In this document: in pieces, positions 1 through 64,000 of the stretch | How the letters are laid out: the number at the start of each line of letters is the position of its first letter | Position numbering within the stretch: the first letter of the stretch is position 1 | NCBI GenBank assembly: GCA_003142815.1 | Contig: PLNP01000044.1 | Location: 110,774-174,773, forward strand | Direction of reading: 5' to 3' | Origin: Rhodanobacteraceae bacterium | GTDB taxonomy: Bacteria > Pseudomonadota > Gammaproteobacteria > Xanthomonadales > Rhodanobacteraceae | Length of the DNA: 64,000 nt | Notes under the pieces: generated by a model | What the model saw: only the letters and a program-made list of their open reading frames with translations | What the model was told of the DNA's origin: nothing | Database searches by the model: none | Position numbers and translations under genes: made by a program

Positions 1-126
1 GCCGATGACACGGGATCCAGTTCCTCGACGACCGCGCGCGAAGGCGTGGCGCGTGTACGCCTGTTGATTCGGAATGCATCCAGTGCAATCGACCGGATCG
101 ACTTCCTGCGAGGGCAGTCCATCTGA
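1..126 (+). CDS. Possible 3' end of a gene truncated by the window edge
   Basis: Frame 1 is open from the first base to a TGA at 124-126, giving 41 residues that end in FLRGQSI. No family is recognisable and the stretch could be open by chance. After it, up to about 348, I see no gene. Confidence 0.2.
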   Translation, partial: ADDTGSSSSTTAREGVARVRLLIRNASSAIDRIDFLRGQSI

Positions 127-348
127 GCCTCTCGCCCGGCTTGGACAGAGGCGCAATGATGAATCGACGCTGACGGTTGGTGGGACGGCCCGCTGTATTA
201 ATGCATCGTTCGGCTTCGTTACTTTAAGTTGCAGCCGCGGATCGAGAGAACGGGCGACAACCCCGCGTTGAAGCCATCGTTCATCAGTCGGTAGCTCGCC
301 GGGGAGTTGCTACGAGCTTCATCCGCCCATTCTTTCGAGGGTGCAGTC

Positions 349-639
349 ATGCGTACGAACACACGTAAGTCGACACGGGCGGGCGCGACATGCGCCGGTT
401 CATTGTGTGGCGATCTTTCGGAGATCGCGGGAACCATCTACCGCGCATCGCTCCATTTCGACATCACCGCGTGGTCGAACGCGGACGCTGATGTTCTGCT
501 CGACCGCGCGGAGCGCAGTCCGGAGATCGAGCCGGAGTATCTCGCCGGCACCTACGGCATCGGCGCGCGACTCAGCGACATCGAAAGCGACCTGCAGACG
601 CTCCAGCGCGAGCGCTTCTCATCCGCGATGCTTTTCTGA
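349..639 (+). CDS. Small hypothetical protein (96 aa)
   Basis: The product is a soluble 96-residue protein starting MRTNTRKSTR, with an acidic middle and a C-terminal segment (RLSDIESDLQTLQRERF) likely to form an amphipathic helix. I do not recognise the family. The start at 349 is preferred over 307 because the extra upstream residues look like random translation. It lies 22 bp upstream of a DUF3309 gene in the same direction and may share a transcript with it. No signal peptide or membrane segment is visible. Confidence 0.4.
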   Translation: MRTNTRKSTRAGATCAGSLCGDLSEIAGTIYRASLHFDITAWSNADADVLLDRAERSPEIEPEYLAGTYGIGARLSDIESDLQTLQRERFSSAMLF

Positions 640-661
640 TTCAGTCCCCTGGAGATAGCTC

Positions 662-820
662 ATGAGTACTGGCGCCCTGATCCTCCTCATCCTTATCGTG
701 CTTCTCATCGTCGGCTTACCCACTTGGCCCTTCAGCCGCCGCTGGGGTTATTACCCGAGCGGTGGTATCGGGCTTATCGTCCTGATCCTGGTCATCTTGC
801 TTTTGCTCGGCCGGATCTAA
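662..820 (+). CDS. DUF3309 family small membrane protein (52 aa)
   Basis: The 52-residue product has two hydrophobic helices (about residues 4-18 and 34-50) separated by the family's conserved loop LPTWPFSRRWGYYPSGG, and it ends LLLLGRI. The length, loop and ending match the DUF3309 family, small membrane peptides of unknown function found across Proteobacteria, often beside stress genes. An AG-rich stretch (ggagatagctc) precedes the ATG. Confidence 0.85.
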   Translation: MSTGALILLILIVLLIVGLPTWPFSRRWGYYPSGGIGLIVLILVILLLLGRI

Positions 821-1213
821 AAATCGCGCGCATCGCGGGGGCGTTCCTTCGCATTCTGCGGTGCGTCATTGCCTCGGCCTGTTGTCGGCTTATTTCGACC
901 CCGCTGGACGACTCACCCGGCCGACGCTTTCACCGACGTCGTCTCGCGACAAGCAAGACACATGCATTGTCGAGGACGACAACCACTGGCCGGCCCATCT
1001 CCCCTCCATCCGCGTTGAGGAAGCCAGTCAGAAGATCCGTTGCGGGTGGAGCCGAACTCGCTATGTTGTCAGCAGCGTAGGTCATCACCAAGCGGCGCCC
1101 TCGTAAACTTCCTGCCGTTTCGAAGTCTATGCAAACTTACCATTCATGTTCCATAAAACGACGTGCGCGCAATCTGCATACGGGCCGCACGGGGCGGCTA
1201 AGGAGAGATGAGA
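821..1213. other. Intergenic stretch without a recognised gene
   Basis: About 390 bp between the DUF3309 gene and the lipoprotein gene. Open frames here show no family resemblance. A purine-rich ribosome site (aaggagag) just before 1208 belongs to the following lipoprotein gene. No repeat or RNA gene was recognised. Confidence 0.5.
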
Positions 1214-1750
1214 ATGACAAGGTTCTATCCGTTCCTGGCTATTGGCCTGCTCGCTGTCGCGCTGGCAGCGTGCAACCAGCAGAAGTCAGCGTCCGAGGCT
1301 AGTCGCGATACCGCCCAAGCCCAACAAGATGCGAACAAGGATGTTGCCGAGGCGAGCAAGAAGGCATCGGGGCAGGTGGATGATGCTCAGCAGAAACTCG
1401 ACGCCGCGCAGGCCAAAGCGGCAGCGGATGTAGCAACGGCGAATGCGAAAGCGGGCGCCAAGATCAACGACGCCACGACGGATGCGACCAAGGCCGAGCG
1501 CGATGCCGGCGGAAATCTCGCAGATGTCCAGTCCGACTCTTTTACGAAGGAAGCCGATGCGCGTTATGACGTAGCGATCGCGAAGGCCAAGGCCGACTAC
1601 GACGTTGCGATCGAGCAGTGCAAGGCGCTTCCATCCGATGCACAGGGAAGCTGCAAGGACACCGCGGAAGCCGATCTGGATGCGGCGAAGGCTAACGCAA
1701 CGAAGCAACGTGATGACGCGCGCGCTGCTGCGAAGAACCTCAAGCAATGA
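1214..1750 (+). CDS. Ala/Asp/Lys-rich periplasmic lipoprotein
   Basis: The product is 178 residues. A type II signal peptide (MTRFYPFLAIGLLAVALAAC) has its lipobox at LAAC, so Cys20 should be acylated. The remainder is almost entirely Ala, Asp, Lys and Gln in heptad-like runs, predicting a long charged helix or coiled coil. Two cysteines (in EQCKALP and GSCKD) could form a disulfide. The second ATG at 1214 is preferred to 1208 because it lies 6-8 bases from the ribosome site aaggag. Similar proteins are usually annotated as hypothetical lipoproteins; a structural role at the envelope is an inference from composition. Confidence 0.7.
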   Translation: MTRFYPFLAIGLLAVALAACNQQKSASEASRDTAQAQQDANKDVAEASKKASGQVDDAQQKLDAAQAKAAADVATANAKAGAKINDATTDATKAERDAGGNLADVQSDSFTKEADARYDVAIAKAKADYDVAIEQCKALPSDAQGSCKDTAEADLDAAKANATKQRDDARAAAKNLKQ

Positions 1751-1860
1751 TGGGTTGACCGGGAGGGCGTGGTCGGCCAGGCCGCGCCTCCCTACTTCTT
1801 TCTGCTTCGCTTTCGATCCAGATTTTTACAGACACTCGGTCGTATTTGAGAGCACGCACG

Positions 1861-2196
1861 ATGAATGATGCAGCGGCGAATCGGTATCTTCCAATCGTGG
1901 GCGAACTGGTCTGGCCGGAAGATACGGGCGCCCGCTATGTGGAGTATATGGTTGGCATGCATGGCGCGCTGCTTGAGGGTTCGCCGTCTTTAGGCAATGC
2001 GATAGATCATTTCGCGCGCGACGCGCCCGTGATTTTTGGGCGCGCGGCTTGGGGCTACGATGCCGAGCAGGCACGCGGATGGTTCCAGATCGCAGCGGGC
2101 AGCAGTGCCGACGAGCGCGCAGCGGACGCGGCCGCCTTCGATCGCGACATGCGTCGGCGTGGACTGGTCCCGATCGCGCCGACCTTCCTTCGCTGA
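1861..2196 (+). CDS. Hypothetical protein (111 aa)
   Basis: A soluble 111-residue protein starting MNDAAANRYLP, with the aromatic segments GELVWPEDTGARYVEYMVGMHG and FGRAAWGYDAEQARGWFQIAAG separated by a short hydrophilic stretch. No domain is recognised. ATG 1861 is chosen over an in-frame TTG at 1846. It lies 26 bp upstream of a small acidic protein gene in the same direction. Confidence 0.45.
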   Translation: MNDAAANRYLPIVGELVWPEDTGARYVEYMVGMHGALLEGSPSLGNAIDHFARDAPVIFGRAAWGYDAEQARGWFQIAAGSSADERAADAAAFDRDMRRRGLVPIAPTFLR

Positions 2197-2222
2197 ACGG
2201 CTTCCTTGCTGGAGACACGAAA

Positions 2223-2444
2223 ATGAGTAATACAAACCCGCAACCAGGGAACCGCTTGCGCAATGGCGATCAAGCAGATCTGTCTGATGACGTACGCGAG
2301 AGCATTGAACAAACGACCGACGATGAATTCGGCGACGAGACTCAGCGCAACGAAAATCGGACGACCGAAGAGGGAATGGAACAAACCGATTTCATTGATC
2401 CGCGGAAGGAGGACGACGCTGGGGAGGATAGTGAGGACGGCTAA
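2223..2444 (+). CDS. Small, highly acidic, probably disordered protein (73 aa)
   Basis: Seventy-three residues dominated by Asp, Glu, Asn, Gln and Thr (DDVRESIEQTTDDEFGDET and similar runs), with no hydrophobic core and therefore probably intrinsically disordered. The ATG follows a purine-rich sequence (ggagacacgaaa). Family unknown; composition resembles small stress-induced hydrophilic proteins, but that is only a compositional parallel. The roughly 290 bp after it up to 2739 hold no convincing gene. Confidence 0.45.
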   Translation: MSNTNPQPGNRLRNGDQADLSDDVRESIEQTTDDEFGDETQRNENRTTEEGMEQTDFIDPRKEDDAGEDSEDG

Positions 2445-2738
2445 GTGCCAGTGCGTTATGACAGGAAACCCGGATCGAATCGCCTCCTCGAAGAACGTGG
2501 CCAAGAAGCGAAGCGCGTGCGATGCTCGCCGGCTTTCGACATGTTGGACGAACATTTCGGTTTCTCGGCACGGACGGCGCCAATGGTACGGGTCATACTA
2601 GACTTCGACCGGCGCACGCCGGCCACAGCTTTGTCAGGCGCGCGGTTGCGGACCAGCCATCTGGGATGAGAACGCCGATGCCAACGTAGTCGAATAGGAC
2701 GAGGATTTGTCAAGCAGCCTGAATATCGGTTGCGAGCA

Positions 2739-3977
2739 TCAGGTAACTAGGCGTTTCGGCCTGCCATCCGTCTTCACCACCCGATGTACTTTCGCGCCCA
2801 GGCGAGCGCTGGTGGTGAGTATTCCCGGCCATCGCCTCACCAACGCAAGTAGCGCCGCCGTGGCGCGGGGGCGCATAGCGATATGAGCAAACAATGCGGC
2901 GACGCGGATGCGAGCCGTGAAGCTGCGTCGCCATCTTGCAGCGTAGTGACGCCCGACTTCGTCGGCGGCTCGACCTGCAACAAGCTCGGCGCGGCGCGGT
3001 ATGAGCAGCTCGCATAGCATCCAGGCTGACTGGATCGCCATGCTGATGCCCTCGCCAAGAATCGGGTGCGCCTCTCCGGCGGCATTGCCGATCGCGAACA
3101 CACCGTCGTACCGCCAGGGCGAACGAATGCCGGGCCGGATGGGCCCGACGGCGAGCCAGGGCGCGACCAGGCTGGCATCCGCCAGCGCGTGGCGTACACC
3201 CGCGCAGCTCAGCGCAACGTGCGCTTGAGCTGCCAGTGCTGCGGGCAACCCGACACTGCGCTCACGACAAGTTCGCAGCGCGTCGCGGCGAATGCAAAAC
3301 GCGAGCGTCAGATGGTCATGATCACCGAGCACCATTCCGCCATAACCTCCGGGAAACGCCAGCACAGGAAGCACACCCGGTGCGAGACACGCATCGCGAT
3401 AGGTGCCCTTGAACGCGAACAGATCAGATTCCCTGTGCGGAAGGTCATGGCGCTGTTCGGTAAACGGGTCGGTCTCCCATGAGCCATGCGCGGCGATCAG
3501 CACCGGCGCCGACAGCGTCGCTGTCGCATCGGCGGCGCGACCGACGAGGTGACAGGTTTTGCGCAGGTTATCAGAGTGCGAAACGTGCTTGACCGTCCAA
3601 GGCTGCCAGACATCCGCGCTGCTGGCAGCGGCGCGCTGCAAGAGTAGGGTGTCGAGATGTTCGCGCCCCAGCACCCGGCCCCACGGATGCGACGGTTCAG
3701 CGAACGGGGGTAAATCGGCGATCAGCATTTCCTCACCGACGCACAGCCCGACACTGCGGAGTTCCGGCCCCGCCAGCGCATCGAACTGTAATCCAATGCC
3801 GAGCAAATCGAACAGTGCTAGATTCGTCGCCGCGATGCATTCTCCGCAGACCTTGCGACGAGGGAATGCATATTTTTCGATGACTGCGACGGACCAGCCG
3901 GCCTGCGCCAACAGGATCGCTGCGGTCGAACCCGCCGGTCCTCCACCGACAATGATCGCGTCGTAATTGGTTTTCAT
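2739..3977 (-). CDS. FAD-dependent oxidoreductase, geranylgeranyl-reductase/PHBH-like
   Basis: The product is 412 residues. It opens with an FAD-binding Rossmann motif (DAIIVGGGPAGSTAA, about residues 5-19), followed by a PHBH-type region, the second FAD motif around AIGNAAGEAHPILGEG and the helix SMAIQSAWML. The Met at 3977 is chosen because the motif begins five residues later; the longer frame adds an unrelated leader. It is the last gene of an operon with a methyltransferase (20 bp upstream) and a type III polyketide synthase. By analogy with phenolic-lipid clusters such as srsABC it probably hydroxylates or oxidises the polyketide ring; the substrate is inferred. Confidence 0.8.
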   Translation of the reverse strand: MKTNYDAIIVGGGPAGSTAAILLAQAGWSVAVIEKYAFPRRKVCGECIAATNLALFDLLGIGLQFDALAGPELRSVGLCVGEEMLIADLPPFAEPSHPWGRVLGREHLDTLLLQRAAASSADVWQPWTVKHVSHSDNLRKTCHLVGRAADATATLSAPVLIAAHGSWETDPFTEQRHDLPHRESDLFAFKGTYRDACLAPGVLPVLAFPGGYGGMVLGDHDHLTLAFCIRRDALRTCRERSVGLPAALAAQAHVALSCAGVRHALADASLVAPWLAVGPIRPGIRSPWRYDGVFAIGNAAGEAHPILGEGISMAIQSAWMLCELLIPRRAELVAGRAADEVGRHYAARWRRSFTARIRVAALFAHIAMRPRATAALLALVRRWPGILTTSARLGAKVHRVVKTDGRPKRLVT

Positions 3978-3997
3978 TTTTTGGTGATCGATTTCTT

Positions 3998-4702
3998 TCA
4001 AACGTGTTTCGCGAGGGCTTGGAAGCGATGGCTGAACAGGCCGGCTGGAGCCTCCCGCAAACTCCAGGCACTCGGTTGCGGCCATAATGCCGAGAGTTCC
4101 TGAGCGCTGAAACCGGCATGTACACTCACCACCGCGTCATGCCGTGTGACCTCGTTGCAGCCGATCACGCCGAGCAACCGGCTAAACGTCAGTGCGAGCC
4201 GTGAGCGTCGCGGTTCGCAACATAGGAACGCACTCGCTCGCGCCGCGATTCCGTTCAGCAGAGCGCGTAATCGCTCCCCTTCAAAATGGTGCACGAACAG
4301 ATTGGCGATGATCACGGGTACAGCCCCGGACGCAGGCTGAGCAAGCCAGTCGAACGCGTCGGCACGAATGACTTCCACGTTCCAGCCGAGCGCGCGGTAA
4401 TCTGCCAGCGTCTGCGCATTGACCACCGGCTGCACATCCAGCAATTCAAGGTTGACCTGCGGCCAGCGTCGTGCGTGATGACGGGCGAGTTGCAACAGCG
4501 TCTGTCCGTCCCCGGCGCCCAATTCCACGAGCCGAATCGCGTTCGAACCATGCAGGATCTTGTCGAGTGGTCCGCGGATCAGTGACTGTGTCGCCATCAA
4601 TCGATTGATCCGGTGTAGATCACTGCGCGACCCGATGGCACGCGGATCGTCAGGCGCGAGTGTGTCCAGCAATTCGGCATGCACCTGCCGCGGCAGACTC
4701 AT
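3998..4702 (-). CDS. Class I SAM-dependent methyltransferase of the polyketide operon
   Basis: The product is 234 residues. Motif I of class I methyltransferases is visible as LVELGAGDGQTLLQLA and the acidic post-motif as LELLDVQP; VIIANLFVHHFEG fits motif IV. Start 4702 (MSLPRQVHAE) is preferred because gagagag lies just upstream on the coding strand; an alternative start at 4762 would overlap the upstream gene by 23 bp. Lying between a type III polyketide synthase and a flavoprotein, it most likely O- or C-methylates the polyketide product, an inference from operon context. Confidence 0.8.
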   Translation of the reverse strand: MSLPRQVHAELLDTLAPDDPRAIGSRSDLHRINRLMATQSLIRGPLDKILHGSNAIRLVELGAGDGQTLLQLARHHARRWPQVNLELLDVQPVVNAQTLADYRALGWNVEVIRADAFDWLAQPASGAVPVIIANLFVHHFEGERLRALLNGIAARASAFLCCEPRRSRLALTFSRLLGVIGCNEVTRHDAVVSVHAGFSAQELSALWPQPSAWSLREAPAGLFSHRFQALAKHV

Positions 4703-4739
4703 GAATCGCTCTCTCGTCGAGAATCTGGATCGCGCAGGA

Positions 4740-5798
4740 TCATTCGACGTCCAGCAGTGCACCGTGGCTGCTGAATCCCGCGCCGAACGAAGCCAGCCAC
4801 CAGCGGCCGCCGGGAGCTTTTTCGGTCAGCGCCATCTGCAACACAAAGTATACGAAAGCGCTACTGAGATTGCCGTATTCGCGCAGCACCGCGGCGCTGC
4901 ACCGTAGATCCTCGGTCGTCAAGCCAATCCGGTCGCTCAAGGCCGCCAATACGTCACGCCCGCCGGCGTGCCAAATCCAGCCCGTGATGTCCGATTGGCA
5001 CATTCCCTCTGCGGCGAGCACCATCTCGAGCACCCGTTGCGCATGTGTGGCGGCGATCTTTGGTACGGCAAGGGTGAGGACATTGCGCAGCAGCCCTTCG
5101 CGCTGCTCGAACCGCAGCGCGTCGCGCTCGGTCGGGCTGATAAGCGACGCCGCGGTCCTCCAGAGGATTCTGCGCTTGTCTTGTTGCGGCTGCACAGACA
5201 ACACCGCCGCGCCTGCTCCGTCGCCGAAGAGGCAAGCACTGATCAGCACGCCGGGGTCGTTATCCAGGTACATTGCGGCGCTGCAAACCTCGACGCAAAT
5301 CGATAGCACCCGAGCACAACGACCGGACGCGAGCAACGCATCGGCCATGCGCAAATTTGGAAGCGCGGCGCCGCAACCTTGTCCAACGAGATCCAGTGCC
5401 TGGACATCCGTGCGTAGTCCGAGCGCTTCGCTCACGTAACTGGTAAGTCCCGGACAAAGATAGCCAGTACACGTGCTTATGATGACGCTGTCGATTTCAG
5501 CCGCGAGAATGTCGGCATCGGCCAGCGCACGCTTGGCAGCGCATGTGGCCAATGCGGGCGCGTTGGCGAGGAAGCGCGTGTGAAGTGTATCGGGATCGAT
5601 CGCAAAAACTTCCTGTAACGAATCCACCGATAGTCGGCGCGCCTCAATGCCGTTGTCGTGTTGCAGCACCCTCTCGGCAATCATGCGCGCCCTGCGATCG
5701 AGCCTCTCAAACCAGGGCGAGGTCTGGAAAGCTTTCCAACAATCCGGCTTGGTGTAGCGCCGCTCGGGACACGCCGTTCCGAGGCCCACAATATACAT
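4740..5798 (-). CDS. Type III polyketide synthase (chalcone/stilbene synthase family)
   Basis: A 352-residue homodimeric ketosynthase-type enzyme that condenses malonyl-CoA units onto an acyl-CoA starter. The catalytic triad is intact: Cys142 in DLVGQGCGAALPN, His277 in IWHAGGRDVL and Asn310 in REYGNLSSAF, and the C-terminal loop FGAGFSSHGALL is present. The start has a good ribosome site (aaggagct). It is the first gene of a three-gene operon with a methyltransferase and an FAD oxidoreductase, which suggests alkylresorcinol, alkylpyrone or similar phenolic-lipid synthesis. Product identity cannot be read from the sequence. Confidence 0.9.
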   Translation of the reverse strand: MYIVGLGTACPERRYTKPDCWKAFQTSPWFERLDRRARMIAERVLQHDNGIEARRLSVDSLQEVFAIDPDTLHTRFLANAPALATCAAKRALADADILAAEIDSVIISTCTGYLCPGLTSYVSEALGLRTDVQALDLVGQGCGAALPNLRMADALLASGRCARVLSICVEVCSAAMYLDNDPGVLISACLFGDGAGAAVLSVQPQQDKRRILWRTAASLISPTERDALRFEQREGLLRNVLTLAVPKIAATHAQRVLEMVLAAEGMCQSDITGWIWHAGGRDVLAALSDRIGLTTEDLRCSAAVLREYGNLSSAFVYFVLQMALTEKAPGGRWWLASFGAGFSSHGALLDVE

Positions 5799-5838
5799 AG
5801 AGCTCCTTGGCTGTTGCGAAGTGTGGATCTGGAACTAA

Positions 5839-6476
5839 TCAACCAGCTTTCAGGATTGGTGGCGCCGCATCGGTCACCGCCTTCGTGATCGCCTTGATCT
5901 GCGCGCCAATCGGAACCCTCCGCAATCAGGATTCCGATCGCTCGGCCTTCGAGAGTGTCCTTCATCTTGCCGATGATCTGCAACGCGGGCGACAGCGGCA
6001 TGTCCCGCACCGGCCTCGCTGACGCTGGTGCGGTCGGCAGCTCCTCCAACTCCAAGCCATTGGCCACGCGTTTGGCGAGGTCCTCGTTGATGTGGCGCAG
6101 GTGTCCGACCATCGCTTGGCGCACATGCAAATGCTCAACCTTGGACAACTCGAACACCAGAGCCGAGGCGATATGCGCTTGCTCGTACTTGGTTTGGCTG
6201 CAGTAGAACTGTCGCGCCTGGCTGTAGTGAAAGCTCTCCGCAGGATGCGACTCTTCTCGCCGCGCTAAAAGATCGCTGCACTGCGAAGTGAATCGGTGGA
6301 CAGCGAGTTCGGCTCGTAGGCAACCGTGCCCTTGGGCTGCTCCATCTGCATGTGCGCGTCGCGCTGTTGATTGGCGAACGGGCACTTGGGCGCATTGATC
6401 GGGAGCCGGTGGAAATTCGGCGAGGCAGCCGCGAGATCAGACGGGTCAACGAACGTCAGAGGAAATCCTCAGGCGA
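5839..6476 (-). pseudogene. katE: Decayed 3' part of a clade II (KatE/HPII-type) catalase
   Basis: Catalase residues appear on the minus strand in more than one frame. NFHRLPINAPKCPFANQQ, a catalase hallmark, lies near 6300-6410. [24 protein letters not shown] and the start of the C-terminal flavodoxin-like domain (GRAIGILIAEGSD) lie between about 5880 and 6240. At least two frameshifts separate these pieces and an early stop lies at 5839-5841. Nothing upstream of 6480 resembles the haem-binding N-terminal half, so the gene is both truncated and frameshifted. The polyketide operon directly downstream may now use promoter sequence inside this remnant. Confidence 0.85.
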
Positions 6477-6492
6477 GAAGCGCGCAGCAGCC

Positions 6493-6527
6493 TGATGTTT
6501 GACTTTTATATGAAACATCACTATATT
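6493..6527 (+). promoter_or_regulatory. Sigma-70 type promoter with overlapping palindromic operator
   Basis: A -35 box TTGACT (6499-6504) and a -10 box TATATT (6522-6527) are separated by 17 bp. A perfect 8-bp inverted repeat, TGATGTTT (6493-6500) and AAACATCA (6513-6520), overlaps the -35 and the spacer. The position immediately before an XRE-type regulator gene suggests autoregulation. Confidence 0.6.
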
Positions 6528-6559
6528 AGTTCCATATTAAAAAACAGATGTTAGATATC

Positions 6560-6841
6560 ATGATTACCGCGTCGCAGCTGCGCGCCGCCCGGGCACTGTT
6601 GAAACTGGATCAGCGGCAATTGGCCGCGCTCGCCGGTCTGTCCGTGCCGACCATCCAACGGATGGAAACCAGCGACGACGTGATCCGCGGCCAAGTCGAC
6701 TCGTTGATGAAAGTTGTCGGAGCGCTGGATGCCGCCGGCATCGAGCTGATCTACGACGACGCCGACAGTCTGCGCGGCGGACGGGGCGTGCGCTTGAAAC
6801 GCAGCGCGGCGAGCCCCGCAAGTCCGACTCAAGGCAAATAA
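6560..6841 (+). CDS. XRE-family transcriptional regulator
   Basis: A 93-residue protein with an N-terminal helix-turn-helix of the Cro/C1 type: QLRAARALLKLDQRQLAALAGLSVPTIQRME at about residues 5-35. The C-terminal part (ALDAAGIELIYDD) is typical of small single-domain XRE regulators. ATG 6560 is preferred over 6548 because the family usually begins MITxxQxRAAR. It has its own promoter with an inverted repeat and ends 33 bp before the hydrogenase-4-like operon in the same direction, so it may be co-transcribed with that operon and control it. Confidence 0.8.
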   Translation: MITASQLRAARALLKLDQRQLAALAGLSVPTIQRMETSDDVIRGQVDSLMKVVGALDAAGIELIYDDADSLRGGRGVRLKRSAASPASPTQGK

Positions 6842-6874
6842 AGGCGCCTGGATCGATAGCATGAAGGCGCTCAG

Positions 6875-8890
6875 ATGACGCCAGTTGCCGTGCTGCTCTG
6901 GGCTATCGCGGCCTTGCTGGGCACTGCCGTCATGGCGGTGGCGCTAAGCCGGGCGGCTGTGGCGACACAGCTGGTGTACAGCGCCTGCGCCGTCATCTGC
7001 GGTGTCGCGCTATTATTTCTCCTGGTGCATCTGGTCGGGCAGCCCGGATCAACGACGTCGCTGAGCCTGCCGCTCGGTTTGCCCTGGCTGGGCGCCCATT
7101 TTCGGCTCGACCCGCTGGCCACTTTCTTCCTGATTGTCGTAGACCTCGGCGGCGCTGCCGCCAGTGTCTACGGTCTGGGCTATGGCCGGCACGAGACGGC
7201 GCCGCATCGGGTGCTGCCATTTTTCGCGGCTTTTCTGGCCGGCATGAATCTGGTGGTGCTGGCTGACGACGCCTTCACCTTTCTGCTGTGCTGGGAGTTC
7301 ATGTCGCTGACCTCCTGGGCGCTGGTGATGACCCATCATCAGGACAAGGAAAACACCCGGGCCGGTTACATCTATCTGGTCATGGCCAGCTTCGGAACGC
7401 TGGCACTGCTGCTCGCGTTCGGTTTGCTGGCCGGTCCCGACGGCCACTACGGCTTTGCCGCCATCCGTGCCACCGAACACACGCCTGCCGTCGCCGGCCT
7501 GGTGCTGGCGCTGGCCCTGCTCGGCGCAGGCTCCAAGGCCGGCCTGGTGCCGCTCCACGTCTGGTTGCCGCTTGCCCATCCAGCTGCACCCAGCCACGTC
7601 TCGGCGCTGATGAGCGGGGTCATGACCAAGGTTGCGATCTACGGCTTTGTGCGCATTGTCTTTGACCTGCTCGGCCAACCCGCCTGGTGGTGGAGCCTGG
7701 TCGTGCTGTTCCTCGGCGGTATTTCCACCGTGCTGGGGGTGATTTACGCGCTGATGCAGCACGACTTGAAGCGCCTGCTCGCCTACCACACGGTAGAGAA
7801 CATCGGCATCATCTACATCGGCCTTGGGCTTGCACTCGCTTTTCAGACAAACGCGATGAACGGGGCGGCGGCGCTCGCGCTCGCCGCCGCGCTGTTTCAC
7901 GTCCTCAACCACTCGATCTTCAAGAGCCTGCTGTTTTTCGGCGCCGGCGCCGTGCTGACCGCCACCCACGAGCGGGACATGGAGCACCTGGGTGGTCTCA
8001 TCCACCGCATGCCGTATACCAGCTTCGCGTTTCTGGTCGGCTGTGTGGCGATCTCGGCGCTGCCGCCCTTGAATGGCTTCGTCTCGGAATGGCTGACCTT
8101 CCAGGCCATTCTGCAGAGCACGAACTTGCCGCAATGGAGTCTCAAGATCATGGTGCCGGCGGTCGGCGGTCTGCTCGCGCTGTCAGCGGCCCTCGCCGCC
8201 GCCTGTTTCGTCAAGGCGTTCGGTGTGACCTTCCTCGGCCGGCCACGGACGCCGGCGGCGGCGCAGGCTCAGGAAGTCGACCGCTTCTCGCTGGGGGCGA
8301 TGTTCATCTGCGCAGCCCTGTGCCTGCTCGCCGGCATTCTGCCGGGCTTGGTGATCGACGGGCTGGCACCGGTAACGCTTTCTCTGATCGGTGATCGTAT
8401 GCCGGTGCAGACGAGCATTCCATGGCTGTCGATCGTGCCGATCACCGCGGGCCGCAGTTCCTACAATGGTCTGCTGGTATTCGCGTTCATTGCGTTCTCG
8501 GCGTCACTCGCGGCCTACGTCATCCACCGCTTCGCCTCGCGCGCGCTGCGCCGGGCACCGGCCTGGGACTGCGGTTACCCGGACCTGAGCCCGGTGACGC
8601 AATATACGGCGAGCAGCTTCGCACAGCCCATTCGCCGCGTATTCGGCGACCTGGCGTTCCGCGTACGCGAAAAACTGGACATGCCGCCACCGGGGGATAT
8701 TCGACCCGCGCGCTTCATCGCCACGCTGCGTGACCGGATCTGGGACACGCTGTATATGCCCGTCGTTCGGGCCGTCAACTTTGGCGCCGACCATCTCAAT
8801 CGGCTCCAGTTCCTCACCATCCGGCGTTACTTGAACCTGGTTTTCCTTACGCTCATCACGTTGCTGTTGGTGCTTGCGATATGGCGGTGA
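6875..8890 (+). CDS. hyfB: Hydrogenase-4 component B-like, NuoL/MrpA-type antiporter subunit
   Basis: A 671-residue polytopic inner-membrane protein with about 14-16 hydrophobic helices and the proton-translocating core of NuoL/M/N (residues about 115-420, including LLVHxxGG-type helices, KAGLVPLHVWLPLAHPAAPS and the KSLLFFGAG segment). The PLHVWLP and HPAAPSHVSALMSG stretches place it with HyfB/HycC rather than true NuoL. The C-terminal tail (DCGYPDLSPVTQYTASSF) is characteristic of HyfB. It is the first of six tightly packed genes and overlaps the next by 10 bp. Confidence 0.9.
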   Translation: MTPVAVLLWAIAALLGTAVMAVALSRAAVATQLVYSACAVICGVALLFLLVHLVGQPGSTTSLSLPLGLPWLGAHFRLDPLATFFLIVVDLGGAAASVYGLGYGRHETAPHRVLPFFAAFLAGMNLVVLADDAFTFLLCWEFMSLTSWALVMTHHQDKENTRAGYIYLVMASFGTLALLLAFGLLAGPDGHYGFAAIRATEHTPAVAGLVLALALLGAGSKAGLVPLHVWLPLAHPAAPSHVSALMSGVMTKVAIYGFVRIVFDLLGQPAWWWSLVVLFLGGISTVLGVIYALMQHDLKRLLAYHTVENIGIIYIGLGLALAFQTNAMNGAAALALAAALFHVLNHSIFKSLLFFGAGAVLTATHERDMEHLGGLIHRMPYTSFAFLVGCVAISALPPLNGFVSEWLTFQAILQSTNLPQWSLKIMVPAVGGLLALSAALAAACFVKAFGVTFLGRPRTPAAAQAQEVDRFSLGAMFICAALCLLAGILPGLVIDGLAPVTLSLIGDRMPVQTSIPWLSIVPITAGRSSYNGLLVFAFIAFSASLAAYVIHRFASRALRRAPAWDCGYPDLSPVTQYTASSFAQPIRRVFGDLAFRVREKLDMPPPGDIRPARFIATLRDRIWDTLYMPVVRAVNFGADHLNRLQFLTIRRYLNLVFLTLITLLLVLAIWR

Positions 8891-9837
8891 TCCTCGATTT
8901 GTTGGTGCAGGGCGCGCAAATGGCCCTGGTACTGCTGCTCGCGCCGCTGTTGACGGGGCTGGTCCGCAAAACCAAGGCGCGCTTGTTACGCCGTCAGGGG
9001 GCGCCGATCGTGCAGCCATACCGGGATCTGCTGCGGCTGTTGCGCAAGGAGGTCGTGCTGGCCGAAAACGCCTCTTGGCTGTTTCGGGTCGCCCCGTATC
9101 TGATCTTCGCCTCGACCTGGGTCGCGGCCGCCCTGGTGCCCACCTTCGCCACCGGCCTGATGTTCAACTGGACAGCCGATCTGATCGCTATCATCGCGTT
9201 GCTGGGCAGCGCTCGCTTCTTCCTTGCGCTCTCAGGCATGGACATCGGCACCAGCTTCGGCGGAATCGGTTCCAGTCGGGAAGTGATGATCGCTTCGCTC
9301 GCCGAGCCGGCCATGCTGCTGATCGTGTTCACTGTGGCGCTGATTGCCGGATCGACCCAACTGTCGACGGTTTCTGCCTTCATGGCATCCCCGAGTGTGG
9401 GGTTGCGCATGTCGCTGGCGCTGGCGCTGGTCGCGCTGATCATGGTGGCGCTGGCAGAGAACGCTCGCATTCCCGTGGACAACCCGTCCTCCCACCTGGA
9501 GGTGACCATGGTGCATGAAGCCATGGTGCTCGAATACTCCGGTCGTCACCTGGCCATGATCGAGTTCGGCGGTTTCCTCAAGTTGCTGCTCTATGTGTCG
9601 CTCATCGCCAGTGTGTTCATGCCCTGGGGGATAGCCGATCACGCTGCCGGCCCGGTCGAATACGCGTTCGGCGCAATCGCTTATCTGATCAAGCTGGCGC
9701 TGGTCGGCGTGCTGCTGGCCGTGTTTGAGACTGCGATTGCAAAGATGCGGGTGTTTCGCGTTTCCGAGTTTCTGGGCGCCGCGCTCATGCTCGGCCTGCT
9801 CGGCACCCTGCTGTTGTTCGTCTCGAGGAGCCTGTAG
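8881..9837 (+). CDS. hyfC: Hydrogenase-4 component C-like, NuoH-type membrane subunit
   Basis: A 318-residue polytopic protein of the complex I subunit 1 (NuoH/HycD/HyfC) family, which anchors the peripheral arm to the membrane. The signature loop PYRDLLRLLRKE is at about residues 46-57, and ENARIPVDNPSSHLEVTMVHEAM, the conserved quinone-site-like loop, is near residues 196-218. It overlaps hyfB by 10 bp and the next gene by 1 bp. Confidence 0.9.
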   Translation: MAVILDLLVQGAQMALVLLLAPLLTGLVRKTKARLLRRQGAPIVQPYRDLLRLLRKEVVLAENASWLFRVAPYLIFASTWVAAALVPTFATGLMFNWTADLIAIIALLGSARFFLALSGMDIGTSFGGIGSSREVMIASLAEPAMLLIVFTVALIAGSTQLSTVSAFMASPSVGLRMSLALALVALIMVALAENARIPVDNPSSHLEVTMVHEAMVLEYSGRHLAMIEFGGFLKLLLYVSLIASVFMPWGIADHAAGPVEYAFGAIAYLIKLALVGVLLAVFETAIAKMRVFRVSEFLGAALMLGLLGTLLLFVSRSL

Positions 9838-10496
9838 TGGAGCGGATCATCTTCGACATCGCCCACTCGCTGGCCGGTGGCCTGGTGCTGGTCAGCTTCA
9901 TGATGCTCTATCAGGACCGGCTGCCCGCGCTGATCAATATTTTTGCCGTGCAGGCGGTACTGCTCGCGCTGTCGGTTGCCTGGCAGGCCTATATGCAGGA
10001 CGCCCCGCATCTGTACATCACCGCCGGCATTGCCCTGGTGTTCAAAGCCATGATCATCCCGGTCGCCCTGCATCGCATTATCAAGCAGCTGGGGATCCAC
10101 CGCGAGATCGAGCCCGTCGTCGGCATCGGCTCGACCATGTTCATCGGCATCGGGCTGGTCGCGCTGTCGATGGTAGTGATGCTGCGGGTGACCGGACACG
10201 CCGCTCCCGTGGCGCGCGAGGACCTGGCGTTTGCCCTGTCGGTGATCCTGCTGGGAATGTTGATGATGGTGACGCGACGTAACGCGGTCGGTCAGGTGAT
10301 CGGATTCATGTCGCTTGAGAACGGTCTGGTGCTGGCGGCAACCGGCGCCAAGGGCATGCCACTGGTGGTCGAAATCAGCATCGCCTTCTCAGTGCTGATC
10401 GCGTTCATCGTGATCGGGATATTCCTGTTCCGCATCCGCGAGCGCTTCGATACGGTCGATTTGAGTGCGCTCGACAGCCATCGCGGGGGGCAATAG
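9837..10496 (+). CDS. hyfE: Hydrogenase-4 component E-like membrane subunit (NuoK-related)
   Basis: A 219-residue protein with six or seven hydrophobic helices, matching HyfE, whose C-terminal half is NuoK-like (NAVGQVIGFMSLENGLVLAAT at about residues 145-165). Translation starts at a GTG whose first base is the last base of the hyfC stop codon. It belongs to the membrane arm of the predicted complex. Confidence 0.88.
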   Translation: MERIIFDIAHSLAGGLVLVSFMMLYQDRLPALINIFAVQAVLLALSVAWQAYMQDAPHLYITAGIALVFKAMIIPVALHRIIKQLGIHREIEPVVGIGSTMFIGIGLVALSMVVMLRVTGHAAPVAREDLAFALSVILLGMLMMVTRRNAVGQVIGFMSLENGLVLAATGAKGMPLVVEISIAFSVLIAFIVIGIFLFRIRERFDTVDLSALDSHRGGQ

Positions 10497-11947
10497 TGGG
10501 CGTGCTGAACTTCAACCCCGTCTCGACTCTGTTGCTGATCCCGCTGCTGACGGCGCCACTGCTGGCGCTGCTGCCAGGCTACAAAATCTCGGCCCGGATC
10601 AACGTGCTGGCTTCGCTGGCGACCTTGCTGGCGGCATCGTCGCTGTTCTTCCTTGATCGTCCCGCGCCGGGGAATTACCTGCTGGTCGACGATCTGAACA
10701 TCGTTTTCATCGTGCTCAATACGTTCGTCGCGTTCACGACCAGCGTATTCAGCGCCAGCTACATCGGACACGAGCTGGAAACCGGCAGGCTGCCGTTATC
10801 GTACCTGCGCTTCTACCATGCGATGTACCAGGTGTTGCTGTTCGCCATGAACCTGGCCTTCGTCGCCAACAACCTCGGCCTGATGTGGGTAGGTGTGGAA
10901 GTGGCCACGCTGAGCACGGTGGTGATGGTCGGCATTTACCGCACCCCCGAGGCATTGGAGGCAGCATGGAAATATTTCATCCTCGGCAGCGTCGGCATCG
11001 CGCTGGCGCTGTTCGGCACCATTTTGGTTTACATGGCCGCACAACCGGTGGTCGGCGAAGGCAACAACGCGATGCTGTGGACGGTGTTGATCGCGCATGT
11101 TGCTGCTTTCGATCCGGCACTGCTGAACCTCGCTTTCGTATTTTTGCTCCTCGGCTACGGCACCAAGATGGGTCTGGCGCCGCTGCACGCCTGGCTGCCG
11201 GATGCCCATGCCGAGGGTCCGACGCCGATCTCGGCGGTATTATCTGGGCTGCTGCTTAATGTCGCCCTGTATGCCCTGCTGCGCTACAAGCTGCTGATGG
11301 CGGCCAACCCGGGCGCGCTGGCGCCCGGACCGCTGATGATGATCATGGGCCTGGTCTCGTTGGTGTTCGCGGCGTTCATGCTCTATCGCCGTCGCGACAT
11401 CAAGCGGCTGTTCGCCTATTCGTCGATCGAGCACATGGGCATCATCACCTTCGCCTTCGGCATGGGCGGGCCGCTGGCCAACTTCGCCGGCCTGCTGCAC
11501 ATGGTCATGCACAGCCTGACCAAGTCGGCCATCTTTTTTTCCGTCGGCCACATTGCGCAGATCAAGGGCACCCAGAAAATCGCCGAAATTCGTGGCTTGA
11601 CCCAGACCCATCCGCTGCTTGGCTGGGGTCTGGTCGTCGGCGTGCTCGCCATCGCCGGCATGCCGCCTCTGGGCATCTTCATGAGCGAATTCCTGGTGGT
11701 CAGCTCGACCATCGCCCACGCACCGTGGCTTGCCGTCCCGCTGGTTGTCGGCCTGCTGGTCGCCTTCGGTGCGTTGCTGCTGCGCCTGACTGGCCTGGCG
11801 TTTGGCGAGCCCAGCGGCAGCACCGCGGCGGTCAAGGCCTCCTATCTACCGCTTTATGCCCATCTTGCCCTGGTGCTGATAGGCGGGGTGTATCTGCCGC
11901 CGGCGCTGGTTTCGTGGTTCCAGCACGTGGCTGCTTTGCTTGGATGA
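10496..11947 (+). CDS. hyfF: Hydrogenase-4 component F-like, NuoM/N-type antiporter subunit
   Basis: A 483-residue membrane protein with a proton antiporter core. GTKMGLAPLHAWLPDAHAEGPTPISAVLSG (about residues 220-250) is the family hallmark with the channel lysine, and RRRDIKRLFAYSSIEHMGI follows. It starts at a GTG overlapping the hyfE stop by one base. With hyfB it supplies two antiporter-like modules, so the complex probably couples electron transfer to ion translocation. Confidence 0.9.
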   Translation: MGVLNFNPVSTLLLIPLLTAPLLALLPGYKISARINVLASLATLLAASSLFFLDRPAPGNYLLVDDLNIVFIVLNTFVAFTTSVFSASYIGHELETGRLPLSYLRFYHAMYQVLLFAMNLAFVANNLGLMWVGVEVATLSTVVMVGIYRTPEALEAAWKYFILGSVGIALALFGTILVYMAAQPVVGEGNNAMLWTVLIAHVAAFDPALLNLAFVFLLLGYGTKMGLAPLHAWLPDAHAEGPTPISAVLSGLLLNVALYALLRYKLLMAANPGALAPGPLMMIMGLVSLVFAAFMLYRRRDIKRLFAYSSIEHMGIITFAFGMGGPLANFAGLLHMVMHSLTKSAIFFSVGHIAQIKGTQKIAEIRGLTQTHPLLGWGLVVGVLAIAGMPPLGIFMSEFLVVSSTIAHAPWLAVPLVVGLLVAFGALLLRLTGLAFGEPSGSTAAVKASYLPLYAHLALVLIGGVYLPPALVSWFQHVAALLG

Positions 11948-11966
11948 GCCAGGAAACGTTACCGAT

Positions 11967-13481
11967 ATGTCGATTCCGCTGAGTCAGATCGGGCAGGAGC
12001 GTCGGGTGGACTGCCACCGGCCATGGCCGCGGGCGATCGTCGATACCCGGACCTGGAATCTGGCCGCTTCGCAGCTTGCTCTGGGCGAGCTGTCGCTGGT
12101 GGGCCTGTGGGGCGAGGCCGATTGCGTGCACATGGCGCTGCACGATCCGGCAGAAGCAAGCTTCGCCGTGCTCAGTCTGCCATGTCCGGACCAGCGCTAC
12201 CCTTCGATCGGTCTGCGCCACCCCGTGGCCTTGCGGCTGGAACGGGCGTTGGTCGATCTGTTCGGATTGACCCCGGAAGGGCTGCCGGATACCCGGCCCT
12301 GGCTGGATCATGGTCGCTGGCCGGTGCGACATCCGCTGGCCGAACGTTCTGAAGCGGATGCGGCTGTCCTGTCTTATCCCTTCCTCAGCGCCGAAGGCGA
12401 CAGCCTGCATCAGATTCCTATCGGTCCGGTGCACGCCGGCATCATCGAGCCGGGGCACTTCCGGATCACCGCTAGCGGCGAAACCGTTGTGCGTCTGGAA
12501 GAGCGGCTGGGGTATGCCCACAAGGGCGTGGAGAGCCTGATGGCCGGCGCCGATGTCACCCGCGCCGGCCAGCTGGCCGGCCGAGTTAGCGGCGACAGCA
12601 CGGTGGCCTATGCCGTGGCGTTCGCCCAGGCGGCCGAGGCCGCTACGGGCTGCTTGCCGCCCGCCCGGGCGCAGTGGCTGCGGGCATTGATGGCCGAGCT
12701 CGAGCGTATCGGCAATCATCTCGGCGACATTGGCGCGATCTGCAACGATGCCGGTTTCGCCCTGATGCAGGCGCACTGCGCGGTGCTGCGGGAACGGGTG
12801 CTGCGGGCAGCGGATACGGCCTTTCGCCATCGCCAGATGCGCGATTGCGTCGTGCCCGGCGGTGTTGCGGTCGATTTGAACGCCGAAGGGCTCGCGGCCG
12901 TCCAGGCGTTGATCGAAGAAATACGGCGACGCTTCCCGGCCCTGATCGAGCTCTACGACAACACCGCTTCACTGCAGGACCGCATGGTTGGCACCGGCAT
13001 TCTCGATAGCGGTCTGGCGCGGTCATTCGGTGCCGGTGGCTATGTCGGTCGAGCCTCCGGGCGGAATTTTGATGCCCGCCGTCTGCCGGGCTACGCGCCT
13101 TACGAGGGTTTGAGCTTTGTAGTTCCGGTACGGCAATCCGGTGATGTCAACGACCGGGTCTGGATCCGCATCCGGGAGGTCGAGCAGAGCCTTTCCCTGA
13201 TCGAGCAGGTTCTTTCGGGTCTGCCGCAGGGTCCTTTGCTCGCCGCGCTGCCGGTCATGTCCGGAGTGTGCGAGGGCGTGGCGCTGGTCGAGGGCTTCCG
13301 CGGCGATGTGCTGGTCTGGCTCAGGCTCGATGTCGGCGGCCGGGTGGCGCGCTGTCACCTGCGCGATCCGTCCTGGTTCCAGTGGCCATTGCTGGAAGTG
13401 GCCATCGACGGCAACATCGTCGCCGACTTCCCGTTGTGCAACAAATCGTTCAACTGCTCCTATTCCGGCCACGACCTGTAA
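11967..13481 (+). CDS. hyfG: Hydrogenase-4 large-subunit-like protein lacking all Ni-binding cysteines
   Basis: A 504-residue protein: an N-terminal NuoC/30-kDa-like part (to about residue 150) fused to a NuoD/49-kDa-like part, as in HyfG/HycE. Active group 4 hydrogenases carry CGIC after RV and DPCxxC at the C-terminus. Here the first site reads LAGRVSGDSTVAY (about residues 203-215) and the C-terminus reads NCSYSGHDL, so no Cys pair remains at either site. ATG 11967 is used; an in-frame TTG at 11940 would overlap hyfF. The protein should bind no NiFe centre, as in complex I NuoD and Ehr-type complexes. Confidence 0.88.
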   Translation: MSIPLSQIGQERRVDCHRPWPRAIVDTRTWNLAASQLALGELSLVGLWGEADCVHMALHDPAEASFAVLSLPCPDQRYPSIGLRHPVALRLERALVDLFGLTPEGLPDTRPWLDHGRWPVRHPLAERSEADAAVLSYPFLSAEGDSLHQIPIGPVHAGIIEPGHFRITASGETVVRLEERLGYAHKGVESLMAGADVTRAGQLAGRVSGDSTVAYAVAFAQAAEAATGCLPPARAQWLRALMAELERIGNHLGDIGAICNDAGFALMQAHCAVLRERVLRAADTAFRHRQMRDCVVPGGVAVDLNAEGLAAVQALIEEIRRRFPALIELYDNTASLQDRMVGTGILDSGLARSFGAGGYVGRASGRNFDARRLPGYAPYEGLSFVVPVRQSGDVNDRVWIRIREVEQSLSLIEQVLSGLPQGPLLAALPVMSGVCEGVALVEGFRGDVLVWLRLDVGGRVARCHLRDPSWFQWPLLEVAIDGNIVADFPLCNKSFNCSYSGHDL

Positions 13482-13492
13482 CGGGATCGCCC

Positions 13493-14029
13493 ATGCGCAA
13501 ACTGCTGTTCCAGAGCCTGATCCAATCGCCGCTGACCGAGCCGCCGCCGCCCGATGGCGCGGTGGCCGAGTTGGCGGCGGCGCTGGCCGGAAGCGCCCGG
13601 CGACGTCTGGGACGGAGCCTGGCGATCCGCATGATCGATGCCGGTTCCTGCAACGGCTGCGAACTGGAAATCAATGCACTCGGCAATGCGTTCTACGACC
13701 TTGAGCGCTTCGGCCTCCATTTCGTGCCCTCGCCGCGTCATGCCGACGTGCTGCTGATCACCGGCCCGGTCACCTGCAACATGCGCGAAGCGCTGCAGCG
13801 GACCTACCACGCCACCCCGGACCCCAAGTGGGTGGTGGCGGTCGGCGAGTGTGCGCGGAACGGCGGATGTTTCGCCGGCAGTTACGCGGTTGTGGGCGGT
13901 GTGGCCGAGGTGGTTCCGGTGGATCTGTACATCCCCGGTTGTCCGCCCAGCCCCACCGCGCTGCTGACAGGACTCCTGGCGCTGATGCAGGCCCAGCAGA
14001 TGGCTACAAACCGGGTTGTCCTTGGATGA
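13493..14029 (+). CDS. hyfI: Hydrogenase-4 small-subunit-like iron-sulfur protein
   Basis: A 178-residue NuoB/HyfI-family protein. The cysteines of the proximal 4Fe-4S cluster are conserved: C53 and C56 in SCNGCELE, C120 in VGECARNGGCF and C150 in IPGCPPSP. The iron-sulfur relay therefore looks intact although the partner large subunit has no NiFe site. It begins 11 bp after hyfG and is the last gene of the operon. No ferredoxin-like HyfA or HyfH subunit and no HyfD is present. Confidence 0.88.
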   Translation: MRKLLFQSLIQSPLTEPPPPDGAVAELAAALAGSARRRLGRSLAIRMIDAGSCNGCELEINALGNAFYDLERFGLHFVPSPRHADVLLITGPVTCNMREALQRTYHATPDPKWVVAVGECARNGGCFAGSYAVVGGVAEVVPVDLYIPGCPPSPTALLTGLLALMQAQQMATNRVVLG

Positions 14030-14039
14030 TTGACGCCGG

Positions 14040-14245
14040 CGCTGCACCTTGTCGTTGTCGCGCTGAATCTTCTGTTGGCGAGCGGCCTCTTTGCCTCGAT
14101 AGCTCTCACCCTTGTGCAGCTCGAAGATCGTCGAGTGGTGAACCAGGCGGTCGATGGCGGCTACCGTCATACCCGGGTCGGGGAACACGTTGTCCCAGCC
14201 GGAGAACGGCTGGTTGGCCGTGATGAGGATGCCGATCAAAGCGGG
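14040..14245 (-). mobile_element. 3' remnant of an istB-type ATPase gene (IS21 family)
   Basis: On the minus strand from about 14239 the translation reads IGILITANQPFSGWDNVFPD, then MTVAAIDRLVHHSTIFELH, closely matching the C-terminal part of IstB helper ATPases of IS21-like elements. The Walker motifs upstream are missing and there is no partner istA. It lies just downstream of hyfI. Confidence 0.75.
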
Positions 14246-14249
14246 TCAG

Positions 14250-14390
14250 AGCCACTTATCGCGCTGTCTGCCCGCCGCAGCGCCAGCGCGCAAGCCGCTT
14301 TCGTACCGTACTGCTCAAGAAAGCCGGCCAACGACGACCGCAGGAAGTCCCCCGTTGGGACAGGCCGGGCTGGAACTGGATACGATTCAT
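14250..14390 (-). mobile_element. 5' remnant of an IS1595-type transposase
   Basis: From an ATG at 14390 on the minus strand the peptide MNRIQFQPGLSQR is read, followed in a shifted frame by FLEQYGTKAACALAL. Both match the start of IS1595-family transposases (MNRIQFQPGLS... F...YGTE..C). Only about 45 codons remain and a frameshift separates the two parts. From 14390 to 14582 no gene was recognised. Confidence 0.6.
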
Positions 14391-14582
14391 GGCCATGGAT
14401 CTTGCCTCCTCGTGGCGGGAAGCCCAGCATCCACTCGATCGATCTCAGCAGCTGCGAGTGCGGCTGAACTTCGGCGCTAATCAGGAGGCCGCTTGAACCC
14501 GCAGAGAATCCACTTATCGGAACGGGCTAGGCTGTACAGACGAGTGGGGCCACCTCTAAAGCCACGCGGCAACGGTTCCGAC

Positions 14583-16145
14583 CTACGGGCTCCGTGACTC
14601 CGGCTCACCGCATGCTGTGTCGATGCGCAGTTCCTCGGCCAATACGCCGAGGAGTTCAGCCGGGTTCACCGGTTTCTCGACAAAGCGGATGCGCTGCAGC
14701 GGGGGCAGTTCGTCGCGGTTGATTGATCCGCTCTCCGCGATCATCACGACCGGCCCACGGAACTTGTGTTCGATCAGCGTCGTTGCTGTGCGAACGCCCG
14801 TCATGAGATTCATATCGGCTTCCATGACCACGACGGCCGGAAGGCCGTGCGCGTTGATGGTTTGCAGTGCGGCGGCGCCGCTCTGCGCGGTCAATACCTG
14901 ATAACCGTGCGACTCGATGGTGTCGTGCAGCAGCGACAACGTGCTGGCCTCCTCGATGACGATCAGTACGACCTCACCGCGGCCTATGGGCAATGAATGC
15001 GAAGACGATTCCTGCTTCTGTGTGCCCTGCATCGGCAAATACAACGCAAAGGTCGTGCCGCTACCCACAGTGCTGGCTACCCGAATGAAGCCTTTGTGGT
15101 TCGTCACTATGCGTCGGCACGACAACAAACCAAGCCCGGTCCCGCGTTCCTTGGTGGTGAAGAAGGGCTTGAACAGGTTCGAGCGGACTTCGTCCGACAT
15201 GCCGACGCCGCTGTCCTTGATCGCGATCTTGAGATAGCGACCTGGTGCTGCCATTTCTCCCGCGGAAAAGAAGGAATGATCGATGTCGGTGAGCATTGCC
15301 TCCAGTCGCAGCTCGCCGCCATCAGGCATCGCCTGCAGCGCGTTCAGGCAGAGATTCAGAAGGCATTGTTGGAGTTCGGTGTAGTTGCCATCGATTTCAA
15401 TCGCGGCGTCTGGGAGCTCGGCGATGAGAGTCACCGCGCGCGGCATGGAGCCCCGCAACAGCATCGCGAGCGCCTCGATCAGTGCGCTCACCTTCACGCG
15501 CTCCTTCGCCGCACGCGATCCGCGCGCGAACGAGAGCATCGAGGCGACGATATCGAGCCCTCGCTGCGTGCAGTCGACGATCAGCCGGGCCGCCTTTCGC
15601 ACTTCGTCGCGTGAATCGTCGGCAAATATGGACGCGCCCATCGAGATGGGTTGCAAGATGTTGCGTAGATCGTGGCTGAGGCCCGATGCGAGCAACGCCA
15701 GGCTTTCGTAGCGCTGCACGCGAAGGAGCTCTTGCTCGGCACGCTCGCGAGCATCCCGCTCCGCCGATTCCGCGAGCGCCCGGCGTACCGCCGAGGCAAG
15801 ACGCGCGAGATTATCCTTCAGGACATAGTCTGTCGCACCCCCGCGCAATGCCTCGACTGCGGCTTCCTCGCCCATCGTCCCCGACACAAACATGAAAGGG
15901 ATGCGCGGTTTCAGACGTCGGGCGATTTCCAGCGCTCGGTAACCGGAAAAGTCCGGCATGCTCAGATCAGACACGATCAGATCGGGTGCAAAATTCTCGA
16001 GCGCGTCGACGAACGCGAACTCGTTCTCGACACGCCGCGACGTGATCGAGAGTCCATCGAGCAACAGCTCGTCAAGGACCAGCTCGGCGTCGAGCTCGCT
16101 GTCCTCGACGAGCAGGATTCGGACAGGCTCGTTCGCGTCGACCAT
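14583..16145 (-). CDS. Hybrid response regulator / histidine kinase (REC-HisKA-HATPase-REC)
   Basis: A soluble 520-residue protein. An N-terminal receiver (residues 8-125, acceptor Asp60 in LIVSDLSMPDFSG) is followed by a dimerisation helix with His158 (SGLSHDLRN), an ATPase domain (N box near 262-270, DSGVGMSDE at 311, GTGLGLLSC at 335) and a C-terminal receiver-like domain (about 390-510). In the last domain the acceptor position is Glu442 (VVVMEADMN) instead of Asp, so it may be locked or phosphorylation-independent. It follows a response-regulator gene by one base and closes a three-gene signalling operon. No membrane segment is seen. Confidence 0.85.
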   Translation of the reverse strand: MVDANEPVRILLVEDSELDAELVLDELLLDGLSITSRRVENEFAFVDALENFAPDLIVSDLSMPDFSGYRALEIARRLKPRIPFMFVSGTMGEEAAVEALRGGATDYVLKDNLARLASAVRRALAESAERDARERAEQELLRVQRYESLALLASGLSHDLRNILQPISMGASIFADDSRDEVRKAARLIVDCTQRGLDIVASMLSFARGSRAAKERVKVSALIEALAMLLRGSMPRAVTLIAELPDAAIEIDGNYTELQQCLLNLCLNALQAMPDGGELRLEAMLTDIDHSFFSAGEMAAPGRYLKIAIKDSGVGMSDEVRSNLFKPFFTTKERGTGLGLLSCRRIVTNHKGFIRVASTVGSGTTFALYLPMQGTQKQESSSHSLPIGRGEVVLIVIEEASTLSLLHDTIESHGYQVLTAQSGAAALQTINAHGLPAVVVMEADMNLMTGVRTATTLIEHKFRGPVVMIAESGSINRDELPPLQRIRFVEKPVNPAELLGVLAEELRIDTACGEPESRSP

Positions 16146-16146
16146 A

Positions 16147-16590
16147 TCAGTTGTCCGGACGCGCCTCGTTCATCACGGCCCAGAACTGGCCGAGTGCCTG
16201 GACGGCCTCGAAGAACTGCTCGGCATCGACCGGCTTGACCACATACGCATTCACGCCGAGATCCCAGCTGGCCGCGAGATCGCGTTCCTCGCGAGACGAC
16301 GACAGGATGACGACCGGAATGTGCTTCGTGTCTTCTTTGGAGCGTATCTCGCGCAACACCTCGATGCCGTCCATACGTGGCATCTTGATGTCCAGCAGGA
16401 CGACGGTCGGGTTTCCGTCGTTGCGATCGGCGTATGCGCCCGCGCGATGAAGGTAGTCGAGTGCTTCGATGCCGTCTTCCACGTGGACGATCGGATTGGC
16501 GAGGTGTGCCTCGCGCAAAGCGTCCATCGTCATTTCGGCGTCGGCAAGGTCGTCCTCGACGAGCAAGATGGTGCGGATTTCCTTGATCAT
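16147..16590 (-). CDS. Single-domain response regulator (Rcp1-like)
   Basis: A 147-residue stand-alone receiver: acidic pair D13/D14 in LLVEDDLAD, phosphoacceptor Asp67 in VVLLDIKMPRMDG, Ser/Thr near VVILSSS and Lys in VVKPVDAEQF. There is no output domain, as in Rcp1-type regulators paired with phytochrome-like kinases. Start 16590 is used because a start at 16608 would overlap the upstream kinase. It sits between a membrane sensor kinase and a hybrid kinase and probably relays phosphate between them. Confidence 0.88.
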   Translation of the reverse strand: MIKEIRTILLVEDDLADAEMTMDALREAHLANPIVHVEDGIEALDYLHRAGAYADRNDGNPTVVLLDIKMPRMDGIEVLREIRSKEDTKHIPVVILSSSREERDLAASWDLGVNAYVVKPVDAEQFFEAVQALGQFWAVMNEARPDN

Positions 16591-16600
16591 GCATCTGTCC

Positions 16601-18379
16601 TCAATCATTGATGCTGTGGCGCGGCAGGGAGAAGAAGAAGGTCGAGCCTTGCTCGGGGACACCCTCGGCCCAGGTGCGGCCGCCATGTCGGGCGATAATG
16701 CGGCGGACAGTCGCCAGGCCGATGCCGGTGCCGGAAAACGCCGACGCCTTGTGCAGACGCTGGAATACGCCGAACAACTTGTCGACGTAGCGCATGTCGA
16801 ATCCAGCGCCGTTGTCGCGAATCCAGAAAACGCGCTCTTCCCCAATGTCGTCGTTGCCGATTTCGATGACCGCGTTCTCCGTTCCCGTCGTATACTTTAT
16901 CGCATTGTCCAGGAGATTCTGCCATGCGAGCTGCATCATGGAGGCATCCGCGACGACGACGGGCAATGGAGCCAGGCGCCACGTGATAGCGCGATCCTCG
17001 ACGTTCGACATCAAGACCGCGCGAACCTCCTCGACCAGAGACTGCATGTCGACGGGTTGAAGGCGAAGCGCGTGCTTACCCAGTCGCGAATAGATCAGGA
17101 GGTCCTCGATCAGGGCGGACATGCGCCGCGCTGATTCGGCGATAACCTCACAATAGTGCTTCACCTTGTCGTCGACGGCGTCGCCGAGTCCGGCGCGCAG
17201 CTTTTCTGAAAAACCCGCGATGTGTCTCAGTGGTGCACGCAGGTCGTGCGACACCGAGTACGAAAACGCTTCGAGCTCGCGGTTGACTTCGGTGACCTGT
17301 GCGATCTTGCCGGCGAGTTGCCGGTTGAGTTCGAGGATCTGCTCCTCGGAGCGCTTGCGGGCTGTAAGATCGCTGACAGTCAATAGCGCCACCGTGTCCG
17401 ATGTCTCCGGCAGGATCATCGGACGGGCATTGACGATCACGTCGCGTTCCACATCGCCCGCGGTCATCTGCAAGGTTTCGTAGTCCCACAGTTCCCGCTG
17501 CGTTATCGACACATCGCGCAACTTTTGCTGCAGCGCGGCATCTTCGGCCCATCCTTGGATGTCTGTAAGTGCACCTTGAATCGGTCGCGTCGCGCCGTAG
17601 AAATCTGCGAAGGCGCGGTTCGCCTGAAGAAGCGTTAGATCCGAGGCGATGACCGCAATCGGTTCCCGCACGGTTTCCACGATAAGACGTGCCCGACCCA
17701 CTGCGCGACGCGCCTCGGTTTCTGCTGCGAAACGCCGACGCAGTTCGCGCTCGGATGCCCAAATGATGCCACTTAGTAAAAAAATCTGTGCCAAGGTTGT
17801 GGTCAGCGTTACCCACCAGCTGTCACGCACGTGCTGATCGGCACTTTCCCGTCGCGCCTGCATGAGACGATCCTCGCGAGCGAGGATCGCATTCACAATA
17901 TCGTCAACGGGAAAGTGCGCTACCGCATTCTCCACTTCGGCAGCAGCCGGTACGGAATCGACCTGATCGCGCATCGCGTGGTTGAACGCCGCGAGGCGAT
18001 CGCCGATGCGCGCGCGAAGCATCCCGATACGTTCCTGTTGTTCGGCACTGTCAATGGTCAGCTTCCGCAATGCGTCCAGCAGGGCGCTCTGTCGTTTGCT
18101 TGCATCCGCGTAACGAGCGGCCGCCGCTCCGGAAGCGCTGTTCAGTCGTGCAGCGAGCGCAGCCGCCTGCATCTTATTGAGCGTAGAGTTCAATTCAAAG
18201 ACGGTCGCGCGCACTTCGTGGGTATGCGATACCGCACGCATCGCCTCCACGGTGTCGTCAAAAACCTTCTGGCGCACGAGATACCCGGCGCCGACGATCA
18301 CGACCAGGCTCGTCAAGAGCACCAGCAAGCGACCGAACGTTTTCGGAAAGACTATGAAACGCAAATAGAACCCCTTCAC
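16601..18379 (-). CDS. Membrane sensor histidine kinase (CHASE3-like, PAS, HisKA, HATPase)
   Basis: About 592 residues from a GTG at 18379 (VKGFYLRFIVFPKTF). A transmembrane helix at about residues 14-34, a helical periplasmic sensor of CHASE3-like character to about 205, a second transmembrane helix, a PAS-like domain, and a DHp domain with His378 (SYSVSHDLRAPL). The ATPase domain (WQNLLDNAIKYT, DNGAGFD, SGTGIGLATV) resembles those of phytochrome-associated kinases. The start is uncertain: a longer frame to 18649 exists but its extra residues look untranslated. It heads the signalling operon. Confidence 0.82.
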   Translation of the reverse strand: MKGFYLRFIVFPKTFGRLLVLLTSLVVIVGAGYLVRQKVFDDTVEAMRAVSHTHEVRATVFELNSTLNKMQAAALAARLNSASGAAAARYADASKRQSALLDALRKLTIDSAEQQERIGMLRARIGDRLAAFNHAMRDQVDSVPAAAEVENAVAHFPVDDIVNAILAREDRLMQARRESADQHVRDSWWVTLTTTLAQIFLLSGIIWASERELRRRFAAETEARRAVGRARLIVETVREPIAVIASDLTLLQANRAFADFYGATRPIQGALTDIQGWAEDAALQQKLRDVSITQRELWDYETLQMTAGDVERDVIVNARPMILPETSDTVALLTVSDLTARKRSEEQILELNRQLAGKIAQVTEVNRELEAFSYSVSHDLRAPLRHIAGFSEKLRAGLGDAVDDKVKHYCEVIAESARRMSALIEDLLIYSRLGKHALRLQPVDMQSLVEEVRAVLMSNVEDRAITWRLAPLPVVVADASMMQLAWQNLLDNAIKYTTGTENAVIEIGNDDIGEERVFWIRDNGAGFDMRYVDKLFGVFQRLHKASAFSGTGIGLATVRRIIARHGGRTWAEGVPEQGSTFFFSLPRHSIND

Positions 18380-18776
18380 GGCGGTGTCAAAACGAATCCT
18401 TCTTACAATTGTACCGCACCGTCCAGTCACCGAGTTCGATCGCGTATGAAACGTTACCGACGACGCTCGAAGGAAGAGGGCCGCCAAACATCTTCGGGCG
18501 GCGGCCAACGCGCACACCGACAACAAGCATGAAAATTGCTGCACAAACTGCTCATTCGGCACACGGACATGGCGCTCATGCGAGGTACCACCCAGATAAA
18601 GTATCTTGTGTGCTGATGCCCTCAGCCGACCACGCAAGCGTGAGCGCAAGCGGGTGAGCTATGGGATTCCGAACGTAAGCGCGCATGAAGTTTCGTTGTT
18701 CATCCTGCGGTTCAGCGTGGCAGCTTAGGGTCTTCCGCTCACGAGTGAGCGCATGGAAACGCAGAGGCCATTTCCG

Positions 18777-20093
18777 ATGATCCCTCGTCCTTCCGTGGTT
18801 CTCTTCGCGTTCAGCGCCGTTTACTTGAGCGCCTGTTCGAGCAACGCGACCTTGCCTGCAACGGCAGGGTTTGGGCCGACTCCGACCTTGCCGGCGCCAA
18901 AAGAATCGCGGCTGCCAACCGTGAACACCGCGCCCGCGAAAGGCTGGTCGGATGGGCAGAAACCGATTGCCGCGACAGGCCTCTCAGTAAACGCCTTTGC
19001 CACGGATCTTGATCATCCTCGGTGGCTTTACGTACTCCCCAATGGAGATGTGTTGGTAGCCGAGACCGATGCGCCGCCGAAACCCGACGATGCGAAAGGC
19101 ATCAAAGGCCGGGTGATGAAGCGCATCATGAAACATGCAGGCTCGGGGCTACCCAGCGCAAATCGCATCACCCTGCTTCGCGATACGGATGGCGACGGGG
19201 TAGCTGAGACGAGGACCATTTTCATCAAGGGGCTGAACTCACCGTTCGGCATGGCGCTCGTCGGAAACACGCTCTATGTGGCGAACACGGATTCGATTCA
19301 GCGGTTTCCCTACAAGGATGGTGAAAGCGAAATTTCCGAATCAGGGGAGAAGGTCGTCGATCTCCCGGCCGGGGCTATCAACCATCACTGGACGAAGAAC
19401 GTTGTGGCGAGTGCGGACGGATCGCATTTGTATGTAACTGTCGGTTCCAACAGCAACATCGCCGAGAACGGCATCGCGCAGGAAGAGGGACGTGCCGCGA
19501 TCCTGGATGTCGATCCGAAAGCGGGTCAGTCGCAACTCTTCGCGTCGGGCCTTCGAAATCCGAACGGCATGGCTTGGCAACCGCAGAGCGGGGCACTATG
19601 GATAGCCGTAAACGAACGCGATGAATTGGGCGGTGATCTCGTTCCGGATTACATGACCTCCGTCAAGGAAGGAGCCTTTTATGGGTGGCCCTACAGCTAC
19701 TATGGGCAGCACGTCGATGAACGGGTGCAGCCTCAACGACCCGATTTGGTGAAGACCGCCATTGTTCCGGACTACGCGTTGGGTTCACACACCGCATCGC
19801 TAGGTCTTGTTTTCTACACAGGCACTACGCTCCCTGCACACTACCAGGGAGGCGCATTTATCGGTCAGCATGGCTCCTGGAACCGAAGACCGGCGGTGGG
19901 CTACAAGGTGATCTTTGTGCCTTTCGTCCACGGTCAACCGAACGGCGGCCCGGAGGATGTCCTGACAGGATTTCTAGACAGGGATGGCAATGCCCGTGGT
20001 CGCCCCGTGGGCGTGGCGATAAGCAAAACCGGTGATCTGCTGGTGGCAGACGATGTCGGAAACAGGATCTGGCGCGTGACCGCAGCACGCTGA
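18777..20093 (+). CDS. Sorbosone dehydrogenase-like beta-propeller lipoprotein
   Basis: A 438-residue secreted protein of the glucose/sorbosone dehydrogenase (PQQ-type six-bladed beta-propeller) family. A lipoprotein signal ends at LSAC (Cys20). Family stretches include [73 protein letters not shown] and HGSWNRRP. The start at 18777 is preferred to 18753 because agagg lies 9 bases upstream and the signal peptide begins there. It probably oxidises a sugar or aldehyde with PQQ in the periplasm; the substrate is unknown and no PQQ genes are nearby. Confidence 0.82.
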
Positions 20094-20387
20094 CCATTGA
20101 CGTTCAAGCGATTGGCACCCACTCTGCCGCCCCTGTTGGCAATAGCGAGTGCCGGATGCGCACGCAGAACGTCGGCGATGCATAGATGAGCGCCGAGCAC
20201 CAGGCTATGAGGCGGAATGCGAGCCGAAACAGAACGCCGTTCGAGAATGGTTCGGTGTCGCAGGAGGCTTGATCCGGCGTCACAACGTCGTCTTGTTGGA
20301 GACGACGCCTTCCCTTGCTCGCTTGGCCTTCCAGAGTAGTCAGAGGATCCCGCACGCACCTCGAAACGGAGCGCGTTTCACGGGTGT

Positions 20388-20576
20388 TCAGGACGATAAC
20401 TGGTTGGTGTGCTGCTGATCGTTGCTTGTCTCGAATACGTGAAGCCCTGGCCACCTTCGACGTGGTGGCTGGGATGCCCGGGCCGACTCGATCGGCACAT
20501 TGATTGCGCGCAGCGGTATGAAAGGCAGTGGATCCCGTTTGGTCAACTGAAAGAATCGTGTGAGAAAGTTTTTCAT
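20388..20576 (-). CDS. Possible small protein (62 aa)
   Basis: A 62-residue frame starting MKNFLTRFFQLTKRD with a good ribosome site (gaggtgg, 5 bases upstream). No family is recognised and the second half is Pro/Arg-rich, so it may not be real. It lies in an otherwise featureless stretch from 20094 to 20856. Confidence 0.3.
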   Translation of the reverse strand: MKNFLTRFFQLTKRDPLPFIPLRAINVPIESARASQPPRRRWPGLHVFETSNDQQHTNQLSS

Positions 20577-20856
20577 AGCCACCTCGACCGTGTTGAGCGG
20601 AGTCTGAACCCGATCACCAGACGGATTGCTGAACACGCAACTGAAGCGGACAGTGATCATTCAGTTGTTGCACGGCTGCCCGGTGGGCGGGAGTCGCGCG
20701 AACGGTCGGCACCGTCGACTGACTTGTTTCCGTCCGGGCTCGTAAGAACAAGCTGACGGACAATTCCCAAGCAGCTTTTGTCGCCACGCGATGAGCAACG
20801 GACATTGATATTTCGCGCCACGACGGAGAGCCTTGTCGCCCGAATACAGGTCGACA

Positions 20857-22074
20857 TCAGTCTTTTGGCGGCTTTGCGGTCGGCAACCTCGAGTGCCGGA
20901 GACGATTGCGCAAGAAGCGCAACGATAGGGTTTCCAGAACGCGTGGTTGAGCAGCGGCCGCTGGCGGAATGAGCTGGTGCAACGTGCCATCGCGCCAACC
21001 AGCGAAGACCTCGGGATGGATGTACGAGTTGCGGCATACAGCGGGCGTGTTGCGCAACTCGGTCGCGACGATTTTGACCGCCGAAGTGATCGCGGCGGCA
21101 AGAGCATGTTCCTGTTCGCCCTCCGGCACAGGCGTGAGCGCCAGCGCTGCGATCGCCCCAACAGTTCCACCCCAGGTACGAAAATCCTTGGCTGTGAAAT
21201 CTTCACCCATCGCGTCCCGAAGGTAATCGTTGACCATGCCGGAATCGATCGGCTGACGCGCATCGCTGTCATCGATGTATTGGAAAAGCGACTGCCCTGG
21301 CAGCTGCTGGCAACGTCGCAACAAACGCACCAGGCGGGCATTGGTCACAGCAACTTCCTGTGGCTGCCCGCTTTTGCCCCGGAAACGGAACACGGCGCGA
21401 CCGTTCAAGAACGCCACGTGGCGGGCACGCAACGTGGTCAATCCGTAGGAACGGTTACTGTTGGCGTATTCCTCATTGCCAACACGGATCATCGTTTCGC
21501 CGAGCAGGCTGACGGCAATCGCGAGGACCTTCGCTCGCGGTAAACCGTCCAGTGCCAGATGTCGACGCAGGCGGCGCCGCAAGCGTGGCAGGCGCTCGCC
21601 GAAATGGATCAATTTGCCGAATTTGCCGTCATCACGCGTTGCTCGCCATCGTCGATGATAGCGGTACTGTTTGCGTCGGCGCGCATCGCGGCCGGTCGCC
21701 TGAAGGTGCCCGCGCGCGTTCGTGCAGATCCATACATCGGTGTAAGCCGGCGGAATGGCGAGATCGCGAATGCGTTTCAGCGTCGCGGCGTCCGTGATGC
21801 GTTTCCCGTCGGGCGCGATATAGCAGAAACCGTTGCCCGAACGTCGACGGCGGATGCCCGCTTCGGCGTCACTGACATAGACGAGGCCAGCGAGTTGAGC
21901 GCTTTGCGCTCCTTCAGCAGCGGCGGCCGAAGGCACGTTTTCGCCCGCGTGCGATAGACCGCTCACAGGAAGTTTCCGCGCAGTCGTATCGACGCAATCT
22001 GTCGCTCGTTCGTCATGCCTCTTACGTCCACTTGATGGGAGCGAATTCGACGGTTGATTGTCGGTAGTTTGCAT
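20857..22074 (-). CDS. DNA topoisomerase IB
   Basis: A 405-residue eukaryote/poxvirus-like type IB topoisomerase, which relaxes supercoils through a 3'-phosphotyrosyl intermediate. After about 60 unrelated residues come the N-terminal domain (RRSGNGFCYIAPDGKRI, IPPAYTDVWIC) and the catalytic domain (RVGNEEYANSNRSYGLTTL, KDFRTWGGTVGA). The nucleophile is Tyr351 in CRNSYIHPEVF, and RKQYRYHRRWR is characteristic. Bacterial homologues often sit near stress and repair genes, as here with ku and ligD. The start follows the longest frame; an internal start is possible. Confidence 0.88.
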   Translation of the reverse strand: MQTTDNQPSNSLPSSGRKRHDERATDCVDTTARKLPVSGLSHAGENVPSAAAAEGAQSAQLAGLVYVSDAEAGIRRRRSGNGFCYIAPDGKRITDAATLKRIRDLAIPPAYTDVWICTNARGHLQATGRDARRRKQYRYHRRWRATRDDGKFGKLIHFGERLPRLRRRLRRHLALDGLPRAKVLAIAVSLLGETMIRVGNEEYANSNRSYGLTTLRARHVAFLNGRAVFRFRGKSGQPQEVAVTNARLVRLLRRCQQLPGQSLFQYIDDSDARQPIDSGMVNDYLRDAMGEDFTAKDFRTWGGTVGAIAALALTPVPEGEQEHALAAAITSAVKIVATELRNTPAVCRNSYIHPEVFAGWRDGTLHQLIPPAAAAQPRVLETLSLRFLRNRLRHSRLPTAKPPKD

Positions 22075-22092
22075 TCGATCGACAAATGATAC

Positions 22093-22452
22093 CTAGGCTC
22101 GCCTCAGGCGGTCGAATGAAAACAGTTTCGAACACGGATGGTGTCGCCCTTCGATTCGATCACGCAACAGCTCGGCGCCGATCATGCTGTAGGTGATTCC
22201 GTTGCCGCCGTAGGCCATGGCGAAGTGCACACGTGGTCCGTGTTGCTCATGAGGACCGAAGAATGGCAGCCCATCCTCCGTCTCCGCGAAGGTTCCGGCC
22301 ATGCAAACGCTGGACGAAGCGAAAGATCTGGAAACAGCTCAGTGATTCTCCTTCTGAGCTTTTCTGCCTTGCGCGCAACGACGGCGTCGCGCCTCAGTGG
22401 GATGTCAATCTTGTCGTCCTCGCCACCGACGATCAGGCGTCCAGCACACCAG
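22093..22452 (-). pseudogene. C-terminal remnant of a DadA-type FAD oxidoreductase
   Basis: Minus-strand translation gives GRLIVGGEDDKIDIPLRRD and KLRRRITELFPDLSLRPAFAW, then in another frame AGTFAETEDGLPFFGPHEQHG and AYGGNGITYSMIGAELLRD, the usual end of FAD-dependent amino-acid/amine oxidases. One frameshift separates the parts. The FAD-binding N-terminal half is absent; the remnant begins right at the end of the upstream Nramp-type gene, suggesting a deletion or insertion junction there. Confidence 0.75.
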
Positions 22453-22465
22453 ACAGACACGAGCG

Positions 22466-23734
22466 TCAAAACACGAACATCCCGATCGCCGCGCCAAACA
22501 TCAGGATCGTTGCGATCGTCGCCACGACGCGGGTCCACATCGAACTCAGTTGATCCCGCATGATCTTCCGGTCTGTCGCGATGATGAGAATGCCGACAAG
22601 AAGGAACGGAGCCAGCACGCCGTTGATGACCGCCGTCCAAAACAACGCACGAATCGGATTGACGCCAAGAAAATCCATGGTGATGCCCGCCACGGTCGCA
22701 AGCACGAATACCGCATAGAACGAGCGGGCCTGCCGCAGCTTCTTGTCGAGTCCGTACGCCCAATTGAACGTTTCGGCGAAGGCGTAGGCCGAAGAACCCG
22801 CCAGTGTCGGGATCGCCAATAAACCCGTTCCGACGATGCCGAGCGTGAAGAGCCAATAGGCCATATCTCCCGCGAGTGGGCGTAGGGCTTCGGCCGCTTG
22901 TTTGATGGAGCTGATTTCCGTCACGCCGGCTTTGTGCAACGTGAGCGCGGCAGTGAGGATGATGAAGAACATCACGACGTTGGAAAACAGCGTTCCTAGT
23001 GCGATGTCAATTCGCCGGTCCACGACCTCCTCGTGCGTGGGACCACGCCGGCGCGTGGCCATCCGGCGGCCCATGGCCTTCTGTTCTTCGACTTCCTGCC
23101 CAGCCTGCCAGAAAAAAAGATAGGGGCTGATGGTGGTGCCGAGTATGGCGACGAGCGTCGCCCACATCAGATGCCCCTTGGGCCAGGAGGGACTGACGGA
23201 CGCACGAACGACCTCCCACCAGTGCGGCTTCAGGATGAAAGCCGTAATGATGTACGCGAACAAGCCAAGCGCGAGCCATTTGAGAACGGAAGCAATTTGC
23301 TGGTAACGCAACCGCACCGTCGCCAGACAGATGCCGAGTCCGAATACGACGACCCAGACGCTGGCAGGACCGCCGCCCAACATGTGCGCGCTATCCGCCA
23401 TACCGGCAAGATCGGACGCAATATTGATGGTGTTGGCCACCAGCAGGGCAAACGATGCGGCTGCAACCGTCCAGCGCGGAAATTTCTGGCGCAGCGCGCC
23501 GGCCAGTCCCATGCCGGTAACCATGCCGATGCGCGCGCACATCATTTGCACCGTAGCCATCAGCGGCCAAGTCAGCCACGCCGTCCAGAGCAGAGACGTC
23601 CCGAGTTGTGCGCCGGCAATCGTGTAGGTCGCCACCCCTGACGGATCGTCATCTGCTGCGCCTGTTGTGACGCCGGGGCCGAGGGCGTCCAGGACGCGTC
23701 GCAAGGTGAACGGCTTTCGCTTCGTAACCGTCAT
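22466..23734 (-). CDS. Nramp-family divalent metal transporter (divergent)
   Basis: A 422-residue inner-membrane protein with about 11 helices. The first helix region carries DDDPSGVATYTIAGAQLG in the place of the Nramp DPGN motif, and the region LFSNVVMFFIILTAALTL corresponds to helix 6 without the MPH metal-binding motif. It therefore belongs to the divergent Nramp-related branch, and its substrate may be Mg or another divalent ion rather than Mn/Fe. Start 23734 (MTVTKRKPFTL) is chosen because the preceding residues of the longer frame look untranslated. Confidence 0.8.
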   Translation of the reverse strand: MTVTKRKPFTLRRVLDALGPGVTTGAADDDPSGVATYTIAGAQLGTSLLWTAWLTWPLMATVQMMCARIGMVTGMGLAGALRQKFPRWTVAAASFALLVANTINIASDLAGMADSAHMLGGGPASVWVVVFGLGICLATVRLRYQQIASVLKWLALGLFAYIITAFILKPHWWEVVRASVSPSWPKGHLMWATLVAILGTTISPYLFFWQAGQEVEEQKAMGRRMATRRRGPTHEEVVDRRIDIALGTLFSNVVMFFIILTAALTLHKAGVTEISSIKQAAEALRPLAGDMAYWLFTLGIVGTGLLAIPTLAGSSAYAFAETFNWAYGLDKKLRQARSFYAVFVLATVAGITMDFLGVNPIRALFWTAVINGVLAPFLLVGILIIATDRKIMRDQLSSMWTRVVATIATILMFGAAIGMFVF

Positions 23735-23933
23735 GGGGTGATTCCTCGTGGCTGCTATTCCGACGTTCGCTCGTTGCGGCTGATGGCGCGCGCGTATGGT
23801 AACGTATGATTGTTCATCCAGAATCGTGACATCGCTGTCCAAGCGGACAGGGAAGTCCTCGAGCGCGGCCGCCAACAAAACTCGCCCCGGTGACGTTGCT
23901 CGACCGGCTCGCGCCGACTTCGTAAAATGGGCC

Positions 23934-24596
23934 ATGGCCGTCCGCGTCGATCGTCGGGATGTGCGCCCGCGCTATGCGCGCCGCGGGCGCAGCTTCGTCT
24001 ACATCCTGCCTTGCCGTGACCGCGATCTCTTGAAGATCGGGTTCTCGCGGGAACCGCTGGAGCGATTCCAGACACTTCATCCACGCTACTTCGAGTTCTT
24101 CGACCTCGAACGCGGTCTGCTCATCGAAACCGATCGGGTCAGCGATGCGCGGCGCATCGAACGAGAGTTCATTACGAGGTACGCCGACCAGCGCGCCGAA
24201 GCACCGAGCGAGGTGCCGCGCTCGGCGGCCGGTCACACGGAGTGGTTTTCCGGCATCCATCCGACCGCAGTCGAAAAAGCCCATGAGCTGTGCAGCGCCG
24301 CAGGATTCTCGCTTCACTCGCCGCTTCGCGATTGGTTGCGTAGCGAGCTTGCAACGCGCACCGACTTGCTATTCGATTGGTCGGATCGTTTACTCGAAGC
24401 AATCGAATACGAACAGTTCAACGCGGGGTCAGCGCCGGAGACGAGCACGAGCGAGTGGGCGCTGCGTGATGTCCTCGATGCATTCGTTGCTCTCGACATT
24501 TCCATCCAGACGGCGGTGCCGGAGCGCGTGTTCAGGTGGCATCAGAACAATGGCCGCTTCCGCACCGAGGTCGGCCGTGAACCTTCTGGTGCGTGA
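23934..24596 (+). CDS. GIY-YIG / T5orf172-type nuclease domain protein
   Basis: A 220-residue protein whose N-terminal half resembles the Meiotically-up-regulated 113/T5orf172 branch of GIY-YIG nucleases: FVYILPCRDRDLLKIGFSRE (the Y-I and K-I-G elements) and later RIEREFITRYADQRAE, with a Glu that would match the metal ligand, then HTEWF. The C-terminal half (about 110-220) is helical and unassigned. Start 23934 is chosen as the Met nearest the domain. It is transcribed away from the Nramp gene. Role unknown; similar stand-alone proteins occur near mobile and repair genes. Confidence 0.6.
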   Translation: MAVRVDRRDVRPRYARRGRSFVYILPCRDRDLLKIGFSREPLERFQTLHPRYFEFFDLERGLLIETDRVSDARRIEREFITRYADQRAEAPSEVPRSAAGHTEWFSGIHPTAVEKAHELCSAAGFSLHSPLRDWLRSELATRTDLLFDWSDRLLEAIEYEQFNAGSAPETSTSEWALRDVLDAFVALDISIQTAVPERVFRWHQNNGRFRTEVGREPSGA

Positions 24597-24628
24597 AACT
24601 TTTCGCAGACCGCATCGGAGCGTGCGCC

Positions 24629-24823
24629 ATGACCAAACTCGACAAGCCCCTTCGACGTGAAATCATGATCGAAGACAAGGTCTGCACGCTGACCGTCGAC
24701 CCGCTCGGTCTGAAGGTGGTGGAGAAGGGGCGCCGCAACGGGGTGGAGCTTTCGTGGAAGGACCTCGTGAACGGGGACGCCGGCCTCGCGGCCGCTCTTC
24801 GCGCTTCCGTGGGGCGCGGATAA
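24629..24823 (+). CDS. Small conserved-looking hypothetical protein (64 aa)
   Basis: A 64-residue soluble protein (MTKLDKPLRREIMIEDKVCT) of mixed beta/alpha character with a segment VVEKGRRNGVELSWKDLVNG. I recognise only that similar short proteins occur near ku/ligD clusters in soil bacteria. The start at 24629 has better context than 24593. It runs convergent to ku, with the MITE between them. Confidence 0.5.
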   Translation: MTKLDKPLRREIMIEDKVCTLTVDPLGLKVVEKGRRNGVELSWKDLVNGDAGLAAALRASVGRG

Positions 24824-24857
24824 AGTCAATGACGACCCACGGCGAAACGCGCGCTAA

Positions 24858-25007
24858 CAGGGTGCTGAAAAACCCCCGCAAGCGTGTTTTTGCGTAGTCA
24901 TCCAGAAATCTGTGCGTCGTAAGTGGCTGTTTCTATTGACGCTACAAAGTACACATTGCGTCATTTTACGCACCATTTTCGTTTCGAAGGGGTTTTTCAG
25001 CACCCTG
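24858..25007. mobile_element. 150-bp MITE with 19-bp perfect terminal inverted repeats
   Basis: The element begins CAGGGTGCTGAAAAACCCC and ends with its exact reverse complement. It is flanked on both sides by CTAA (24854-24857 and 25008-25011), a 4-bp duplication fitting the YTAR target rule of IS5-group elements. The inside has no coding capacity. The right-hand duplication contains the ku stop codon (TAG on the minus strand), so the insertion lies directly behind ku and leaves it intact. The long inverted ends could also act as a transcription barrier between the convergent genes. Confidence 0.8.
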
Positions 25008-25913
25008 CTAAGCCCGCTTGCGAGCTTTCTTCGTGAGCGCCGAGGGTTTTTTGGCGGGCTTGCGCGCAGGTTTTTTCGCGACGACCTTGTCCACGGCTTT
25101 TTTCGCCGGTGTGCGCTTGTGGGTCGCGAGACTCTTCTGGAGCAACGACATGAAATCGACGACGTTCGTTGACGCGCTTTCCGGTGTCGACTCGTCTTCG
25201 TCGATCGCCTTTACGACGCCCTTGGTCTTCATGCGCTTTTCAATGACCTTGGTCAAACGGGCTCGGAATTCGTCTTTATAGTCTCCCGGCTTCCACTCAC
25301 CGCTCATGGATTCAATCAGCTGTTCGGCCATCGCGAGCTCCGCCTTTGAAATGCGGTAGTCACCAATCCTGGAACTCGGAAACGTGTAGTCGTCGGCATC
25401 GACCAGCTCTTGCGGATAACGCAACAAGTCCATCAGCAACGCGTCGCCCTGGGGCATCACCGCGCACAGGTATTCGCGGGTGCGAATGACTACACGCGCG
25501 ATGCCGATTCGTTTCGTTTTCCTCAGTGTTTCGCGCAGCAGCACATATCCCTTCTCGGCCTTCTTGCCGGGCACCAGGAAGTAGGGCTTTTCGAAGAACT
25601 GCGGCGCAATGGCGTCAGCGTCCACGAAAGCCTCGACATCGATGGACCCATGAGTCTCCGGGGCGGCCGATTTGATGTCTTCTGGCTCCAGCACGACGTA
25701 ACTGCCCTTGTCGTATTCGAACGCCTTGACGATATCCTTCCATGGAACCTCGGCACCGGTTTCAGCGTTGATGCGCTCGTAGCGGATGCGCGCGTTGTTG
25801 CGCGAATCAAGCATGCGGAAGTGCAGATCCACGCGACGTTCGCCCGACATCAGCGACACCGGCACATTGAGCAAGCCGAACGACAGCGTTCCACTCCAGA
25901 TGGGGCGTGCCAT
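25008..25913 (-). CDS. ku: Ku protein, non-homologous end joining
   Basis: A 301-residue bacterial Ku homodimer subunit that rings DNA ends and recruits LigD. The start MARPIWSGTLSFGLLNVPVSL and KAEKGYVLLRETLRKTKRIGI are hallmark stretches; the core spans about residues 5-200. A Lys/Ala/Pro-rich tail (about 265-301, KKPARKPAKKPS) is typical of proteobacterial Ku and aids DNA binding. It is divergent from ligD across a 322-bp space that probably holds both promoters. Confidence 0.95.
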   Translation of the reverse strand: MARPIWSGTLSFGLLNVPVSLMSGERRVDLHFRMLDSRNNARIRYERINAETGAEVPWKDIVKAFEYDKGSYVVLEPEDIKSAAPETHGSIDVEAFVDADAIAPQFFEKPYFLVPGKKAEKGYVLLRETLRKTKRIGIARVVIRTREYLCAVMPQGDALLMDLLRYPQELVDADDYTFPSSRIGDYRISKAELAMAEQLIESMSGEWKPGDYKDEFRARLTKVIEKRMKTKGVVKAIDEDESTPESASTNVVDFMSLLQKSLATHKRTPAKKAVDKVVAKKPARKPAKKPSALTKKARKRA

Positions 25914-26235
25914 GAACGTCTCCGCGTGGTCAGTCGATGGATGCTAGTTCGGATTGACAGATCGAACCAGCGTCCTGCGAACGATAGGCTGAAGACGTTG
26001 GCGCGGATTCAGGCGATGGGTGGGGTATGCGCGACGGGAGTTGTGGCTGACTATTTAGCTGTCGTTCGGGTGTCGGGACTTATTTTGCGCGTCGGCTTGC
26101 CCGGCGCCTGTCGCCTTCGTTTCCCCTGACCAAGAAGACAGCACGGGTGAGCCGACCAGACAATGATGGAACAACGAAGAATCTGCAGGAAGGAAACAGA
26201 TCATCGAGCTGCACGATGGCCCTCGGATCGCCGGC

Positions 26236-28740
26236 ATGAGCCTCACGGAATATAAACGCAAGCGATCGTTCGTCGCCACGCCCGAACCTGCCGCGGGTGG
26301 CACTCGCAGCAAACAGCGCATCTTCGTCGTCCAGCTTCACCATGCGTCCCATCGCCATTACGACTTCCGCTTGGAGCTCGATGGCACGCTGAAAAGTTGG
26401 GCGGTGCCGAAGGGACCGAGCTTCGATCCCGGTGTCAAGCGCCTGGCGATGGAGGTCGAAGATCACCCGATCTCCTACGCGACTTTCGAGGGCGACATTC
26501 CCAAAGGCCACTATGGCGCCGGGCACGTCGACGTGTTTGATCACGGCACATGGGAAGCGATCGGAAGCGCGCGCGAAGGACTCGCCAAAGGCGAGCTGAA
26601 GTTCACGCTGCATGGCGATGTGCTCCGCGGATCATGGGTCCTGGTTCGCACCCGCAAGCAAGGCGCGAAGCAGGCATGGTTGCTCATCAAGCATCGCGAT
26701 GAGTACGCCGGGCCACGGGAGGCGAATGATTTCGTCGGGGCGAAGACCGACCGGCCCATCAGCGCGGCGGCCCGAAAGAACGTTTGGAAGGACAAGGACA
26801 AGGCTGCGAAACCAGCGGCTCGTGAACGGAAGAATGTACCCGTGCGTGCCTCTGCGGTGGCCACGAACGCGAAGCCCGAGATTCTGCGTGACGAACCGTT
26901 TTCGCCGGAACTGTGCCGCGCACAAGCGTCGCCTCCGAGCGGGAATGATTGGCTTCATGAGGTGAAATGGGACGGCTACCGGATCGTTGCGACCATCGTC
27001 GGCGGCAAGGTGCGTCTGTGGTCGCGCAATGCGATCGAGTGGACGGACAAGGTTCCGGAGCTGGCGAGAGCACTCGCATCACTGAAACTGAAAAGCGCGC
27101 AGCTCGACGGCGAAATGATCGTCCTGCGCGACGGACGCGACAATTTCAACGCGCTCCAATCGCGCCTTTCAGCACAGAACAAGGAACCCTTGGTCTACAT
27201 GTTGTTCGATCTGCCGCATTTGAACGGACAATCCCTCCGCAACGTTCCGCTTGTCGAGCGCAAGGAGCGTCTCGCAGCGCTGCTCGAAAAACATCCTCAT
27301 CCGATGCTTCGCTACAGCGAGCACCAGATCGGCAATGGCAAGGAGGTATTTGCCCAGGCCATAGCGGCTGGTTTGGAAGGCGTGGTCAGCAAACGGCTCG
27401 ACAGTCCCTACCGCAGCGCTCGAAACGGCGATTGGGTGAAGGCCAAAGGTCGACCGTCGGACGAGTTCATCGTCGTGGGCTACACCGAACCCAAGGGCAG
27501 CCGCTCGGGCATCGGCGCGTTGCTTCTCGCCAAGCCGAAGAAGGGCAAGCTCCACTACGTCGGACGGGTGGGCACCGGACTTTCGGGTGGACAATTGCGC
27601 GCGCTCCGGAAGCGGCTCAAGGACATGGTGGTCGATGAACCCCCTGCTGATATCTCGCTGATGGGGCGCAGGGACCAATCGCTCGCGATCTGGGTCAAGC
27701 CGAAACTCGTCGTTGAGGCGTTCTACCAGGGCATCGGCGGCCAGGGTTTGCTACGCCAGCCCGCTTTCAAGGCGCTGCGCGATGACAAGCGACCTGCCGA
27801 TCGGGTGGAACCAGCGACGATGAAGACCGTAAGCAAGCAAACCGCAAAGAACAAGGCAGATCAAGCGACCGCTGCCGGTGCTGACGTCGCGATCACGCAT
27901 CCAGAGCGCGTGGTGTTTCCTGACCTTGGCGTCACCAAGGGCGATGTCGCGGCGTACTACCGCGCGGTCGCGAAATGGCTGCTGTCCGAGGTCATCGATC
28001 GTCCGCTGTCGATCGTTCGTTGTCCCGATGGCGTCGCCCAGCAATGCTTCTTCCAGAAACATGCCGGGAAGGGCTGGGGACGACACGTCCACGGCATCGA
28101 TGTGAAGGACAAGACCAGTCGCGAAAAGTACCTCTTCATCGACGACGAGCAAGGTCTGCTCGAACTCGTGCAGATGAACGTGCTGGAATTCCACCCATGG
28201 GGTGCCAGGAACGACAACCTCGACCGTGCGGATCGGATCGTGTTTGACCTCGATCCGCATGCATCCGTGAAGTGGTCGCGTGTCATCGCCGGCGCTCGCC
28301 AATTGCGCGAACACCTGGAGTCGATCGGCCTGCGCTCGTATGTCCGAACGTCGGGAGGAAAAGGATTGCACGTGGTGGTTCCGCTGAACCCGCCCGCGCC
28401 TTGGGAGGACGTAAAGGCTTTCGCGCACACGATCGCGAGTGCGCTCGTGACGCTCGATCCGAAGGAATTCGTGGATGTCGCCGGCGAGAAGAACCGTGCG
28501 GGAAAAATCTTCATCGATTGGTTGCGCAACGGACGCGGTTCGACCAGCGTTGCTTCCTGGTCGCTGCGCGCGCGCGCGAGTGCCGGCGTGGCGATGCCGT
28601 TGGCATGGGAAGCGTTGGCGCGGGTCAAGAGTGGCGACGCATTCACGATCGAAAACGCGGTCAAGCGCCTCAAGAAGTTGTCAGAAGACCCGTGGGCCGA
28701 CATCGCATCTATCAAGCAGGCGTTGCCGACCCTGCGATAA
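26236..28740 (+). CDS. ligD: Multifunctional ATP-dependent DNA ligase D (PE-LIG-POL)
   Basis: An 834-residue end-joining enzyme with the Pseudomonas domain order. The 3'-phosphoesterase domain (about 25-175) shows FVVQLHHASHRHYDFRLELD; the ligase domain (about 215-520) has adenylated Lys244 in EVKWDGYRI; the primase-polymerase domain (about 545-830) has the metal-binding DLDPH and SGGKGLHVVVPL. Fills, trims and seals double-strand breaks with Ku. A Lys/Arg-rich linker separates PE from LIG. Confidence 0.95.
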   Translation: MSLTEYKRKRSFVATPEPAAGGTRSKQRIFVVQLHHASHRHYDFRLELDGTLKSWAVPKGPSFDPGVKRLAMEVEDHPISYATFEGDIPKGHYGAGHVDVFDHGTWEAIGSAREGLAKGELKFTLHGDVLRGSWVLVRTRKQGAKQAWLLIKHRDEYAGPREANDFVGAKTDRPISAAARKNVWKDKDKAAKPAARERKNVPVRASAVATNAKPEILRDEPFSPELCRAQASPPSGNDWLHEVKWDGYRIVATIVGGKVRLWSRNAIEWTDKVPELARALASLKLKSAQLDGEMIVLRDGRDNFNALQSRLSAQNKEPLVYMLFDLPHLNGQSLRNVPLVERKERLAALLEKHPHPMLRYSEHQIGNGKEVFAQAIAAGLEGVVSKRLDSPYRSARNGDWVKAKGRPSDEFIVVGYTEPKGSRSGIGALLLAKPKKGKLHYVGRVGTGLSGGQLRALRKRLKDMVVDEPPADISLMGRRDQSLAIWVKPKLVVEAFYQGIGGQGLLRQPAFKALRDDKRPADRVEPATMKTVSKQTAKNKADQATAAGADVAITHPERVVFPDLGVTKGDVAAYYRAVAKWLLSEVIDRPLSIVRCPDGVAQQCFFQKHAGKGWGRHVHGIDVKDKTSREKYLFIDDEQGLLELVQMNVLEFHPWGARNDNLDRADRIVFDLDPHASVKWSRVIAGARQLREHLESIGLRSYVRTSGGKGLHVVVPLNPPAPWEDVKAFAHTIASALVTLDPKEFVDVAGEKNRAGKIFIDWLRNGRGSTSVASWSLRARASAGVAMPLAWEALARVKSGDAFTIENAVKRLKKLSEDPWADIASIKQALPTLR

Positions 28741-28948
28741 GCATACGGATTTCGAGACCGATCATTGTCCTTGCGAGGCCCGTGCCGCTGCCACTTGGAT
28801 GTGGTCTTATCTGCCTCCCGCCGTCCTGGAGTCGCGACAAGGAATGCAACATGATGGCTGCTGCCACATGAACGCGTCAGCGCGGGCGACAGGCGCCATT
28901 CCGTTTCACAGGCGCAGAAGGGAGCCTCCTTGACCGAGGAGGTGCCCC

Positions 28949-29146
28949 ATGCAAATCGACCAGAGCAAGAAGTGCACACACAAACCCTGTCGGTGTCTCG
29001 CGGAAGAAGGCGGGGACTACTGCAGCACTTACTGCGAGGACGCCGCGGCCGGTGGTCGGCACGAGGCGCGGGACGGTTGCGGTTGCGACCATCCCGGCTG
29101 CGTGCCGGTGGCCGGCGTCCCCACGTCAGCAGTGGGCGGCGGATAG
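28949..29146 (+). CDS. Metallothionein-like Cys-rich peptide
   Basis: A 65-residue peptide with nine cysteines in the pattern KCTHKPCRCL, YCSTYC and GCGCDHPGC, closely paralleling SmtA-type bacterial metallothioneins (KCxxxxCxC ... YCSxxC ... CGHxGC). Histidines in CTHKPC and CDHPGC could join in Zn coordination. A strong ribosome site (aggaggtg) precedes the ATG. It probably binds Zn or Cd. No SmtB-type regulator is adjacent. Confidence 0.75.
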   Translation: MQIDQSKKCTHKPCRCLAEEGGDYCSTYCEDAAAGGRHEARDGCGCDHPGCVPVAGVPTSAVGGG

Positions 29147-29206
29147 TCCCGAGGTGTCCTGTTAATCGATGTGGCGCGTATGCGCCGCCTTCCATCGGAG
29201 AACGCC

Positions 29207-29713
29207 ATGAAGGATGCCCAACACGCGAACGCTGATCTCGCCAAGCTCGGCGAACTCATCGATGGCGTCGAGATTGCGATGTTGACCACACATGCGGCCG
29301 ATGGCTCGATGATCAGCCGGCCTCTGCAGACGCTGAAGTTCGACGCGAGTGGCGAGCTGGTTTTCTTCACCGCAGCCGACAGCCACAAGATCGACGAGCT
29401 GCGCGCGAATCCCGACGTCAACATCGCTTATGCGCATCCAGGCGAACGACGCTACGTCTCGGTGCGCGGCACCGCGCGCATCGATCGCGACCGCGCGACG
29501 ATCGACGAACTCTGGTCGGCGACGCAGCGCGTATTCTTTGCGGAGGGCAAGGACGACCCGAATCTCGCCGTGCTGCGCGTGCATGTGCGCGATGCCGCGT
29601 ACTGGGAATCGGCCGGTAATTTCGTCGCCCGTGCGCTCGACTTCGCGCGCGGCATACTCGCGGGCGAGCCATCTGATCTCGGCCAACACGGCCGCCTGTC
29701 GGGCAGCGACTGA
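29207..29713 (+). CDS. Pyridoxamine-phosphate-oxidase-like general stress protein
   Basis: A 168-residue split-barrel flavin-binding protein of the general stress protein 26 family: MLTTHAADGSMISRPLQTL, LVFFTAADSHKIDEL and VNIAYAHPGERRYVSVRGTA are its conserved strands, and RVHVRDAAYWES is the usual C-terminal strand. Probably binds FMN or F420-like flavin in the cytoplasm; activity unknown. Start 29207 is preferred to 29171, since 29171 falls in poor context. Confidence 0.82.
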   Translation: MKDAQHANADLAKLGELIDGVEIAMLTTHAADGSMISRPLQTLKFDASGELVFFTAADSHKIDELRANPDVNIAYAHPGERRYVSVRGTARIDRDRATIDELWSATQRVFFAEGKDDPNLAVLRVHVRDAAYWESAGNFVARALDFARGILAGEPSDLGQHGRLSGSD

Positions 29714-29799
29714 GCGATCCGCGCCTCGTGGACGTCCGATTGGATTGCGTTTCCTGGTTTGGATTGCCGTGTCTCGTGTACCGGGATACGATACACTCC

Positions 29800-30078
29800 A
29801 TGATCAAGACCTTCGCCAACAAAGACACGGAGGCGCTGTTCAACGGCGTACGAGTTCGCCGCTTTGTGAACATGGAAGGCTCCGCCCGCCGCAAACTGGA
29901 ATATCTCGACGCGGCCGGTGCGCTGGAAGATCTTCGGGTGCCGCCGGGCAACCGCCTGAAGGCACTCAAGGGCGACCGCTCTGGACAGCACAGCATCCGC
30001 GTAAACGATCAGTTCCGCGTGTGCTTCCGCTGGAAAGACGGCGATGCGTACAACGTCGAAATCACTGACTATCACTGA
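29800..30078 (+). CDS. higB: HigB-type mRNA interferase toxin
   Basis: A 92-residue RelE/ParE-fold toxin of the HigB family: MIKTFANKDTEALFNG at the start, RRKLEYLDAAGALEDLRVPPGNRLKALKGDR in the middle, QHSIRVNDQFRVCFRW and NVEITDYH at the end. Cleaves translated mRNA when not bound by its antitoxin. The toxin-first order and a 12-bp gap to higA are usual for this system. Confidence 0.93.
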   Translation: MIKTFANKDTEALFNGVRVRRFVNMEGSARRKLEYLDAAGALEDLRVPPGNRLKALKGDRSGQHSIRVNDQFRVCFRWKDGDAYNVEITDYH

Positions 30079-30090
30079 GAGGTGACAACC

Positions 30091-30387
30091 ATGGCCTCCA
30101 AATTGCTCCCGCCGGTTCACCCCGGTGAAATTCTCCGCGAGGAATTCATGGTTCCGATGGAGCTGTCGAGCCATGCGCTCGCCCGTGCCATCGGCGTCAC
30201 GCCGGCCCGCGTCAACGACATCGTGAACGAGAAGCGCGGCATCACCGCAGACACGGCCTTGCGCTTGGGCTGTTACTTCGGCACGACGGCCGACGTATGG
30301 ATCAACCTGCAGAAGCGATTCGAGCTGGAAACGGCGCGCCGCGAACTTGGCGACGCACTGGCCCATATCCAGCCGCGTGCAGCGTGA
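30091..30387 (+). CDS. higA: HigA-type antitoxin, XRE family
   Basis: A 98-residue antitoxin and repressor with the family start PPVHPGEILREEFM and a helix-turn-helix (LSSHALARAIGVTPARVNDIVNEKRGIT, about residues 28-55), then FGTTADVWINLQKRFELE. ATG 30091 follows a ribosome site (gaggtga). It should neutralise HigB and repress the operon. Confidence 0.93.
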   Translation: MASKLLPPVHPGEILREEFMVPMELSSHALARAIGVTPARVNDIVNEKRGITADTALRLGCYFGTTADVWINLQKRFELETARRELGDALAHIQPRAA

Positions 30388-30752
30388 CAGCCGCTCGCAC
30401 ATGCTTCCTTGTACACGCGAACCCGATCCATTGCTTCGCCTCCGATACGCCTGACAGTGCGTCCTGCGCATCACTGGGCACGTGATCAGCCAGTTCCGGA
30501 TGCGAGATAAACGACCACGGAATCCGCACATATTGGGCCGACAAACTTCTTCCATTTTGACGGGCGGCAGTCGGACATTTTGTTGATGAATGACAACGAT
30601 CCAATGATGGCACTACGCGCGGGAAACGCCCGTCTTGCAGCGCTGCTGTGCTGCCATATGGAAACACCGTCGCCTAAAATATCTGATCTAGGGGGCATCA
30701 AGTTTGCGCTGATTCATGGCCGACCAACCGATGTTCCGCTCGGAGCAATCCA
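30388..30752. other. Intergenic stretch before the defence operon
   Basis: About 365 bp between higA and hsdM without a recognisable gene. AT content rises towards 30,680 (aaaatatctgatctag). It should carry the promoter of the hsdM-led operon, but I cannot assign -35/-10 boxes with confidence. Confidence 0.4.
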
Positions 30753-32774
30753 ATGACCAATAATGCGCGGGATAAAACAGGACCCATCGGAATGGAGTCG
30801 AACCAGCTCGGCTGGATCACCAATTTCATCTGGGGCATCGCTGACGATGTCCTGCGCGACCTGTACGTTCGCGGTAAATACCGTGATGTGATCCTGCCGA
30901 TGACCGTGCTGCGCCGGCTCGACGCTGTGCTGGAGCCGAGCAAGCCCGCCGTGATGCAGATGAAGGCCAACCTGGACAAGGCCGGTATCACCAACCAGGA
31001 CGCCGCGCTGCGCCAGGCCGCGGCGCAGGCGTTCTACAACACCTCGCCGTTCACCCTGCGCGACCTGCGCAACCGTGCCAGCCAGCAGAAGTTGCGCGCC
31101 GATTTCGAGGCCTACCTCGACGGCTTCTCGCCAAACGTGCAGGACATCCTCGACAACTTCGAGTTCCGCAACCAGATCCCGCGCCTGTCCAAGGCCGACG
31201 CCCTTGGCACGCTGATCGAGAAGCTCGTCGATCCCACGATCAACCTCGGCCCCGAGCCGGTACGCGACGGCGAAGGCAATATCCGCCAGCCCGGCCTCGA
31301 CAACCACGCGATGGGCACCGTGTTCGAGGAACTGGTGCGCCGCTTCAACGAGGAGAACAACGAAGAGGCCGGTGAGCACTGGACCCCGCGCGACGCGGTC
31401 AAGCTGATGGCGCGGCTGATCTTCGAGCCGATCGCGGCGCAGATCGAGTCCGGCACCTACCTGCTGTACGACGGCGCCTGCGGTACCGGTGGCATGTTGA
31501 CCGTGGCCGAGGAGACGTTGGAGCAACTGGCCGCTGCGCAGCAAAAGCAGGTGTCCGTGCACTTATACGGACAGGAGATCAACGCCGAGACCTACGCCAT
31601 CTGCAAGGCCGACCTGCTGCTCAAGGGCGAGGGTGACGCGGCCGACAACATCGTCGGCGGACCCGAGTATTCGACCCTGTCCAACGATGCGTTCCCGGGC
31701 CGCGAATTCGATTTCATGCTGTCCAATCCACCCTACGGCAAAAGCTGGAAGAGCGACCTCGAGCGCATGGGCGGCAAGGGCGGCATCAAGGACCCGCGCT
31801 TTGCGATCGAACATGCCGGTGACCCGGAATACTCGCTGATCACCCGTTCCAGCGACGGCCAGATGCTGTTCATGGCCAACATGCTGAGCAAGATGAAGCA
31901 GGGCACCGCACTCGGCAGCCGCATCGCCACCGTGCACAATGGCTCCAGCCTGTTCACCGGCGATGCGGGGCAGGGCGAGAGCAACATCCGCCGCTGGATC
32001 ATCGAGAACGATTGGCTCGACGCCATAGTCGCCCTCCCGCTCAACATGTTCTACAACACCGGCATCGCCACCTACATCTGGGTGATGAGCAACCGCAAGC
32101 CGGCGCACCGCAAAGGCAAGGTGCAGTTGATCGACGCCACGCAATGGTACAAGCCGCTGCGCAAGAATCTGGGCAAGAAGAACTGCGAACTGGCCGAGGC
32201 CGACATTCAGCGCATCGTCGAGACCTTTCTGAAGTTCGAGCAGACTGAACAATCGAAAATTTTCGACAATGCCGCGCTGGGCTACCACAAGCTTGTCGTC
32301 GAGCGTCCGCTGCGGCTCAAGGGGATCGATCCAGAAATCGCTTACTCGCCGAAGGAGATCAAGGCGCTGAAGGACTCCGTCGAACGCGACGAGAACGCGC
32401 CGCCAATGATCCGGAAGATCCACAAGAAAGGCGTCACCGCCGATCCGCTGCGCGGCCTGTTCGCAACGACGATCAAGGGCAAATCTGCGATCGTCGAGTA
32501 CGAACCCGATCCCGACCTGCGCGATACCGAACAGGTCCCACTGCTTGAAGAAGGAGGTATCGACACTTTCCTGCAACGCGAAGTGCTGCCGCACGCATCT
32601 GATGCGTGGTACGTGCCAGACAGCGTCGAGACCGGCTATGAAATCAGTTTTACGCGCTACTTCTACAAGCCGGTGCCACTTCGGACACTGGAGGAAATCC
32701 GCGCTGACATCCTCGCGCTGGAGTGTGAAACGGAAGGATTGTTAAGCGAGATTATCGGCGTAAGTCAGAGGTGA
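30753..32774 (+). CDS. hsdM: Type I restriction-modification methyltransferase subunit
   Basis: A 673-residue N6-adenine methyltransferase subunit. The helical N-terminal HsdM domain spans about 15-160; the SAM motif GACGTGGML lies near residue 240 and the catalytic NPPY motif (LSNPPYGKSW) near 324. With HsdS it methylates the recognition site, and with HsdR it restricts unmodified DNA. It is the first gene of a seven-gene operon and is followed after 4 bp by kwaA rather than hsdS. Confidence 0.95.
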   Translation: MTNNARDKTGPIGMESNQLGWITNFIWGIADDVLRDLYVRGKYRDVILPMTVLRRLDAVLEPSKPAVMQMKANLDKAGITNQDAALRQAAAQAFYNTSPFTLRDLRNRASQQKLRADFEAYLDGFSPNVQDILDNFEFRNQIPRLSKADALGTLIEKLVDPTINLGPEPVRDGEGNIRQPGLDNHAMGTVFEELVRRFNEENNEEAGEHWTPRDAVKLMARLIFEPIAAQIESGTYLLYDGACGTGGMLTVAEETLEQLAAAQQKQVSVHLYGQEINAETYAICKADLLLKGEGDAADNIVGGPEYSTLSNDAFPGREFDFMLSNPPYGKSWKSDLERMGGKGGIKDPRFAIEHAGDPEYSLITRSSDGQMLFMANMLSKMKQGTALGSRIATVHNGSSLFTGDAGQGESNIRRWIIENDWLDAIVALPLNMFYNTGIATYIWVMSNRKPAHRKGKVQLIDATQWYKPLRKNLGKKNCELAEADIQRIVETFLKFEQTEQSKIFDNAALGYHKLVVERPLRLKGIDPEIAYSPKEIKALKDSVERDENAPPMIRKIHKKGVTADPLRGLFATTIKGKSAIVEYEPDPDLRDTEQVPLLEEGGIDTFLQREVLPHASDAWYVPDSVETGYEISFTRYFYKPVPLRTLEEIRADILALECETEGLLSEIIGVSQR

Positions 32775-32778
32775 CCAG

Positions 32779-33336
32779 ATGAGCCAAAAAGAGGGTCTCA
32801 AGGTCGCTCGCTTGCTGATGGTGCTCAGCAGCGTTTCTCCATTGTTTGTGCTGTGGGCGATCCGAGGGACAGCGCTCGTTCCAGACACATATTTCTTGAC
32901 GTTCTGCGCGGTGATGGTGATCGCGCCGAATGCATTTCTCTGGCTGCGAATTGCGACTGCCAAAAAGAATCATGAAACACGAGAGCTCGTAGTCGGCAGC
33001 GCAGAGGACCATCGCGAGCATCTGCTTGTCTACCTTTTCGCGATGTTGCTGCCTTTTTACGCCGATACTCTTGCGACGTACCGTTCACTTGCCGCGACGT
33101 TGGCGGCGCTGGGATTTGTCGTATTCCTGTTCTGGCACTTGAACCTGCACTACATGAACATCTTGTTCGCGCTATTCGGATATCGGGTCTTTACGCTTTA
33201 CCCAGGTGCCGACGCGGACCAACACAGCGGCAGACTGAACTACGTGCTCATTACCCCAAGGGTGGCGGTCGCGTCTGGCGACCGGATCACCGCATATCGC
33301 ATCAGCGACACCGTTTACTTTGAGACGCACGCATGA
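32779..33336 (+). CDS. kwaA: KwaA-like membrane protein of a Kiwa defence system
   Basis: A 185-residue protein with four hydrophobic helices (about 11-30, 37-57, 83-101 and 104-125) and a soluble C-terminal part ending in a beta-rich segment. Size, four-helix topology and the DUF4868 partner downstream match KwaA, the membrane component of Kiwa. It starts 4 bp after hsdM and its TGA overlaps the kwaB ATG (ATGA). KwaA is thought to sense phage attack at the membrane. Sequence identity within this family is low, so the call relies partly on its partner. Confidence 0.75.
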   Translation: MSQKEGLKVARLLMVLSSVSPLFVLWAIRGTALVPDTYFLTFCAVMVIAPNAFLWLRIATAKKNHETRELVVGSAEDHREHLLVYLFAMLLPFYADTLATYRSLAATLAALGFVVFLFWHLNLHYMNILFALFGYRVFTLYPGADADQHSGRLNYVLITPRVAVASGDRITAYRISDTVYFETHA

Positions 33337-34259
33337 AGCTTCTATTCGATCTTGATACGGTGAAGTCAACCGAGTTTGGCATAGGTGTCGACAAGGGCAA
33401 CGTCCGCGAATTCGCATATGTCGCCGTTGACTTTGGTGTCCAATCTGCGTTGCAAGACATGGCAAGGAAGACGTGGGCTGAAATGCAAGCAGAGACAAAT
33501 GCGCCGCCACTATACGAGCCCTCCGAGAAGCATGGCAGCATTGAGTACGTCTACTTCCCATTGGCCGACGAGCTCAGCACCTACCTGAGGACTCTGCATC
33601 AGGCAGACAATTTGGTTCCGAATTCCTCAGCATTGTCAGAACCAGCAAACGTCTTTTGTTATTTCGCACGCCTGACTGACGCCGAAGGTCTTCGTTTGAC
33701 GGCGGTGCGGCGCGCGGCCCAGTTCAAGGGCGTACTCAAGAGCCGCCTGCTGCGGTTGACGACCGACGCCTTGACGATCATCGAAGATAAAGTCTTCAAG
33801 CTCGACTCCGACTTCGACTTGTTGATCGACTCCGAGAATATTCACATCCTTCGTCCAAGCGGTTTCGAATTTATCGGTCAATTGCAGGCAGCGGTACTCA
33901 ACGCGGTGCAGCAGAACATCGAAATCATTCAGGCAAACATTGACTACGTCGACTTCAGTGGTATTGCGGCCTACGCAACTAAGCATCCTCGTGCCGCAAG
34001 GTATTTGGCATCCATCTGTGGTCAGGAAGAATCGAACAACATCAACAAACGCGCCCTGAAGAAGCTCTGCAAGAACACGGGCGTCGAGATCAAGGAAACG
34101 AACGGGATGATCGTTGTCGATGAACATCATGTGATGGGATTTCTCGAGGTGTTGGACCGCAGGCGATACGAGATCGAGCTGGTCAAGGATGTGCCTGAGC
34201 GTTATCGAGCGCCTAGCCGGCAGAAGTTGAGCAGCAACTCAAGCGGAAACGACGCGTGA
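33333..34259 (+). CDS. kwaB: KwaB-like DUF4868 protein of a Kiwa defence system
   Basis: A 308-residue soluble protein of DUF4868 type: VFCYFARLTDAEGLRLTAVRRA, FKGVLKSRLLRL and DKVFKLDSDFDLLIDSENIHIL followed by FEFIGQLQAA are the conserved middle stretches. KwaB is the DNA-binding effector partner of KwaA. The stop codon overlaps the GTG start of hsdS (GTGA), so the Kiwa pair is translationally coupled to the restriction system on both sides. Confidence 0.8.
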   Translation: MKLLFDLDTVKSTEFGIGVDKGNVREFAYVAVDFGVQSALQDMARKTWAEMQAETNAPPLYEPSEKHGSIEYVYFPLADELSTYLRTLHQADNLVPNSSALSEPANVFCYFARLTDAEGLRLTAVRRAAQFKGVLKSRLLRLTTDALTIIEDKVFKLDSDFDLLIDSENIHILRPSGFEFIGQLQAAVLNAVQQNIEIIQANIDYVDFSGIAAYATKHPRAARYLASICGQEESNNINKRALKKLCKNTGVEIKETNGMIVVDEHHVMGFLEVLDRRRYEIELVKDVPERYRAPSRQKLSSNSSGNDA

Positions 34260-35686
34260 TATCCGACAACAAACCGTATTCGGCGATGCGCGACTCCGGC
34301 GTGCCGTGGCTGGGCGCGGTACCGGCGCATTGGGAAGTGTTGCCAAATCGGGCGTTGTTCGCTGAGGTCACGGCACGCGACAATATTGATGAACAGATGC
34401 TCTCCGTAACGATAAAGCGCGGTGTCATCGAGCAGCAACAATTGCTGACTGACAGCTCCAAGAAGGACAGTTCGCGGCAGGACAAATCCGCCTATAAGCT
34501 CGTGTGCCCGGGCGATGTCGCCTATAACAAGATGCGCGCTTGGCAGGGCGCCGTAGGTGTATCAGAACTTCGCGGCATCGTAAGCCCTGCATACATCGTC
34601 ATGCGACCTGTAGGCAGCGTTGTCCCGCGTTATTTTCACTACCTCCTTCGCACACGGGTCTTCGCGAAGGAAGCCGAGCGTTGGTCGTATGGCATCACGT
34701 CCGACATGTGGAGCCTTCGTCCGGAACATTTCAAGCTGATCTACTGTTGTTTGCCGTCGAACAAAGAGCAGGCCGCCATCGTGCGGTTCCTTGACCATGC
34801 GGATCGGCGCATCCGAAAGGCGATCCGGGCCAAGCAGAAGCTGATCGTGCTGCTGGGCGGGCAGAAGCAGGCCATCATCCACCGCGCCGTCACCCGCGGC
34901 CTCGATCCCGATGTCCGTCTCAAACACTCCGGTGTCGAGTGGTTTGGCGCTGTGCCGGAGCATTGGGAAATGATGCCGCTCAAGCGTGCGTTTCTTTCAA
35001 TGGACTACGGAATATCGGAATCTTCCTCTGACACAGGGGCTATTCCCATGTTGACCATGGGGCACCTGAAAGACGGGCGAGTCACGGTCCCGCCCAGCGG
35101 TGGTGTCAATTCTGTTGATTCGTCACTTCTGCTAAAGGCCGGAGACTTGTTGTTTAACCGCACAAACAGCCCGGCGCTCGTTGGAAAAGTGGGTTTGTTT
35201 ACTGGATACGACTCGCCAGTAACCTTCGCTTCCTACCTCGTGCGAATGCGACCCCATCTACACCATGAGCCTGAGTACCTAAACACAGTTCTTAACGATG
35301 CGCTGTTCCTTTCCGCTGCCCGAAGTGAGGCCATTCCAAGCCTGCATCAATCGAATCTCAATCCGACGAGGTATGGCAGGCTTCATTTGGTTCTTCCGCC
35401 ACAGAGCGAGCAGAGACAAATTTTCCAAGCCTTGGAGCAGGAGACTGCGGATATTGTAGGCGGTATCAACGTTGCGCAAAACGAAATTTCCCTTCTCCGC
35501 GAATACCGCACCCGCCTGATCGCCGATGTCGTTACCGGCAAGCTCGACGTGCGCGAGGCGGCGGCGCGTTTACCAGACGAGGGCGAAGCCGCCGAGGAGG
35601 CGCTGGACGACGCAGTGCTGGCCGAAAGCGACGAGGACATTGACGCCTCAGCGGCCGAGGTTGATCCCGAGGACGTGGCGGCATGA
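34256..35686 (+). CDS. hsdS: Type I restriction-modification specificity subunit
   Basis: A 476-residue HsdS with two target-recognition domains. Each begins with the same signature: RDSGVPWLGAVPAHWEV near residue 10 and KHSGVEWFGAVPEHWEM near 225. Two conserved helical spacers follow them (KEQAAIVRFLDHADRRIRKAI and SEQRQIFQALEQETADIVGGI). Translation starts at a GTG inside the kwaB stop. The C-terminal tail (about 440-476) is very acidic (EGEAAEEALDDAVLAESDED). The target sequence cannot be deduced. Confidence 0.93.
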   Translation: MISDNKPYSAMRDSGVPWLGAVPAHWEVLPNRALFAEVTARDNIDEQMLSVTIKRGVIEQQQLLTDSSKKDSSRQDKSAYKLVCPGDVAYNKMRAWQGAVGVSELRGIVSPAYIVMRPVGSVVPRYFHYLLRTRVFAKEAERWSYGITSDMWSLRPEHFKLIYCCLPSNKEQAAIVRFLDHADRRIRKAIRAKQKLIVLLGGQKQAIIHRAVTRGLDPDVRLKHSGVEWFGAVPEHWEMMPLKRAFLSMDYGISESSSDTGAIPMLTMGHLKDGRVTVPPSGGVNSVDSSLLLKAGDLLFNRTNSPALVGKVGLFTGYDSPVTFASYLVRMRPHLHHEPEYLNTVLNDALFLSAARSEAIPSLHQSNLNPTRYGRLHLVLPPQSEQRQIFQALEQETADIVGGINVAQNEISLLREYRTRLIADVVTGKLDVREAAARLPDEGEAAEEALDDAVLAESDEDIDASAAEVDPEDVAA

Positions 35687-36357
35687 TCGGGCTGGCGGCG
35701 CACATCGTTCCCGTTTCGGGTACGATCGTTCCCAATATGGGAAAGAAAGCCGCCAAGCCTGCCGTGCCAGCCCCCACCGGCTTGGCCGACGCGCTGTTCA
35801 CCCCGGTGCAGCAGCGGGTGTTGGGCTTGTTGTTCGGTCAGCCGCAGCGCCGCTATCAGAGTGCGGAACTCATCCGTCTGGCAAGCTCGGGAACCGGCAC
35901 CGCGCACCGGTTGCTGACGCGACTGGCGGCGGCCGGACTGGTGAAGACGGAACGGGTCGGCAACCAGAAGTACTACCAGGCCAAACTGGATTCGCCAGTG
36001 TTCGCCGAACTCGCTGGGCTGGTGCGCAAGACCGTCGGGCTGGTCGCGCCATTGCAGGCGGCGTTGGTGCCGCTGGCCGGGGAGATCGCGGCCGCGTTCG
36101 TGTACGGGTCGGTCGCCAAGGGGACGGATCGCGCCGACAGCGATATCGACCTGATGGTGATCAGCGATGCGCTGGCCTATCCGGATCTATTCGACGCGTT
36201 GCAAAAGGCCGAGGCGACCTTGGCTCGCCCGGTCAATCCGAATTTGATGACACGCGCCGAGTGGCAAACGAAGCGCGCGCGCAAGGACTCGTTCGCGGCC
36301 CGCATCGCCGCACAGCCGCGGTTGTTCGTGCTCGGATCGGACGATGACCTCGGCTGA
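35683..36357 (+). CDS. HTH-nucleotidyltransferase, MntA-type antitoxin
   Basis: A 224-residue protein with a winged helix at about residues 35-105 (FTPVQQRVLGLLFG, SAELIRLASSGTGTAHRLL) and a minimal nucleotidyltransferase domain at 135-200. The active-site motif is intact: GS at 142-143 and Asp154/Asp156 in SDIDLMVI. MNT proteins of this type neutralise HEPN toxins, in known cases by adding AMP to a tyrosine. The ATG at 35683 overlaps the hsdS stop (ATGA); the ATG at 35737 is an alternative start lying within the tandem palindromes. Confidence 0.82.
   Translation: MIGLAAHIVPVSGTIVPNMGKKAAKPAVPAPTGLADALFTPVQQRVLGLLFGQPQRRYQSAELIRLASSGTGTAHRLLTRLAAAGLVKTERVGNQKYYQAKLDSPVFAELAGLVRKTVGLVAPLQAALVPLAGEIAAAFVYGSVAKGTDRADSDIDLMVISDALAYPDLFDALQKAEATLARPVNPNLMTRAEWQTKRARKDSFAARIAAQPRLFVLGSDDDLG
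35707..35744 (+). promoter_or_regulatory. Two tandem palindromes, probable MntA-type operator
   Basis: Two copies of GTTCCC-N5-GGGwAm lie 21 bp apart: GTTCCCGTTTCGGGTAC (35707-35723) and GTTCCCAATATGGGAAA (35728-35744). Their centres are two helical turns apart, as expected for cooperative binding of two dimers. They overlap the start region of the HTH-nucleotidyltransferase gene, the likely binder. Confidence 0.6.
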
Positions 36358-36778
36358 GCTCGACAACCTGGTCCGGATCGGCAAGCTCAAGCGCGAGCCG
36401 CCATCGCCGCGCGAGTTGTCCGGCTTGCTGGCTTCCGCGCGCACGCGCCTGGCCGATGCCGGACGCGGCGATCTGGCTTTCGACAGCCGCTTCGACCTCG
36501 CCTACAACGCCGCGCATGCACTGGCGCTGTTCGCGCTGCGCCGGCTCGGCTATCGCTCGGACAACCGCTATCTCGTGTTCCAGTGCCTGCCGCACTCCGC
36601 GGGCCTGCCGGTCGAGTCGTGGCGCGTGCTGGCCAAAGCGCACGAGCGTCGTAACCTCGCCGAGTACGAAGGACATCTGGAGCGCGACGATCGCCTGCTG
36701 ATGGACCTGATCGCTGCGGCGACTGCGTTGCGCCTCGCCGTCGAAGCCTTGCCGCCGACCGAGAAGCCCGGCGCGTGA
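36344..36778 (+). CDS. HEPN-domain protein paired with the MNT antitoxin
   Basis: A 144-residue all-helical HEPN protein: FDSRFDLAYNAAHALALFALRRLGYR, then VFQCLPHSAGLP and KAHERRNLAEYEG, the usual ending of this HEPN branch. It overlaps the MNT gene by 14 bp and hsdR by 4 bp. The canonical RX4-6H ribonuclease motif is not obvious, so it may be an inactive or differently configured HEPN. Together with the MNT gene it forms a toxin-antitoxin-like module inside the restriction operon. Confidence 0.72.
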   Translation: MTSAELDNLVRIGKLKREPPSPRELSGLLASARTRLADAGRGDLAFDSRFDLAYNAAHALALFALRRLGYRSDNRYLVFQCLPHSAGLPVESWRVLAKAHERRNLAEYEGHLERDDRLLMDLIAAATALRLAVEALPPTEKPGA

Positions 36779-39700
36779 ACCCGCCAACCGACACCAGCGA
36801 GCGCGGATTGGAGGATCTGATCGTCGCGGCGATGACGGCGAGTGCCGTACCTGCCATTGGCGCTTCGGGCGAGCCGACGGCGTTGTATGGCAGCGGCGGC
36901 TGGATACTCGGCGACTGGCGCGATTACGAGCGCGAGTACGCGGTCGATCTGGTGCAACTGACCGAATTTCTGCAAATCACCCAACCCAAGATAGCCGACG
37001 CGGTGCAGCTCGTCGAGGATGGTCCAACCCGGCGCAAATTCCTCGCACGATTGCAAGGTGAGATCACCCGCCGCGGAGTGATTGATGTGCTGCGTCATGG
37101 CATTAAGGACGGGCCGCACCACGCCGATCTGTTCTATGGCTCGCCGACGCGCGGCAATCGGCGTGCCGAGGAACTATTCGCCGAGAATCGTTTCAGCGTG
37201 ACGCGGCAGTTGCGCTACAGCCGCGACGAGACGCAGTTGGCGCTGGATCTGGCGCTGTTCACCAATGGGCTTCCGGTCGCGACGTTCGAGCTGAAGAACA
37301 GCCTGACCAAGCAGACCGTCGCGGACGCGGTCGAGCAGTACAAGAATGATCGCGAACCGCGCGAGCTGCTGTTCGGCTTCGGCCGTTGCCTGGTGCACTT
37401 CGCAGTGGACGATCAGGAAGTGCGCTTCTGCACCGAACTCAAGGGCAACGCGTCGTGGTTCCTGCCGTTCAACAAGGGCTGCAACGATGGCGCCGGCAAT
37501 CCACCGAATCCGAATGGGCTGAAAACCGATTATCTGTGGAAGGACGTGCTGACCCGCATCGGTCTGACCGGGATCATCGAGAATTACGCGCAGATCGTCG
37601 AAGAGAAGAATCAGAAGACGGGACGCAAGAAGCGCACCCAGGTCTTCCCGCGTTACCACCAGCGCGACGTGGTGATGGCACTTCTGGCCGATGCGCAGGC
37701 GCGCGGAGCGGGTCGGCGTTACCTGATCCAGCATTCGGCCGGCAGCGGCAAGTCCAACTCGATCGCTTGGCTATCGCACCAGCTTGTCGGGTTGCAAGGC
37801 GACGATGGCGGGCAGGTGTTCGATTCGATCATCGTGGTCACCGACCGCCGCATTCTCGACAAACAGATCAAGGATACGATCAAGCAGTTCGCTCAAGTGG
37901 CAGCGACGGTCGGTCATGCGGACCGCTCCGGCGACCTGCGCCGCTTCATCACGGGCGGCAAGAAAATCATCATTACGACCGTGCAGAAGTTTCCGCATGT
38001 GCTGGAGGAGATCGGCAGCGAGCATGCGGGGCGGCGTTTCGCCATCGTCATCGATGAAGCGCACTCGAGCCAGGGTGGCAAGACCGCGCTGGCGATGAAC
38101 CGCGCGCTGACCGGCGGCGCGGATGACGAGCACGAATCGACCGAGGACCAGATCAACCGGCTGATGGAGGCGCGCAAGCTGCTGCCGAACGCCAGTTATT
38201 TCGCCTTCACCGCGACGCCGAAGAACAAGACCCTGGAATTGTTTGGCGAGCCTGTGCCGCAGCCTGATGGCACGGTCAAGCACCGCCCGTTTCACACCTA
38301 TACGATGAAGCAAGCGATCGAGGAGCGTTTCATTCTCGATGTGCTGAAGAACTACACGCCGGTCGCCAGCTATTACAAGCTGATCAAGAAGATCGAGGAC
38401 GACCCGCAGTTCGACAGCAAGCGCGCGAAGAAGAAGCTGCGCCGCTACGTCGAGAGCAATGACCATGCGATCCGGCTGAAGGCCGAGATCATGGTCGACC
38501 ACTTCCACGAGGACGTTCTGGCACGCCAAAAGATCGGCGGGCAGGCTCGGGCGATGGTGGTGACCAGTGGTATCGAACGGGCGATCCAGTATTACCACGC
38601 GATCAGCGAATACCTGAGCGAACGCAAGAGTCCGATCCGCGCCATTGTCGCCTTTTCTGGTGAGCACGATTACGCCGGCAAGAAGGTCACCGAGGCCAGC
38701 TTGAACGGCTTCGCCTCCAGCCTGATTGCAGATCGCATCGCCGAAGACCCGTACCGATTGCTGGTGGTCGCGGACAAGTTCCAGACTGGCTACGACGAGC
38801 CGTTGCTGCATACGATGTACGTGGACAAACCGTTGTCCGGAATCAAGGCGGTGCAGACCTTGTCGCGACTCAATCGCGCGCATCCGAAGAAGAGCGAGGT
38901 GTTCGTGCTCGACTTCATGAACGACGCCGACACGATCCGCGAGGCATTCGAGCCGTACTACCGCACCACACTGCTTGCGGAAGAGACCGATCCGAACAAG
39001 TTGCACGACCTCATCGTTGCGCTGGACGGTTACCAGGTCTATTCGCCAGAACAGGTAGTGGAGCTGGTCGAGCTGTTCCTGGGCGGCGCGCCGCGCGATC
39101 GACTCGATCCTATTCTCGATGTCTGCGTCGCGACCTACAAGGAGCTGGACGAGGACGCGCAAGTCGACTTCAAGGGCAAGGCCAAGGCGTTCGCCCGCAC
39201 CTATGCGTTTCTGGCGGCGATCCTGCCGTATACCCACGCGGAGTGGGAGCGACTGTCGATCGTATTGAACCTGCTGATTTCCAAGTTGCCGGCGCCACGC
39301 GAGGAGGACTTGTCGCGGGGGATTCTCGAGACCATCGACATGGACAGCTATCGGGTCGAGAAGCAGGCGGCGATGAAGATCGTGCTGCCGGATCAGGATG
39401 GCGAGATCGATCCTTTGCCTGACACCGGCGGAGGGGGCAAGCGGCAACCGGAACTGGAGTCGTTGTCCAACATCCTCAAGACGTTCAACGACCAGTTCGG
39501 CAACATCACATGGCAAGACACCGACCATGTGCGCCAACTTATCACCGAGGAAATCCCGCAGCGTGTCGCGGCCGATCAGGCGTATCGCAATGCCCAGGCA
39601 AACTCCGGCCGCGACAATGCCCGAATCGAACACGACAGGGCGCTGGGACGGGTGCTGATCTCGCTGATGAAGGACGACACCGAGCTGTTTCGCCAGTACA

Positions 39701-39804
39701 GCGACAACGACAGTTTCAAGCGTTGGCTGGCCGATACGATTTTTGGCCTGACTTATGGACGATCAGCGGATGGGCCGGGCCTGCCAGCTACATCGCCCGG
39801 GTAG
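36775..39804 (+). CDS. hsdR: Type I restriction endonuclease and translocase subunit
   Basis: A 1009-residue HsdR. The N-terminal PD-(D/E)xK nuclease domain has Glu172-x-Lys174 in ATFELKNSL. The SF2 helicase motor shows Walker A GSGKS near residue 323, the DEAH box at 427 (IDEAHSSQGG), motif III FTATP and motif VI LSRLNR. A C-terminal helical domain binds HsdM. The GTG start overlaps the HEPN stop (GTGA). It is the last gene of the operon. Confidence 0.95.
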   Translation: MNPPTDTSERGLEDLIVAAMTASAVPAIGASGEPTALYGSGGWILGDWRDYEREYAVDLVQLTEFLQITQPKIADAVQLVEDGPTRRKFLARLQGEITRRGVIDVLRHGIKDGPHHADLFYGSPTRGNRRAEELFAENRFSVTRQLRYSRDETQLALDLALFTNGLPVATFELKNSLTKQTVADAVEQYKNDREPRELLFGFGRCLVHFAVDDQEVRFCTELKGNASWFLPFNKGCNDGAGNPPNPNGLKTDYLWKDVLTRIGLTGIIENYAQIVEEKNQKTGRKKRTQVFPRYHQRDVVMALLADAQARGAGRRYLIQHSAGSGKSNSIAWLSHQLVGLQGDDGGQVFDSIIVVTDRRILDKQIKDTIKQFAQVAATVGHADRSGDLRRFITGGKKIIITTVQKFPHVLEEIGSEHAGRRFAIVIDEAHSSQGGKTALAMNRALTGGADDEHESTEDQINRLMEARKLLPNASYFAFTATPKNKTLELFGEPVPQPDGTVKHRPFHTYTMKQAIEERFILDVLKNYTPVASYYKLIKKIEDDPQFDSKRAKKKLRRYVESNDHAIRLKAEIMVDHFHEDVLARQKIGGQARAMVVTSGIERAIQYYHAISEYLSERKSPIRAIVAFSGEHDYAGKKVTEASLNGFASSLIADRIAEDPYRLLVVADKFQTGYDEPLLHTMYVDKPLSGIKAVQTLSRLNRAHPKKSEVFVLDFMNDADTIREAFEPYYRTTLLAEETDPNKLHDLIVALDGYQVYSPEQVVELVELFLGGAPRDRLDPILDVCVATYKELDEDAQVDFKGKAKAFARTYAFLAAILPYTHAEWERLSIVLNLLISKLPAPREEDLSRGILETIDMDSYRVEKQAAMKIVLPDQDGEIDPLPDTGGGGKRQPELESLSNILKTFNDQFGNITWQDTDHVRQLITEEIPQRVAADQAYRNAQANSGRDNARIEHDRALGRVLISLMKDDTELFRQYSDNDSFKRWLADTIFGLTYGRSADGPGLPATSPG

Positions 39805-39918
39805 CCGACGCGCGGCGAACTATGGCTGCTTCCACGACTTCACAAGTGCCGCGCTCCGCCGATCGAGTTGAACGTCGGTGACGCATTGAAACGAGCGCGA
39901 AATGTCCTGTCTGAAAAA

Positions 39919-39944
39919 AATGGTGGCTATGGGTCGGCTCGAAC
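39919..39944 (+). repeat. Probable att site: repeat of the tRNA-Met 3' end
   Basis: Twenty-six bases matching 47677-47702, the 3' end of the tRNA-Met gene including CCA, with only two mismatches (39935 and 39937). The copies are in the same orientation, 7.76 kb apart, as expected for attachment sites of an element integrated into a tRNA 3' end. Confidence 0.65.
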
Positions 39945-40342
39945 AAGAAGTTCAACACACTGATATATAATGAAAATGTCGGTTAGAAAATTGACGACTA
40001 CTCCAATTTCTACTCTCAACTTTGGTTGACCAAGCATTGACCAGATGGTGGGATCTTACAGTCGACCATCGCTACCCAGCCGCGTGCGGCAATTCGATCT
40101 TCCTGCCTTGCGTCGATGGGGTTGCGCCCACGTCGGTGCCCTCCAATAGCGCGGTTTGGATGAAGGTATTCATGGATAGTTTAAGTAGGGCGGCTAGCGC
40201 GGCGAAGATCAGAAGAGCACGTCTTTGCTAAGCGCAGACCGTCGAGGCAGTGAGTGAAGACTCGCGTCTTGTGCTGTTGCGTTCCCTCGCTTTGTCGAAC
40301 CAAGGAAGATTGCGTCAGCCTTCCTCGACAGAGCGATCCACG
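39945..40342. other. Non-coding left end of the tRNA-Met island
   Basis: No convincing gene. An AT-rich patch lies at about 39,955-40,020. The reading frames present show no family features. Confidence 0.4.
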
Positions 40343-40573
40343 ATGCACAGTCTTCCTGAAACCGGCTACCTGCGGTTGGCGCAGATCATAGGCAAGCCGG
40401 CCACTGATAACGAGCCTGCGGTTCCCGCGATCATTCCGGTGTCGCGTTCAACTTGGTGGGCCGGCGTGAAGGCTGGCCGCTATCCTCAGCCCACCCGCAC
40501 GTTGGGGTTGCGCATCACCACTTGGCGGGTCGAAGACATACGATCGTTGATCGCACGTGGCAGTCACCGATGA
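40343..40573 (+). CDS. AlpA-family excisionase-like regulator
   Basis: A 76-residue AlpA/MerR-like helix-turn-helix protein: GYLRLAQIIG, then VPVSRSTWWAGVKAGRYPQPTRTLGLRITTW and VEDIRSLI, the full AlpA signature. AlpA proteins regulate or assist excision of P4-like elements carrying tyrosine integrases, which fits the P4-type integrase remnant at the other end of the island. Start 40343 is the Met nearest the domain. Confidence 0.85.
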   Translation: MHSLPETGYLRLAQIIGKPATDNEPAVPAIIPVSRSTWWAGVKAGRYPQPTRTLGLRITTWRVEDIRSLIARGSHR

Positions 40574-40738
40574 AATCAGGGTGTCGCCGGTAGGGTCATT
40601 GGCGGGCGTAAGGATGCTCCCGCTACATTGGCCGCCATGGTCCGGTACTCGCTCGTAGCTATGCGAACGTCTGGCGTACGCTCGCTGCTCATGCGCCGCA
40701 GCAGGGCAGCTATTATTGCAGGCGCAGCTCGCGACCGT

Positions 40739-41470
40739 TCAGTCAAGAAGCATTTTGAAGTCGATAGTCCCGTCGTCAGGGTCGTCGCTTTCATCGTCAG
40801 GCTCAACGGGGCGCGGAAGTTGCCCGCGAAGTCGATACACATTGGCTGAGTGATGATCGCCAAAGCTAGGCTCGCGATTGATGACGACGAGCCCGTGGGT
40901 AGCGAGGAGATTCAAAGCGTCGCGAACGTCGTCTTGCTGCACACCGGTGTATCTGCGCAGGTTGATGTAGTTGAGCGTAACTTCGCGGTTCGGATTGCCG
41001 CGATGAACGAGGAGTGCGACATAGATCTTGTGTGCCGCTAGGCTCGTCGTTCCTTTCATCGGCAGGCGCCGTAGACAGTTCTGCATGCGTTGATTCGGTA
41101 TCGCGCAGAAGCCGCCCGGTTCGTTTGCTTCGTGCTTTGGGCATACCAGCACGAACTTCGAACGCTGCCTTCCGTTACCGCGTTCGAATCGGATCATCCC
41201 AAGCGAGACCGCGCGCTTGATTGCGGCGCGTAGGGGAGGCAGCGACACCTTCATTGCCTCTGCGAGCGCACCCATCGAACACTCGACGGCATAGGAATCA
41301 TTCCTCGGCGTCAGGCTAGCTAGCCACAGCATGAGGCGAATGAGGGCGATCGATGCGCCGGCGCGCCTTTCGCCGCCTTGAACGCGCTCACCGATCCCTG
41401 AGTCTTGGGCCCACCAGGAAGGCAATTTCGACCATGCGCGCCTTGGATAGGAGAGCCGACCTTTAATCAC
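40739..41470 (-). CDS. Uncharacterised winged-helix-like protein (243 aa)
   Basis: A 243-residue soluble protein without a recognised family. Two segments look like winged helices: MGALAEAMKVSLPPLRAAIKRAVSLGMIRFERG (about 66-98) and LRRYTGVQQDDVRDALNLLATHGLVVINRE (about 170-200). A tail of PVEPDDESDDPDDG is strongly acidic. Two consecutive wHTH domains suggest a replication initiator or regulator of the island; this is a guess from fold. It starts at a GTG overlapping by 8 bp the small membrane-protein gene upstream. Confidence 0.5.
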   Translation of the reverse strand: MIKGRLSYPRRAWSKLPSWWAQDSGIGERVQGGERRAGASIALIRLMLWLASLTPRNDSYAVECSMGALAEAMKVSLPPLRAAIKRAVSLGMIRFERGNGRQRSKFVLVCPKHEANEPGGFCAIPNQRMQNCLRRLPMKGTTSLAAHKIYVALLVHRGNPNREVTLNYINLRRYTGVQQDDVRDALNLLATHGLVVINREPSFGDHHSANVYRLRGQLPRPVEPDDESDDPDDGTIDFKMLLD

Positions 41471-41612
41471 GGGGCTTCTTCCCGCGTATCACAAGTTCGG
41501 CCAGGCCAAGTGATTTCAACGCAATAGCAACGATCGCGATCGCGAGGAGCGCGATGACCGCCATGGGGCCGAGGGCCTGCAATTTGTCTAACAAGGAATC
41601 AAGCCAAGGCAT
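41463..41612 (-). CDS. Small single-span membrane protein (49 aa)
   Basis: A 49-residue peptide, MPWLDSLLDKLQALGPMAVI followed by a continuous hydrophobic helix (about 16-33) and a basic tail (IRGKKPRD). A ribosome site (gagagg) lies 8 bases upstream. Its stop overlaps the start of the 243-residue protein, so the two are probably made together. No family recognised. Confidence 0.6.
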   Translation of the reverse strand: MPWLDSLLDKLQALGPMAVIALLAIAIVAIALKSLGLAELVIRGKKPRD

Positions 41613-42132
41613 GACGCAAACCTCTCAACTTCGAAGTTTGCAAATTTACGAGGACTTAAAAGCTTCTTCTAGAGAAGAGTCTATCGCCAGATTGCAGGGT
41701 ATCTTACTGATTAAATGAGGTAATTCGCAATAAATTGCCGCGTTTGAGGGTGAAACTATCAGTCATCTTTTCGTGGCGACTTGCGCTTTTCTGCGGCTCT
41801 GCGATCCGGAGCGCCAAGCGTCCAGCAGTTTTCGGAGGGTTGATCTCGAGCGACGAGGCAGGTGCCCTAGCGTGCAATCTTCTACTTGGGGCGCGCTCAG
41901 ATCCGGACGAGCACGCCGTTCACGAGACAGCTCGCGATCCACGCATATCTTATAACTAATTGATTTATTTAATTATTTCTCTAAAACTGATTTTTTACCC
42001 CGTCGATACCCCCGCGTCGTAAGCAGCTCGCATACTTTGACAGACTTCCCGCCCCAGAATTTCACTACTGGTAAACTTCCGCCGCGTGCAACAAGGTTGC
42101 GGCCTGTGAGCAGGCACTAGGAACAAAACGGA
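41613..42132. promoter_or_regulatory. Divergent intergenic region of the island
   Basis: About 520 bp between divergent genes, containing an AT-rich tract at 41,945-41,998 unlike the surrounding GC-rich DNA. A possible -35 box TTGACA lies at 42037-42042, with no good -10 box at the right distance. It should hold the promoters of both flanking transcription units. No gene seen. Confidence 0.4.
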
Positions 42133-42429
42133 ATGAATGTCGGTCACGCGATTCGCATGTGTCGCACGAGGCGCGGGGCGTCGCAAAGCGTAGTCGCACA
42201 CCGTGCGAATTGTTCAGTGTCTTATTTGTCGATGCTTGAGAACAACAAGCGTGACCCGACGCTCTCCACACTCACGAAGATCGCTCAAGCACTTCACGTA
42301 CCCGTTGGGTTGCTGTTCTTCCTGGCCTCCGAGCAAGAAGATCTCGGTCCAATGGATGAAAAAAGCACCGGCAAGCTGATGCAGTCTGCACTCGCGTCGT
42401 TGGCCAAGCCGGCAAGCATGACAATATAG
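42133..42429 (+). CDS. XRE-family regulator of the ATPase-protease-HEPN cassette
   Basis: A 98-residue protein with an N-terminal Cro/C1 helix-turn-helix: IRMCRTRRGASQSVVAHRANCSVSYLSMLENNKRDPTL (about residues 7-44), then LTKIAQALHVPVGLLFFLA. It lies 13 bp before the AAA ATPase gene in the same direction and is probably the operon's autorepressor. Confidence 0.85.
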   Translation: MNVGHAIRMCRTRRGASQSVVAHRANCSVSYLSMLENNKRDPTLSTLTKIAQALHVPVGLLFFLASEQEDLGPMDEKSTGKLMQSALASLAKPASMTI

Positions 42430-42442
42430 GTGGGTGAGCGAA

Positions 42443-43477
42443 ATGGCTAGCGCAGAACAACTCAAAGCGCTGTTGAAATCCCACATCGATCGGGACGACC
42501 GGCAGTTCTACTCGGTGGCTATGCAAGTCGCGGCATATGAAGCAAAGGTCGGGCACGGCAAGCTGGCGGAAGAGCTGCGCGACATGATTGACGCAGCGAA
42601 GGCGCGTGCCCTTTCCGATGAGCAGCACGGCAAGCTGATCCCGCTAGCCCGTCCGCGCGGCGAGTTGGCGAACCTGCTCACGGTCGCCTATCCGAAGAGC
42701 CGTTTGGCCGACATGGTGCTTGATCCGCGTGTAGCTGCACAGCTCCAACGCATCATGAAAGAGCAACGTCTATTTGCGCGCATCCGCGAGCACGGGTTGT
42801 CGCCGCGTCGAAAACTGCTGTTGGTCGGGCCGCCCGGCACGGGAAAGACCATGACGGCATCTGCTCTCGCGGGCGAACTCGGCATCCCGCTCTTTTCAGT
42901 GCGGTTGGATGCACTTATTACAAAGTTCATGGGCGAGACCGCAGCAAAGCTACGGCAGATTTTCGATGCGATCGCCGAAGTGCGTGGCGTCTACTTCTTC
43001 GACGAGTTCGATGCCATCGGTTCACAACGCGGGCTTGCCAATGATGTCGGCGAGATCCGGCGCGTGTTGAACAGTTTCCTGCAGATGATCGAGCACGATC
43101 AATCCAACAGTCTCATCATCGCAGCGACCAATCATGCGGAAGTCTTGGATCACGCGCTGTTCCGCCGCTTCGATGACGTGGTCGAGTACCACCTACCTAC
43201 CGCGTCCCAAGCTACGGACCTCATTCGATCAAGGCTCGGGAAATTTGCACCCAAGCTATTCCCGGCGAAGGCCATCGCTGAAAATCTCGAAGGATTGAGC
43301 TTCGCGGAAGTCCGTCGTGCGGTAGATGAGGCCATTAAAGAAGCCATCATGCATGACGAGCAGCGCGTCAAAGGGGAGGCACTGAGCCAAGCACTCCAAG
43401 AGCGCCGACAGCTCAGTCCTAAAACGACGGACAACAAGAAAATAGTGCCGAGCCATGCCGGACCAACCACCCGATAG
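42443..43477 (+). CDS. ietA: AAA+ ATPase, IetA-like
   Basis: A 344-residue AAA+ ATPase. A helical N-terminal region (MASAEQLKALLKSHIDRDDR) precedes the ATPase core: Walker A GPPGTGKT near residue 130, Walker B VYFFDEFDAIG near 185, sensor 1 IIAATNH and arginine-finger region ALFRRFDD. It overlaps the following protease gene by 23 bp. An AAA ATPase followed by a subtilisin-like protease is the ietAS arrangement, first described as a plasmid-stability toxin-antitoxin system on pTiC58 and later as an anti-phage system. ATG 42443 is preferred to the GTG at 42434. Confidence 0.8.
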   Translation: MASAEQLKALLKSHIDRDDRQFYSVAMQVAAYEAKVGHGKLAEELRDMIDAAKARALSDEQHGKLIPLARPRGELANLLTVAYPKSRLADMVLDPRVAAQLQRIMKEQRLFARIREHGLSPRRKLLLVGPPGTGKTMTASALAGELGIPLFSVRLDALITKFMGETAAKLRQIFDAIAEVRGVYFFDEFDAIGSQRGLANDVGEIRRVLNSFLQMIEHDQSNSLIIAATNHAEVLDHALFRRFDDVVEYHLPTASQATDLIRSRLGKFAPKLFPAKAIAENLEGLSFAEVRRAVDEAIKEAIMHDEQRVKGEALSQALQERRQLSPKTTDNKKIVPSHAGPTTR

Positions 43478-45968
43478 ACGACCCCACTTCGTTCTTCAGA
43501 ACACGTCAAAACCCATCGGTTTCACGGCGCACTCTGCAAATGGTGGCCCAACAAAAGTCGTCCCAGACCTCCCACGAGAGCAGCACGGTCAGGCGTTGCG
43601 CGCCCAGCTGCAAGCCTTAGAGCCGCTCGCTACTGCTGCGGTCGAATCGCAGCGGGAGCGAGGGCTGGAAAGCGGTTTAGGCCTGCAAATCCAATTCACC
43701 AGCCAACCAAATATCGAGTTGGCCTTCGAGAGCCTCGCCAACGACACTGCGAAGATCGAGCTGCTCAGCGTACGCTCGGAAGGCGCCACTACCTTTGCCA
43801 ATGTGTTCGTGCCCGATGGAAAGCTGGCGCACTTTGAAAAGTACGTTACCGAGTACCTTGGGGAGAAGAAGAACAAGAACGGAGGCGCGCTCGATCATCG
43901 CAATCTCTTGAACACCATCGAATCGATTCGCGCGGCCGAGCTGCGCGCACTGTGGACTGACGTTCCGGACTTGCTGCCCGAGGACCCCACGACGTTATTT
44001 TGGTGGGAAGTTTGGTTGCCCGTTCGCGGGCAACGGGAAGCCGTTGTTGAGGATTTCAAGAAGTTGGCGAGGCTGGCCGAGTGCATCGTCAGCGACAAGC
44101 AGGTCAATTTTCCGGAGCGCTCGGTGCTGCTGATGTATGGATCGCAGCAGCAGTTTTCCCGCTCAGTGATGACGTTGAATTGCGTTGCTGAACTGCGTCG
44201 GGCCAAAGACACGGCAGAATTCTTCGACGGTATGGGCGTTGCTGAGCAGCAGGAGTGGCTCGATGATCTGATGCAACGCGTTCAATTGAGCGAGCATGGC
44301 GACGCGATCCCACGCGTTTGTCTGCTGGACTCCGGCGTCAATCGTGGGCATCCATTGCTGGAACCGCTGATGGACGCAACCGACCTGCATACAGTCGAGC
44401 CAGCCTGGGGAGTCGATGACACAGCCAATCACGGTACGGGGCTCGCCGGTTTGGCCGCCTTTGGCGATCTGACGGACGCCTTGGCATCGGCCTCCGCGAT
44501 CGAAGTCCCCCATCGTTTGGAATCAGTCAAGCTCACGCCTGGCGAGGGTGGAAACGAGGGCGATGCAAAGCATCACGCTTATCTCTTCATGGAGGCAGTG
44601 GCGCGTCCCGAGGTCACAGCACCGAACCGGTCTCGAGTATTCGCCTCGGCCGTCACTGCCTCGGACTATCGCGACCGTGGGCGCCCCTCGTCGTGGTCGT
44701 CGGCGGTGGACAATCTGGCCGCTGATCCAGATGGAGCCGGTCAGTTTCCGCGCCTCTTCGTCCTGTCTGCGGGCAATACGCGCGATCCCAACGCGTGGAT
44801 AACCTATCCCAACAGCCTCGCCACCAATCTAGTGCACGATCCGGGTCAAGCCTGGAATGCGATTACTGTTGGCGCGTATACGCACAAGATTGGTACCGAA
44901 AACCACGCGACACTGGTTCCCGTCGCTGTTGACGGCGGACTCAGTCCCTTTACGACGACGTCAAGGACCTGGGCCAGTGCTTGGCCCTTGAAACCTGATG
45001 TGGTGTTAGAAGGCGGGAATGTAGCGAAGGACGACTTTGGTGCTGTAGGAATGTCGAGCCTCAATTTGCTCACGACCCACCACCGGCCCATTGAGCGGCT
45101 ATTCACGACGAGCAACGCGACCAGTGCAGCATCGGCGCTATGCGCAAGATTGGCCGCACAAATTATGGCGGCGTATCCCCATTTGCGCCCTGAAACCATC
45201 CGTGCGTTGCTGGTCCATTCGGCCGAGTGGACCGACGCCATGCGCGCTATGTACCTTCCCGTCGGTGCGCAACCCAGCAAGAGCGACTACGTCCACCTGA
45301 TTCGCCATTGCGGCTGGGGTGTCCCCGATCTGGGCCGGGCACTATGGAGCGCGAGTAACTCCCTCACCTTAGTACTCGAGGACGTTGTGCATCCTTACGC
45401 CAAGGTCAAAGGCAAAGGCGTCGTCAGTCGGGATATGAATTTGCACGCATTGCCTTGGCCCCGCGAGGAACTGGAGGGGTTGCAGAATGCGATCGTGCAG
45501 ATGCGGGTAACGCTGTCCTATTTTGTCGAACCGAATCCTTCAGCGCGCGGTGCGACATCGAAATTCCACTATCCCTCGCATCGCTTGCGCTTCGACGTTC
45601 AACGACCGCTCGATGGGTCGACCGATGACTTCGTTGCACGAGTCAACGCGGCCGCGCAACGCGAAGACGAAGGCGATCCGATAAATCCCGCAGATCCGAA
45701 CTGGCATTTGGGTGAGCGACAGCGGCATCGCGGCTCCTTGCATCAGGATGTGTGGGTAGGGAGCGCCGCCGACTTGGCCAGCCGAGGCTTCATTGCGGTC
45801 TATCCCTCGGCCGGGTGGTGGCGGACCCGCTCTGCCTTGGGAAGATACGGGTTGCCCGCGCGCTACAGCCTCATCGTCTCCATCCGGACACAGCAGACGG
45901 AGATCGACTTATACAATGCGATAGAGCAGAGGATTAGCATTGCCCAAGAGGTTGTCGTCGAGACCTAA
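43455..45968 (+). CDS. ietS: Subtilisin-like serine protease, IetS-like
   Basis: An 837-residue cytoplasmic S8 peptidase (no signal peptide). The triad is Asp292 (CLLDSGVNRGHP), His326 (NHGTGLAGLA) and Ser557 (SNATSAAS), with the oxyanion Asn441 in LSAGN. The usual GTS around the nucleophile is replaced by NATS, a substitution typical of this branch. An N-terminal extension of about 280 residues and a C-terminal beta-rich region of about 240 are unassigned. It overlaps ietA, so the two are translated together; the ATPase probably controls the protease. Confidence 0.82.
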   Translation: MPDQPPDRRPHFVLQNTSKPIGFTAHSANGGPTKVVPDLPREQHGQALRAQLQALEPLATAAVESQRERGLESGLGLQIQFTSQPNIELAFESLANDTAKIELLSVRSEGATTFANVFVPDGKLAHFEKYVTEYLGEKKNKNGGALDHRNLLNTIESIRAAELRALWTDVPDLLPEDPTTLFWWEVWLPVRGQREAVVEDFKKLARLAECIVSDKQVNFPERSVLLMYGSQQQFSRSVMTLNCVAELRRAKDTAEFFDGMGVAEQQEWLDDLMQRVQLSEHGDAIPRVCLLDSGVNRGHPLLEPLMDATDLHTVEPAWGVDDTANHGTGLAGLAAFGDLTDALASASAIEVPHRLESVKLTPGEGGNEGDAKHHAYLFMEAVARPEVTAPNRSRVFASAVTASDYRDRGRPSSWSSAVDNLAADPDGAGQFPRLFVLSAGNTRDPNAWITYPNSLATNLVHDPGQAWNAITVGAYTHKIGTENHATLVPVAVDGGLSPFTTTSRTWASAWPLKPDVVLEGGNVAKDDFGAVGMSSLNLLTTHHRPIERLFTTSNATSAASALCARLAAQIMAAYPHLRPETIRALLVHSAEWTDAMRAMYLPVGAQPSKSDYVHLIRHCGWGVPDLGRALWSASNSLTLVLEDVVHPYAKVKGKGVVSRDMNLHALPWPREELEGLQNAIVQMRVTLSYFVEPNPSARGATSKFHYPSHRLRFDVQRPLDGSTDDFVARVNAAAQREDEGDPINPADPNWHLGERQRHRGSLHQDVWVGSAADLASRGFIAVYPSAGWWRTRSALGRYGLPARYSLIVSIRTQQTEIDLYNAIEQRISIAQEVVVET

Positions 45969-46016
45969 ACCTCATACTTGTTCCCTTTGCCAAGTGTGCG
46001 TTCTAGCGAGGTAAGC

Positions 46017-47354
46017 ATGACTAAGCCGAAGAATCTGGGACTGGACCTCGATGCCTTGGCAGGGACGAGCGCACACGCCGCCTCGCGTCTGGCGAGCGAC
46101 ACCCTCCGAGAGATGCAAGGTTTCTCCACCGCGGCAAACTCTGCTCGAGAGTGGTTGGCCGAGAACGACATAGCCGCGCACGCGCATCGATGGCAGCAGG
46201 CGAACTCCATTGCCTCGTTGTTCGGTGAGATGGAATCGCAGCGAGCCGAGGAAATCAGGAAACTGGTGAACCCATACGAGAACATCAGGAAACTACTTAG
46301 GCCGAATGCGAGCGTTCGCGCTGCACAGGAGATTGCCGAACAGTATGAGAATCTGATGGCGGGGGCCAATGTCCATCTCGAAGCTGCCCAAGCGTACGCC
46401 AAGCATTTGGATCATTACCGCAATATCGCAAAGAACTATGAGGCGAGTTTTCGGCTGCCGCGTGCCGCCGAAGTAGCCCGCCTACTGGCCGACATCCGGA
46501 TCGACGTCGGCGGTGTTGCGGACTATGCGCGACAGCATCTGGTCGACGTGACGCCCTCTCATGATCTGATCGCCTCGATCTCGCAGCCGTGGCTGAGGGA
46601 GGTCGAAGCGACCGGATCGGCTACCGCGCTATTGGAACTGCAAGGCCTGGGTTCGGTACTGCGGCATGCGCAAGGTTTCGACGATGCCATCACCGCCGCG
46701 CTGCGAATGGATCTCGGCGATTGGCGCGATCGCCTCTCGTTTCCGCAGGCGGTGTTCGAGGACCCCGTCGCGCGTATCGATTTTTACGTCGAGCGTGGAT
46801 TCAACACTTCGCTGACGGACTTCCCGGAAGAAGCTTTTCAGGAAAGTCTCGTGCTCGTCGGGCTGGACGCTGACACGCAAGATATCAGCGAATGGCCAGA
46901 GTCCATGCATGCAGCGGACGCCTTCGAGGAGGCGGCATTCAGGCGGACCAACAAGTGTCACAACTACCTGCAAAGGCTAGAGCGCAGGTTGCGGCAATTC
47001 ATTGATGAAGCCATGACGGCGCAATACGGTGCCGGCTGGCCCAGAAAACGACTCGCTCCGCAGATGCTGGAGTCGTGGGAGAGCAAGAAATCTCGGGCGG
47101 AGAATGGCGGGCTGGTCTTCACGACGTTCATTGAGGCGGCTGACTTCGCTGACTACGAAGCGATCATCTGTCGCAAGGACCACTGGAGAGAAGTCTTCCA
47201 ACGCACGTTCCAACGGCCAGAAAGCGTGCGCGAGTCTTTCCAGAGGCTGTATCCGATCCGGCTTGCGTGCATGCATGCTCGCTTCGTGACGAAGGAAGAC
47301 GTGCTGTATGTGCTGGCGGAGAGCATGCGGCTTCTGAATGCTATCCGGAACTAG
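46017..47354 (+). CDS. Swt1-type HEPN protein, candidate ribonuclease effector
   Basis: A 445-residue protein. Residues 1-310 are helical and unassigned. The C-terminal part (about 315-440) matches the Swt1-like HEPN domain: LRQFIDEAMTAQYGAGWPRKRL, FADYEAIICRKDHWREVFQ and RLYPIRLACMHARFV. The last contains an RX4H motif (Arg415, His420), the ribonuclease site of HEPN proteins. Start 46017 has a ribosome site (gaggtaagc). It lies 48 bp after ietS in the same direction and probably belongs to the operon. Its linkage to IetAS suggests the protease or ATPase controls an RNase. Confidence 0.75.
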   Translation: MTKPKNLGLDLDALAGTSAHAASRLASDTLREMQGFSTAANSAREWLAENDIAAHAHRWQQANSIASLFGEMESQRAEEIRKLVNPYENIRKLLRPNASVRAAQEIAEQYENLMAGANVHLEAAQAYAKHLDHYRNIAKNYEASFRLPRAAEVARLLADIRIDVGGVADYARQHLVDVTPSHDLIASISQPWLREVEATGSATALLELQGLGSVLRHAQGFDDAITAALRMDLGDWRDRLSFPQAVFEDPVARIDFYVERGFNTSLTDFPEEAFQESLVLVGLDADTQDISEWPESMHAADAFEEAAFRRTNKCHNYLQRLERRLRQFIDEAMTAQYGAGWPRKRLAPQMLESWESKKSRAENGGLVFTTFIEAADFADYEAIICRKDHWREVFQRTFQRPESVRESFQRLYPIRLACMHARFVTKEDVLYVLAESMRLLNAIRN

Positions 47355-47388
47355 TGCCGCACTGGAGCGGCAGTTTCACTCCCTAGCC

Positions 47389-47502
47389 CTATTCAACATT
47401 CGTTGAAAATCGCCCTTGGAGTGAAAGAGCGTCGCCATCGGCGAGGCGGTACAACGTCTCGCGCGGCTTCGCTTTGCGCAGCTCGATGTCTTTCAGCGCC
47501 AT
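47389..47502 (-). pseudogene. int: 5' remnant of a P4-type tyrosine integrase
   Basis: From ATG 47502 the minus strand reads MALKDIELRKAKPRETLYRL then ADGDALSLQ, the start of the arm-binding (DUF4102) domain of P4-family integrases, and stops after 37 codons at 47389-47391. The catalytic domain is gone. It sits 176 bp from the 3' end of tRNA-Met, the normal place for such an integrase, and is evidence that the island was once mobile. Confidence 0.8.
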
Positions 47503-47555
47503 GTGAGAGTAGGAGGGGTTGCGAGTAGATGGCCTACTCTCAATCCTACTCTCAC
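47503..47555. promoter_or_regulatory. Inverted repeat at the integrase promoter
   Basis: A perfect 12-bp inverted repeat, GTGAGAGTAGGA (47503-47514) and TCCTACTCTCAC (47544-47555), encloses a second short one (gagtag/ctactc). It lies directly upstream of the integrase start codon and may be an operator or arm-type recombination site. Confidence 0.55.
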
Positions 47556-47678
47556 CAGGGGCCGTATGTCAGCGGACGGAGGTGGACTTTAGTGGGCGAC
47601 TGAAGCCACGAAACCTAGCTGTGATGCCGGTTTCGTGGCGTCCGATACTGTCCGGAGAAGTCCGCCCCGCTCTCGGAA

Positions 47679-47755
47679 TGGTGGCTATGGGTGGACTCGA
47701 ACCACCGACCCCAGCATTATGAGTGCTGTGCTCTAACCGGCTGAGCTACATAGCC
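47679..47755 (-). tRNA. tRNA-Met (CAT), elongator type
   Basis: A complete 77-nt tRNA on the minus strand: acceptor stem GGCTATG/CATAGCC closes, the D-loop has AGCTCAGCCGGTTAGAGC, the anticodon loop is CTCATAA (anticodon CAT), the T arm is GGTGGTTCGAGTCCACC, and CCA is encoded. The 3' end is the insertion site of the island to its left. Confidence 0.95.
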
Positions 47756-47906
47756 ATGGGCGCGCAAACGGAGGTTGCGCGGGAGGGCGTGCGATTCTAG
47801 TGGGCTGCGGCCGTGTGTCAAGCGCGGGCGCGCGCCGAAACCACCATTTGCCTTGCCGCATGCGCGTGCGTTGTGGAAGAATCGGGTCAAACAGAGGCAT
47901 TACGCC

Positions 47907-48461
47907 ATGATCGATCCCGATGGCTACCGACCCAATGTCGGCATCATTCTGCTCAATGCGAACGGACATGTGTTCTGGGCGCGCCGCGTAGGCCGCGATG
48001 GCTGGCAGTTTCCGCAGGGCGGCATGCGCAGCGACGAGACACCGCTTGAGTCGATGTATCGCGAACTCGAAGAGGAAACCGGGCTGCATCCGCATCACGT
48101 CGACGTGCTCGGCGCGACGCCGGGCTGGTTGCGTTACCGGTTGCCGCCGCGGTTGGTGCGGCGGCGTTCGCAGCCGCTGTGCATCGGCCAGAAGCAGGTC
48201 TGGTTCCTGTTGCGGCTGGTCGGTGAGGAGTCGGCATTCCGCCTCGACGCGAACGAGCGTCCCGAGTTCGACCATTGGCGCTGGGTCGATTTCTGGTATC
48301 CGGCGGTGCATGTGGTGAATTTCAAGCGGCGCGTCTACGAACAGGCGCTGCGCCATCTCGTCGTGCTCGCTGAAAACAGTTGCAGCGTGTCGTTGCGCCA
48401 ACAGCAGCAATGGCGGGCGGAGCTTGCGGTCGACCTGAACGGGTTCGTGCCGTCCAGGTGA
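47907..48461 (+). CDS. rppH: RNA pyrophosphohydrolase (Nudix)
   Basis: A 184-residue enzyme that removes pyrophosphate from mRNA 5' ends to trigger decay. The start [20 protein letters not shown] and the Nudix box [23 protein letters not shown] (about residues 38-60) are characteristic. ATG 47907 gives the family start. The Arg-rich insert after the Nudix box ([12 protein letters not shown]) is normal for RppH. The 3' end abuts a decayed kinase on the other strand. Confidence 0.95.
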
Positions 48462-48811
48462 GGCGCACCGGGTCACCGCGGACGGCGAGCCGCATGTCCG
48501 CATCGATGTCGACGCTGAGCCGAAGTCCCTGCGCTTCGGCGCTGCGCCGCATCAGTTGCGCGACTGCGTCGACGAGTTCGCGCACGTTGACGCCGATGCG
48601 CTCCAGCTCAAGCTTGCCGACATCGAGTTTGTTCGCTTTGCGCAGTGCGCAGTGCCTGCAGCTGATCGCGCAGATCATCGTCGAACGCACGCCGCTGCAG
48701 CGGTGGAGTAGCGATATCGGCATCCGTCGCGGGCAGCACAACGCGCTTGCGCAACACGACGACCAACGCGACACCGGACAGCGCGGGCACGATGGTGCGA
48801 ATCTGTTTCAC
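48459..48811 (-). pseudogene. Decayed sensor kinase remnant
   Basis: A GTG at 48811 overlapping the upstream stop (GTGA) begins KQIRTIVPALSGVALVVVLRK, a membrane segment of kinase type. The frame then breaks, and another frame gives NKLDVGKLELERIGVNVREL and [14 protein letters not shown], typical of the DHp/ATPase junction of hybrid kinases. Most of the sensor and the entire ATPase core are missing. It was probably in one operon with the REC-GGDEF-EAL gene. Confidence 0.7.
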
Positions 48812-51000
48812 AGGACCGATGCCTGGAAGTCGAAGGTCAGCTCCTTGTGGGCCGGCTGGACGAAATTGCCCTGGATGAAATCGACGCCAGCCGTCCACAA
48901 TGCCGCCGCGCCGCGGGCATCTTCGACGCGAGGCGCGATCACGCGCGTGCCGAGTTCTTGCGCGAGCTCGACGAGCGCATGCAATTCATCGCGTATGGCT
49001 TCGCCATCCAGGTGCAGATAGCGCCGCGACAACTTGATGAAGTCGGCTGGCAGCTCGCGCAGCAGGCGTTCGCCGACGACGTCGGCTTCGAAATCGGCCA
49101 GCGTAACGCTGGCACCGAGCGCCCGCATCGCACTCGCGTAGCGGCCGACGTCGGCGCGCGCCGAAGCCGCATCGTTGGCACGCAGTACCAGCGAGACCGC
49201 GCTGCCAGCGGCTCCGCGGCGTTGCAGCAGATCGCCGAGCCATGCCGCGCCGCGCGGATCGCGCACGCTTTCAAGCGATTGGCTGACGAACAGGCGCGAT
49301 GAGCGGCCACTGCGCGTACGCGCATCGATCAGGTCGACGCAGTTCTCCAGCGTCCAACGGTCGACCGCACCGATCAGGCCCGCGCGTGTGGCGACCGGAA
49401 TCACCTCGGCAGCCGCATGCAATCGGCAATCGTCGCCGCTGAGTCGCAGCAGTGCCTGGAACTGCTCCTGCTCCTCGCCGCGCAGCGATACGATCGGCTG
49501 GAACAGCAATTCAAAGCCGCTGCCGTCGAGCGCAAAACGGATGCGCTCGGCCAGCTCGGCATCCATCGCCGCCTGCACGTCGTGCACGACGAAGACACCG
49601 TGCCGGCCGGCCATGCGCGCATTGTCGATCGCATTCTGCGCGGCATCGCGCATTGCATGCGCATGGCTCGCGCCGGCGACAAACGGACAGATGCCGACAT
49701 CGAACACGGTGCGGCTGGTGGGGTCGCTCGTGAACGACTCGCGTGCGATGCGATCGCGAAGGTTCAACGCATAGGCTTCGAGCAGATCCGCGTCGCCTTG
49801 CGGATTGAACGCCAGGAAACGATCGCCGATATCGCTCGCAACGATCGTGCGAGCGCCCGCGTGGGCGACCAGGAACGCGGCTATCTCGGCGAACAGGGCA
49901 GTGAAGCGCGGCGCGCCGAGGCGGGCACGGCGCGCGGCGACGTCTTCGATCGCAAACACCAGGAGCCCGCCGGCCCGTGCGCCCGCGTCATCCATCGCCA
50001 GGCACGCCGCTACCCGCTGTAGCAGGTGATCGCGCGACGCAGGGCCCGCAGGCGCGAGTTGCAACGGTTCGCGGCGCTGGTTGCGCTGCTCACGTACGCG
50101 CTGGACGCGCTCGCCCAATGCGGCAACCAGATGGTGTGGGTGCACGGGTTTGGTCAGGAATTCGTCGCCACCCGCGCGCAATGCCTCGGCGCGCTTGTCG
50201 GCGTTGTGGTCGCCGGAAAGAAAGACGATCGGCGTCTCGGCAAACCGCTCGCGCTGCCGGATCAGCGCGGTCAAGTCGATGCCGTCGCAATCGGACATGT
50301 GCAGACCCATCAGGATCAGCTCCGGCCCGAAATGTTCGAGTTGGTCGAGCGCGGCCAGCGCATCGGCAACCGCGAGCGTCTGCATGCCGGCGTTGCGCAG
50401 GATCGATTCGGTGAATAGCAACTGCGCAGGATCGTCCTCGACGATCAGGATCCGCAATGGCTCGGTGCGATCAGACGCGGTCGCTGCGACGATGGATGGG
50501 TTTTCTGGATCGGCGAGAGGCGGCGCTGGCGGTGCGTCGCGCAGGGGCATCGCGCCCGCCAGCGGCTTGTCGCGGAAACGCAGCCAGTAGTCTTTCGGCG
50601 GCGCTACCAGGAGCGGAAATCCGAGTTCATGAATCGCGCCGGCGACCGCGAGCGCGCCGGATGCGAGCGCAGCCGGCAATTGCAAGCGCGACAGCTGCGC
50701 GATCAATTCGCCGATGCGCGCGCCAGCGGCGCGATCGGGCAGGCCGGCCGGATGCAGCAGTGGCGCGACCTGTTCGCACAGCGCCTGGGTGCAGTCCGCG
50801 ATAGCGTGGGCATCGAGCGAGCGGCAGGCATCGGCGATGAGCATGGCGTCCTCGGCGAGCAGGTACATCGCATTGATGTCCCAGCTCTGCGCCAGCAGCC
50901 GTTCGCCGCGTTGGCACAAGCACGCAAGACGCTGCGGCAACTGGACCTGGAACAGGCGCCGCCGCTCAGGACTTTGCAGACCGACATCACGCGCCAGCAT
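48808..51000 (-). CDS. REC-GGDEF-EAL protein with all three signature motifs degenerate
   Basis: A 730-residue cytoplasmic protein. A helical N-terminal region (1-175) is followed by a receiver domain (about 180-300) whose acceptor Asp is Gly232 (LILMGLHMSDCDG); a GGDEF-like domain with IGDRF in place of GGDEF (about 320-470); and an EAL-like domain (about 480-725) whose EALLR is QALLR. Neither cyclase nor phosphodiesterase activity is expected; it may instead bind c-di-GMP as FimX does. Start 51000 has ribosome site gaggggg. The gene formerly continued into a kinase gene. Confidence 0.82.
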   Translation of the reverse strand: MLARDVGLQSPERRRLFQVQLPQRLACLCQRGERLLAQSWDINAMYLLAEDAMLIADACRSLDAHAIADCTQALCEQVAPLLHPAGLPDRAAGARIGELIAQLSRLQLPAALASGALAVAGAIHELGFPLLVAPPKDYWLRFRDKPLAGAMPLRDAPPAPPLADPENPSIVAATASDRTEPLRILIVEDDPAQLLFTESILRNAGMQTLAVADALAALDQLEHFGPELILMGLHMSDCDGIDLTALIRQRERFAETPIVFLSGDHNADKRAEALRAGGDEFLTKPVHPHHLVAALGERVQRVREQRNQRREPLQLAPAGPASRDHLLQRVAACLAMDDAGARAGGLLVFAIEDVAARRARLGAPRFTALFAEIAAFLVAHAGARTIVASDIGDRFLAFNPQGDADLLEAYALNLRDRIARESFTSDPTSRTVFDVGICPFVAGASHAHAMRDAAQNAIDNARMAGRHGVFVVHDVQAAMDAELAERIRFALDGSGFELLFQPIVSLRGEEQEQFQALLRLSGDDCRLHAAAEVIPVATRAGLIGAVDRWTLENCVDLIDARTRSGRSSRLFVSQSLESVRDPRGAAWLGDLLQRRGAAGSAVSLVLRANDAASARADVGRYASAMRALGASVTLADFEADVVGERLLRELPADFIKLSRRYLHLDGEAIRDELHALVELAQELGTRVIAPRVEDARGAAALWTAGVDFIQGNFVQPAHKELTFDFQASVL

Positions 51001-51090
51001 GGTTTGCCCCCTCGCCGCGCGCACTATAACAGCGCGCGGGGAGGGGGTAGCGCGGCCATTATTGATCCGGCACTCAATAGTTTGGAGGGG

Positions 51091-51130
51091 GATTGATTCG
51101 GTCGCTGAATCCGAATTCGTTCCGAATCAA
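51091..51130 (+). repeat. 40-bp dispersed repeat, copy 1
   Basis: The sequence gattgattcggtcgctgaat onwards is found again, inverted, at 58319-58358 with two mismatches in 40 positions. Both copies are intergenic. It contains the internal palindrome-like gaattcgttccgaatc. Confidence 0.7.
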
Positions 51131-51134
51131 CAGC

Positions 51135-51560
51135 TCAGGGCTTGACGACGGTCAGGATCACGATCGCAATCAACAGCAGGGTGGGGACTTCGTTGAAAAT
51201 TCTCAGCCAGCGACTGGAGTGGGTGTTTGCATCGCGCGCGAACTGGCCGGTCAGCCGGATCAGCATGACGTGATAGACGATCAGGAGCACGACCAGGCCG
51301 AGTTTCGCTTGCAGCCAACCCTGCTGCATATAGGCGCTGCTGGCGTGCATGAACTCCAACAACGTGAGTACGCCAAACACGAGGGTGAGAGCACCGCCGA
51401 TATGGGTGATCATCAACAGGCGCCGCTCCATGATCTTGAGGCGTTCGCGGACGACCGGCTCGGCCGCTTCGGCATGGTAGACAAACAACCGCGGCAGGTA
51501 GAACAGGCCCGCGAACCAGGCCACGACGAAGATCACGTGAAACGCCTTCAGCCAAAGCAT
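51135..51560 (-). CDS. hemJ: HemJ-type protoporphyrinogen oxidase
   Basis: A 141-residue membrane protein with four helices, family UPF0093/HemJ: MLWLKAFHVIFVVAWFAGLFYLPRLFVYH carries the haem-ligand His (residue 8) and the conserved first helix; MERRLLMITHIGG, MQQGWLQAKLGLV and RWLRIFNEVPTLLLI follow. Converts protoporphyrinogen IX to protoporphyrin IX without needing HemY or HemG. Start 51560 is the family start. Confidence 0.9.
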   Translation of the reverse strand: MLWLKAFHVIFVVAWFAGLFYLPRLFVYHAEAAEPVVRERLKIMERRLLMITHIGGALTLVFGVLTLLEFMHASSAYMQQGWLQAKLGLVVLLIVYHVMLIRLTGQFARDANTHSSRWLRIFNEVPTLLLIAIVILTVVKP

Positions 51561-51689
51561 GATGCAGCTCCCGAATGAGGCGGCAAGTATAGTCGGGCCG
51601 CCCAATTTACACGACTGCGCCTTGACCCATCGCGGGTGCGCGGCTATAAGCCTCGACCTCGCGCGCTTGGCGTGAACCCGCCGCAGCCC

Positions 51690-52415
51690 ATGCCCAGACC
51701 CATCCCTTCATTGGTGATCCGGCCGCACGATCCGGCGCAGCAGCGTCGCACGCGGCTGTTGCTCGGGATCGCCTGGCTGGGATCGTTGCTGATCGTCGCC
51801 GCGGTTGTCGCCACCGTCGTCGCGCATGCATCGCACAGCGGGAACTCGGCGCAAAGCGCAAGTGCGGACAAGCAGGCCGACGCGCTGAAGGCGCGTATCG
51901 CCGTGCTCGAGCGCTCCGAGCAGATCGCGCGCGCCGGCGTCGCCGATGTGCAGAAAACCCTGCGCGAGCGTGACGAGGAGGTCGACGGTCTGCGCGCGGA
52001 CCTCGCGTTCTACGGCCGCTTGGTCGGTGGCAGCAAGCGTGAGGGTCTGGCCGTGCACGCGCTGCAGGTCAAGCCGATCAAGGATTCGCTGGCGTGGAAT
52101 TTCAGGGTCACGCTGACCCAGAACTTCCGGCGTGGCGAGGACATCAAGGGCCACATGACGATGAGCGTGGAAGGCGTTGCGGACGGAAAACTGAAGACGC
52201 TCGATTGGAGCGCGCTGAGCCAGGGCGCCAATGGCGCGGGAATCGAGTACGATTTCAAGTATTTCCAACAGGTGAGCGGTACCATCATGCTCCCCGGCGA
52301 TTTCGCGGCCAATCGCGTGATCGTTCGAGCCGATAACGAAAGTGGTCGGGTTGAGCAGGAGTTTCCCTGGAAGGACGCAATCAAGGGCGAGGAGAGCGGC
52401 GATGTTCGGCAGTGA
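51690..52415 (+). CDS. DUF6776 family membrane-anchored protein
   Basis: A 241-residue protein with one transmembrane helix (about residues 24-47), a coiled coil (about 60-110: ADALKARIAVLERSEQ) and a beta-rich periplasmic domain (FYGRLVGG, LAWNFRVTLTQNF, GTIMLPGDFAANRVIV). The layout matches DUF6776 proteins, commonly encoded beside bactofilin in Xanthomonadales. It overlaps the bactofilin gene by 14 bp, implying a shared envelope or morphogenesis role. Start 51690 (MPRPIPSLVIR) is chosen because earlier residues lack support. Confidence 0.75.
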   Translation: MPRPIPSLVIRPHDPAQQRRTRLLLGIAWLGSLLIVAAVVATVVAHASHSGNSAQSASADKQADALKARIAVLERSEQIARAGVADVQKTLRERDEEVDGLRADLAFYGRLVGGSKREGLAVHALQVKPIKDSLAWNFRVTLTQNFRRGEDIKGHMTMSVEGVADGKLKTLDWSALSQGANGAGIEYDFKYFQQVSGTIMLPGDFAANRVIVRADNESGRVEQEFPWKDAIKGEESGDVRQ

Positions 52416-52839
52416 AAAACGCAACGGCAAGGCGGTAGCGGCGATCAGCACGCTGATTGCGGACGGCACCACGATCCGCGGCGACGTGCGATTCGTGGGC
52501 GGCCTTCATCTCGAAGGCGTCATCGACGGTTCGATTGCGGCGGACGGCGCCGACTCCGTGTTGACCTTGACCGGCAACGGCCGCGTCAACGGCGAGGTGC
52601 GCGTGTCGAACGCGGTGGTCAACGGCACTGTCAATGGCGACCTCTTCGTCAGCGAGCGCCTTGAGCTGGTCGGTGGGGCACGCATCGAAGGCAATGTGCA
52701 TTACAAGATCCTGGAGATGGCCGCTGGCGCGCAGGTCAATGGCAAGATGCTGTATCAAAGCGATGCGCCGCGCCGTCTGGCGGCGCCGGAAACCGATGCT
52801 GCAGCGATCGCCGTCGATGCGATCACTGCGGAAGCTTGA
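52402..52839 (+). CDS. Bactofilin (polymer-forming cytoskeletal protein)
   Basis: A 145-residue bactofilin. The beta-helical DUF583 core spans about 20-120: [61 protein letters not shown] and [24 protein letters not shown]. It self-assembles into filaments below the membrane. It overlaps the DUF6776 gene and precedes erpA by 52 bp. Confidence 0.93.
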
Positions 52840-52891
52840 AAATACCGCGCGCAGATACCATCTCTCGCGCGGCAGCGCAGCGCCCACAGTC

Positions 52892-53260
52892 ATGAACGAC
52901 ACGATCACGCCAACCTATCTCGATGCCGAAAGCGCGCCGCTGCTGTTCAGCAATGCCGCAGCCGGCAAGGTGCGCGAGCTGATTGCGGAGGAAGGTAATC
53001 CGGACCTCAAACTGCGCGTCTATATCAGCGGTGGTGGTTGCTCCGGCTTCCAGTACGGGTTCACGTTCGACGAAGCGCGCGCCGACGATGATTTCGCGGT
53101 CGACAACGATGGCGTGACCCTGCTCGTCGATCCGCTCAGCCTGCAATATCTGGCGGGTGCCGAGATCGACTACTCCGAATCGCTGACCGGCGCGCAATTC
53201 GTGATCCGCAACCCGAACGCCAAGACGACTTGCGGATGCGGCTCGTCGTTCACCGTTTGA
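52892..53260 (+). CDS. erpA: Iron-sulfur cluster insertion protein ErpA
   Basis: A 122-residue A-type Fe-S carrier. The three ligand cysteines are present in [11 protein letters not shown] and TTCGCGSSF. The ErpA-specific start ([21 protein letters not shown]) and spacing distinguish it from IscA. Delivers Fe-S clusters to apoproteins, including isoprenoid enzymes. It precedes nudC by 16 bp. Confidence 0.95.
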
Positions 53261-53276
53261 GCGTGCCCGTGCGATC

Positions 53277-54251
53277 ATGAGTGATCGCACCCATGTTTTT
53301 GCCGGTATCGCGCTGGAGCGCAACGCGGAACAACGCGATGATGCCGATTGGGCCGCCGTGCAATTCGATGATCCGAAGGCGCGCTTTCTTCTGCTCGGCG
53401 CGGATTCTGCGGGCGGCCGGCGCGCGTTGATTCAATCGTCAGCGGATGCGTTGCACTGGCTGGGTCAGGACGGACGCCGTGTGTTCGCGGCCGATCTTGC
53501 GCTTACCTATCTTGGCGCCGACGAAATCGGCCCGTTGTTCTCTCTCTGCGCCGACGCCGCGCTCGCGGAGCAGGTCGCCGCCGCGCTCGAAGGCACCTTC
53601 ATCGATCTGCGCAGTGCCGGCGTGCGCTTGCATCCGTTCCAGGCCGGTGTGTTCGCGTATGCGCACGCCGTCGCGCACTGGCAGGCGCGCACGCGTTTCT
53701 GCGGTGCCTGTGGCGCGGCGCTCCAATTACTCGCGCTCGGGCATCGCGCAAGGTGCACGAACCCCGCCTGCGCGCTCGAACATTTTCCGCGTGTCGATCC
53801 GGCGATGATCGTGATCGTCAGCTGGCAGGGTCAATGCCTGCTCGGCACGCAGTCGAACTGGTCGCAAGGCCGCTACTCGACCCTGGCCGGTTTCATCGAA
53901 CCGGGCGAGTCACTCGAAGACGCGGTGCGCCGCGAAGTCTTCGAGGAAGCGGGCGTGCGTGTCGGCGCTTGCCAATACCATTCCTCGCAGCCATGGCCGT
54001 TTCCGTCGTCGCTGATGCTCGGTTTCACCGCGCAGGCGACCGATCCGGCGATCCACATCGGTCGCGAACTCAGCGATGCGCGTTGGTTCAGCGTCGATGA
54101 GATCGTCAGCGGCCTTGCCGAACGCACACTCGTGCTGCCGCCGCGCTTGTCGGTCTCGCACGAGCTGATCGCACACTGGCTGCGCCAGAGGGCTGGTCTC
54201 GAACTTGCCGACCTTCTCTCGGACAAGCCTTGGCAGAAATCGCGGCTCTGA
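53277..54251 (+). CDS. nudC: NADH pyrophosphatase / RNA deNADding enzyme
   Basis: A 324-residue NudC: an N-terminal domain, a Zn ribbon (FCGACGAAL and RCTNPAC, about residues 142-162) and a Nudix domain with GFIEPGESLEDAVRREVFEEAGV (about 205-227). The SQPWPFPSSLMLGF motif after the Nudix box is the NADH-pyrophosphatase signature. Removes NAD caps from RNA and hydrolyses NADH. Probably co-transcribed with erpA. Confidence 0.95.
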   Translation: MSDRTHVFAGIALERNAEQRDDADWAAVQFDDPKARFLLLGADSAGGRRALIQSSADALHWLGQDGRRVFAADLALTYLGADEIGPLFSLCADAALAEQVAAALEGTFIDLRSAGVRLHPFQAGVFAYAHAVAHWQARTRFCGACGAALQLLALGHRARCTNPACALEHFPRVDPAMIVIVSWQGQCLLGTQSNWSQGRYSTLAGFIEPGESLEDAVRREVFEEAGVRVGACQYHSSQPWPFPSSLMLGFTAQATDPAIHIGRELSDARWFSVDEIVSGLAERTLVLPPRLSVSHELIAHWLRQRAGLELADLLSDKPWQKSRL

Positions 54252-54392
54252 GTTTCACGTCTGCCGCGTCAGCGATCGACGTGCTCGGCATTCCCGAATC
54301 CCGAATCCCGAATCCAAGCCCGACACATCGATAACGACGGGTCGGCTAGAATGCTGCGCATCGCGTCTCGCGCGCTTTTCGCCAACCTGGCC

Positions 54393-55283
54393 ATGGCCCA
54401 AAACCTGCTCGCTATCCTGTTGGTGGTCGCAAGCGCCTACGCGCTGCCCGATCTCGCTCGCCTTCGCGATTTTTCATGGCTTGGAGTCTGGCTGTCGCGC
54501 TGGATGGGTGGCGCCGCGCACGCGGCAAACTCGCGCATCCCGATCGCATTGCTGCCGCTGGTTCTTGTCGCGGTATGCCTGCTGATCCAGGCTGCGCTCG
54601 GGCACGCGTTATTCGGCTTGCCTGCCTTCTTGTTCAGCGTGGTCGTGCTGTTCTGCTGCTGGGGGCCGCGCGATCTCGATGCGGATATCGACGCCGTGCT
54701 GAAAGCGCCCGACAGCGAGCGTCGCGCCGCCGCCGCGCAGGCGCTGCGCGCGGAGCCTGCGATGACGACCTTGCCGTTCGAATCCGCGCCTCTGGTCGAG
54801 GCGGTGTTCGCATCGGCGTTGTCGCGCTGGTTCGGTGTGCTGTTCTGGTTTGTCGTGCTGGGGCCTGCCGGCGCGCTCGGTTATCGCGTCGTGCAACTGC
54901 TCGCGCGCCATGTGCCGTTCAGCGCGGAACTCGACACCGATCAGCACGCGTGGCTAGAGCGCACGGCGCTGGTCCTTGACTGGGCGCCGTCGCACCTGGT
55001 CGCGATGACCCTCGCGCTGGTCTCCGAATTCGATGCGGTGATCAAGACCTGGCGCGAATACCATGCGACACATGGGCACGGCTATTTCACGCTCGACCTT
55101 GATTTTCTCGGCGCACTCGCACGCGCCGGCATCGATGCCGATGTCGTCGCCGGCGATGGCTACGCCGCGGACATCAGCAATCCGCTGGTGGAGCTAGCCG
55201 ACGCGCGCACGGTGTTGCGGCGCATCCTGGTCGCCTGGCTCGCGTTGATCGCGCTGCTGTCACTGGTCGGCTGGTCGCACTGA
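54393..55283 (+). CDS. ampE: AmpE-like inner-membrane protein
   Basis: A 296-residue polytopic protein of the AmpE/CobD-like family with about four helices. Conserved features include CWGPRDLDADIDAVLKAPD and FVVLGPAGALGYRVVQLLAR (GPxGAxxYR) and the ending FLGALARAGIDADVV. Known as a sensory partner of AmpD in beta-lactamase induction in enterobacteria; here no ampD is adjacent. Start 54393 (MAQNLLAILLV) places the first helix at the N-terminus; 54351 is an alternative. Confidence 0.78.
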   Translation: MAQNLLAILLVVASAYALPDLARLRDFSWLGVWLSRWMGGAAHAANSRIPIALLPLVLVAVCLLIQAALGHALFGLPAFLFSVVVLFCCWGPRDLDADIDAVLKAPDSERRAAAAQALRAEPAMTTLPFESAPLVEAVFASALSRWFGVLFWFVVLGPAGALGYRVVQLLARHVPFSAELDTDQHAWLERTALVLDWAPSHLVAMTLALVSEFDAVIKTWREYHATHGHGYFTLDLDFLGALARAGIDADVVAGDGYAADISNPLVELADARTVLRRILVAWLALIALLSLVGWSH

Positions 55284-55528
55284 GGCAGCAGTCTCGCCGC
55301 GACCTCAGAGGTTGTAGGAATAAGCACCGGAAACCCTACACCCCGTTCGTGCTGATGCTTCGACATGCTGAGCACAGGGTACGCCTGCGGCGTATCGAAG
55401 CACGGACGGCACGACGTTGTTCACCGTTACTCGTGACGTCCTGGCGCTCGCCCTTCGAGCCGGCTACGCCGTTCGCGCTCGCTTCTGTGCGCGCAGTCGA
55501 TACCTCAGGGCGAACGGATGGAAGCTCT
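55284..55528. repeat. Intergenic repeat region (REP-like)
   Basis: No gene. The stretch contains the sequence families cttcgacatgctgagcacag, cccttcgagccggctacgcc and cctcagggcgaacgg, which form partly inverted pairs and resemble dispersed repeats common in intergenic DNA of Xanthomonadales. Confidence 0.5.
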
Positions 55529-56294
55529 TCATAGCCTTTCAGATCTCGCCAATACAACACGCAGTACATCGAGCGCGGCGTGCGGTCGTCCGAGTGCGCG
55601 TGCGCGTCCGGCCAGCGCGGCAAGGCGAGCCGGTTCCGCGACCAACTCGCGCACGCGATAATCCAGTGCAGTCAGATCGACTGCCTTCGATGCCGAATTC
55701 CGCGGCGCATTGCGCGCGGCCCTGCGCCACGGCGAACGCCGACGTGATCGGAATGCCGGTCGCGTGAATCGCGGTGGCCCCGATGCCGCGCGCCTGCATG
55801 CGGAATGCGACCTCGTCGTTGGCTGCGAAGTAGCCGGCCATGTCCGGCACGACGCACATGCCGTGCACATCGAAATCGGTGACGACGACGAAAACCGGAC
55901 AGGCGATGCGCTGGCGACGCCGCTCGCGCATCAGGAGTTCCGCGGGCAGGAAGTGCGTGCAGATCACCGCATCGGGCGCGAATGCGGTGATCGCGTTGCG
56001 CAGCGCTTGCGTATTGAGCCGTTCGATCGCACGGCGCACGCGCGCCAGCGGCGCGTTCGCCGGGGTGCGGTCGATGATCCGGTACAGCACCGGCCAGACC
56101 GTCGGATGGTGTTTGACCAGCTTGAGGTAGGCGTCGGTATAGAGCGCGCGAAACGCCGGCGCGACGTGATCCATGACATCGATGTGCAGCGTTTCGGCGT
56201 CCAACGTGGCCGCGCCGACGCGCAGTGCCTCGGCCGCGCGCACATGACCGGTGCCGGCGGAAACGCTGAGCACGAGGAGGCGGAATTTTCGCAT
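55529..56294 (-). pseudogene. Glycosyltransferase (MGDG synthase-like) with internal deletion
   Basis: From ATG 56294 the minus strand encodes an intact MGDG-synthase N-domain: MRKFRLLVLSVSAGTGHVRA, FAPDAVICTHFLPAE and VFVVVTDFDVHG, then ANDEVAFRMQARGIGATAIH. At AAEFGIEG the frame is lost; a different frame supplies only the C-terminal end (ELVAEPARLAALAGRARALG, HAALDVLRVVLA). The whole nucleotide-sugar-binding domain is missing, so it cannot be functional. Confidence 0.8.
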
Positions 56295-56305
56295 CGTTAC
56301 CTTCA

Positions 56306-56350
56306 TCGTCATCCCGGCCAGGGAATGGCCGGGACCCAGACCCAGGGAGG
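56306..56350. repeat. REP-like palindromic repeat, copy 1
   Basis: Contains CCCGGCCAGGGAATGGCCGGG, a hairpin with an 8-bp stem, then ACCCAG and CAGGGAGGG. The same unit recurs at 61651-61697. Both copies lie just beyond a gene end. Confidence 0.7.
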
Positions 56351-56358
56351 GAAATAAA

Positions 56359-58242
56359 TCATGCCCAGGCTCCGCGCAGCTCGCGCACGCGTTGCTCAAG
56401 CATCGCGGCATCGGCTTCCTGAGGCGGCACCGGCGCGCCGACCGCGAGTGCGATATGCGACCACAGGCGCCGCGGCAGCCGCGAGCGGCCCAGTGCCGAA
56501 TCGCGCCGGCTGAATACCGAACCCCAGAGTCCGCGCAATGCGAGCGGAATCGCCGGTACCGGCCGGCGCGCGAGGATTTGTTCGAGGCCGGAGCGGAATG
56601 GCGCGATCTCGCCATCGCGGGTCAGGCCGCCTTCGGGAAAGAGGCAGACCAGTTCGCCATCCGCCAGCGCGCGATCGATCTGTGCAAACGCGCGATCGAG
56701 CAGTGCCGGGTCTTCCTTGCGTCCCGCGATCGGGATCGCCTTTGCCGTGCGGAAAATGAAACGCAGGCCCGGGATGTTGAAGATCTTGTAATACATCACG
56801 AAGCGCACCGGCCGGCGCACGACACCGCCGACGATCAGCGCGTCCATGTAGCTGACATGGTTGCAGACCAGCAGCGCGGCGCCTTCATCGGGAATCCGCT
56901 CGAGTCCTTGGGGCTTGATCCGGTATAGCGTATTGACCAGGATCCAGGACAGGAACCGCATCAGGAATTCCGGCACCAGCGTGTAGATGGTGATCGCGAC
57001 CAGGACATTGAGCAGGGCGGTACACAGGAAGATCTGCGGAATCGACACGCCGAGCGCGCCGAGGCCGATGCCGAATGCCGCGGCGGCGACCAGAAACAAT
57101 GCGTTGATGATGTTGTTGCCGGCGATCACGCGCGAGAGTTCGCTGCGTGGGGCGCGGCTCTGCACCAACGCGAACAGCGGCACGATGTAGAAGCCGGCGA
57201 ACACGCCGAGCAGGGTCAGATCCAGCGCAATGCGCCAACTGCCCGGCGCCGCGAGGAACGCAAACGCGCCAAGGTCATGTGTCATCGCGAGGCCCGGTCG
57301 CGCGAAGTACAAGTCAATGCCGAATAGGCTGAGACCTATCGAGCCGAATGGCACCAGGCCGATCTCGACCTTGTGGCCGGACAGGCGCTCGCAGAGCAGC
57401 GAACCGACGCCGACGCCGATCGAGAACAGCGCCAGCACGAGGATCGCGACCGACGCGGTGCCGCCGAGGAAAAGTTTCGTGTAGTTCGGCAGCTGCGCGA
57501 TGAACACGCCGCCGAAGAACCAGAACCACGAGACGCCGAGCACCGAATTGAACACGGTGCGGTTCTTGTTGACGAAGCCGAGCACCTGCACGGTTTCGGT
57601 GAACGGGTTCCAGTTGAAGCGCAAGGCGGGCGCGGTCGCCGGCGCCGGCGGAATCGTGCGGCTGATCCAATAGCCGACGATCGCGACGCCAACTACGAGG
57701 CACGATGCCGCGCTCGGTCCGACACCGCCCAGCGCCATCAGCGAGCCGCCCGCAATCATGCCGAACAGGATCGCGAGCGAGGTGCCCATCTCGACCAGGC
57801 CGTTGCCACCGACGAGTTCCTCGGGTTTCAGCGCCTGCGGCAGGATCGAATACTTGATCGGTCCGAAGAACGTCGAATGCAGGCCCATCATGACCAGCAC
57901 GCCAAACAGCAGCGGCACGTTCTTCGCGTGGAACGCGTACGCGGCCAGCGCCATCGCGGCGATCTCGAACAATTTCACGATGCGGATCAGGCGGGTCTTC
58001 TCGAACTTCTCGGCGAGCTGGCCGGCGCTTGCCGAGAACAGGAAGAACGGCAGGATGAACAAGGCCGGCGCGAGGTTCGAATAGAACCCGACGGCATGGT
58101 CGCTGAGGCCCAGATGAAACGCGACCAGCACGACCATTGCCTGGCGGAATGCGTTGTCGTTGAACGCGCTGAGCGCCTGGGTCGCGAAGAATGGCGCGAA
58201 GCGGCGCGTGCGCAACAGGTCGAACTGGCTGGAACCGCTCAT
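56359..58242 (-). CDS. LplT-PlsC type fusion: MFS transporter plus acyltransferase
   Basis: A 627-residue fusion. Residues 1-410 form an LplT-like MFS lysophospholipid flippase with 12 helices (start QFDLLRTRRFAPFFATQALSAFNDNAFRQ; FGPIKYSILPQ). Residues about 425-627 form a PlsC-type acyltransferase with the HX4D motif (CNHVSYMDA), FPEGGLTRDG and the P-x-A-L stretch VPAIPLALRG. It probably imports and reacylates lysophospholipids; unlike Aas it has no acyl-ACP synthetase domain. Start 58242 (MSGSSQFDLL) is used; the longer frame runs into a repeat. Confidence 0.88.
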   Translation of the reverse strand: MSGSSQFDLLRTRRFAPFFATQALSAFNDNAFRQAMVVLVAFHLGLSDHAVGFYSNLAPALFILPFFLFSASAGQLAEKFEKTRLIRIVKLFEIAAMALAAYAFHAKNVPLLFGVLVMMGLHSTFFGPIKYSILPQALKPEELVGGNGLVEMGTSLAILFGMIAGGSLMALGGVGPSAASCLVVGVAIVGYWISRTIPPAPATAPALRFNWNPFTETVQVLGFVNKNRTVFNSVLGVSWFWFFGGVFIAQLPNYTKLFLGGTASVAILVLALFSIGVGVGSLLCERLSGHKVEIGLVPFGSIGLSLFGIDLYFARPGLAMTHDLGAFAFLAAPGSWRIALDLTLLGVFAGFYIVPLFALVQSRAPRSELSRVIAGNNIINALFLVAAAAFGIGLGALGVSIPQIFLCTALLNVLVAITIYTLVPEFLMRFLSWILVNTLYRIKPQGLERIPDEGAALLVCNHVSYMDALIVGGVVRRPVRFVMYYKIFNIPGLRFIFRTAKAIPIAGRKEDPALLDRAFAQIDRALADGELVCLFPEGGLTRDGEIAPFRSGLEQILARRPVPAIPLALRGLWGSVFSRRDSALGRSRLPRRLWSHIALAVGAPVPPQEADAAMLEQRVRELRGAWA

Positions 58243-58318
58243 GCGACGCCTTTGTGCAGGGGTGCCGAAATCTAGCAGGATGCGATCCTGTCTGGCGATA
58301 CCGCAGCGGCGAACTTTA

Positions 58319-58358
58319 TTGATTCGGAACGAATTCAGATTCAGCGGCCGAATCAATC
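58319..58358 (-). repeat. 40-bp dispersed repeat, copy 2
   Basis: Inverted copy of 51091-51130 with two mismatches. It lies between the divergent fusion gene and TPR gene, upstream of both. Confidence 0.7.
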
Positions 58359-58404
58359 ACTCATCCTTGCCCTCCCGCGCTGGCACAGGAGAGGGAAAAC
58401 GGAG

Positions 58405-58427
58405 GGCACTCAAGCAATTTGAGTGCC
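58405..58427. repeat. Short perfect hairpin upstream of the TPR gene
   Basis: GGCACTCAA (58405-58413) pairs with TTGAGTGCC (58419-58427). A half copy (ggcactcaa) occurs next to the other 40-bp repeat at about 51069. Function unknown; no T-run follows. Confidence 0.5.
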
Positions 58428-58526
58428 GGAGCGAGAGGCCCACGTCGTCCGCAGCGGATGCGGCGGCGAGCGGGTACACTGCGCACCCTGTCCGCCATCC
58501 GCCGCCGAATGCGGCTACCCTCGCCG

Positions 58527-60182
58527 ATGCCAACACGTCCTCTTTTCGCTCTTGCTGTCACCGCAGCGCTTGTTTTCGCGGCGCCTACCGTGCGTGCCGA
58601 TGCACTGGTCAAAACCGTGCCGACTCCGGACATGTCGCGGCTGTCTGCACCACAAGCGGAGGATCTGCGCAAGGCGCGCGCCGATTTCGAAAAGACGAAG
58701 GCAACATTGGTTGGCGAACCCTTGGCTGAAGCCTACGCGATCATGGGCGCGGCCTACGCACGCGCAGGTTTCTACGACGCGGCCAACATCGCGCTGGAGG
58801 ACGCCGTGCTGTTGGCTCCGAAGGATGGCCGCTGGGTGTATGCGCAAGGAATTTTGGCGCGCGCGCAGAAACAGAACGCGGTTGCCAAGAACTATTTCGA
58901 TCTCGCATTCGGGCTCAATCAGGAGTACCTGCCGATCCGTGTCGCGGTCGCGCGTTCGAAGCTCGACAACGGCGATTTCGAAGGCGCGCGCAAGTTGCTC
59001 GCCGACTACATTGCGAAGCACAACGATCAGGCCGTGCCGTACGCAATGCTGGGCGAGATTGCGCTGCGCCAGAAGCACTACGCCGATGCAATTGCACAAA
59101 CCGAGCGTGCACGCGCGCTCGATCCGAACGCGAACGCGCTGTACGCGACGCTTTCCGCCGCGCAAGCGGGCGCAGGCGACGGCAACGCGGCTGCGGCTTC
59201 GCACGCGAAGGCGGGCAATGTCGAACCGGTGCTGAGCGACCCGCTCGGCGCGGGCTTGCTCGCGCAACCGACGGCGGCCGCGCCGACCGCGCAGAACGCA
59301 GATGATGTCACTATCGCAGCACAAGCGCTTGCCGTGCATCAGTACGACGACGCCCGCAAGCACCTGGACCAGGCACTCAAGCGGCAACCGAATGATTCGA
59401 CGCTGCTGGCGCTGTATGCGCGCGTCGAGGCTGCCGCCGGCAATCTGCCCGCAGCAAAATCGCGTGCCGCGGCGGCGGTGACAGCGGACTCCAACAATGC
59501 GCTGGCGCATCTCAGCCAAGGTGTGGCACTGGAAATGACCGGCGACGACCGCGGCGCGGAGCGCTCGTATGAGCAGGCGATCCGCGCCAATGCGCAACTT
59601 GCCGAACCGCACATGTTGCTCGGCAAGTTACTCATGCGCGTTGGACGCAACGACAACGCGATCGAGCAATTCCGTGCTGCCGTGCGCCTGGATCTGGGCA
59701 ATCCCCAGGCATGGACGCGTCTCGTCGCGGCGGATGTCGTGGCGGGCCATTGTGCTGCAGCGCTGCGCGACCTCAGCGATGCGCTGGCCAAGGACACGAA
59801 CGACAAACCCCTGCTGCAGCTGTTCGTGCGCAACGCGAGCACCTGCCGTGCGGCGAGTACGGACGAGAAGCGTGGTGCGCTCGAATATGGCGCCAAGCTG
59901 TATCGCGAAACCTCGGCAGCGCCGGCCGGTGAAGCCTATGCGCTGGCGTTGGCTGCCAATGGCAAATGGGACGACGCGATCAAGATCCAGCAGGGGGCGA
60001 TGTTCGTGCTCGTGCGCAACGGCATGCAACAGAATCTGCCGCCCTATCGCGAATTCCTCAAGGAATTCCAGGCGCACAAGGTTCCCGATTGGCCATGGCC
60101 TGCGGACGCGGCGGTGTTCCATCCGATCCGCCTGGCGCCCGATCCGAAACCGGTGCCCGCCGCGCCCCCGAAGCAGAAATAG
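58527..60182 (+). CDS. Periplasmic TPR-repeat protein
   Basis: A 551-residue exported protein. A Sec signal peptide (MPTRPLFALAVTAALVFAAP, cleavage after VRADA) is followed by about ten tetratricopeptide-like units (e.g. EAYAIMGAAYARAGFYDAANIALEDAV, VPYAMLGEIALRQKHYADAI, LAEPHMLLGKLLMRVGRND). Two Cys (CAAALRD and STCRA) near residues 410-435. Probably a scaffold for envelope proteins; partner unknown. ATG 58527 gives a proper signal peptide. It converges with purD over 41 bp. Confidence 0.75.
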   Translation: MPTRPLFALAVTAALVFAAPTVRADALVKTVPTPDMSRLSAPQAEDLRKARADFEKTKATLVGEPLAEAYAIMGAAYARAGFYDAANIALEDAVLLAPKDGRWVYAQGILARAQKQNAVAKNYFDLAFGLNQEYLPIRVAVARSKLDNGDFEGARKLLADYIAKHNDQAVPYAMLGEIALRQKHYADAIAQTERARALDPNANALYATLSAAQAGAGDGNAAAASHAKAGNVEPVLSDPLGAGLLAQPTAAAPTAQNADDVTIAAQALAVHQYDDARKHLDQALKRQPNDSTLLALYARVEAAAGNLPAAKSRAAAAVTADSNNALAHLSQGVALEMTGDDRGAERSYEQAIRANAQLAEPHMLLGKLLMRVGRNDNAIEQFRAAVRLDLGNPQAWTRLVAADVVAGHCAAALRDLSDALAKDTNDKPLLQLFVRNASTCRAASTDEKRGALEYGAKLYRETSAAPAGEAYALALAANGKWDDAIKIQQGAMFVLVRNGMQQNLPPYREFLKEFQAHKVPDWPWPADAAVFHPIRLAPDPKPVPAAPPKQK

Positions 60183-60223
60183 GGCGGTAACGCAAGACGG
60201 GAGCTACTTTGCCGCATTTCGCG

Positions 60224-61507
60224 CTAGCGCGCGTGCAGCGCGCGATGCGCGATATCGCGGCGCAGGAACGCGCCATCGAAACGGATTGAGCGTGCGATTG
60301 CATAGGCCCGCTCGCGCGCGGCGGCGAGATCATTGCCCAGCGCACAGACCGCCAATACGCGTCCGCCCGCGGTGACGACATGCCCGTCGGCGTCGACCCG
60401 GGTGCCGGCGTGGAAGATCTTGGCATCTGTGCCGGTGTCTGTCTCCAGGCCTTCGATAATGTCGCCGCTTCGGGTCTTGCCCGGATAGCCACCAGCGGCG
60501 ACCACGACGCCGAGCGCGGGGCGTGGATCCCAAGCGGCCGTTTTTACGTCCAGATGGCCGTCGAGTGCCGCTTCGATCAGATCGACGAGATCCGATTTCA
60601 GACGCAGCATGATCGGCTGCGTTTCCGGATCGCCGAGGCGCGCATTGAATTCGATAACCTTTGGCGCACCACTGTTGTCGATCATCAGTCCCGCGTAGAG
60701 GAAGCCGACGAATGGCGCGCCCTCGGCCGCCATGCCCGCGATGGTCGGCCGGATCACTTCGTCGAGGATGCGCTGTTCGACTGCCGGCGTGACCACGGGC
60801 GCAGGCGAATACGCGCCCATGCCACCGGTGTTGGGCCCCAGATCGCCTTCATCGCGACGCTTGTGATCCTGGCTGGTCGCGAGTGGCAGCACATGGCTGC
60901 CATCGCTCATCACGATGTAGCTCGCTTCCTCACCATCGAGGAATTCCTCGAGGACGACGCGCGCCGAGGCATCGCCGAACGAATGCGCGCCAAGCATGTC
61001 GTGCAAGGTCAGTTCGGCATCGGCCAGCGTCAATGCGACGACGACGCCCTTGCCCGCGGCGAGGCCGTCGGCCTTGATCACGATCGGCGCGCCATGCTTG
61101 CGCACGTAAGTGAGCGCGGCGCTGAGTTCGGTGAACACGGCATAGCGTGCGGTGGGAATGTTGTGGCGAGCGAGAAAATCCTTCGCGAATGCCTTGGAGC
61201 TTTCCAGCTGCGCCGCGATTCGGTCAGGGCCGAAGCAGCGCAGGCCCGCCGCGCGGAAGCGGTCGACCACACCGACCGCGAGCGCCGTTTCCGGGCCGAC
61301 CACGGTCAGCGTGATGTCTTCATCGATCGCCAGCGTGAGCAGGCCATCGACATCGGTGACTGCGACCTCCGCATTGCGCATGCCGGGTTCGCGCGCGGTG
61401 CCGGCGTTGCCGGGCGCGACGATGACTTCGCTCACCGCGGGTGATTGCTTCAATTTCCACGCAAGCGCGTGTTCGCGGCCGCCGGAGCCGATCACCAGAA
61501 CCTTCAT
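60224..61507 (-). CDS. purD: Phosphoribosylamine-glycine ligase
   Basis: A 427-residue ATP-grasp enzyme joining glycine to phosphoribosylamine, step two of purine synthesis. MKVLVIGSGGREHALAWKL is the family start, HNIPTARYAVF, IVIKADGLAAGKGVVVA, NTGGMGAYSPAPVV and LEFNARLGDPETQ-type (IEFNARLGDPETQ) motifs are all present. ATG 61507 gives that start. It lies 204 bp downstream of purH on the same strand. Confidence 0.97.
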   Translation of the reverse strand: MKVLVIGSGGREHALAWKLKQSPAVSEVIVAPGNAGTAREPGMRNAEVAVTDVDGLLTLAIDEDITLTVVGPETALAVGVVDRFRAAGLRCFGPDRIAAQLESSKAFAKDFLARHNIPTARYAVFTELSAALTYVRKHGAPIVIKADGLAAGKGVVVALTLADAELTLHDMLGAHSFGDASARVVLEEFLDGEEASYIVMSDGSHVLPLATSQDHKRRDEGDLGPNTGGMGAYSPAPVVTPAVEQRILDEVIRPTIAGMAAEGAPFVGFLYAGLMIDNSGAPKVIEFNARLGDPETQPIMLRLKSDLVDLIEAALDGHLDVKTAAWDPRPALGVVVAAGGYPGKTRSGDIIEGLETDTGTDAKIFHAGTRVDADGHVVTAGGRVLAVCALGNDLAAARERAYAIARSIRFDGAFLRRDIAHRALHAR

Positions 61508-61561
61508 TGCCACCTCGTCGAGTTCATGCGCGGGAGCGCCGGCAGGCGCTTTGTTCCGTGG

Positions 61562-61627
61562 CAGCGGCTTCAGCCGCGATGCTCTCTGCCGGGTAACACA
61601 TCGGAGGCATCGCGACTGAAGCCGCTC
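61562..61627. repeat. REP-like inverted repeat between purH and purD
   Basis: AGCGGCTTCAGCCGCGATGC (from about 61563) is repeated in inverted form as GCATCGCG-ACTGAAGCCGCT (to about 61626). Such pairs of the motif GGCTTCAGCC are common intergenic repeats in Xanthomonadales. Confidence 0.6.
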
Positions 61628-61650
61628 CTACAGGAGCAATTCACGTTTCG

Positions 61651-61697
61651 TCGTCATCCCGGCCATGGAGTGGCCGGGACCCAGCCGCCAGGGAGGG
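61651..61697. repeat. REP-like palindromic repeat, copy 2
   Basis: Contains CCCGGCCATGGAGTGGCCGGG then ACCCAG and CAGGGAGGG, matching 56306-56350 in the same orientation. It lies 15 bp beyond the purH stop and its stem-loop may stabilise the mRNA end. Confidence 0.7.
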
Positions 61698-61711
61698 CAA
61701 GAACAGCAGCA

Positions 61712-63289
61712 TCAATGACGGAAATGCCGCGCGCCGGTGAAAATCATTGCCATGTCGTGGTCGTTTGCGGCGGCGATGACTTCCGCGTCGCGCATCGAGC
61801 CGCCGGGCTGGATCACCGCGCGGATGCCGGCTTGTGCAGCGGTATCGATGCCGTCGCGGAACGGGAAGAACCCGTCCGAAGCCATCACGCTGCCGGGAAT
61901 ATCGAGTTGCGCGTCGGCCGCCTTCAATGTGGCGATCTTCGCGCTGACGATGCGGCTCATCTGGCCCGCGCCGATGCCGATCGTGCGGCCGCCGCGTGCG
62001 TAGACGATCGCGTTCGACTTGACGAATACCGCGACGTGCCAGGCGAACAGGAGATCGTGCAGTTCATCCGCATCCGGCACGCGCCTGGAAACGACCTTGA
62101 GGTCGGTCAGCAGCAGCGTGTCGCGATCGGCGTCCTGCACGAGCAGGCCGCCGCTGATGCGTTTGAAATCGAGCGCCGGCGGTGGTTGTTCGTCCCAGTC
62201 ACCGGTTGCGAGCACGCGCACATTCGGTTTCGTGGCGATTGCCGCAATCGCTTCCGCGTCGAACTCCGGCGCGACAATGACCTCGACGAACTGGCGCTCC
62301 ACAATTGCACGCGCGGTTGCCACGTCGAGGCGATGGTTGAACGCGATGATGCCGCCGAACGCCGATACCGGGTCGCACGCGTAGGCGCGCTCGTAGGCTT
62401 CCAGAAGATTTACGCCGAGCGCGACACCGCATGGGTTGGCATGCTTGACGATCACGCAGGCCGGAGTTTTCATGAAGGCTTTCACGCATTCGAGCGCGGC
62501 GTCGGCATCGGCGATGTTGTTGTAGGACAGTTCCTTGCCGGCGAGCACGCGTGCGGCAGCGACCGTGCCGGGCGGCACATTCTTCTCGACGTAGAGCGCC
62601 GCGCTCTGATGCGGGTTCTCGCCGTAGCGCAAACTCTGGCTACGCTCGAACGCGAGATGCAGGATCGACGGGAACACTTCGGGTTTTTCCGCGTCGGCGC
62701 GCGTACCAAGCCAGTTCGCGATCAGGCCGTCGTAACGCGCCGTGTGCGCGTACACCTTCGTGGCGAGGTGGCGTCGCAGCGCGAGCGAGGTGCCGCCGTT
62801 GGAAAGCGCTTCGAGCACCTCGGCGTAGTCGGCGGGGTCCACCGCGACGGCGACGTGATCGTGGTTCTTGGCCGCCGCGCGCAGCATCGCAGGGCCGCCG
62901 ATGTCGATGTTCTCGATCGCCTCGGCGAATGTGCAATCGGGCGCCGCGATGGTTTGCTCGAATGGATAGAGATTGACGACCAGCAGATCGATCGGCGCAA
63001 TGCCGTGCTCGGCCATCACCGCATCGTCGGTGCCGCGTCGACCCAGCAGGCCGCCATGCACCGCCGGATGCAGCGTCTTGACGCGACCATCCATGATTTC
63101 CGGAAAGCCGGTCAAGGTGCTGACCTCGATCACCGGCAGGCCCACATCACGCAGCGCCCTGGCGGTGCCCCCGGTGGAGATCAATGCGATACCGAGCGCA
63201 TCGAGGCCGCGTGCCAGGTCGACCAGGCCGGTCTTGTCCGAAACGCTGAGCAGGGCGCGCCGTACCGGCACTAAAGTCGCATCAAACAT
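61712..63289 (-). CDS. purH: AICAR transformylase / IMP cyclohydrolase
   Basis: A 525-residue bifunctional enzyme catalysing the last two steps of IMP synthesis. The cyclohydrolase/MGS domain spans about 1-190 ([44 protein letters not shown]); the transformylase domain has [34 protein letters not shown] and [12 protein letters not shown]. Full length with all motifs. It follows fis by about 250 bp on the same strand. Confidence 0.97.
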
Positions 63290-63367
63290 GGCTGTGCACG
63301 TGCCGCGGGAAACGACCGATTATAGCGGGAGCGGACGGCGCGTGTTTAAGCGCCAAAATCGAAAAGG

Positions 63368-63402
63368 TAGGGTGGGACTCAGCCGCGCAGCGGCCCACCC
63401 TC
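63368..63402 (-). terminator. fis: Hairpin after fis, possible terminator
   Basis: AGGGTGGG and CCCACCCT (63369-63376 and 63394-63401) enclose a 17-nt loop. Read on the minus strand it is followed by accttttcgatttt, a T-rich tract. It may end the fis transcript or be another REP-like hairpin. Confidence 0.4.
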
Positions 63403-63537
63403 TATGCTCGACCACGAGCGCAAACGCTGTTCGCCAAGAACAATAGCAAAAGATGCCGCCTGAGTGCGATTCCTCGTCCATCCAGGCTCATTTCAGTTTT
63501 GGAATGTTCCAGGAGCCGCTGCCGGCCACAACGCGCT

Positions 63538-63819
63538 TTAGTCAGCGAGGCCGTATTGCTGGAGCTTCTTGCGCAAGGTCGCACGGTTGATGCCGAGCGC
63601 GACCGCAGCCTTGCTCTGGTTGCCGCCGTACCAGTTCATCACTTCGCGCAGGAGCGGCGATTCCACTTCGCACATCACGAGCGCGTACAGACCTTCGCCG
63701 GGTTCGGACTCGACATCGACGAGATAGCGACGCACCGCGCGCGCAACACATTCACGCAGTGCGGGTTGCAACGAGGTTTCATGCGCAACATCGGCGCGCA
63801 GTGGTATTGCGGCATTCAC
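63538..63819 (-). CDS. fis: Fis family nucleoid-associated DNA-binding protein
   Basis: A 93-residue Fis protein. The C-terminal helix-turn-helix (NWYGGNQSKAAVALGINRATLRKKLQQYGL, about residues 62-91) is conserved, preceded by VMCEVESPLLREVM. Translation must start at GTG 63819, since no in-frame ATG lies near. Fis usually follows dusB; the 181 bp upstream of it to the window end contain no recognisable dusB end. Confidence 0.93.
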   Translation of the reverse strand: MNAAIPLRADVAHETSLQPALRECVARAVRRYLVDVESEPGEGLYALVMCEVESPLLREVMNWYGGNQSKAAVALGINRATLRKKLQQYGLAD

Positions 63820-64000
63820 AACGGATGGCCCCTATGGACGAACTTTGCTTCCTTGAGCGGGCCGGCGCGCAAGCTGGATCGCACGCCGGGAGGGGATACT
63901 AGCGCCGCGCTCGCGGCTTGATAAGTCCCCCCGTTGCGAAATCATGCGCGCGTTCGGCGCCGCATCGTCAGGATGTCTTGGCGCATCGGCACTTGCGTGA
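63820..64000. other. Right window edge, no gene assigned
   Basis: One hundred and eighty bases upstream of fis. No open frame with family features. Probably contains the fis promoter. Confidence 0.35.

Follow-up and report, generated by a model that had tools for sequence, protein, structure and literature searches.

The window, a stretch of 64,000 nucleotides from a Rhodanobacteraceae bacterium, carries at positions 6548-14029 of the forward strand a seven-gene set in which an XRE regulator is followed by genes of the hyfB, C, E, F, G and I types (Table 1). The structural genes are built in the style of Hyf and complex I and are kept together as a unit among relatives; the locus is the hyqRBCEFGI operon of the Hyq family. 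A preliminary description of this DNA had proposed a Hyf-type complex lacking a NiFe site and preceded by an XRE regulator, a view borne out by the gene content and by the Ni-ligand alignment. Its six overlapping genes lie at the positions given, although the overlaps are limited to B/C, C/E and E/F, with short gaps at F/G and G/I when ATG starts are used. As it had also noted, there is no ferredoxin-like (NuoI-type) subunit in the operon; HyfA, HyfD, HyfH and HyfJ are likewise missing from the operon, and neither an NADH module nor NuoI was found at the locus. The claim that maturation genes are absent fits the operon but not the genome, where hypA, B, C, D and E were detected with E. coli queries and hypF by reading, together with a canonical NiFe hydrogenase, separate from hyq, on contig C52. 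No nifH was found in this gammaproteobacterial genome.

Table 1. Features of the hyq locus, in window coordinates
Feature	Position	Strand	Basis or remark
Possible operator for HyqR, with half-sites GATGTTT (6494-6500) and AAACATC (6513-6519) in inverted orientation	6494..6519	.	Sequence; related palindrome in relatives
Candidate sigma70-like promoter, TTGACT-17-TATATT	6499..6527	+	10/12 match, spacing 17
hyqR, XRE-family regulator	6548..6841	+	Probable start ATG 6560, protein begins MIT
hyqB, antiporter-like membrane subunit	6875..8890	+	Hydrogenase 4 subunit B profile, 906 bits, above cut-off
hyqC, NuoH-type membrane subunit	8881..9837	+	Sequence
hyqE, HyfE-type membrane subunit	9837..10496	+	92 bits, below cut-off 136; tblastn in relatives
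hyqF, antiporter-like membrane subunit	10496..11947	+	877 bits, above cut-off
hyqG, fused NuoC/NuoD-type large subunit without Ni ligands	11967 (ATG) or 11940 (TTG, listed ORF)..13481	+	
RVSGDS in place of RxCGxC	12582..12599	+	HyqG residues 212-217 counted from 11949
CNKSFNCSYSGHDL, HyqG end, in place of DPCxxC plus extension	13437..13478	+	
hyqI, NuoB-type small subunit	13493..14029	+	Four conserved cluster cysteines

The large subunit HyqG has lost both pairs of Ni ligands. In alignments with E. coli HyfG and HycE, and in an HMM alignment to HycE, residues S214, S217, S504 and G507 fall on the four Ni-ligand cysteines, which places the RVSGDS and CSYSG motifs of the preliminary description where it had put them; no gap interrupts the alignment at either motif, no other residues take the place of the Ni ligands, and none of the four cysteines is recovered elsewhere in HyqG. 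Among relatives, RxSGDS and NKSFN(C/G)SY(S/T)G are each present in 80/80 usable rows (82 in total, two of which were uninformative, with only 3 residues), and this pattern is not due to chance. HyqG furthermore stops at ..SGHDL, while HycE continues for 32 residues past the same column. In group 4 [NiFe] hydrogenases such a C-terminal extension is cut off after Ni insertion. We also considered C503 as a third Ni ligand, and rejected it since it aligns with the Pro of DPCxxC.

The small subunit, by contrast with the large one, retains its cysteines, as had been described: HyqI carries C53, C56, C120 and C150 (counted from ATG 13493) in a CxxC + C + C pattern as for one [4Fe-4S] cluster, and the alignment of the family (81 rows) shows all of them to be conserved (C58, C61, C125 and C155 in alignment numbering). 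Given the lack of a ferredoxin-like subunit in the operon, this cluster should be exposed to a partner.

Azorhizobium caulinodans ORS571 has these seven genes in identical order, and there hyqRBCEFGI was described between 2009 and 2012, from mutants, as a NifA-controlled 'endo-hydrogenase', with deletion phenotypes, H2 measurements, NifA control and a quinone-cavity argument; its authors later noted the missing cysteines and called the NiFe site uncertain, if not unlikely (PMC2650096, PMC2930871, PMC3357923). As judged from the text of these papers, both HyqG proteins lack either CxxC and have three matching cysteines, the last two 6 apart and 7 to the end (258, 491 and 497 of 504, described as conserved, in ORS571; C265, C497 and C503 of 510 in the window), both HyqI proteins have the four cluster cysteines, and HyqR starts with MIT in both (for ORS571, from a published primer). 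Unlike ORS571, the window host is a gammaproteobacterium without nifH, and the region upstream of its operon has a sigma70-like site and no sigma54 pattern. The preliminary description had likened the complex to Ehr, which as described in the portion of the source consulted (PMC6349859) also combines a group 4-like large subunit and antiporter modules with an absence of Ni/Fe ligands; the loss of Ni ligands is indeed common to both, but the family to which the complex belongs is more precisely that of A. caulinodans Hyq. Its statement that donor and acceptor are not established likewise needs qualification, the ORS571 complex having the published phenotypes, H2 measurements and NifA control just cited. 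The likeness to E. coli hydrogenase-4 and formate hydrogenlyase (HyfG, HycE) extends over subunits B, C, E, F, G and I, although Hyf and Hyc differ in having the Ni ligands and the extension, and fall outside the Hyq clade in our tree (99/97), from which L136 (no GPxH motif) and L093, L094, L106-L110 and L124 (duplicate or partial) were left out. A literature search by locus tag returned no matches.

The reading suggested by the ORS571 work is that Hyq would be a genuine hydrogenase lacking a NiFe centre: acting as an H2:quinone oxidoreductase, it would recycle H2 in N2 fixers and produce H2 when O2 is very low. At 20 μM O2, deletion of hyq in ORS571 raises H2 loss from 12 to 175, and from 16 to 540 with hupSL deleted (pmol per 1e9 cells per min); at <1 μM O2, H2 output is 61,000 for the delta-hupSL strain, 14,000 for the double mutant and 56,600 for the nifK delta-hupSL strain (pmol per 1e9 cells per min), and H2 recycling is said in the ORS571 literature to persist after loss of the hup/hyp operon. 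The published claim nevertheless rests on mutant data, in a table without a nifK delta-hupSL delta-hyq strain, and has to be squared with a HyqG that has neither Ni ligand nor C-terminal extension. The preliminary description had counted hydrogenase activity against its own proposal; the ORS571 complex has been credited, from mutant data, with both H2 uptake and H2 evolution, in the same literature that doubts the NiFe site. Nor do the three cysteines offered as conserved help, as all of them are missing in 7/9 sister-clade sequences examined; the conserved core of the family is the Ser/Asp motif, and not these cysteines.

To see in which company hyq occurs, we turned to genome censuses, which partly consist of draft genomes and whose counts are uncorrected for kinship. 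Scoring nifH by TIGR01287 (PF00142 was rejected as too broad, being positive in 14/14 controls), we found Hyq in 25 of 397 Pseudomonadota genomes and the sister clade in 31. Neither nifH nor hypD was present in 13/25 of the Hyq genomes and 17/31 of the sister-clade genomes, thus in more than half of the phylum-wide carriers, which speaks against the hydrogenase reading; in two further sets of Hyq genomes the corresponding fractions were 23/51 and 15/40. Neorhizobium petrolearium DSM 26482 and Sphingopyxis sp. GW247-27LB are examples of carriers lacking both genes. The census shows that the Hyq family extends well beyond nitrogen-fixing alphaproteobacteria. Within Hyphomicrobiales, on the other hand, hyq is found in 20/37 genomes with both nif and hyp vs 2/15, 3/38 and 15/207 in the other nif/hyp classes (again uncorrected for kinship), hypD lies close upstream of hyq in 8/40 carriers, and in one clade the hyp genes directly adjoin hyq on its upstream side. 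For this enrichment and the adjoining hyp genes, a role in H2 metabolism is the simpler explanation. Weighing both sides, we consider the H2:quinone oxidoreductase unlikely, and slightly more doubtful still the stronger form of the claim, in which Hyq would be a hydrogenase with neither NiFe centre nor Hyp maturation and hence a new way of handling H2.

Apart from hyqR, the listed clusters at 80 loci contained no conserved hyq neighbour spanning lineages. Six loci (L048, L049, L059, L063, L081 and L085) have genes read as SulP-like transporters close to hyq, downstream in five and upstream in one, and another such gene lies upstream of one sister operon (L108).

A second possibility, which we likewise regard as improbable, is that Hyq might reduce or oxidise some other small molecule at the HyqG pocket, coupled to ion pumping. 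In all 80 rows the NiFe site is replaced by a polar site (R212, S214, D216 and S217; N502, S504, Y505 and G507), as expected if the pocket were retained for a ligand, and chains of MBS, which acts on sulfane sulfur, and of MBH match the HyqG profile. MBS is, however, a weaker match (113 bits) than HycE, which at 259 bits is nearer in sequence than any other solved relative, and no neighbour gene at the 80 loci indicates a substrate. MBS and Mbx complexes contain a ferredoxin-like (NuoI-type) subunit, for which the hyq operon has no gene. The two antiporter-like subunits could also be taken to mean that Hyq chiefly transports ions, or survives as an assembly relic, and carries out no redox turnover itself; this we consider very improbable, as the cluster cysteines of HyqI and the HyqG site are strictly conserved and a genome of 0.9 Mb has kept the hyq operon intact while its complex I decays.

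That reduced genome (G653) retains hyqB-I and fumarate reductase alongside decayed remnants of nuoB, nuoC and nuoD. No match was obtained for the remainder of complex I, or for cyo, cyd, ndh and flavodoxin, with E. coli queries, which may miss divergent genes, were partial for ndh, pta and ydbK, left cbb3 oxidase outside their scope, and were run on contigs up to C47 apart from a few kb of contig ends. One could speculate that, equipped with Hyq and fumarate reductase, the bearer of such a small genome lives on host H2, in line with the hydrogenase reading. We count the retention of hyqB-I next to a decayed complex I in favour of a different reading, to which we assign a probability of roughly 0.45, namely that Hyq works reversibly and linked to the pmf, passing electrons between a low-potential carrier at HyqI and the quinone pool. 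HyqBCEF would form an ion-translocating membrane arm, and HyqG and HyqI a small peripheral arm that carries a single [4Fe-4S] cluster but lacks a NiFe centre; a soluble low-potential electron carrier would dock at the exposed HyqI cluster, in the position taken by NuoI in complex I and by HyfA/HyfH in Hyf, with the quinone pool as the other redox partner. The conserved gene unit, the loss of the Ni ligands, the missing extension and the many carriers with neither nifH nor hypD all support a carrier-quinone oxidoreductase, as do the NifA control and quinone-cavity argument from ORS571, and the complex shares with the core of complex I its fold, subunit plan and one N2-like cluster. In fold comparison the HyqG model aligns with HycE at Z 36.6 (464 residues, rmsd 2.9); complex I chains score the same or about 1 lower, a ranking that leaves HycE and complex I unseparated.

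Several observations count against the carrier-quinone oxidoreductase. Quinone is held in NuoD by two residues, the second His in the HPxxH motif and the Tyr in RxxY, which align with I166 and G215 of HyqG, so a quinone site like that of complex I is not backed by residues. The AlphaFold model of HyqG has a pTM of 0.84, but residues 140-191 and 476-510, active-site segments included, have pLDDT <50. Since G653 also retains genes resembling FixABCX and an NfnAB-type fusion, FixABCX was considered as a general Hyq partner, but as a rule this failed: outside diazotrophs, FixC as ferredoxin supplier was found in 1/18 genomes with hyq and without nif vs 2/227 with neither. Finally, hyq is enriched with nif plus hyp and adjoins hyp genes in one clade, as noted above, and the ORS571 mutants link the complex to H2 (PMC2650096, PMC2930871, PMC3357923).

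Regarding regulation, the clear promoter and operator of the preliminary description survive as candidates. The promoter and half-sites are present, but 1 sigma70-like site was found in the scanned region vs 1.4 expected in shuffles, so the match by itself is no evidence, and the half-sites, 12 bp apart, do not match the tight palindrome form. This form, GATGT..ACATC, occurs upstream in 16/75 relatives vs 0.2 expected in mononucleotide shuffles, all 16 being Mesorhizobium or Bradyrhizobium. Autoregulation of the operon by HyqR, acting on the GATGTTT/AAACATC half-sites, is probable. Rough patterns for sigma54 or NifA found nothing upstream of the window operon, and among 80 upstream regions of relatives (with L005 and L069, the same operon, both counted) a sigma54-like pattern was found in 2, TGT-N10-ACA in 8 and both together in 0. 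Control by NifA and sigma54 is on record for ORS571 alone and does not define the family.

While the Hyq family itself is already known, the census, the sister clade with its cysteine loss, and a gammaproteobacterial member without nifH are added here. In the open-access literature, the claim of H2 consumption and production by a complex lacking Ni ligands has stood since 2012, apparently from one group, and databases label such complexes hydrogenase-4 or 'nickel-dependent hydrogenase'. If a NiFe-free hydrogenase were true, it would be present in 25/397 Pseudomonadota genomes, with a NiFe-less sister clade in 31 more. The carriers lacking both nifH and hypD offer a clean setting for testing the role of Hyq, which either acts on H2 in a new way or has been misassigned and is a common energy-converting complex.

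The window does contain a complete operon at 6548-14029, and the gene coordinates of the preliminary description agree with the open reading frames found here. Its gene order is identical to that of Azorhizobium caulinodans Hyq, the HyqG cysteines of the two match and lie at equal spacing from the C-terminus, and HyqR begins at the start used in the published A. caulinodans primer. Gene order, cysteine spacing and HyqR start thus identify it as a Hyq operon, a member not previously described of a known but obscure family. In the part of the literature available to us, induction of the A. caulinodans hyqRBCEFGI operon is NifA-dependent, and its deletion slowed doubling times by 21% in diazotrophic culture (PMC2650096).

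Features of the window and of related loci (positions refer to the window unless stated)
Feature	Location	Assignment	Match or content
hyqR		XRE-type regulator	HTH_31, HTH_3 (Pfam/NCBIfam)
hyqB		HyfB	906 bits, over cut-off (Pfam/NCBIfam)
hyqC		NuoH-type subunit	Pfam/NCBIfam
hyqE		HyfE	92 bits, under cut-off of 136
hyqF		HyfF	877 bits, over cut-off
hyqG		large subunit, NuoC/NuoD-type fusion	Pfam/NCBIfam
hyqI		NuoB-type small subunit	Pfam/NCBIfam
Tandem genes upstream of operon, opposite strand	2739-5798		type III polyketide synthase-like gene, methyltransferase-like ORF (by reading), FAD-binding oxidoreductase
Ku and LigD	25008-28740	bacterial end joining	adjacent on opposite strands; Nramp transporter near
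Type I restriction-modification operon containing KwaA and KwaB	30753-39804		order: HsdM, KwaA, KwaB, HsdS, PDC-M05A candidate, HsdR
KwaA	32779-33336	Kiwa defence system	294 bits
KwaB	33333-34259	Kiwa defence system	454 bits
Consecutive genes	42434-47354	defence-like	AAA ATPase, subtilase, Swt1-like HEPN protein
L111	host contig C52, 15000-34900		large subunit and Tat-type small subunit of a NiFe hydrogenase, hyp genes, NiCoT-like transporter
G653 loci	L142, L147, L168, L184-L185	AT-rich genome	decayed complex I, intact Hyq

Alignment with E. coli HyfG, HycE and NuoCD, ungapped through both motifs, places S214, S217, S504 and G507 of HyqG (window numbering) at the Ni-ligand positions and so bears out the earlier claim that the large subunit lacks both ligand pairs; an HMM alignment to HycE (7z0s) gives the same replacements. 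The small subunit, as also claimed, keeps all four cluster cysteines in alignment. Among 80 usable HyqG rows from 82 sequences (the start chosen for the other two left only three residues of each), RxSGDS is invariant, C265 and C497 occur in all and C503 in 79, and the C-terminus reads CNKSFNCSYSGHDL in 63, with small changes in the remaining 17. C265 is common to HyqG and HyfG/HycE, whereas C497 and C503 are absent from the latter, and HycE runs 32 residues beyond the end of HyqG, a piece that we take to be the part removed after Ni insertion. In the same alignment I166 and G215 occupy the places of two NuoCD residues, presumably of the quinone site (the HPxxH motif's second His and the RxxY Tyr), so that HyqG retains no hydrogenase site and no quinone site of the complex I type. 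A reading in which Hyq works on a small-molecule substrate of another kind seems to us unlikely. The accessible portions of the published account likewise describe HyqG as lacking either CxxC pair, with three conserved cysteines, regard a NiFe site as uncertain or even unlikely, and report H2 evolution at low O2, no cell-free assay being at hand (PMC3357923). The published reading, a NiFe-free hydrogenase, seems to us just as unlikely as that of a small-molecule substrate.

Nine sequences of the sister clade, NiFe-less relatives at about 40-50% identity, were read (four from the window's order and five of 31 from the Pseudomonadota set). All nine keep the GD of the first motif, six have the exact RxSGDS, one (L097) carries Cys at the first position, and none has a CxxC; the three HyqG cysteines are all absent in seven and complete in none. 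In a tree of 65 rows and 352 columns, Hyq and the sister sequences group together to the exclusion of HyfG/HycE (99/97, branch 4.77); the sister clade is supported at 100/99, its placement relative to Hyq being without support.

Published passages state that hyq is generally absent from non-diazotrophs, that H2 recycling persists after loss of the hup/hyp operon, and that the hyq and hyp sets are unlinked, the last remark covering only species in that paper's own table (PMC2930871). A scan of genome contigs confirmed at least 573 relatives among at least 590 matched stretches, and the best 80 were kept. In 52 genomes (those of 50 of these 80 loci, the host G000, and G032, which is the genome of locus L007 entered a second time), nifH was over cut-off in 21 and hypD in 20; 23 of 51 distinct Hyq genomes from the same best 80 of at least 573 loci had neither. 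Among 297 genomes of the order of a Bradyrhizobium MAG (Hyphomicrobiales), HyqG was found in 40 (E <= 1e-80, some matches partial), nifH in 52 and hypD in 75, and 15 of the 40 carriers had neither of the latter. Across 397 Pseudomonadota genomes, 25 had a HyqG of at least 52% identity and 31 had a relative in the 40-50% range, one of these partial, while matches of 31-32% in 11 were classed as Hyf/Hyc level by identity alone; nifH and hypD were both missing from 13 of the 25 and 17 of the 31. All 25 HyqG were read: 24 have RxSGDS and one RISADS, and one (L136) has a divergent C-terminus. The 150 genomes of the window's own order include two with Hyq proper (G000 and G032) and four with a 44-47% relative (G016, G032, G096, G136). 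Because some genomes are drafts, a few absences in these censuses may be gaps. The published association with nitrogen fixation is not general.

With kinship ignored, hyq occurs in 22/52 nif+ vs 18/245 nif- (Fisher p 4e-9) and 23/75 hyp+ vs 17/222 hyp- genomes (p 3e-6) of the 297; by class, likewise ignoring kinship, it is present in 20/37 with both, 2/15 with nif only, 3/38 with hyp only and 15/207 with neither. The tie to H2 metabolism has some substance. At three loci read (L099, L100, L101), hypF, hypD and hypE immediately precede hyqB on its strand, no intervening hyqR being found, and L099 and L101 have the full hypABFCDE there; by coordinates the hypD-hyqG spacing recurs in five more genomes, giving 8 of 40 carriers. 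As the three form one clade (98/92), the adjacency may be a single event. On three plasmid records (CP050084.1, CP053209.2, NZ_CP072868.1) the genes that cover the HyqG match are labelled 'hydrogenase expression protein HypE' or 'nickel-dependent hydrogenase large subunit', annotations that, judged from sequence, are not supported.

For the best 80 of at least 573 loci, hyqR sits directly upstream of hyqB in 58 of 79 (one operon having been counted twice) and downstream on the opposite strand in 13, and was not found in 8, several of them at contig ends. A tight palindrome occurs in 16 of 75 upstream regions, in Mesorhizobium and Bradyrhizobium only; sigma54-like and NifA-box-like patterns occur in 2 and 8 of 80, never together.

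The host genome (3.22 Mb, 99.99% complete) gave only weak nifH matches, none at the family cut-off, and has hypA, B, C, D and E (E. coli queries) and hypF (by reading). Its contig C52 encodes a hydrogenase whose small subunit is of Tat type and whose large subunit has RICGVC and DPCLAC intact, an enzyme that by reading would be of Isp-type group 1; an HdrB/HdrC-like Fe-S ORF sits between the two subunit genes. The nearest HyqG relatives, among the best 80 of at least 573, come from two Lysobacterales MAGs (77%; clade with the window 100/100), in whose genomes neither nifH at cut-off nor hypD was found.

A small genome, G653 (0.9 Mb, with a tool-reported completeness of 100% and 33-35% GC across four measured stretches), is perhaps that of a symbiont. 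It carries hyqB-I at 47-68% identity, spread over two contig ends, and nifH, hypD and hyqR were not found in it. Uronate-catabolism genes, named by reading, adjoin hyq. E. coli queries recovered complex I only as decayed nuoB, nuoC and nuoD fragments, making Hyq the only complex I-like pump seen there, and found no cyoABC, cydAB, gltA, sucABCD, aceEF, lpd, pflB, ydbK, ndh, fldA, ackA or pta. The genome does encode fumarate reductase and GlpC (FrdB and GlpC both scoring over cut-off), together with ATP synthase subunits and a fusion of NfnAB type; a further set of four genes finds its best NCBIfam matches in FixA/B/C/X-type families, each under its cut-off. As a general Hyq partner FixABCX failed: FixC occurs in 35 of the 297 genomes and in 16 of 40 hyq+, 15 of these 16 being nif+, with 1/18 hyq+ nif- vs 2/227 hyq- nif-.

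We favour, at a probability of about 0.45, a reading of Hyq as a quinone-linked ion pump, in which low-potential electrons would be exchanged at HyqI, coupled to ion pumping and quinone. The G653 gene set is consistent with Hyq feeding quinone for fumarate respiration, and low-potential electrons and host H2 fit equally as its source.
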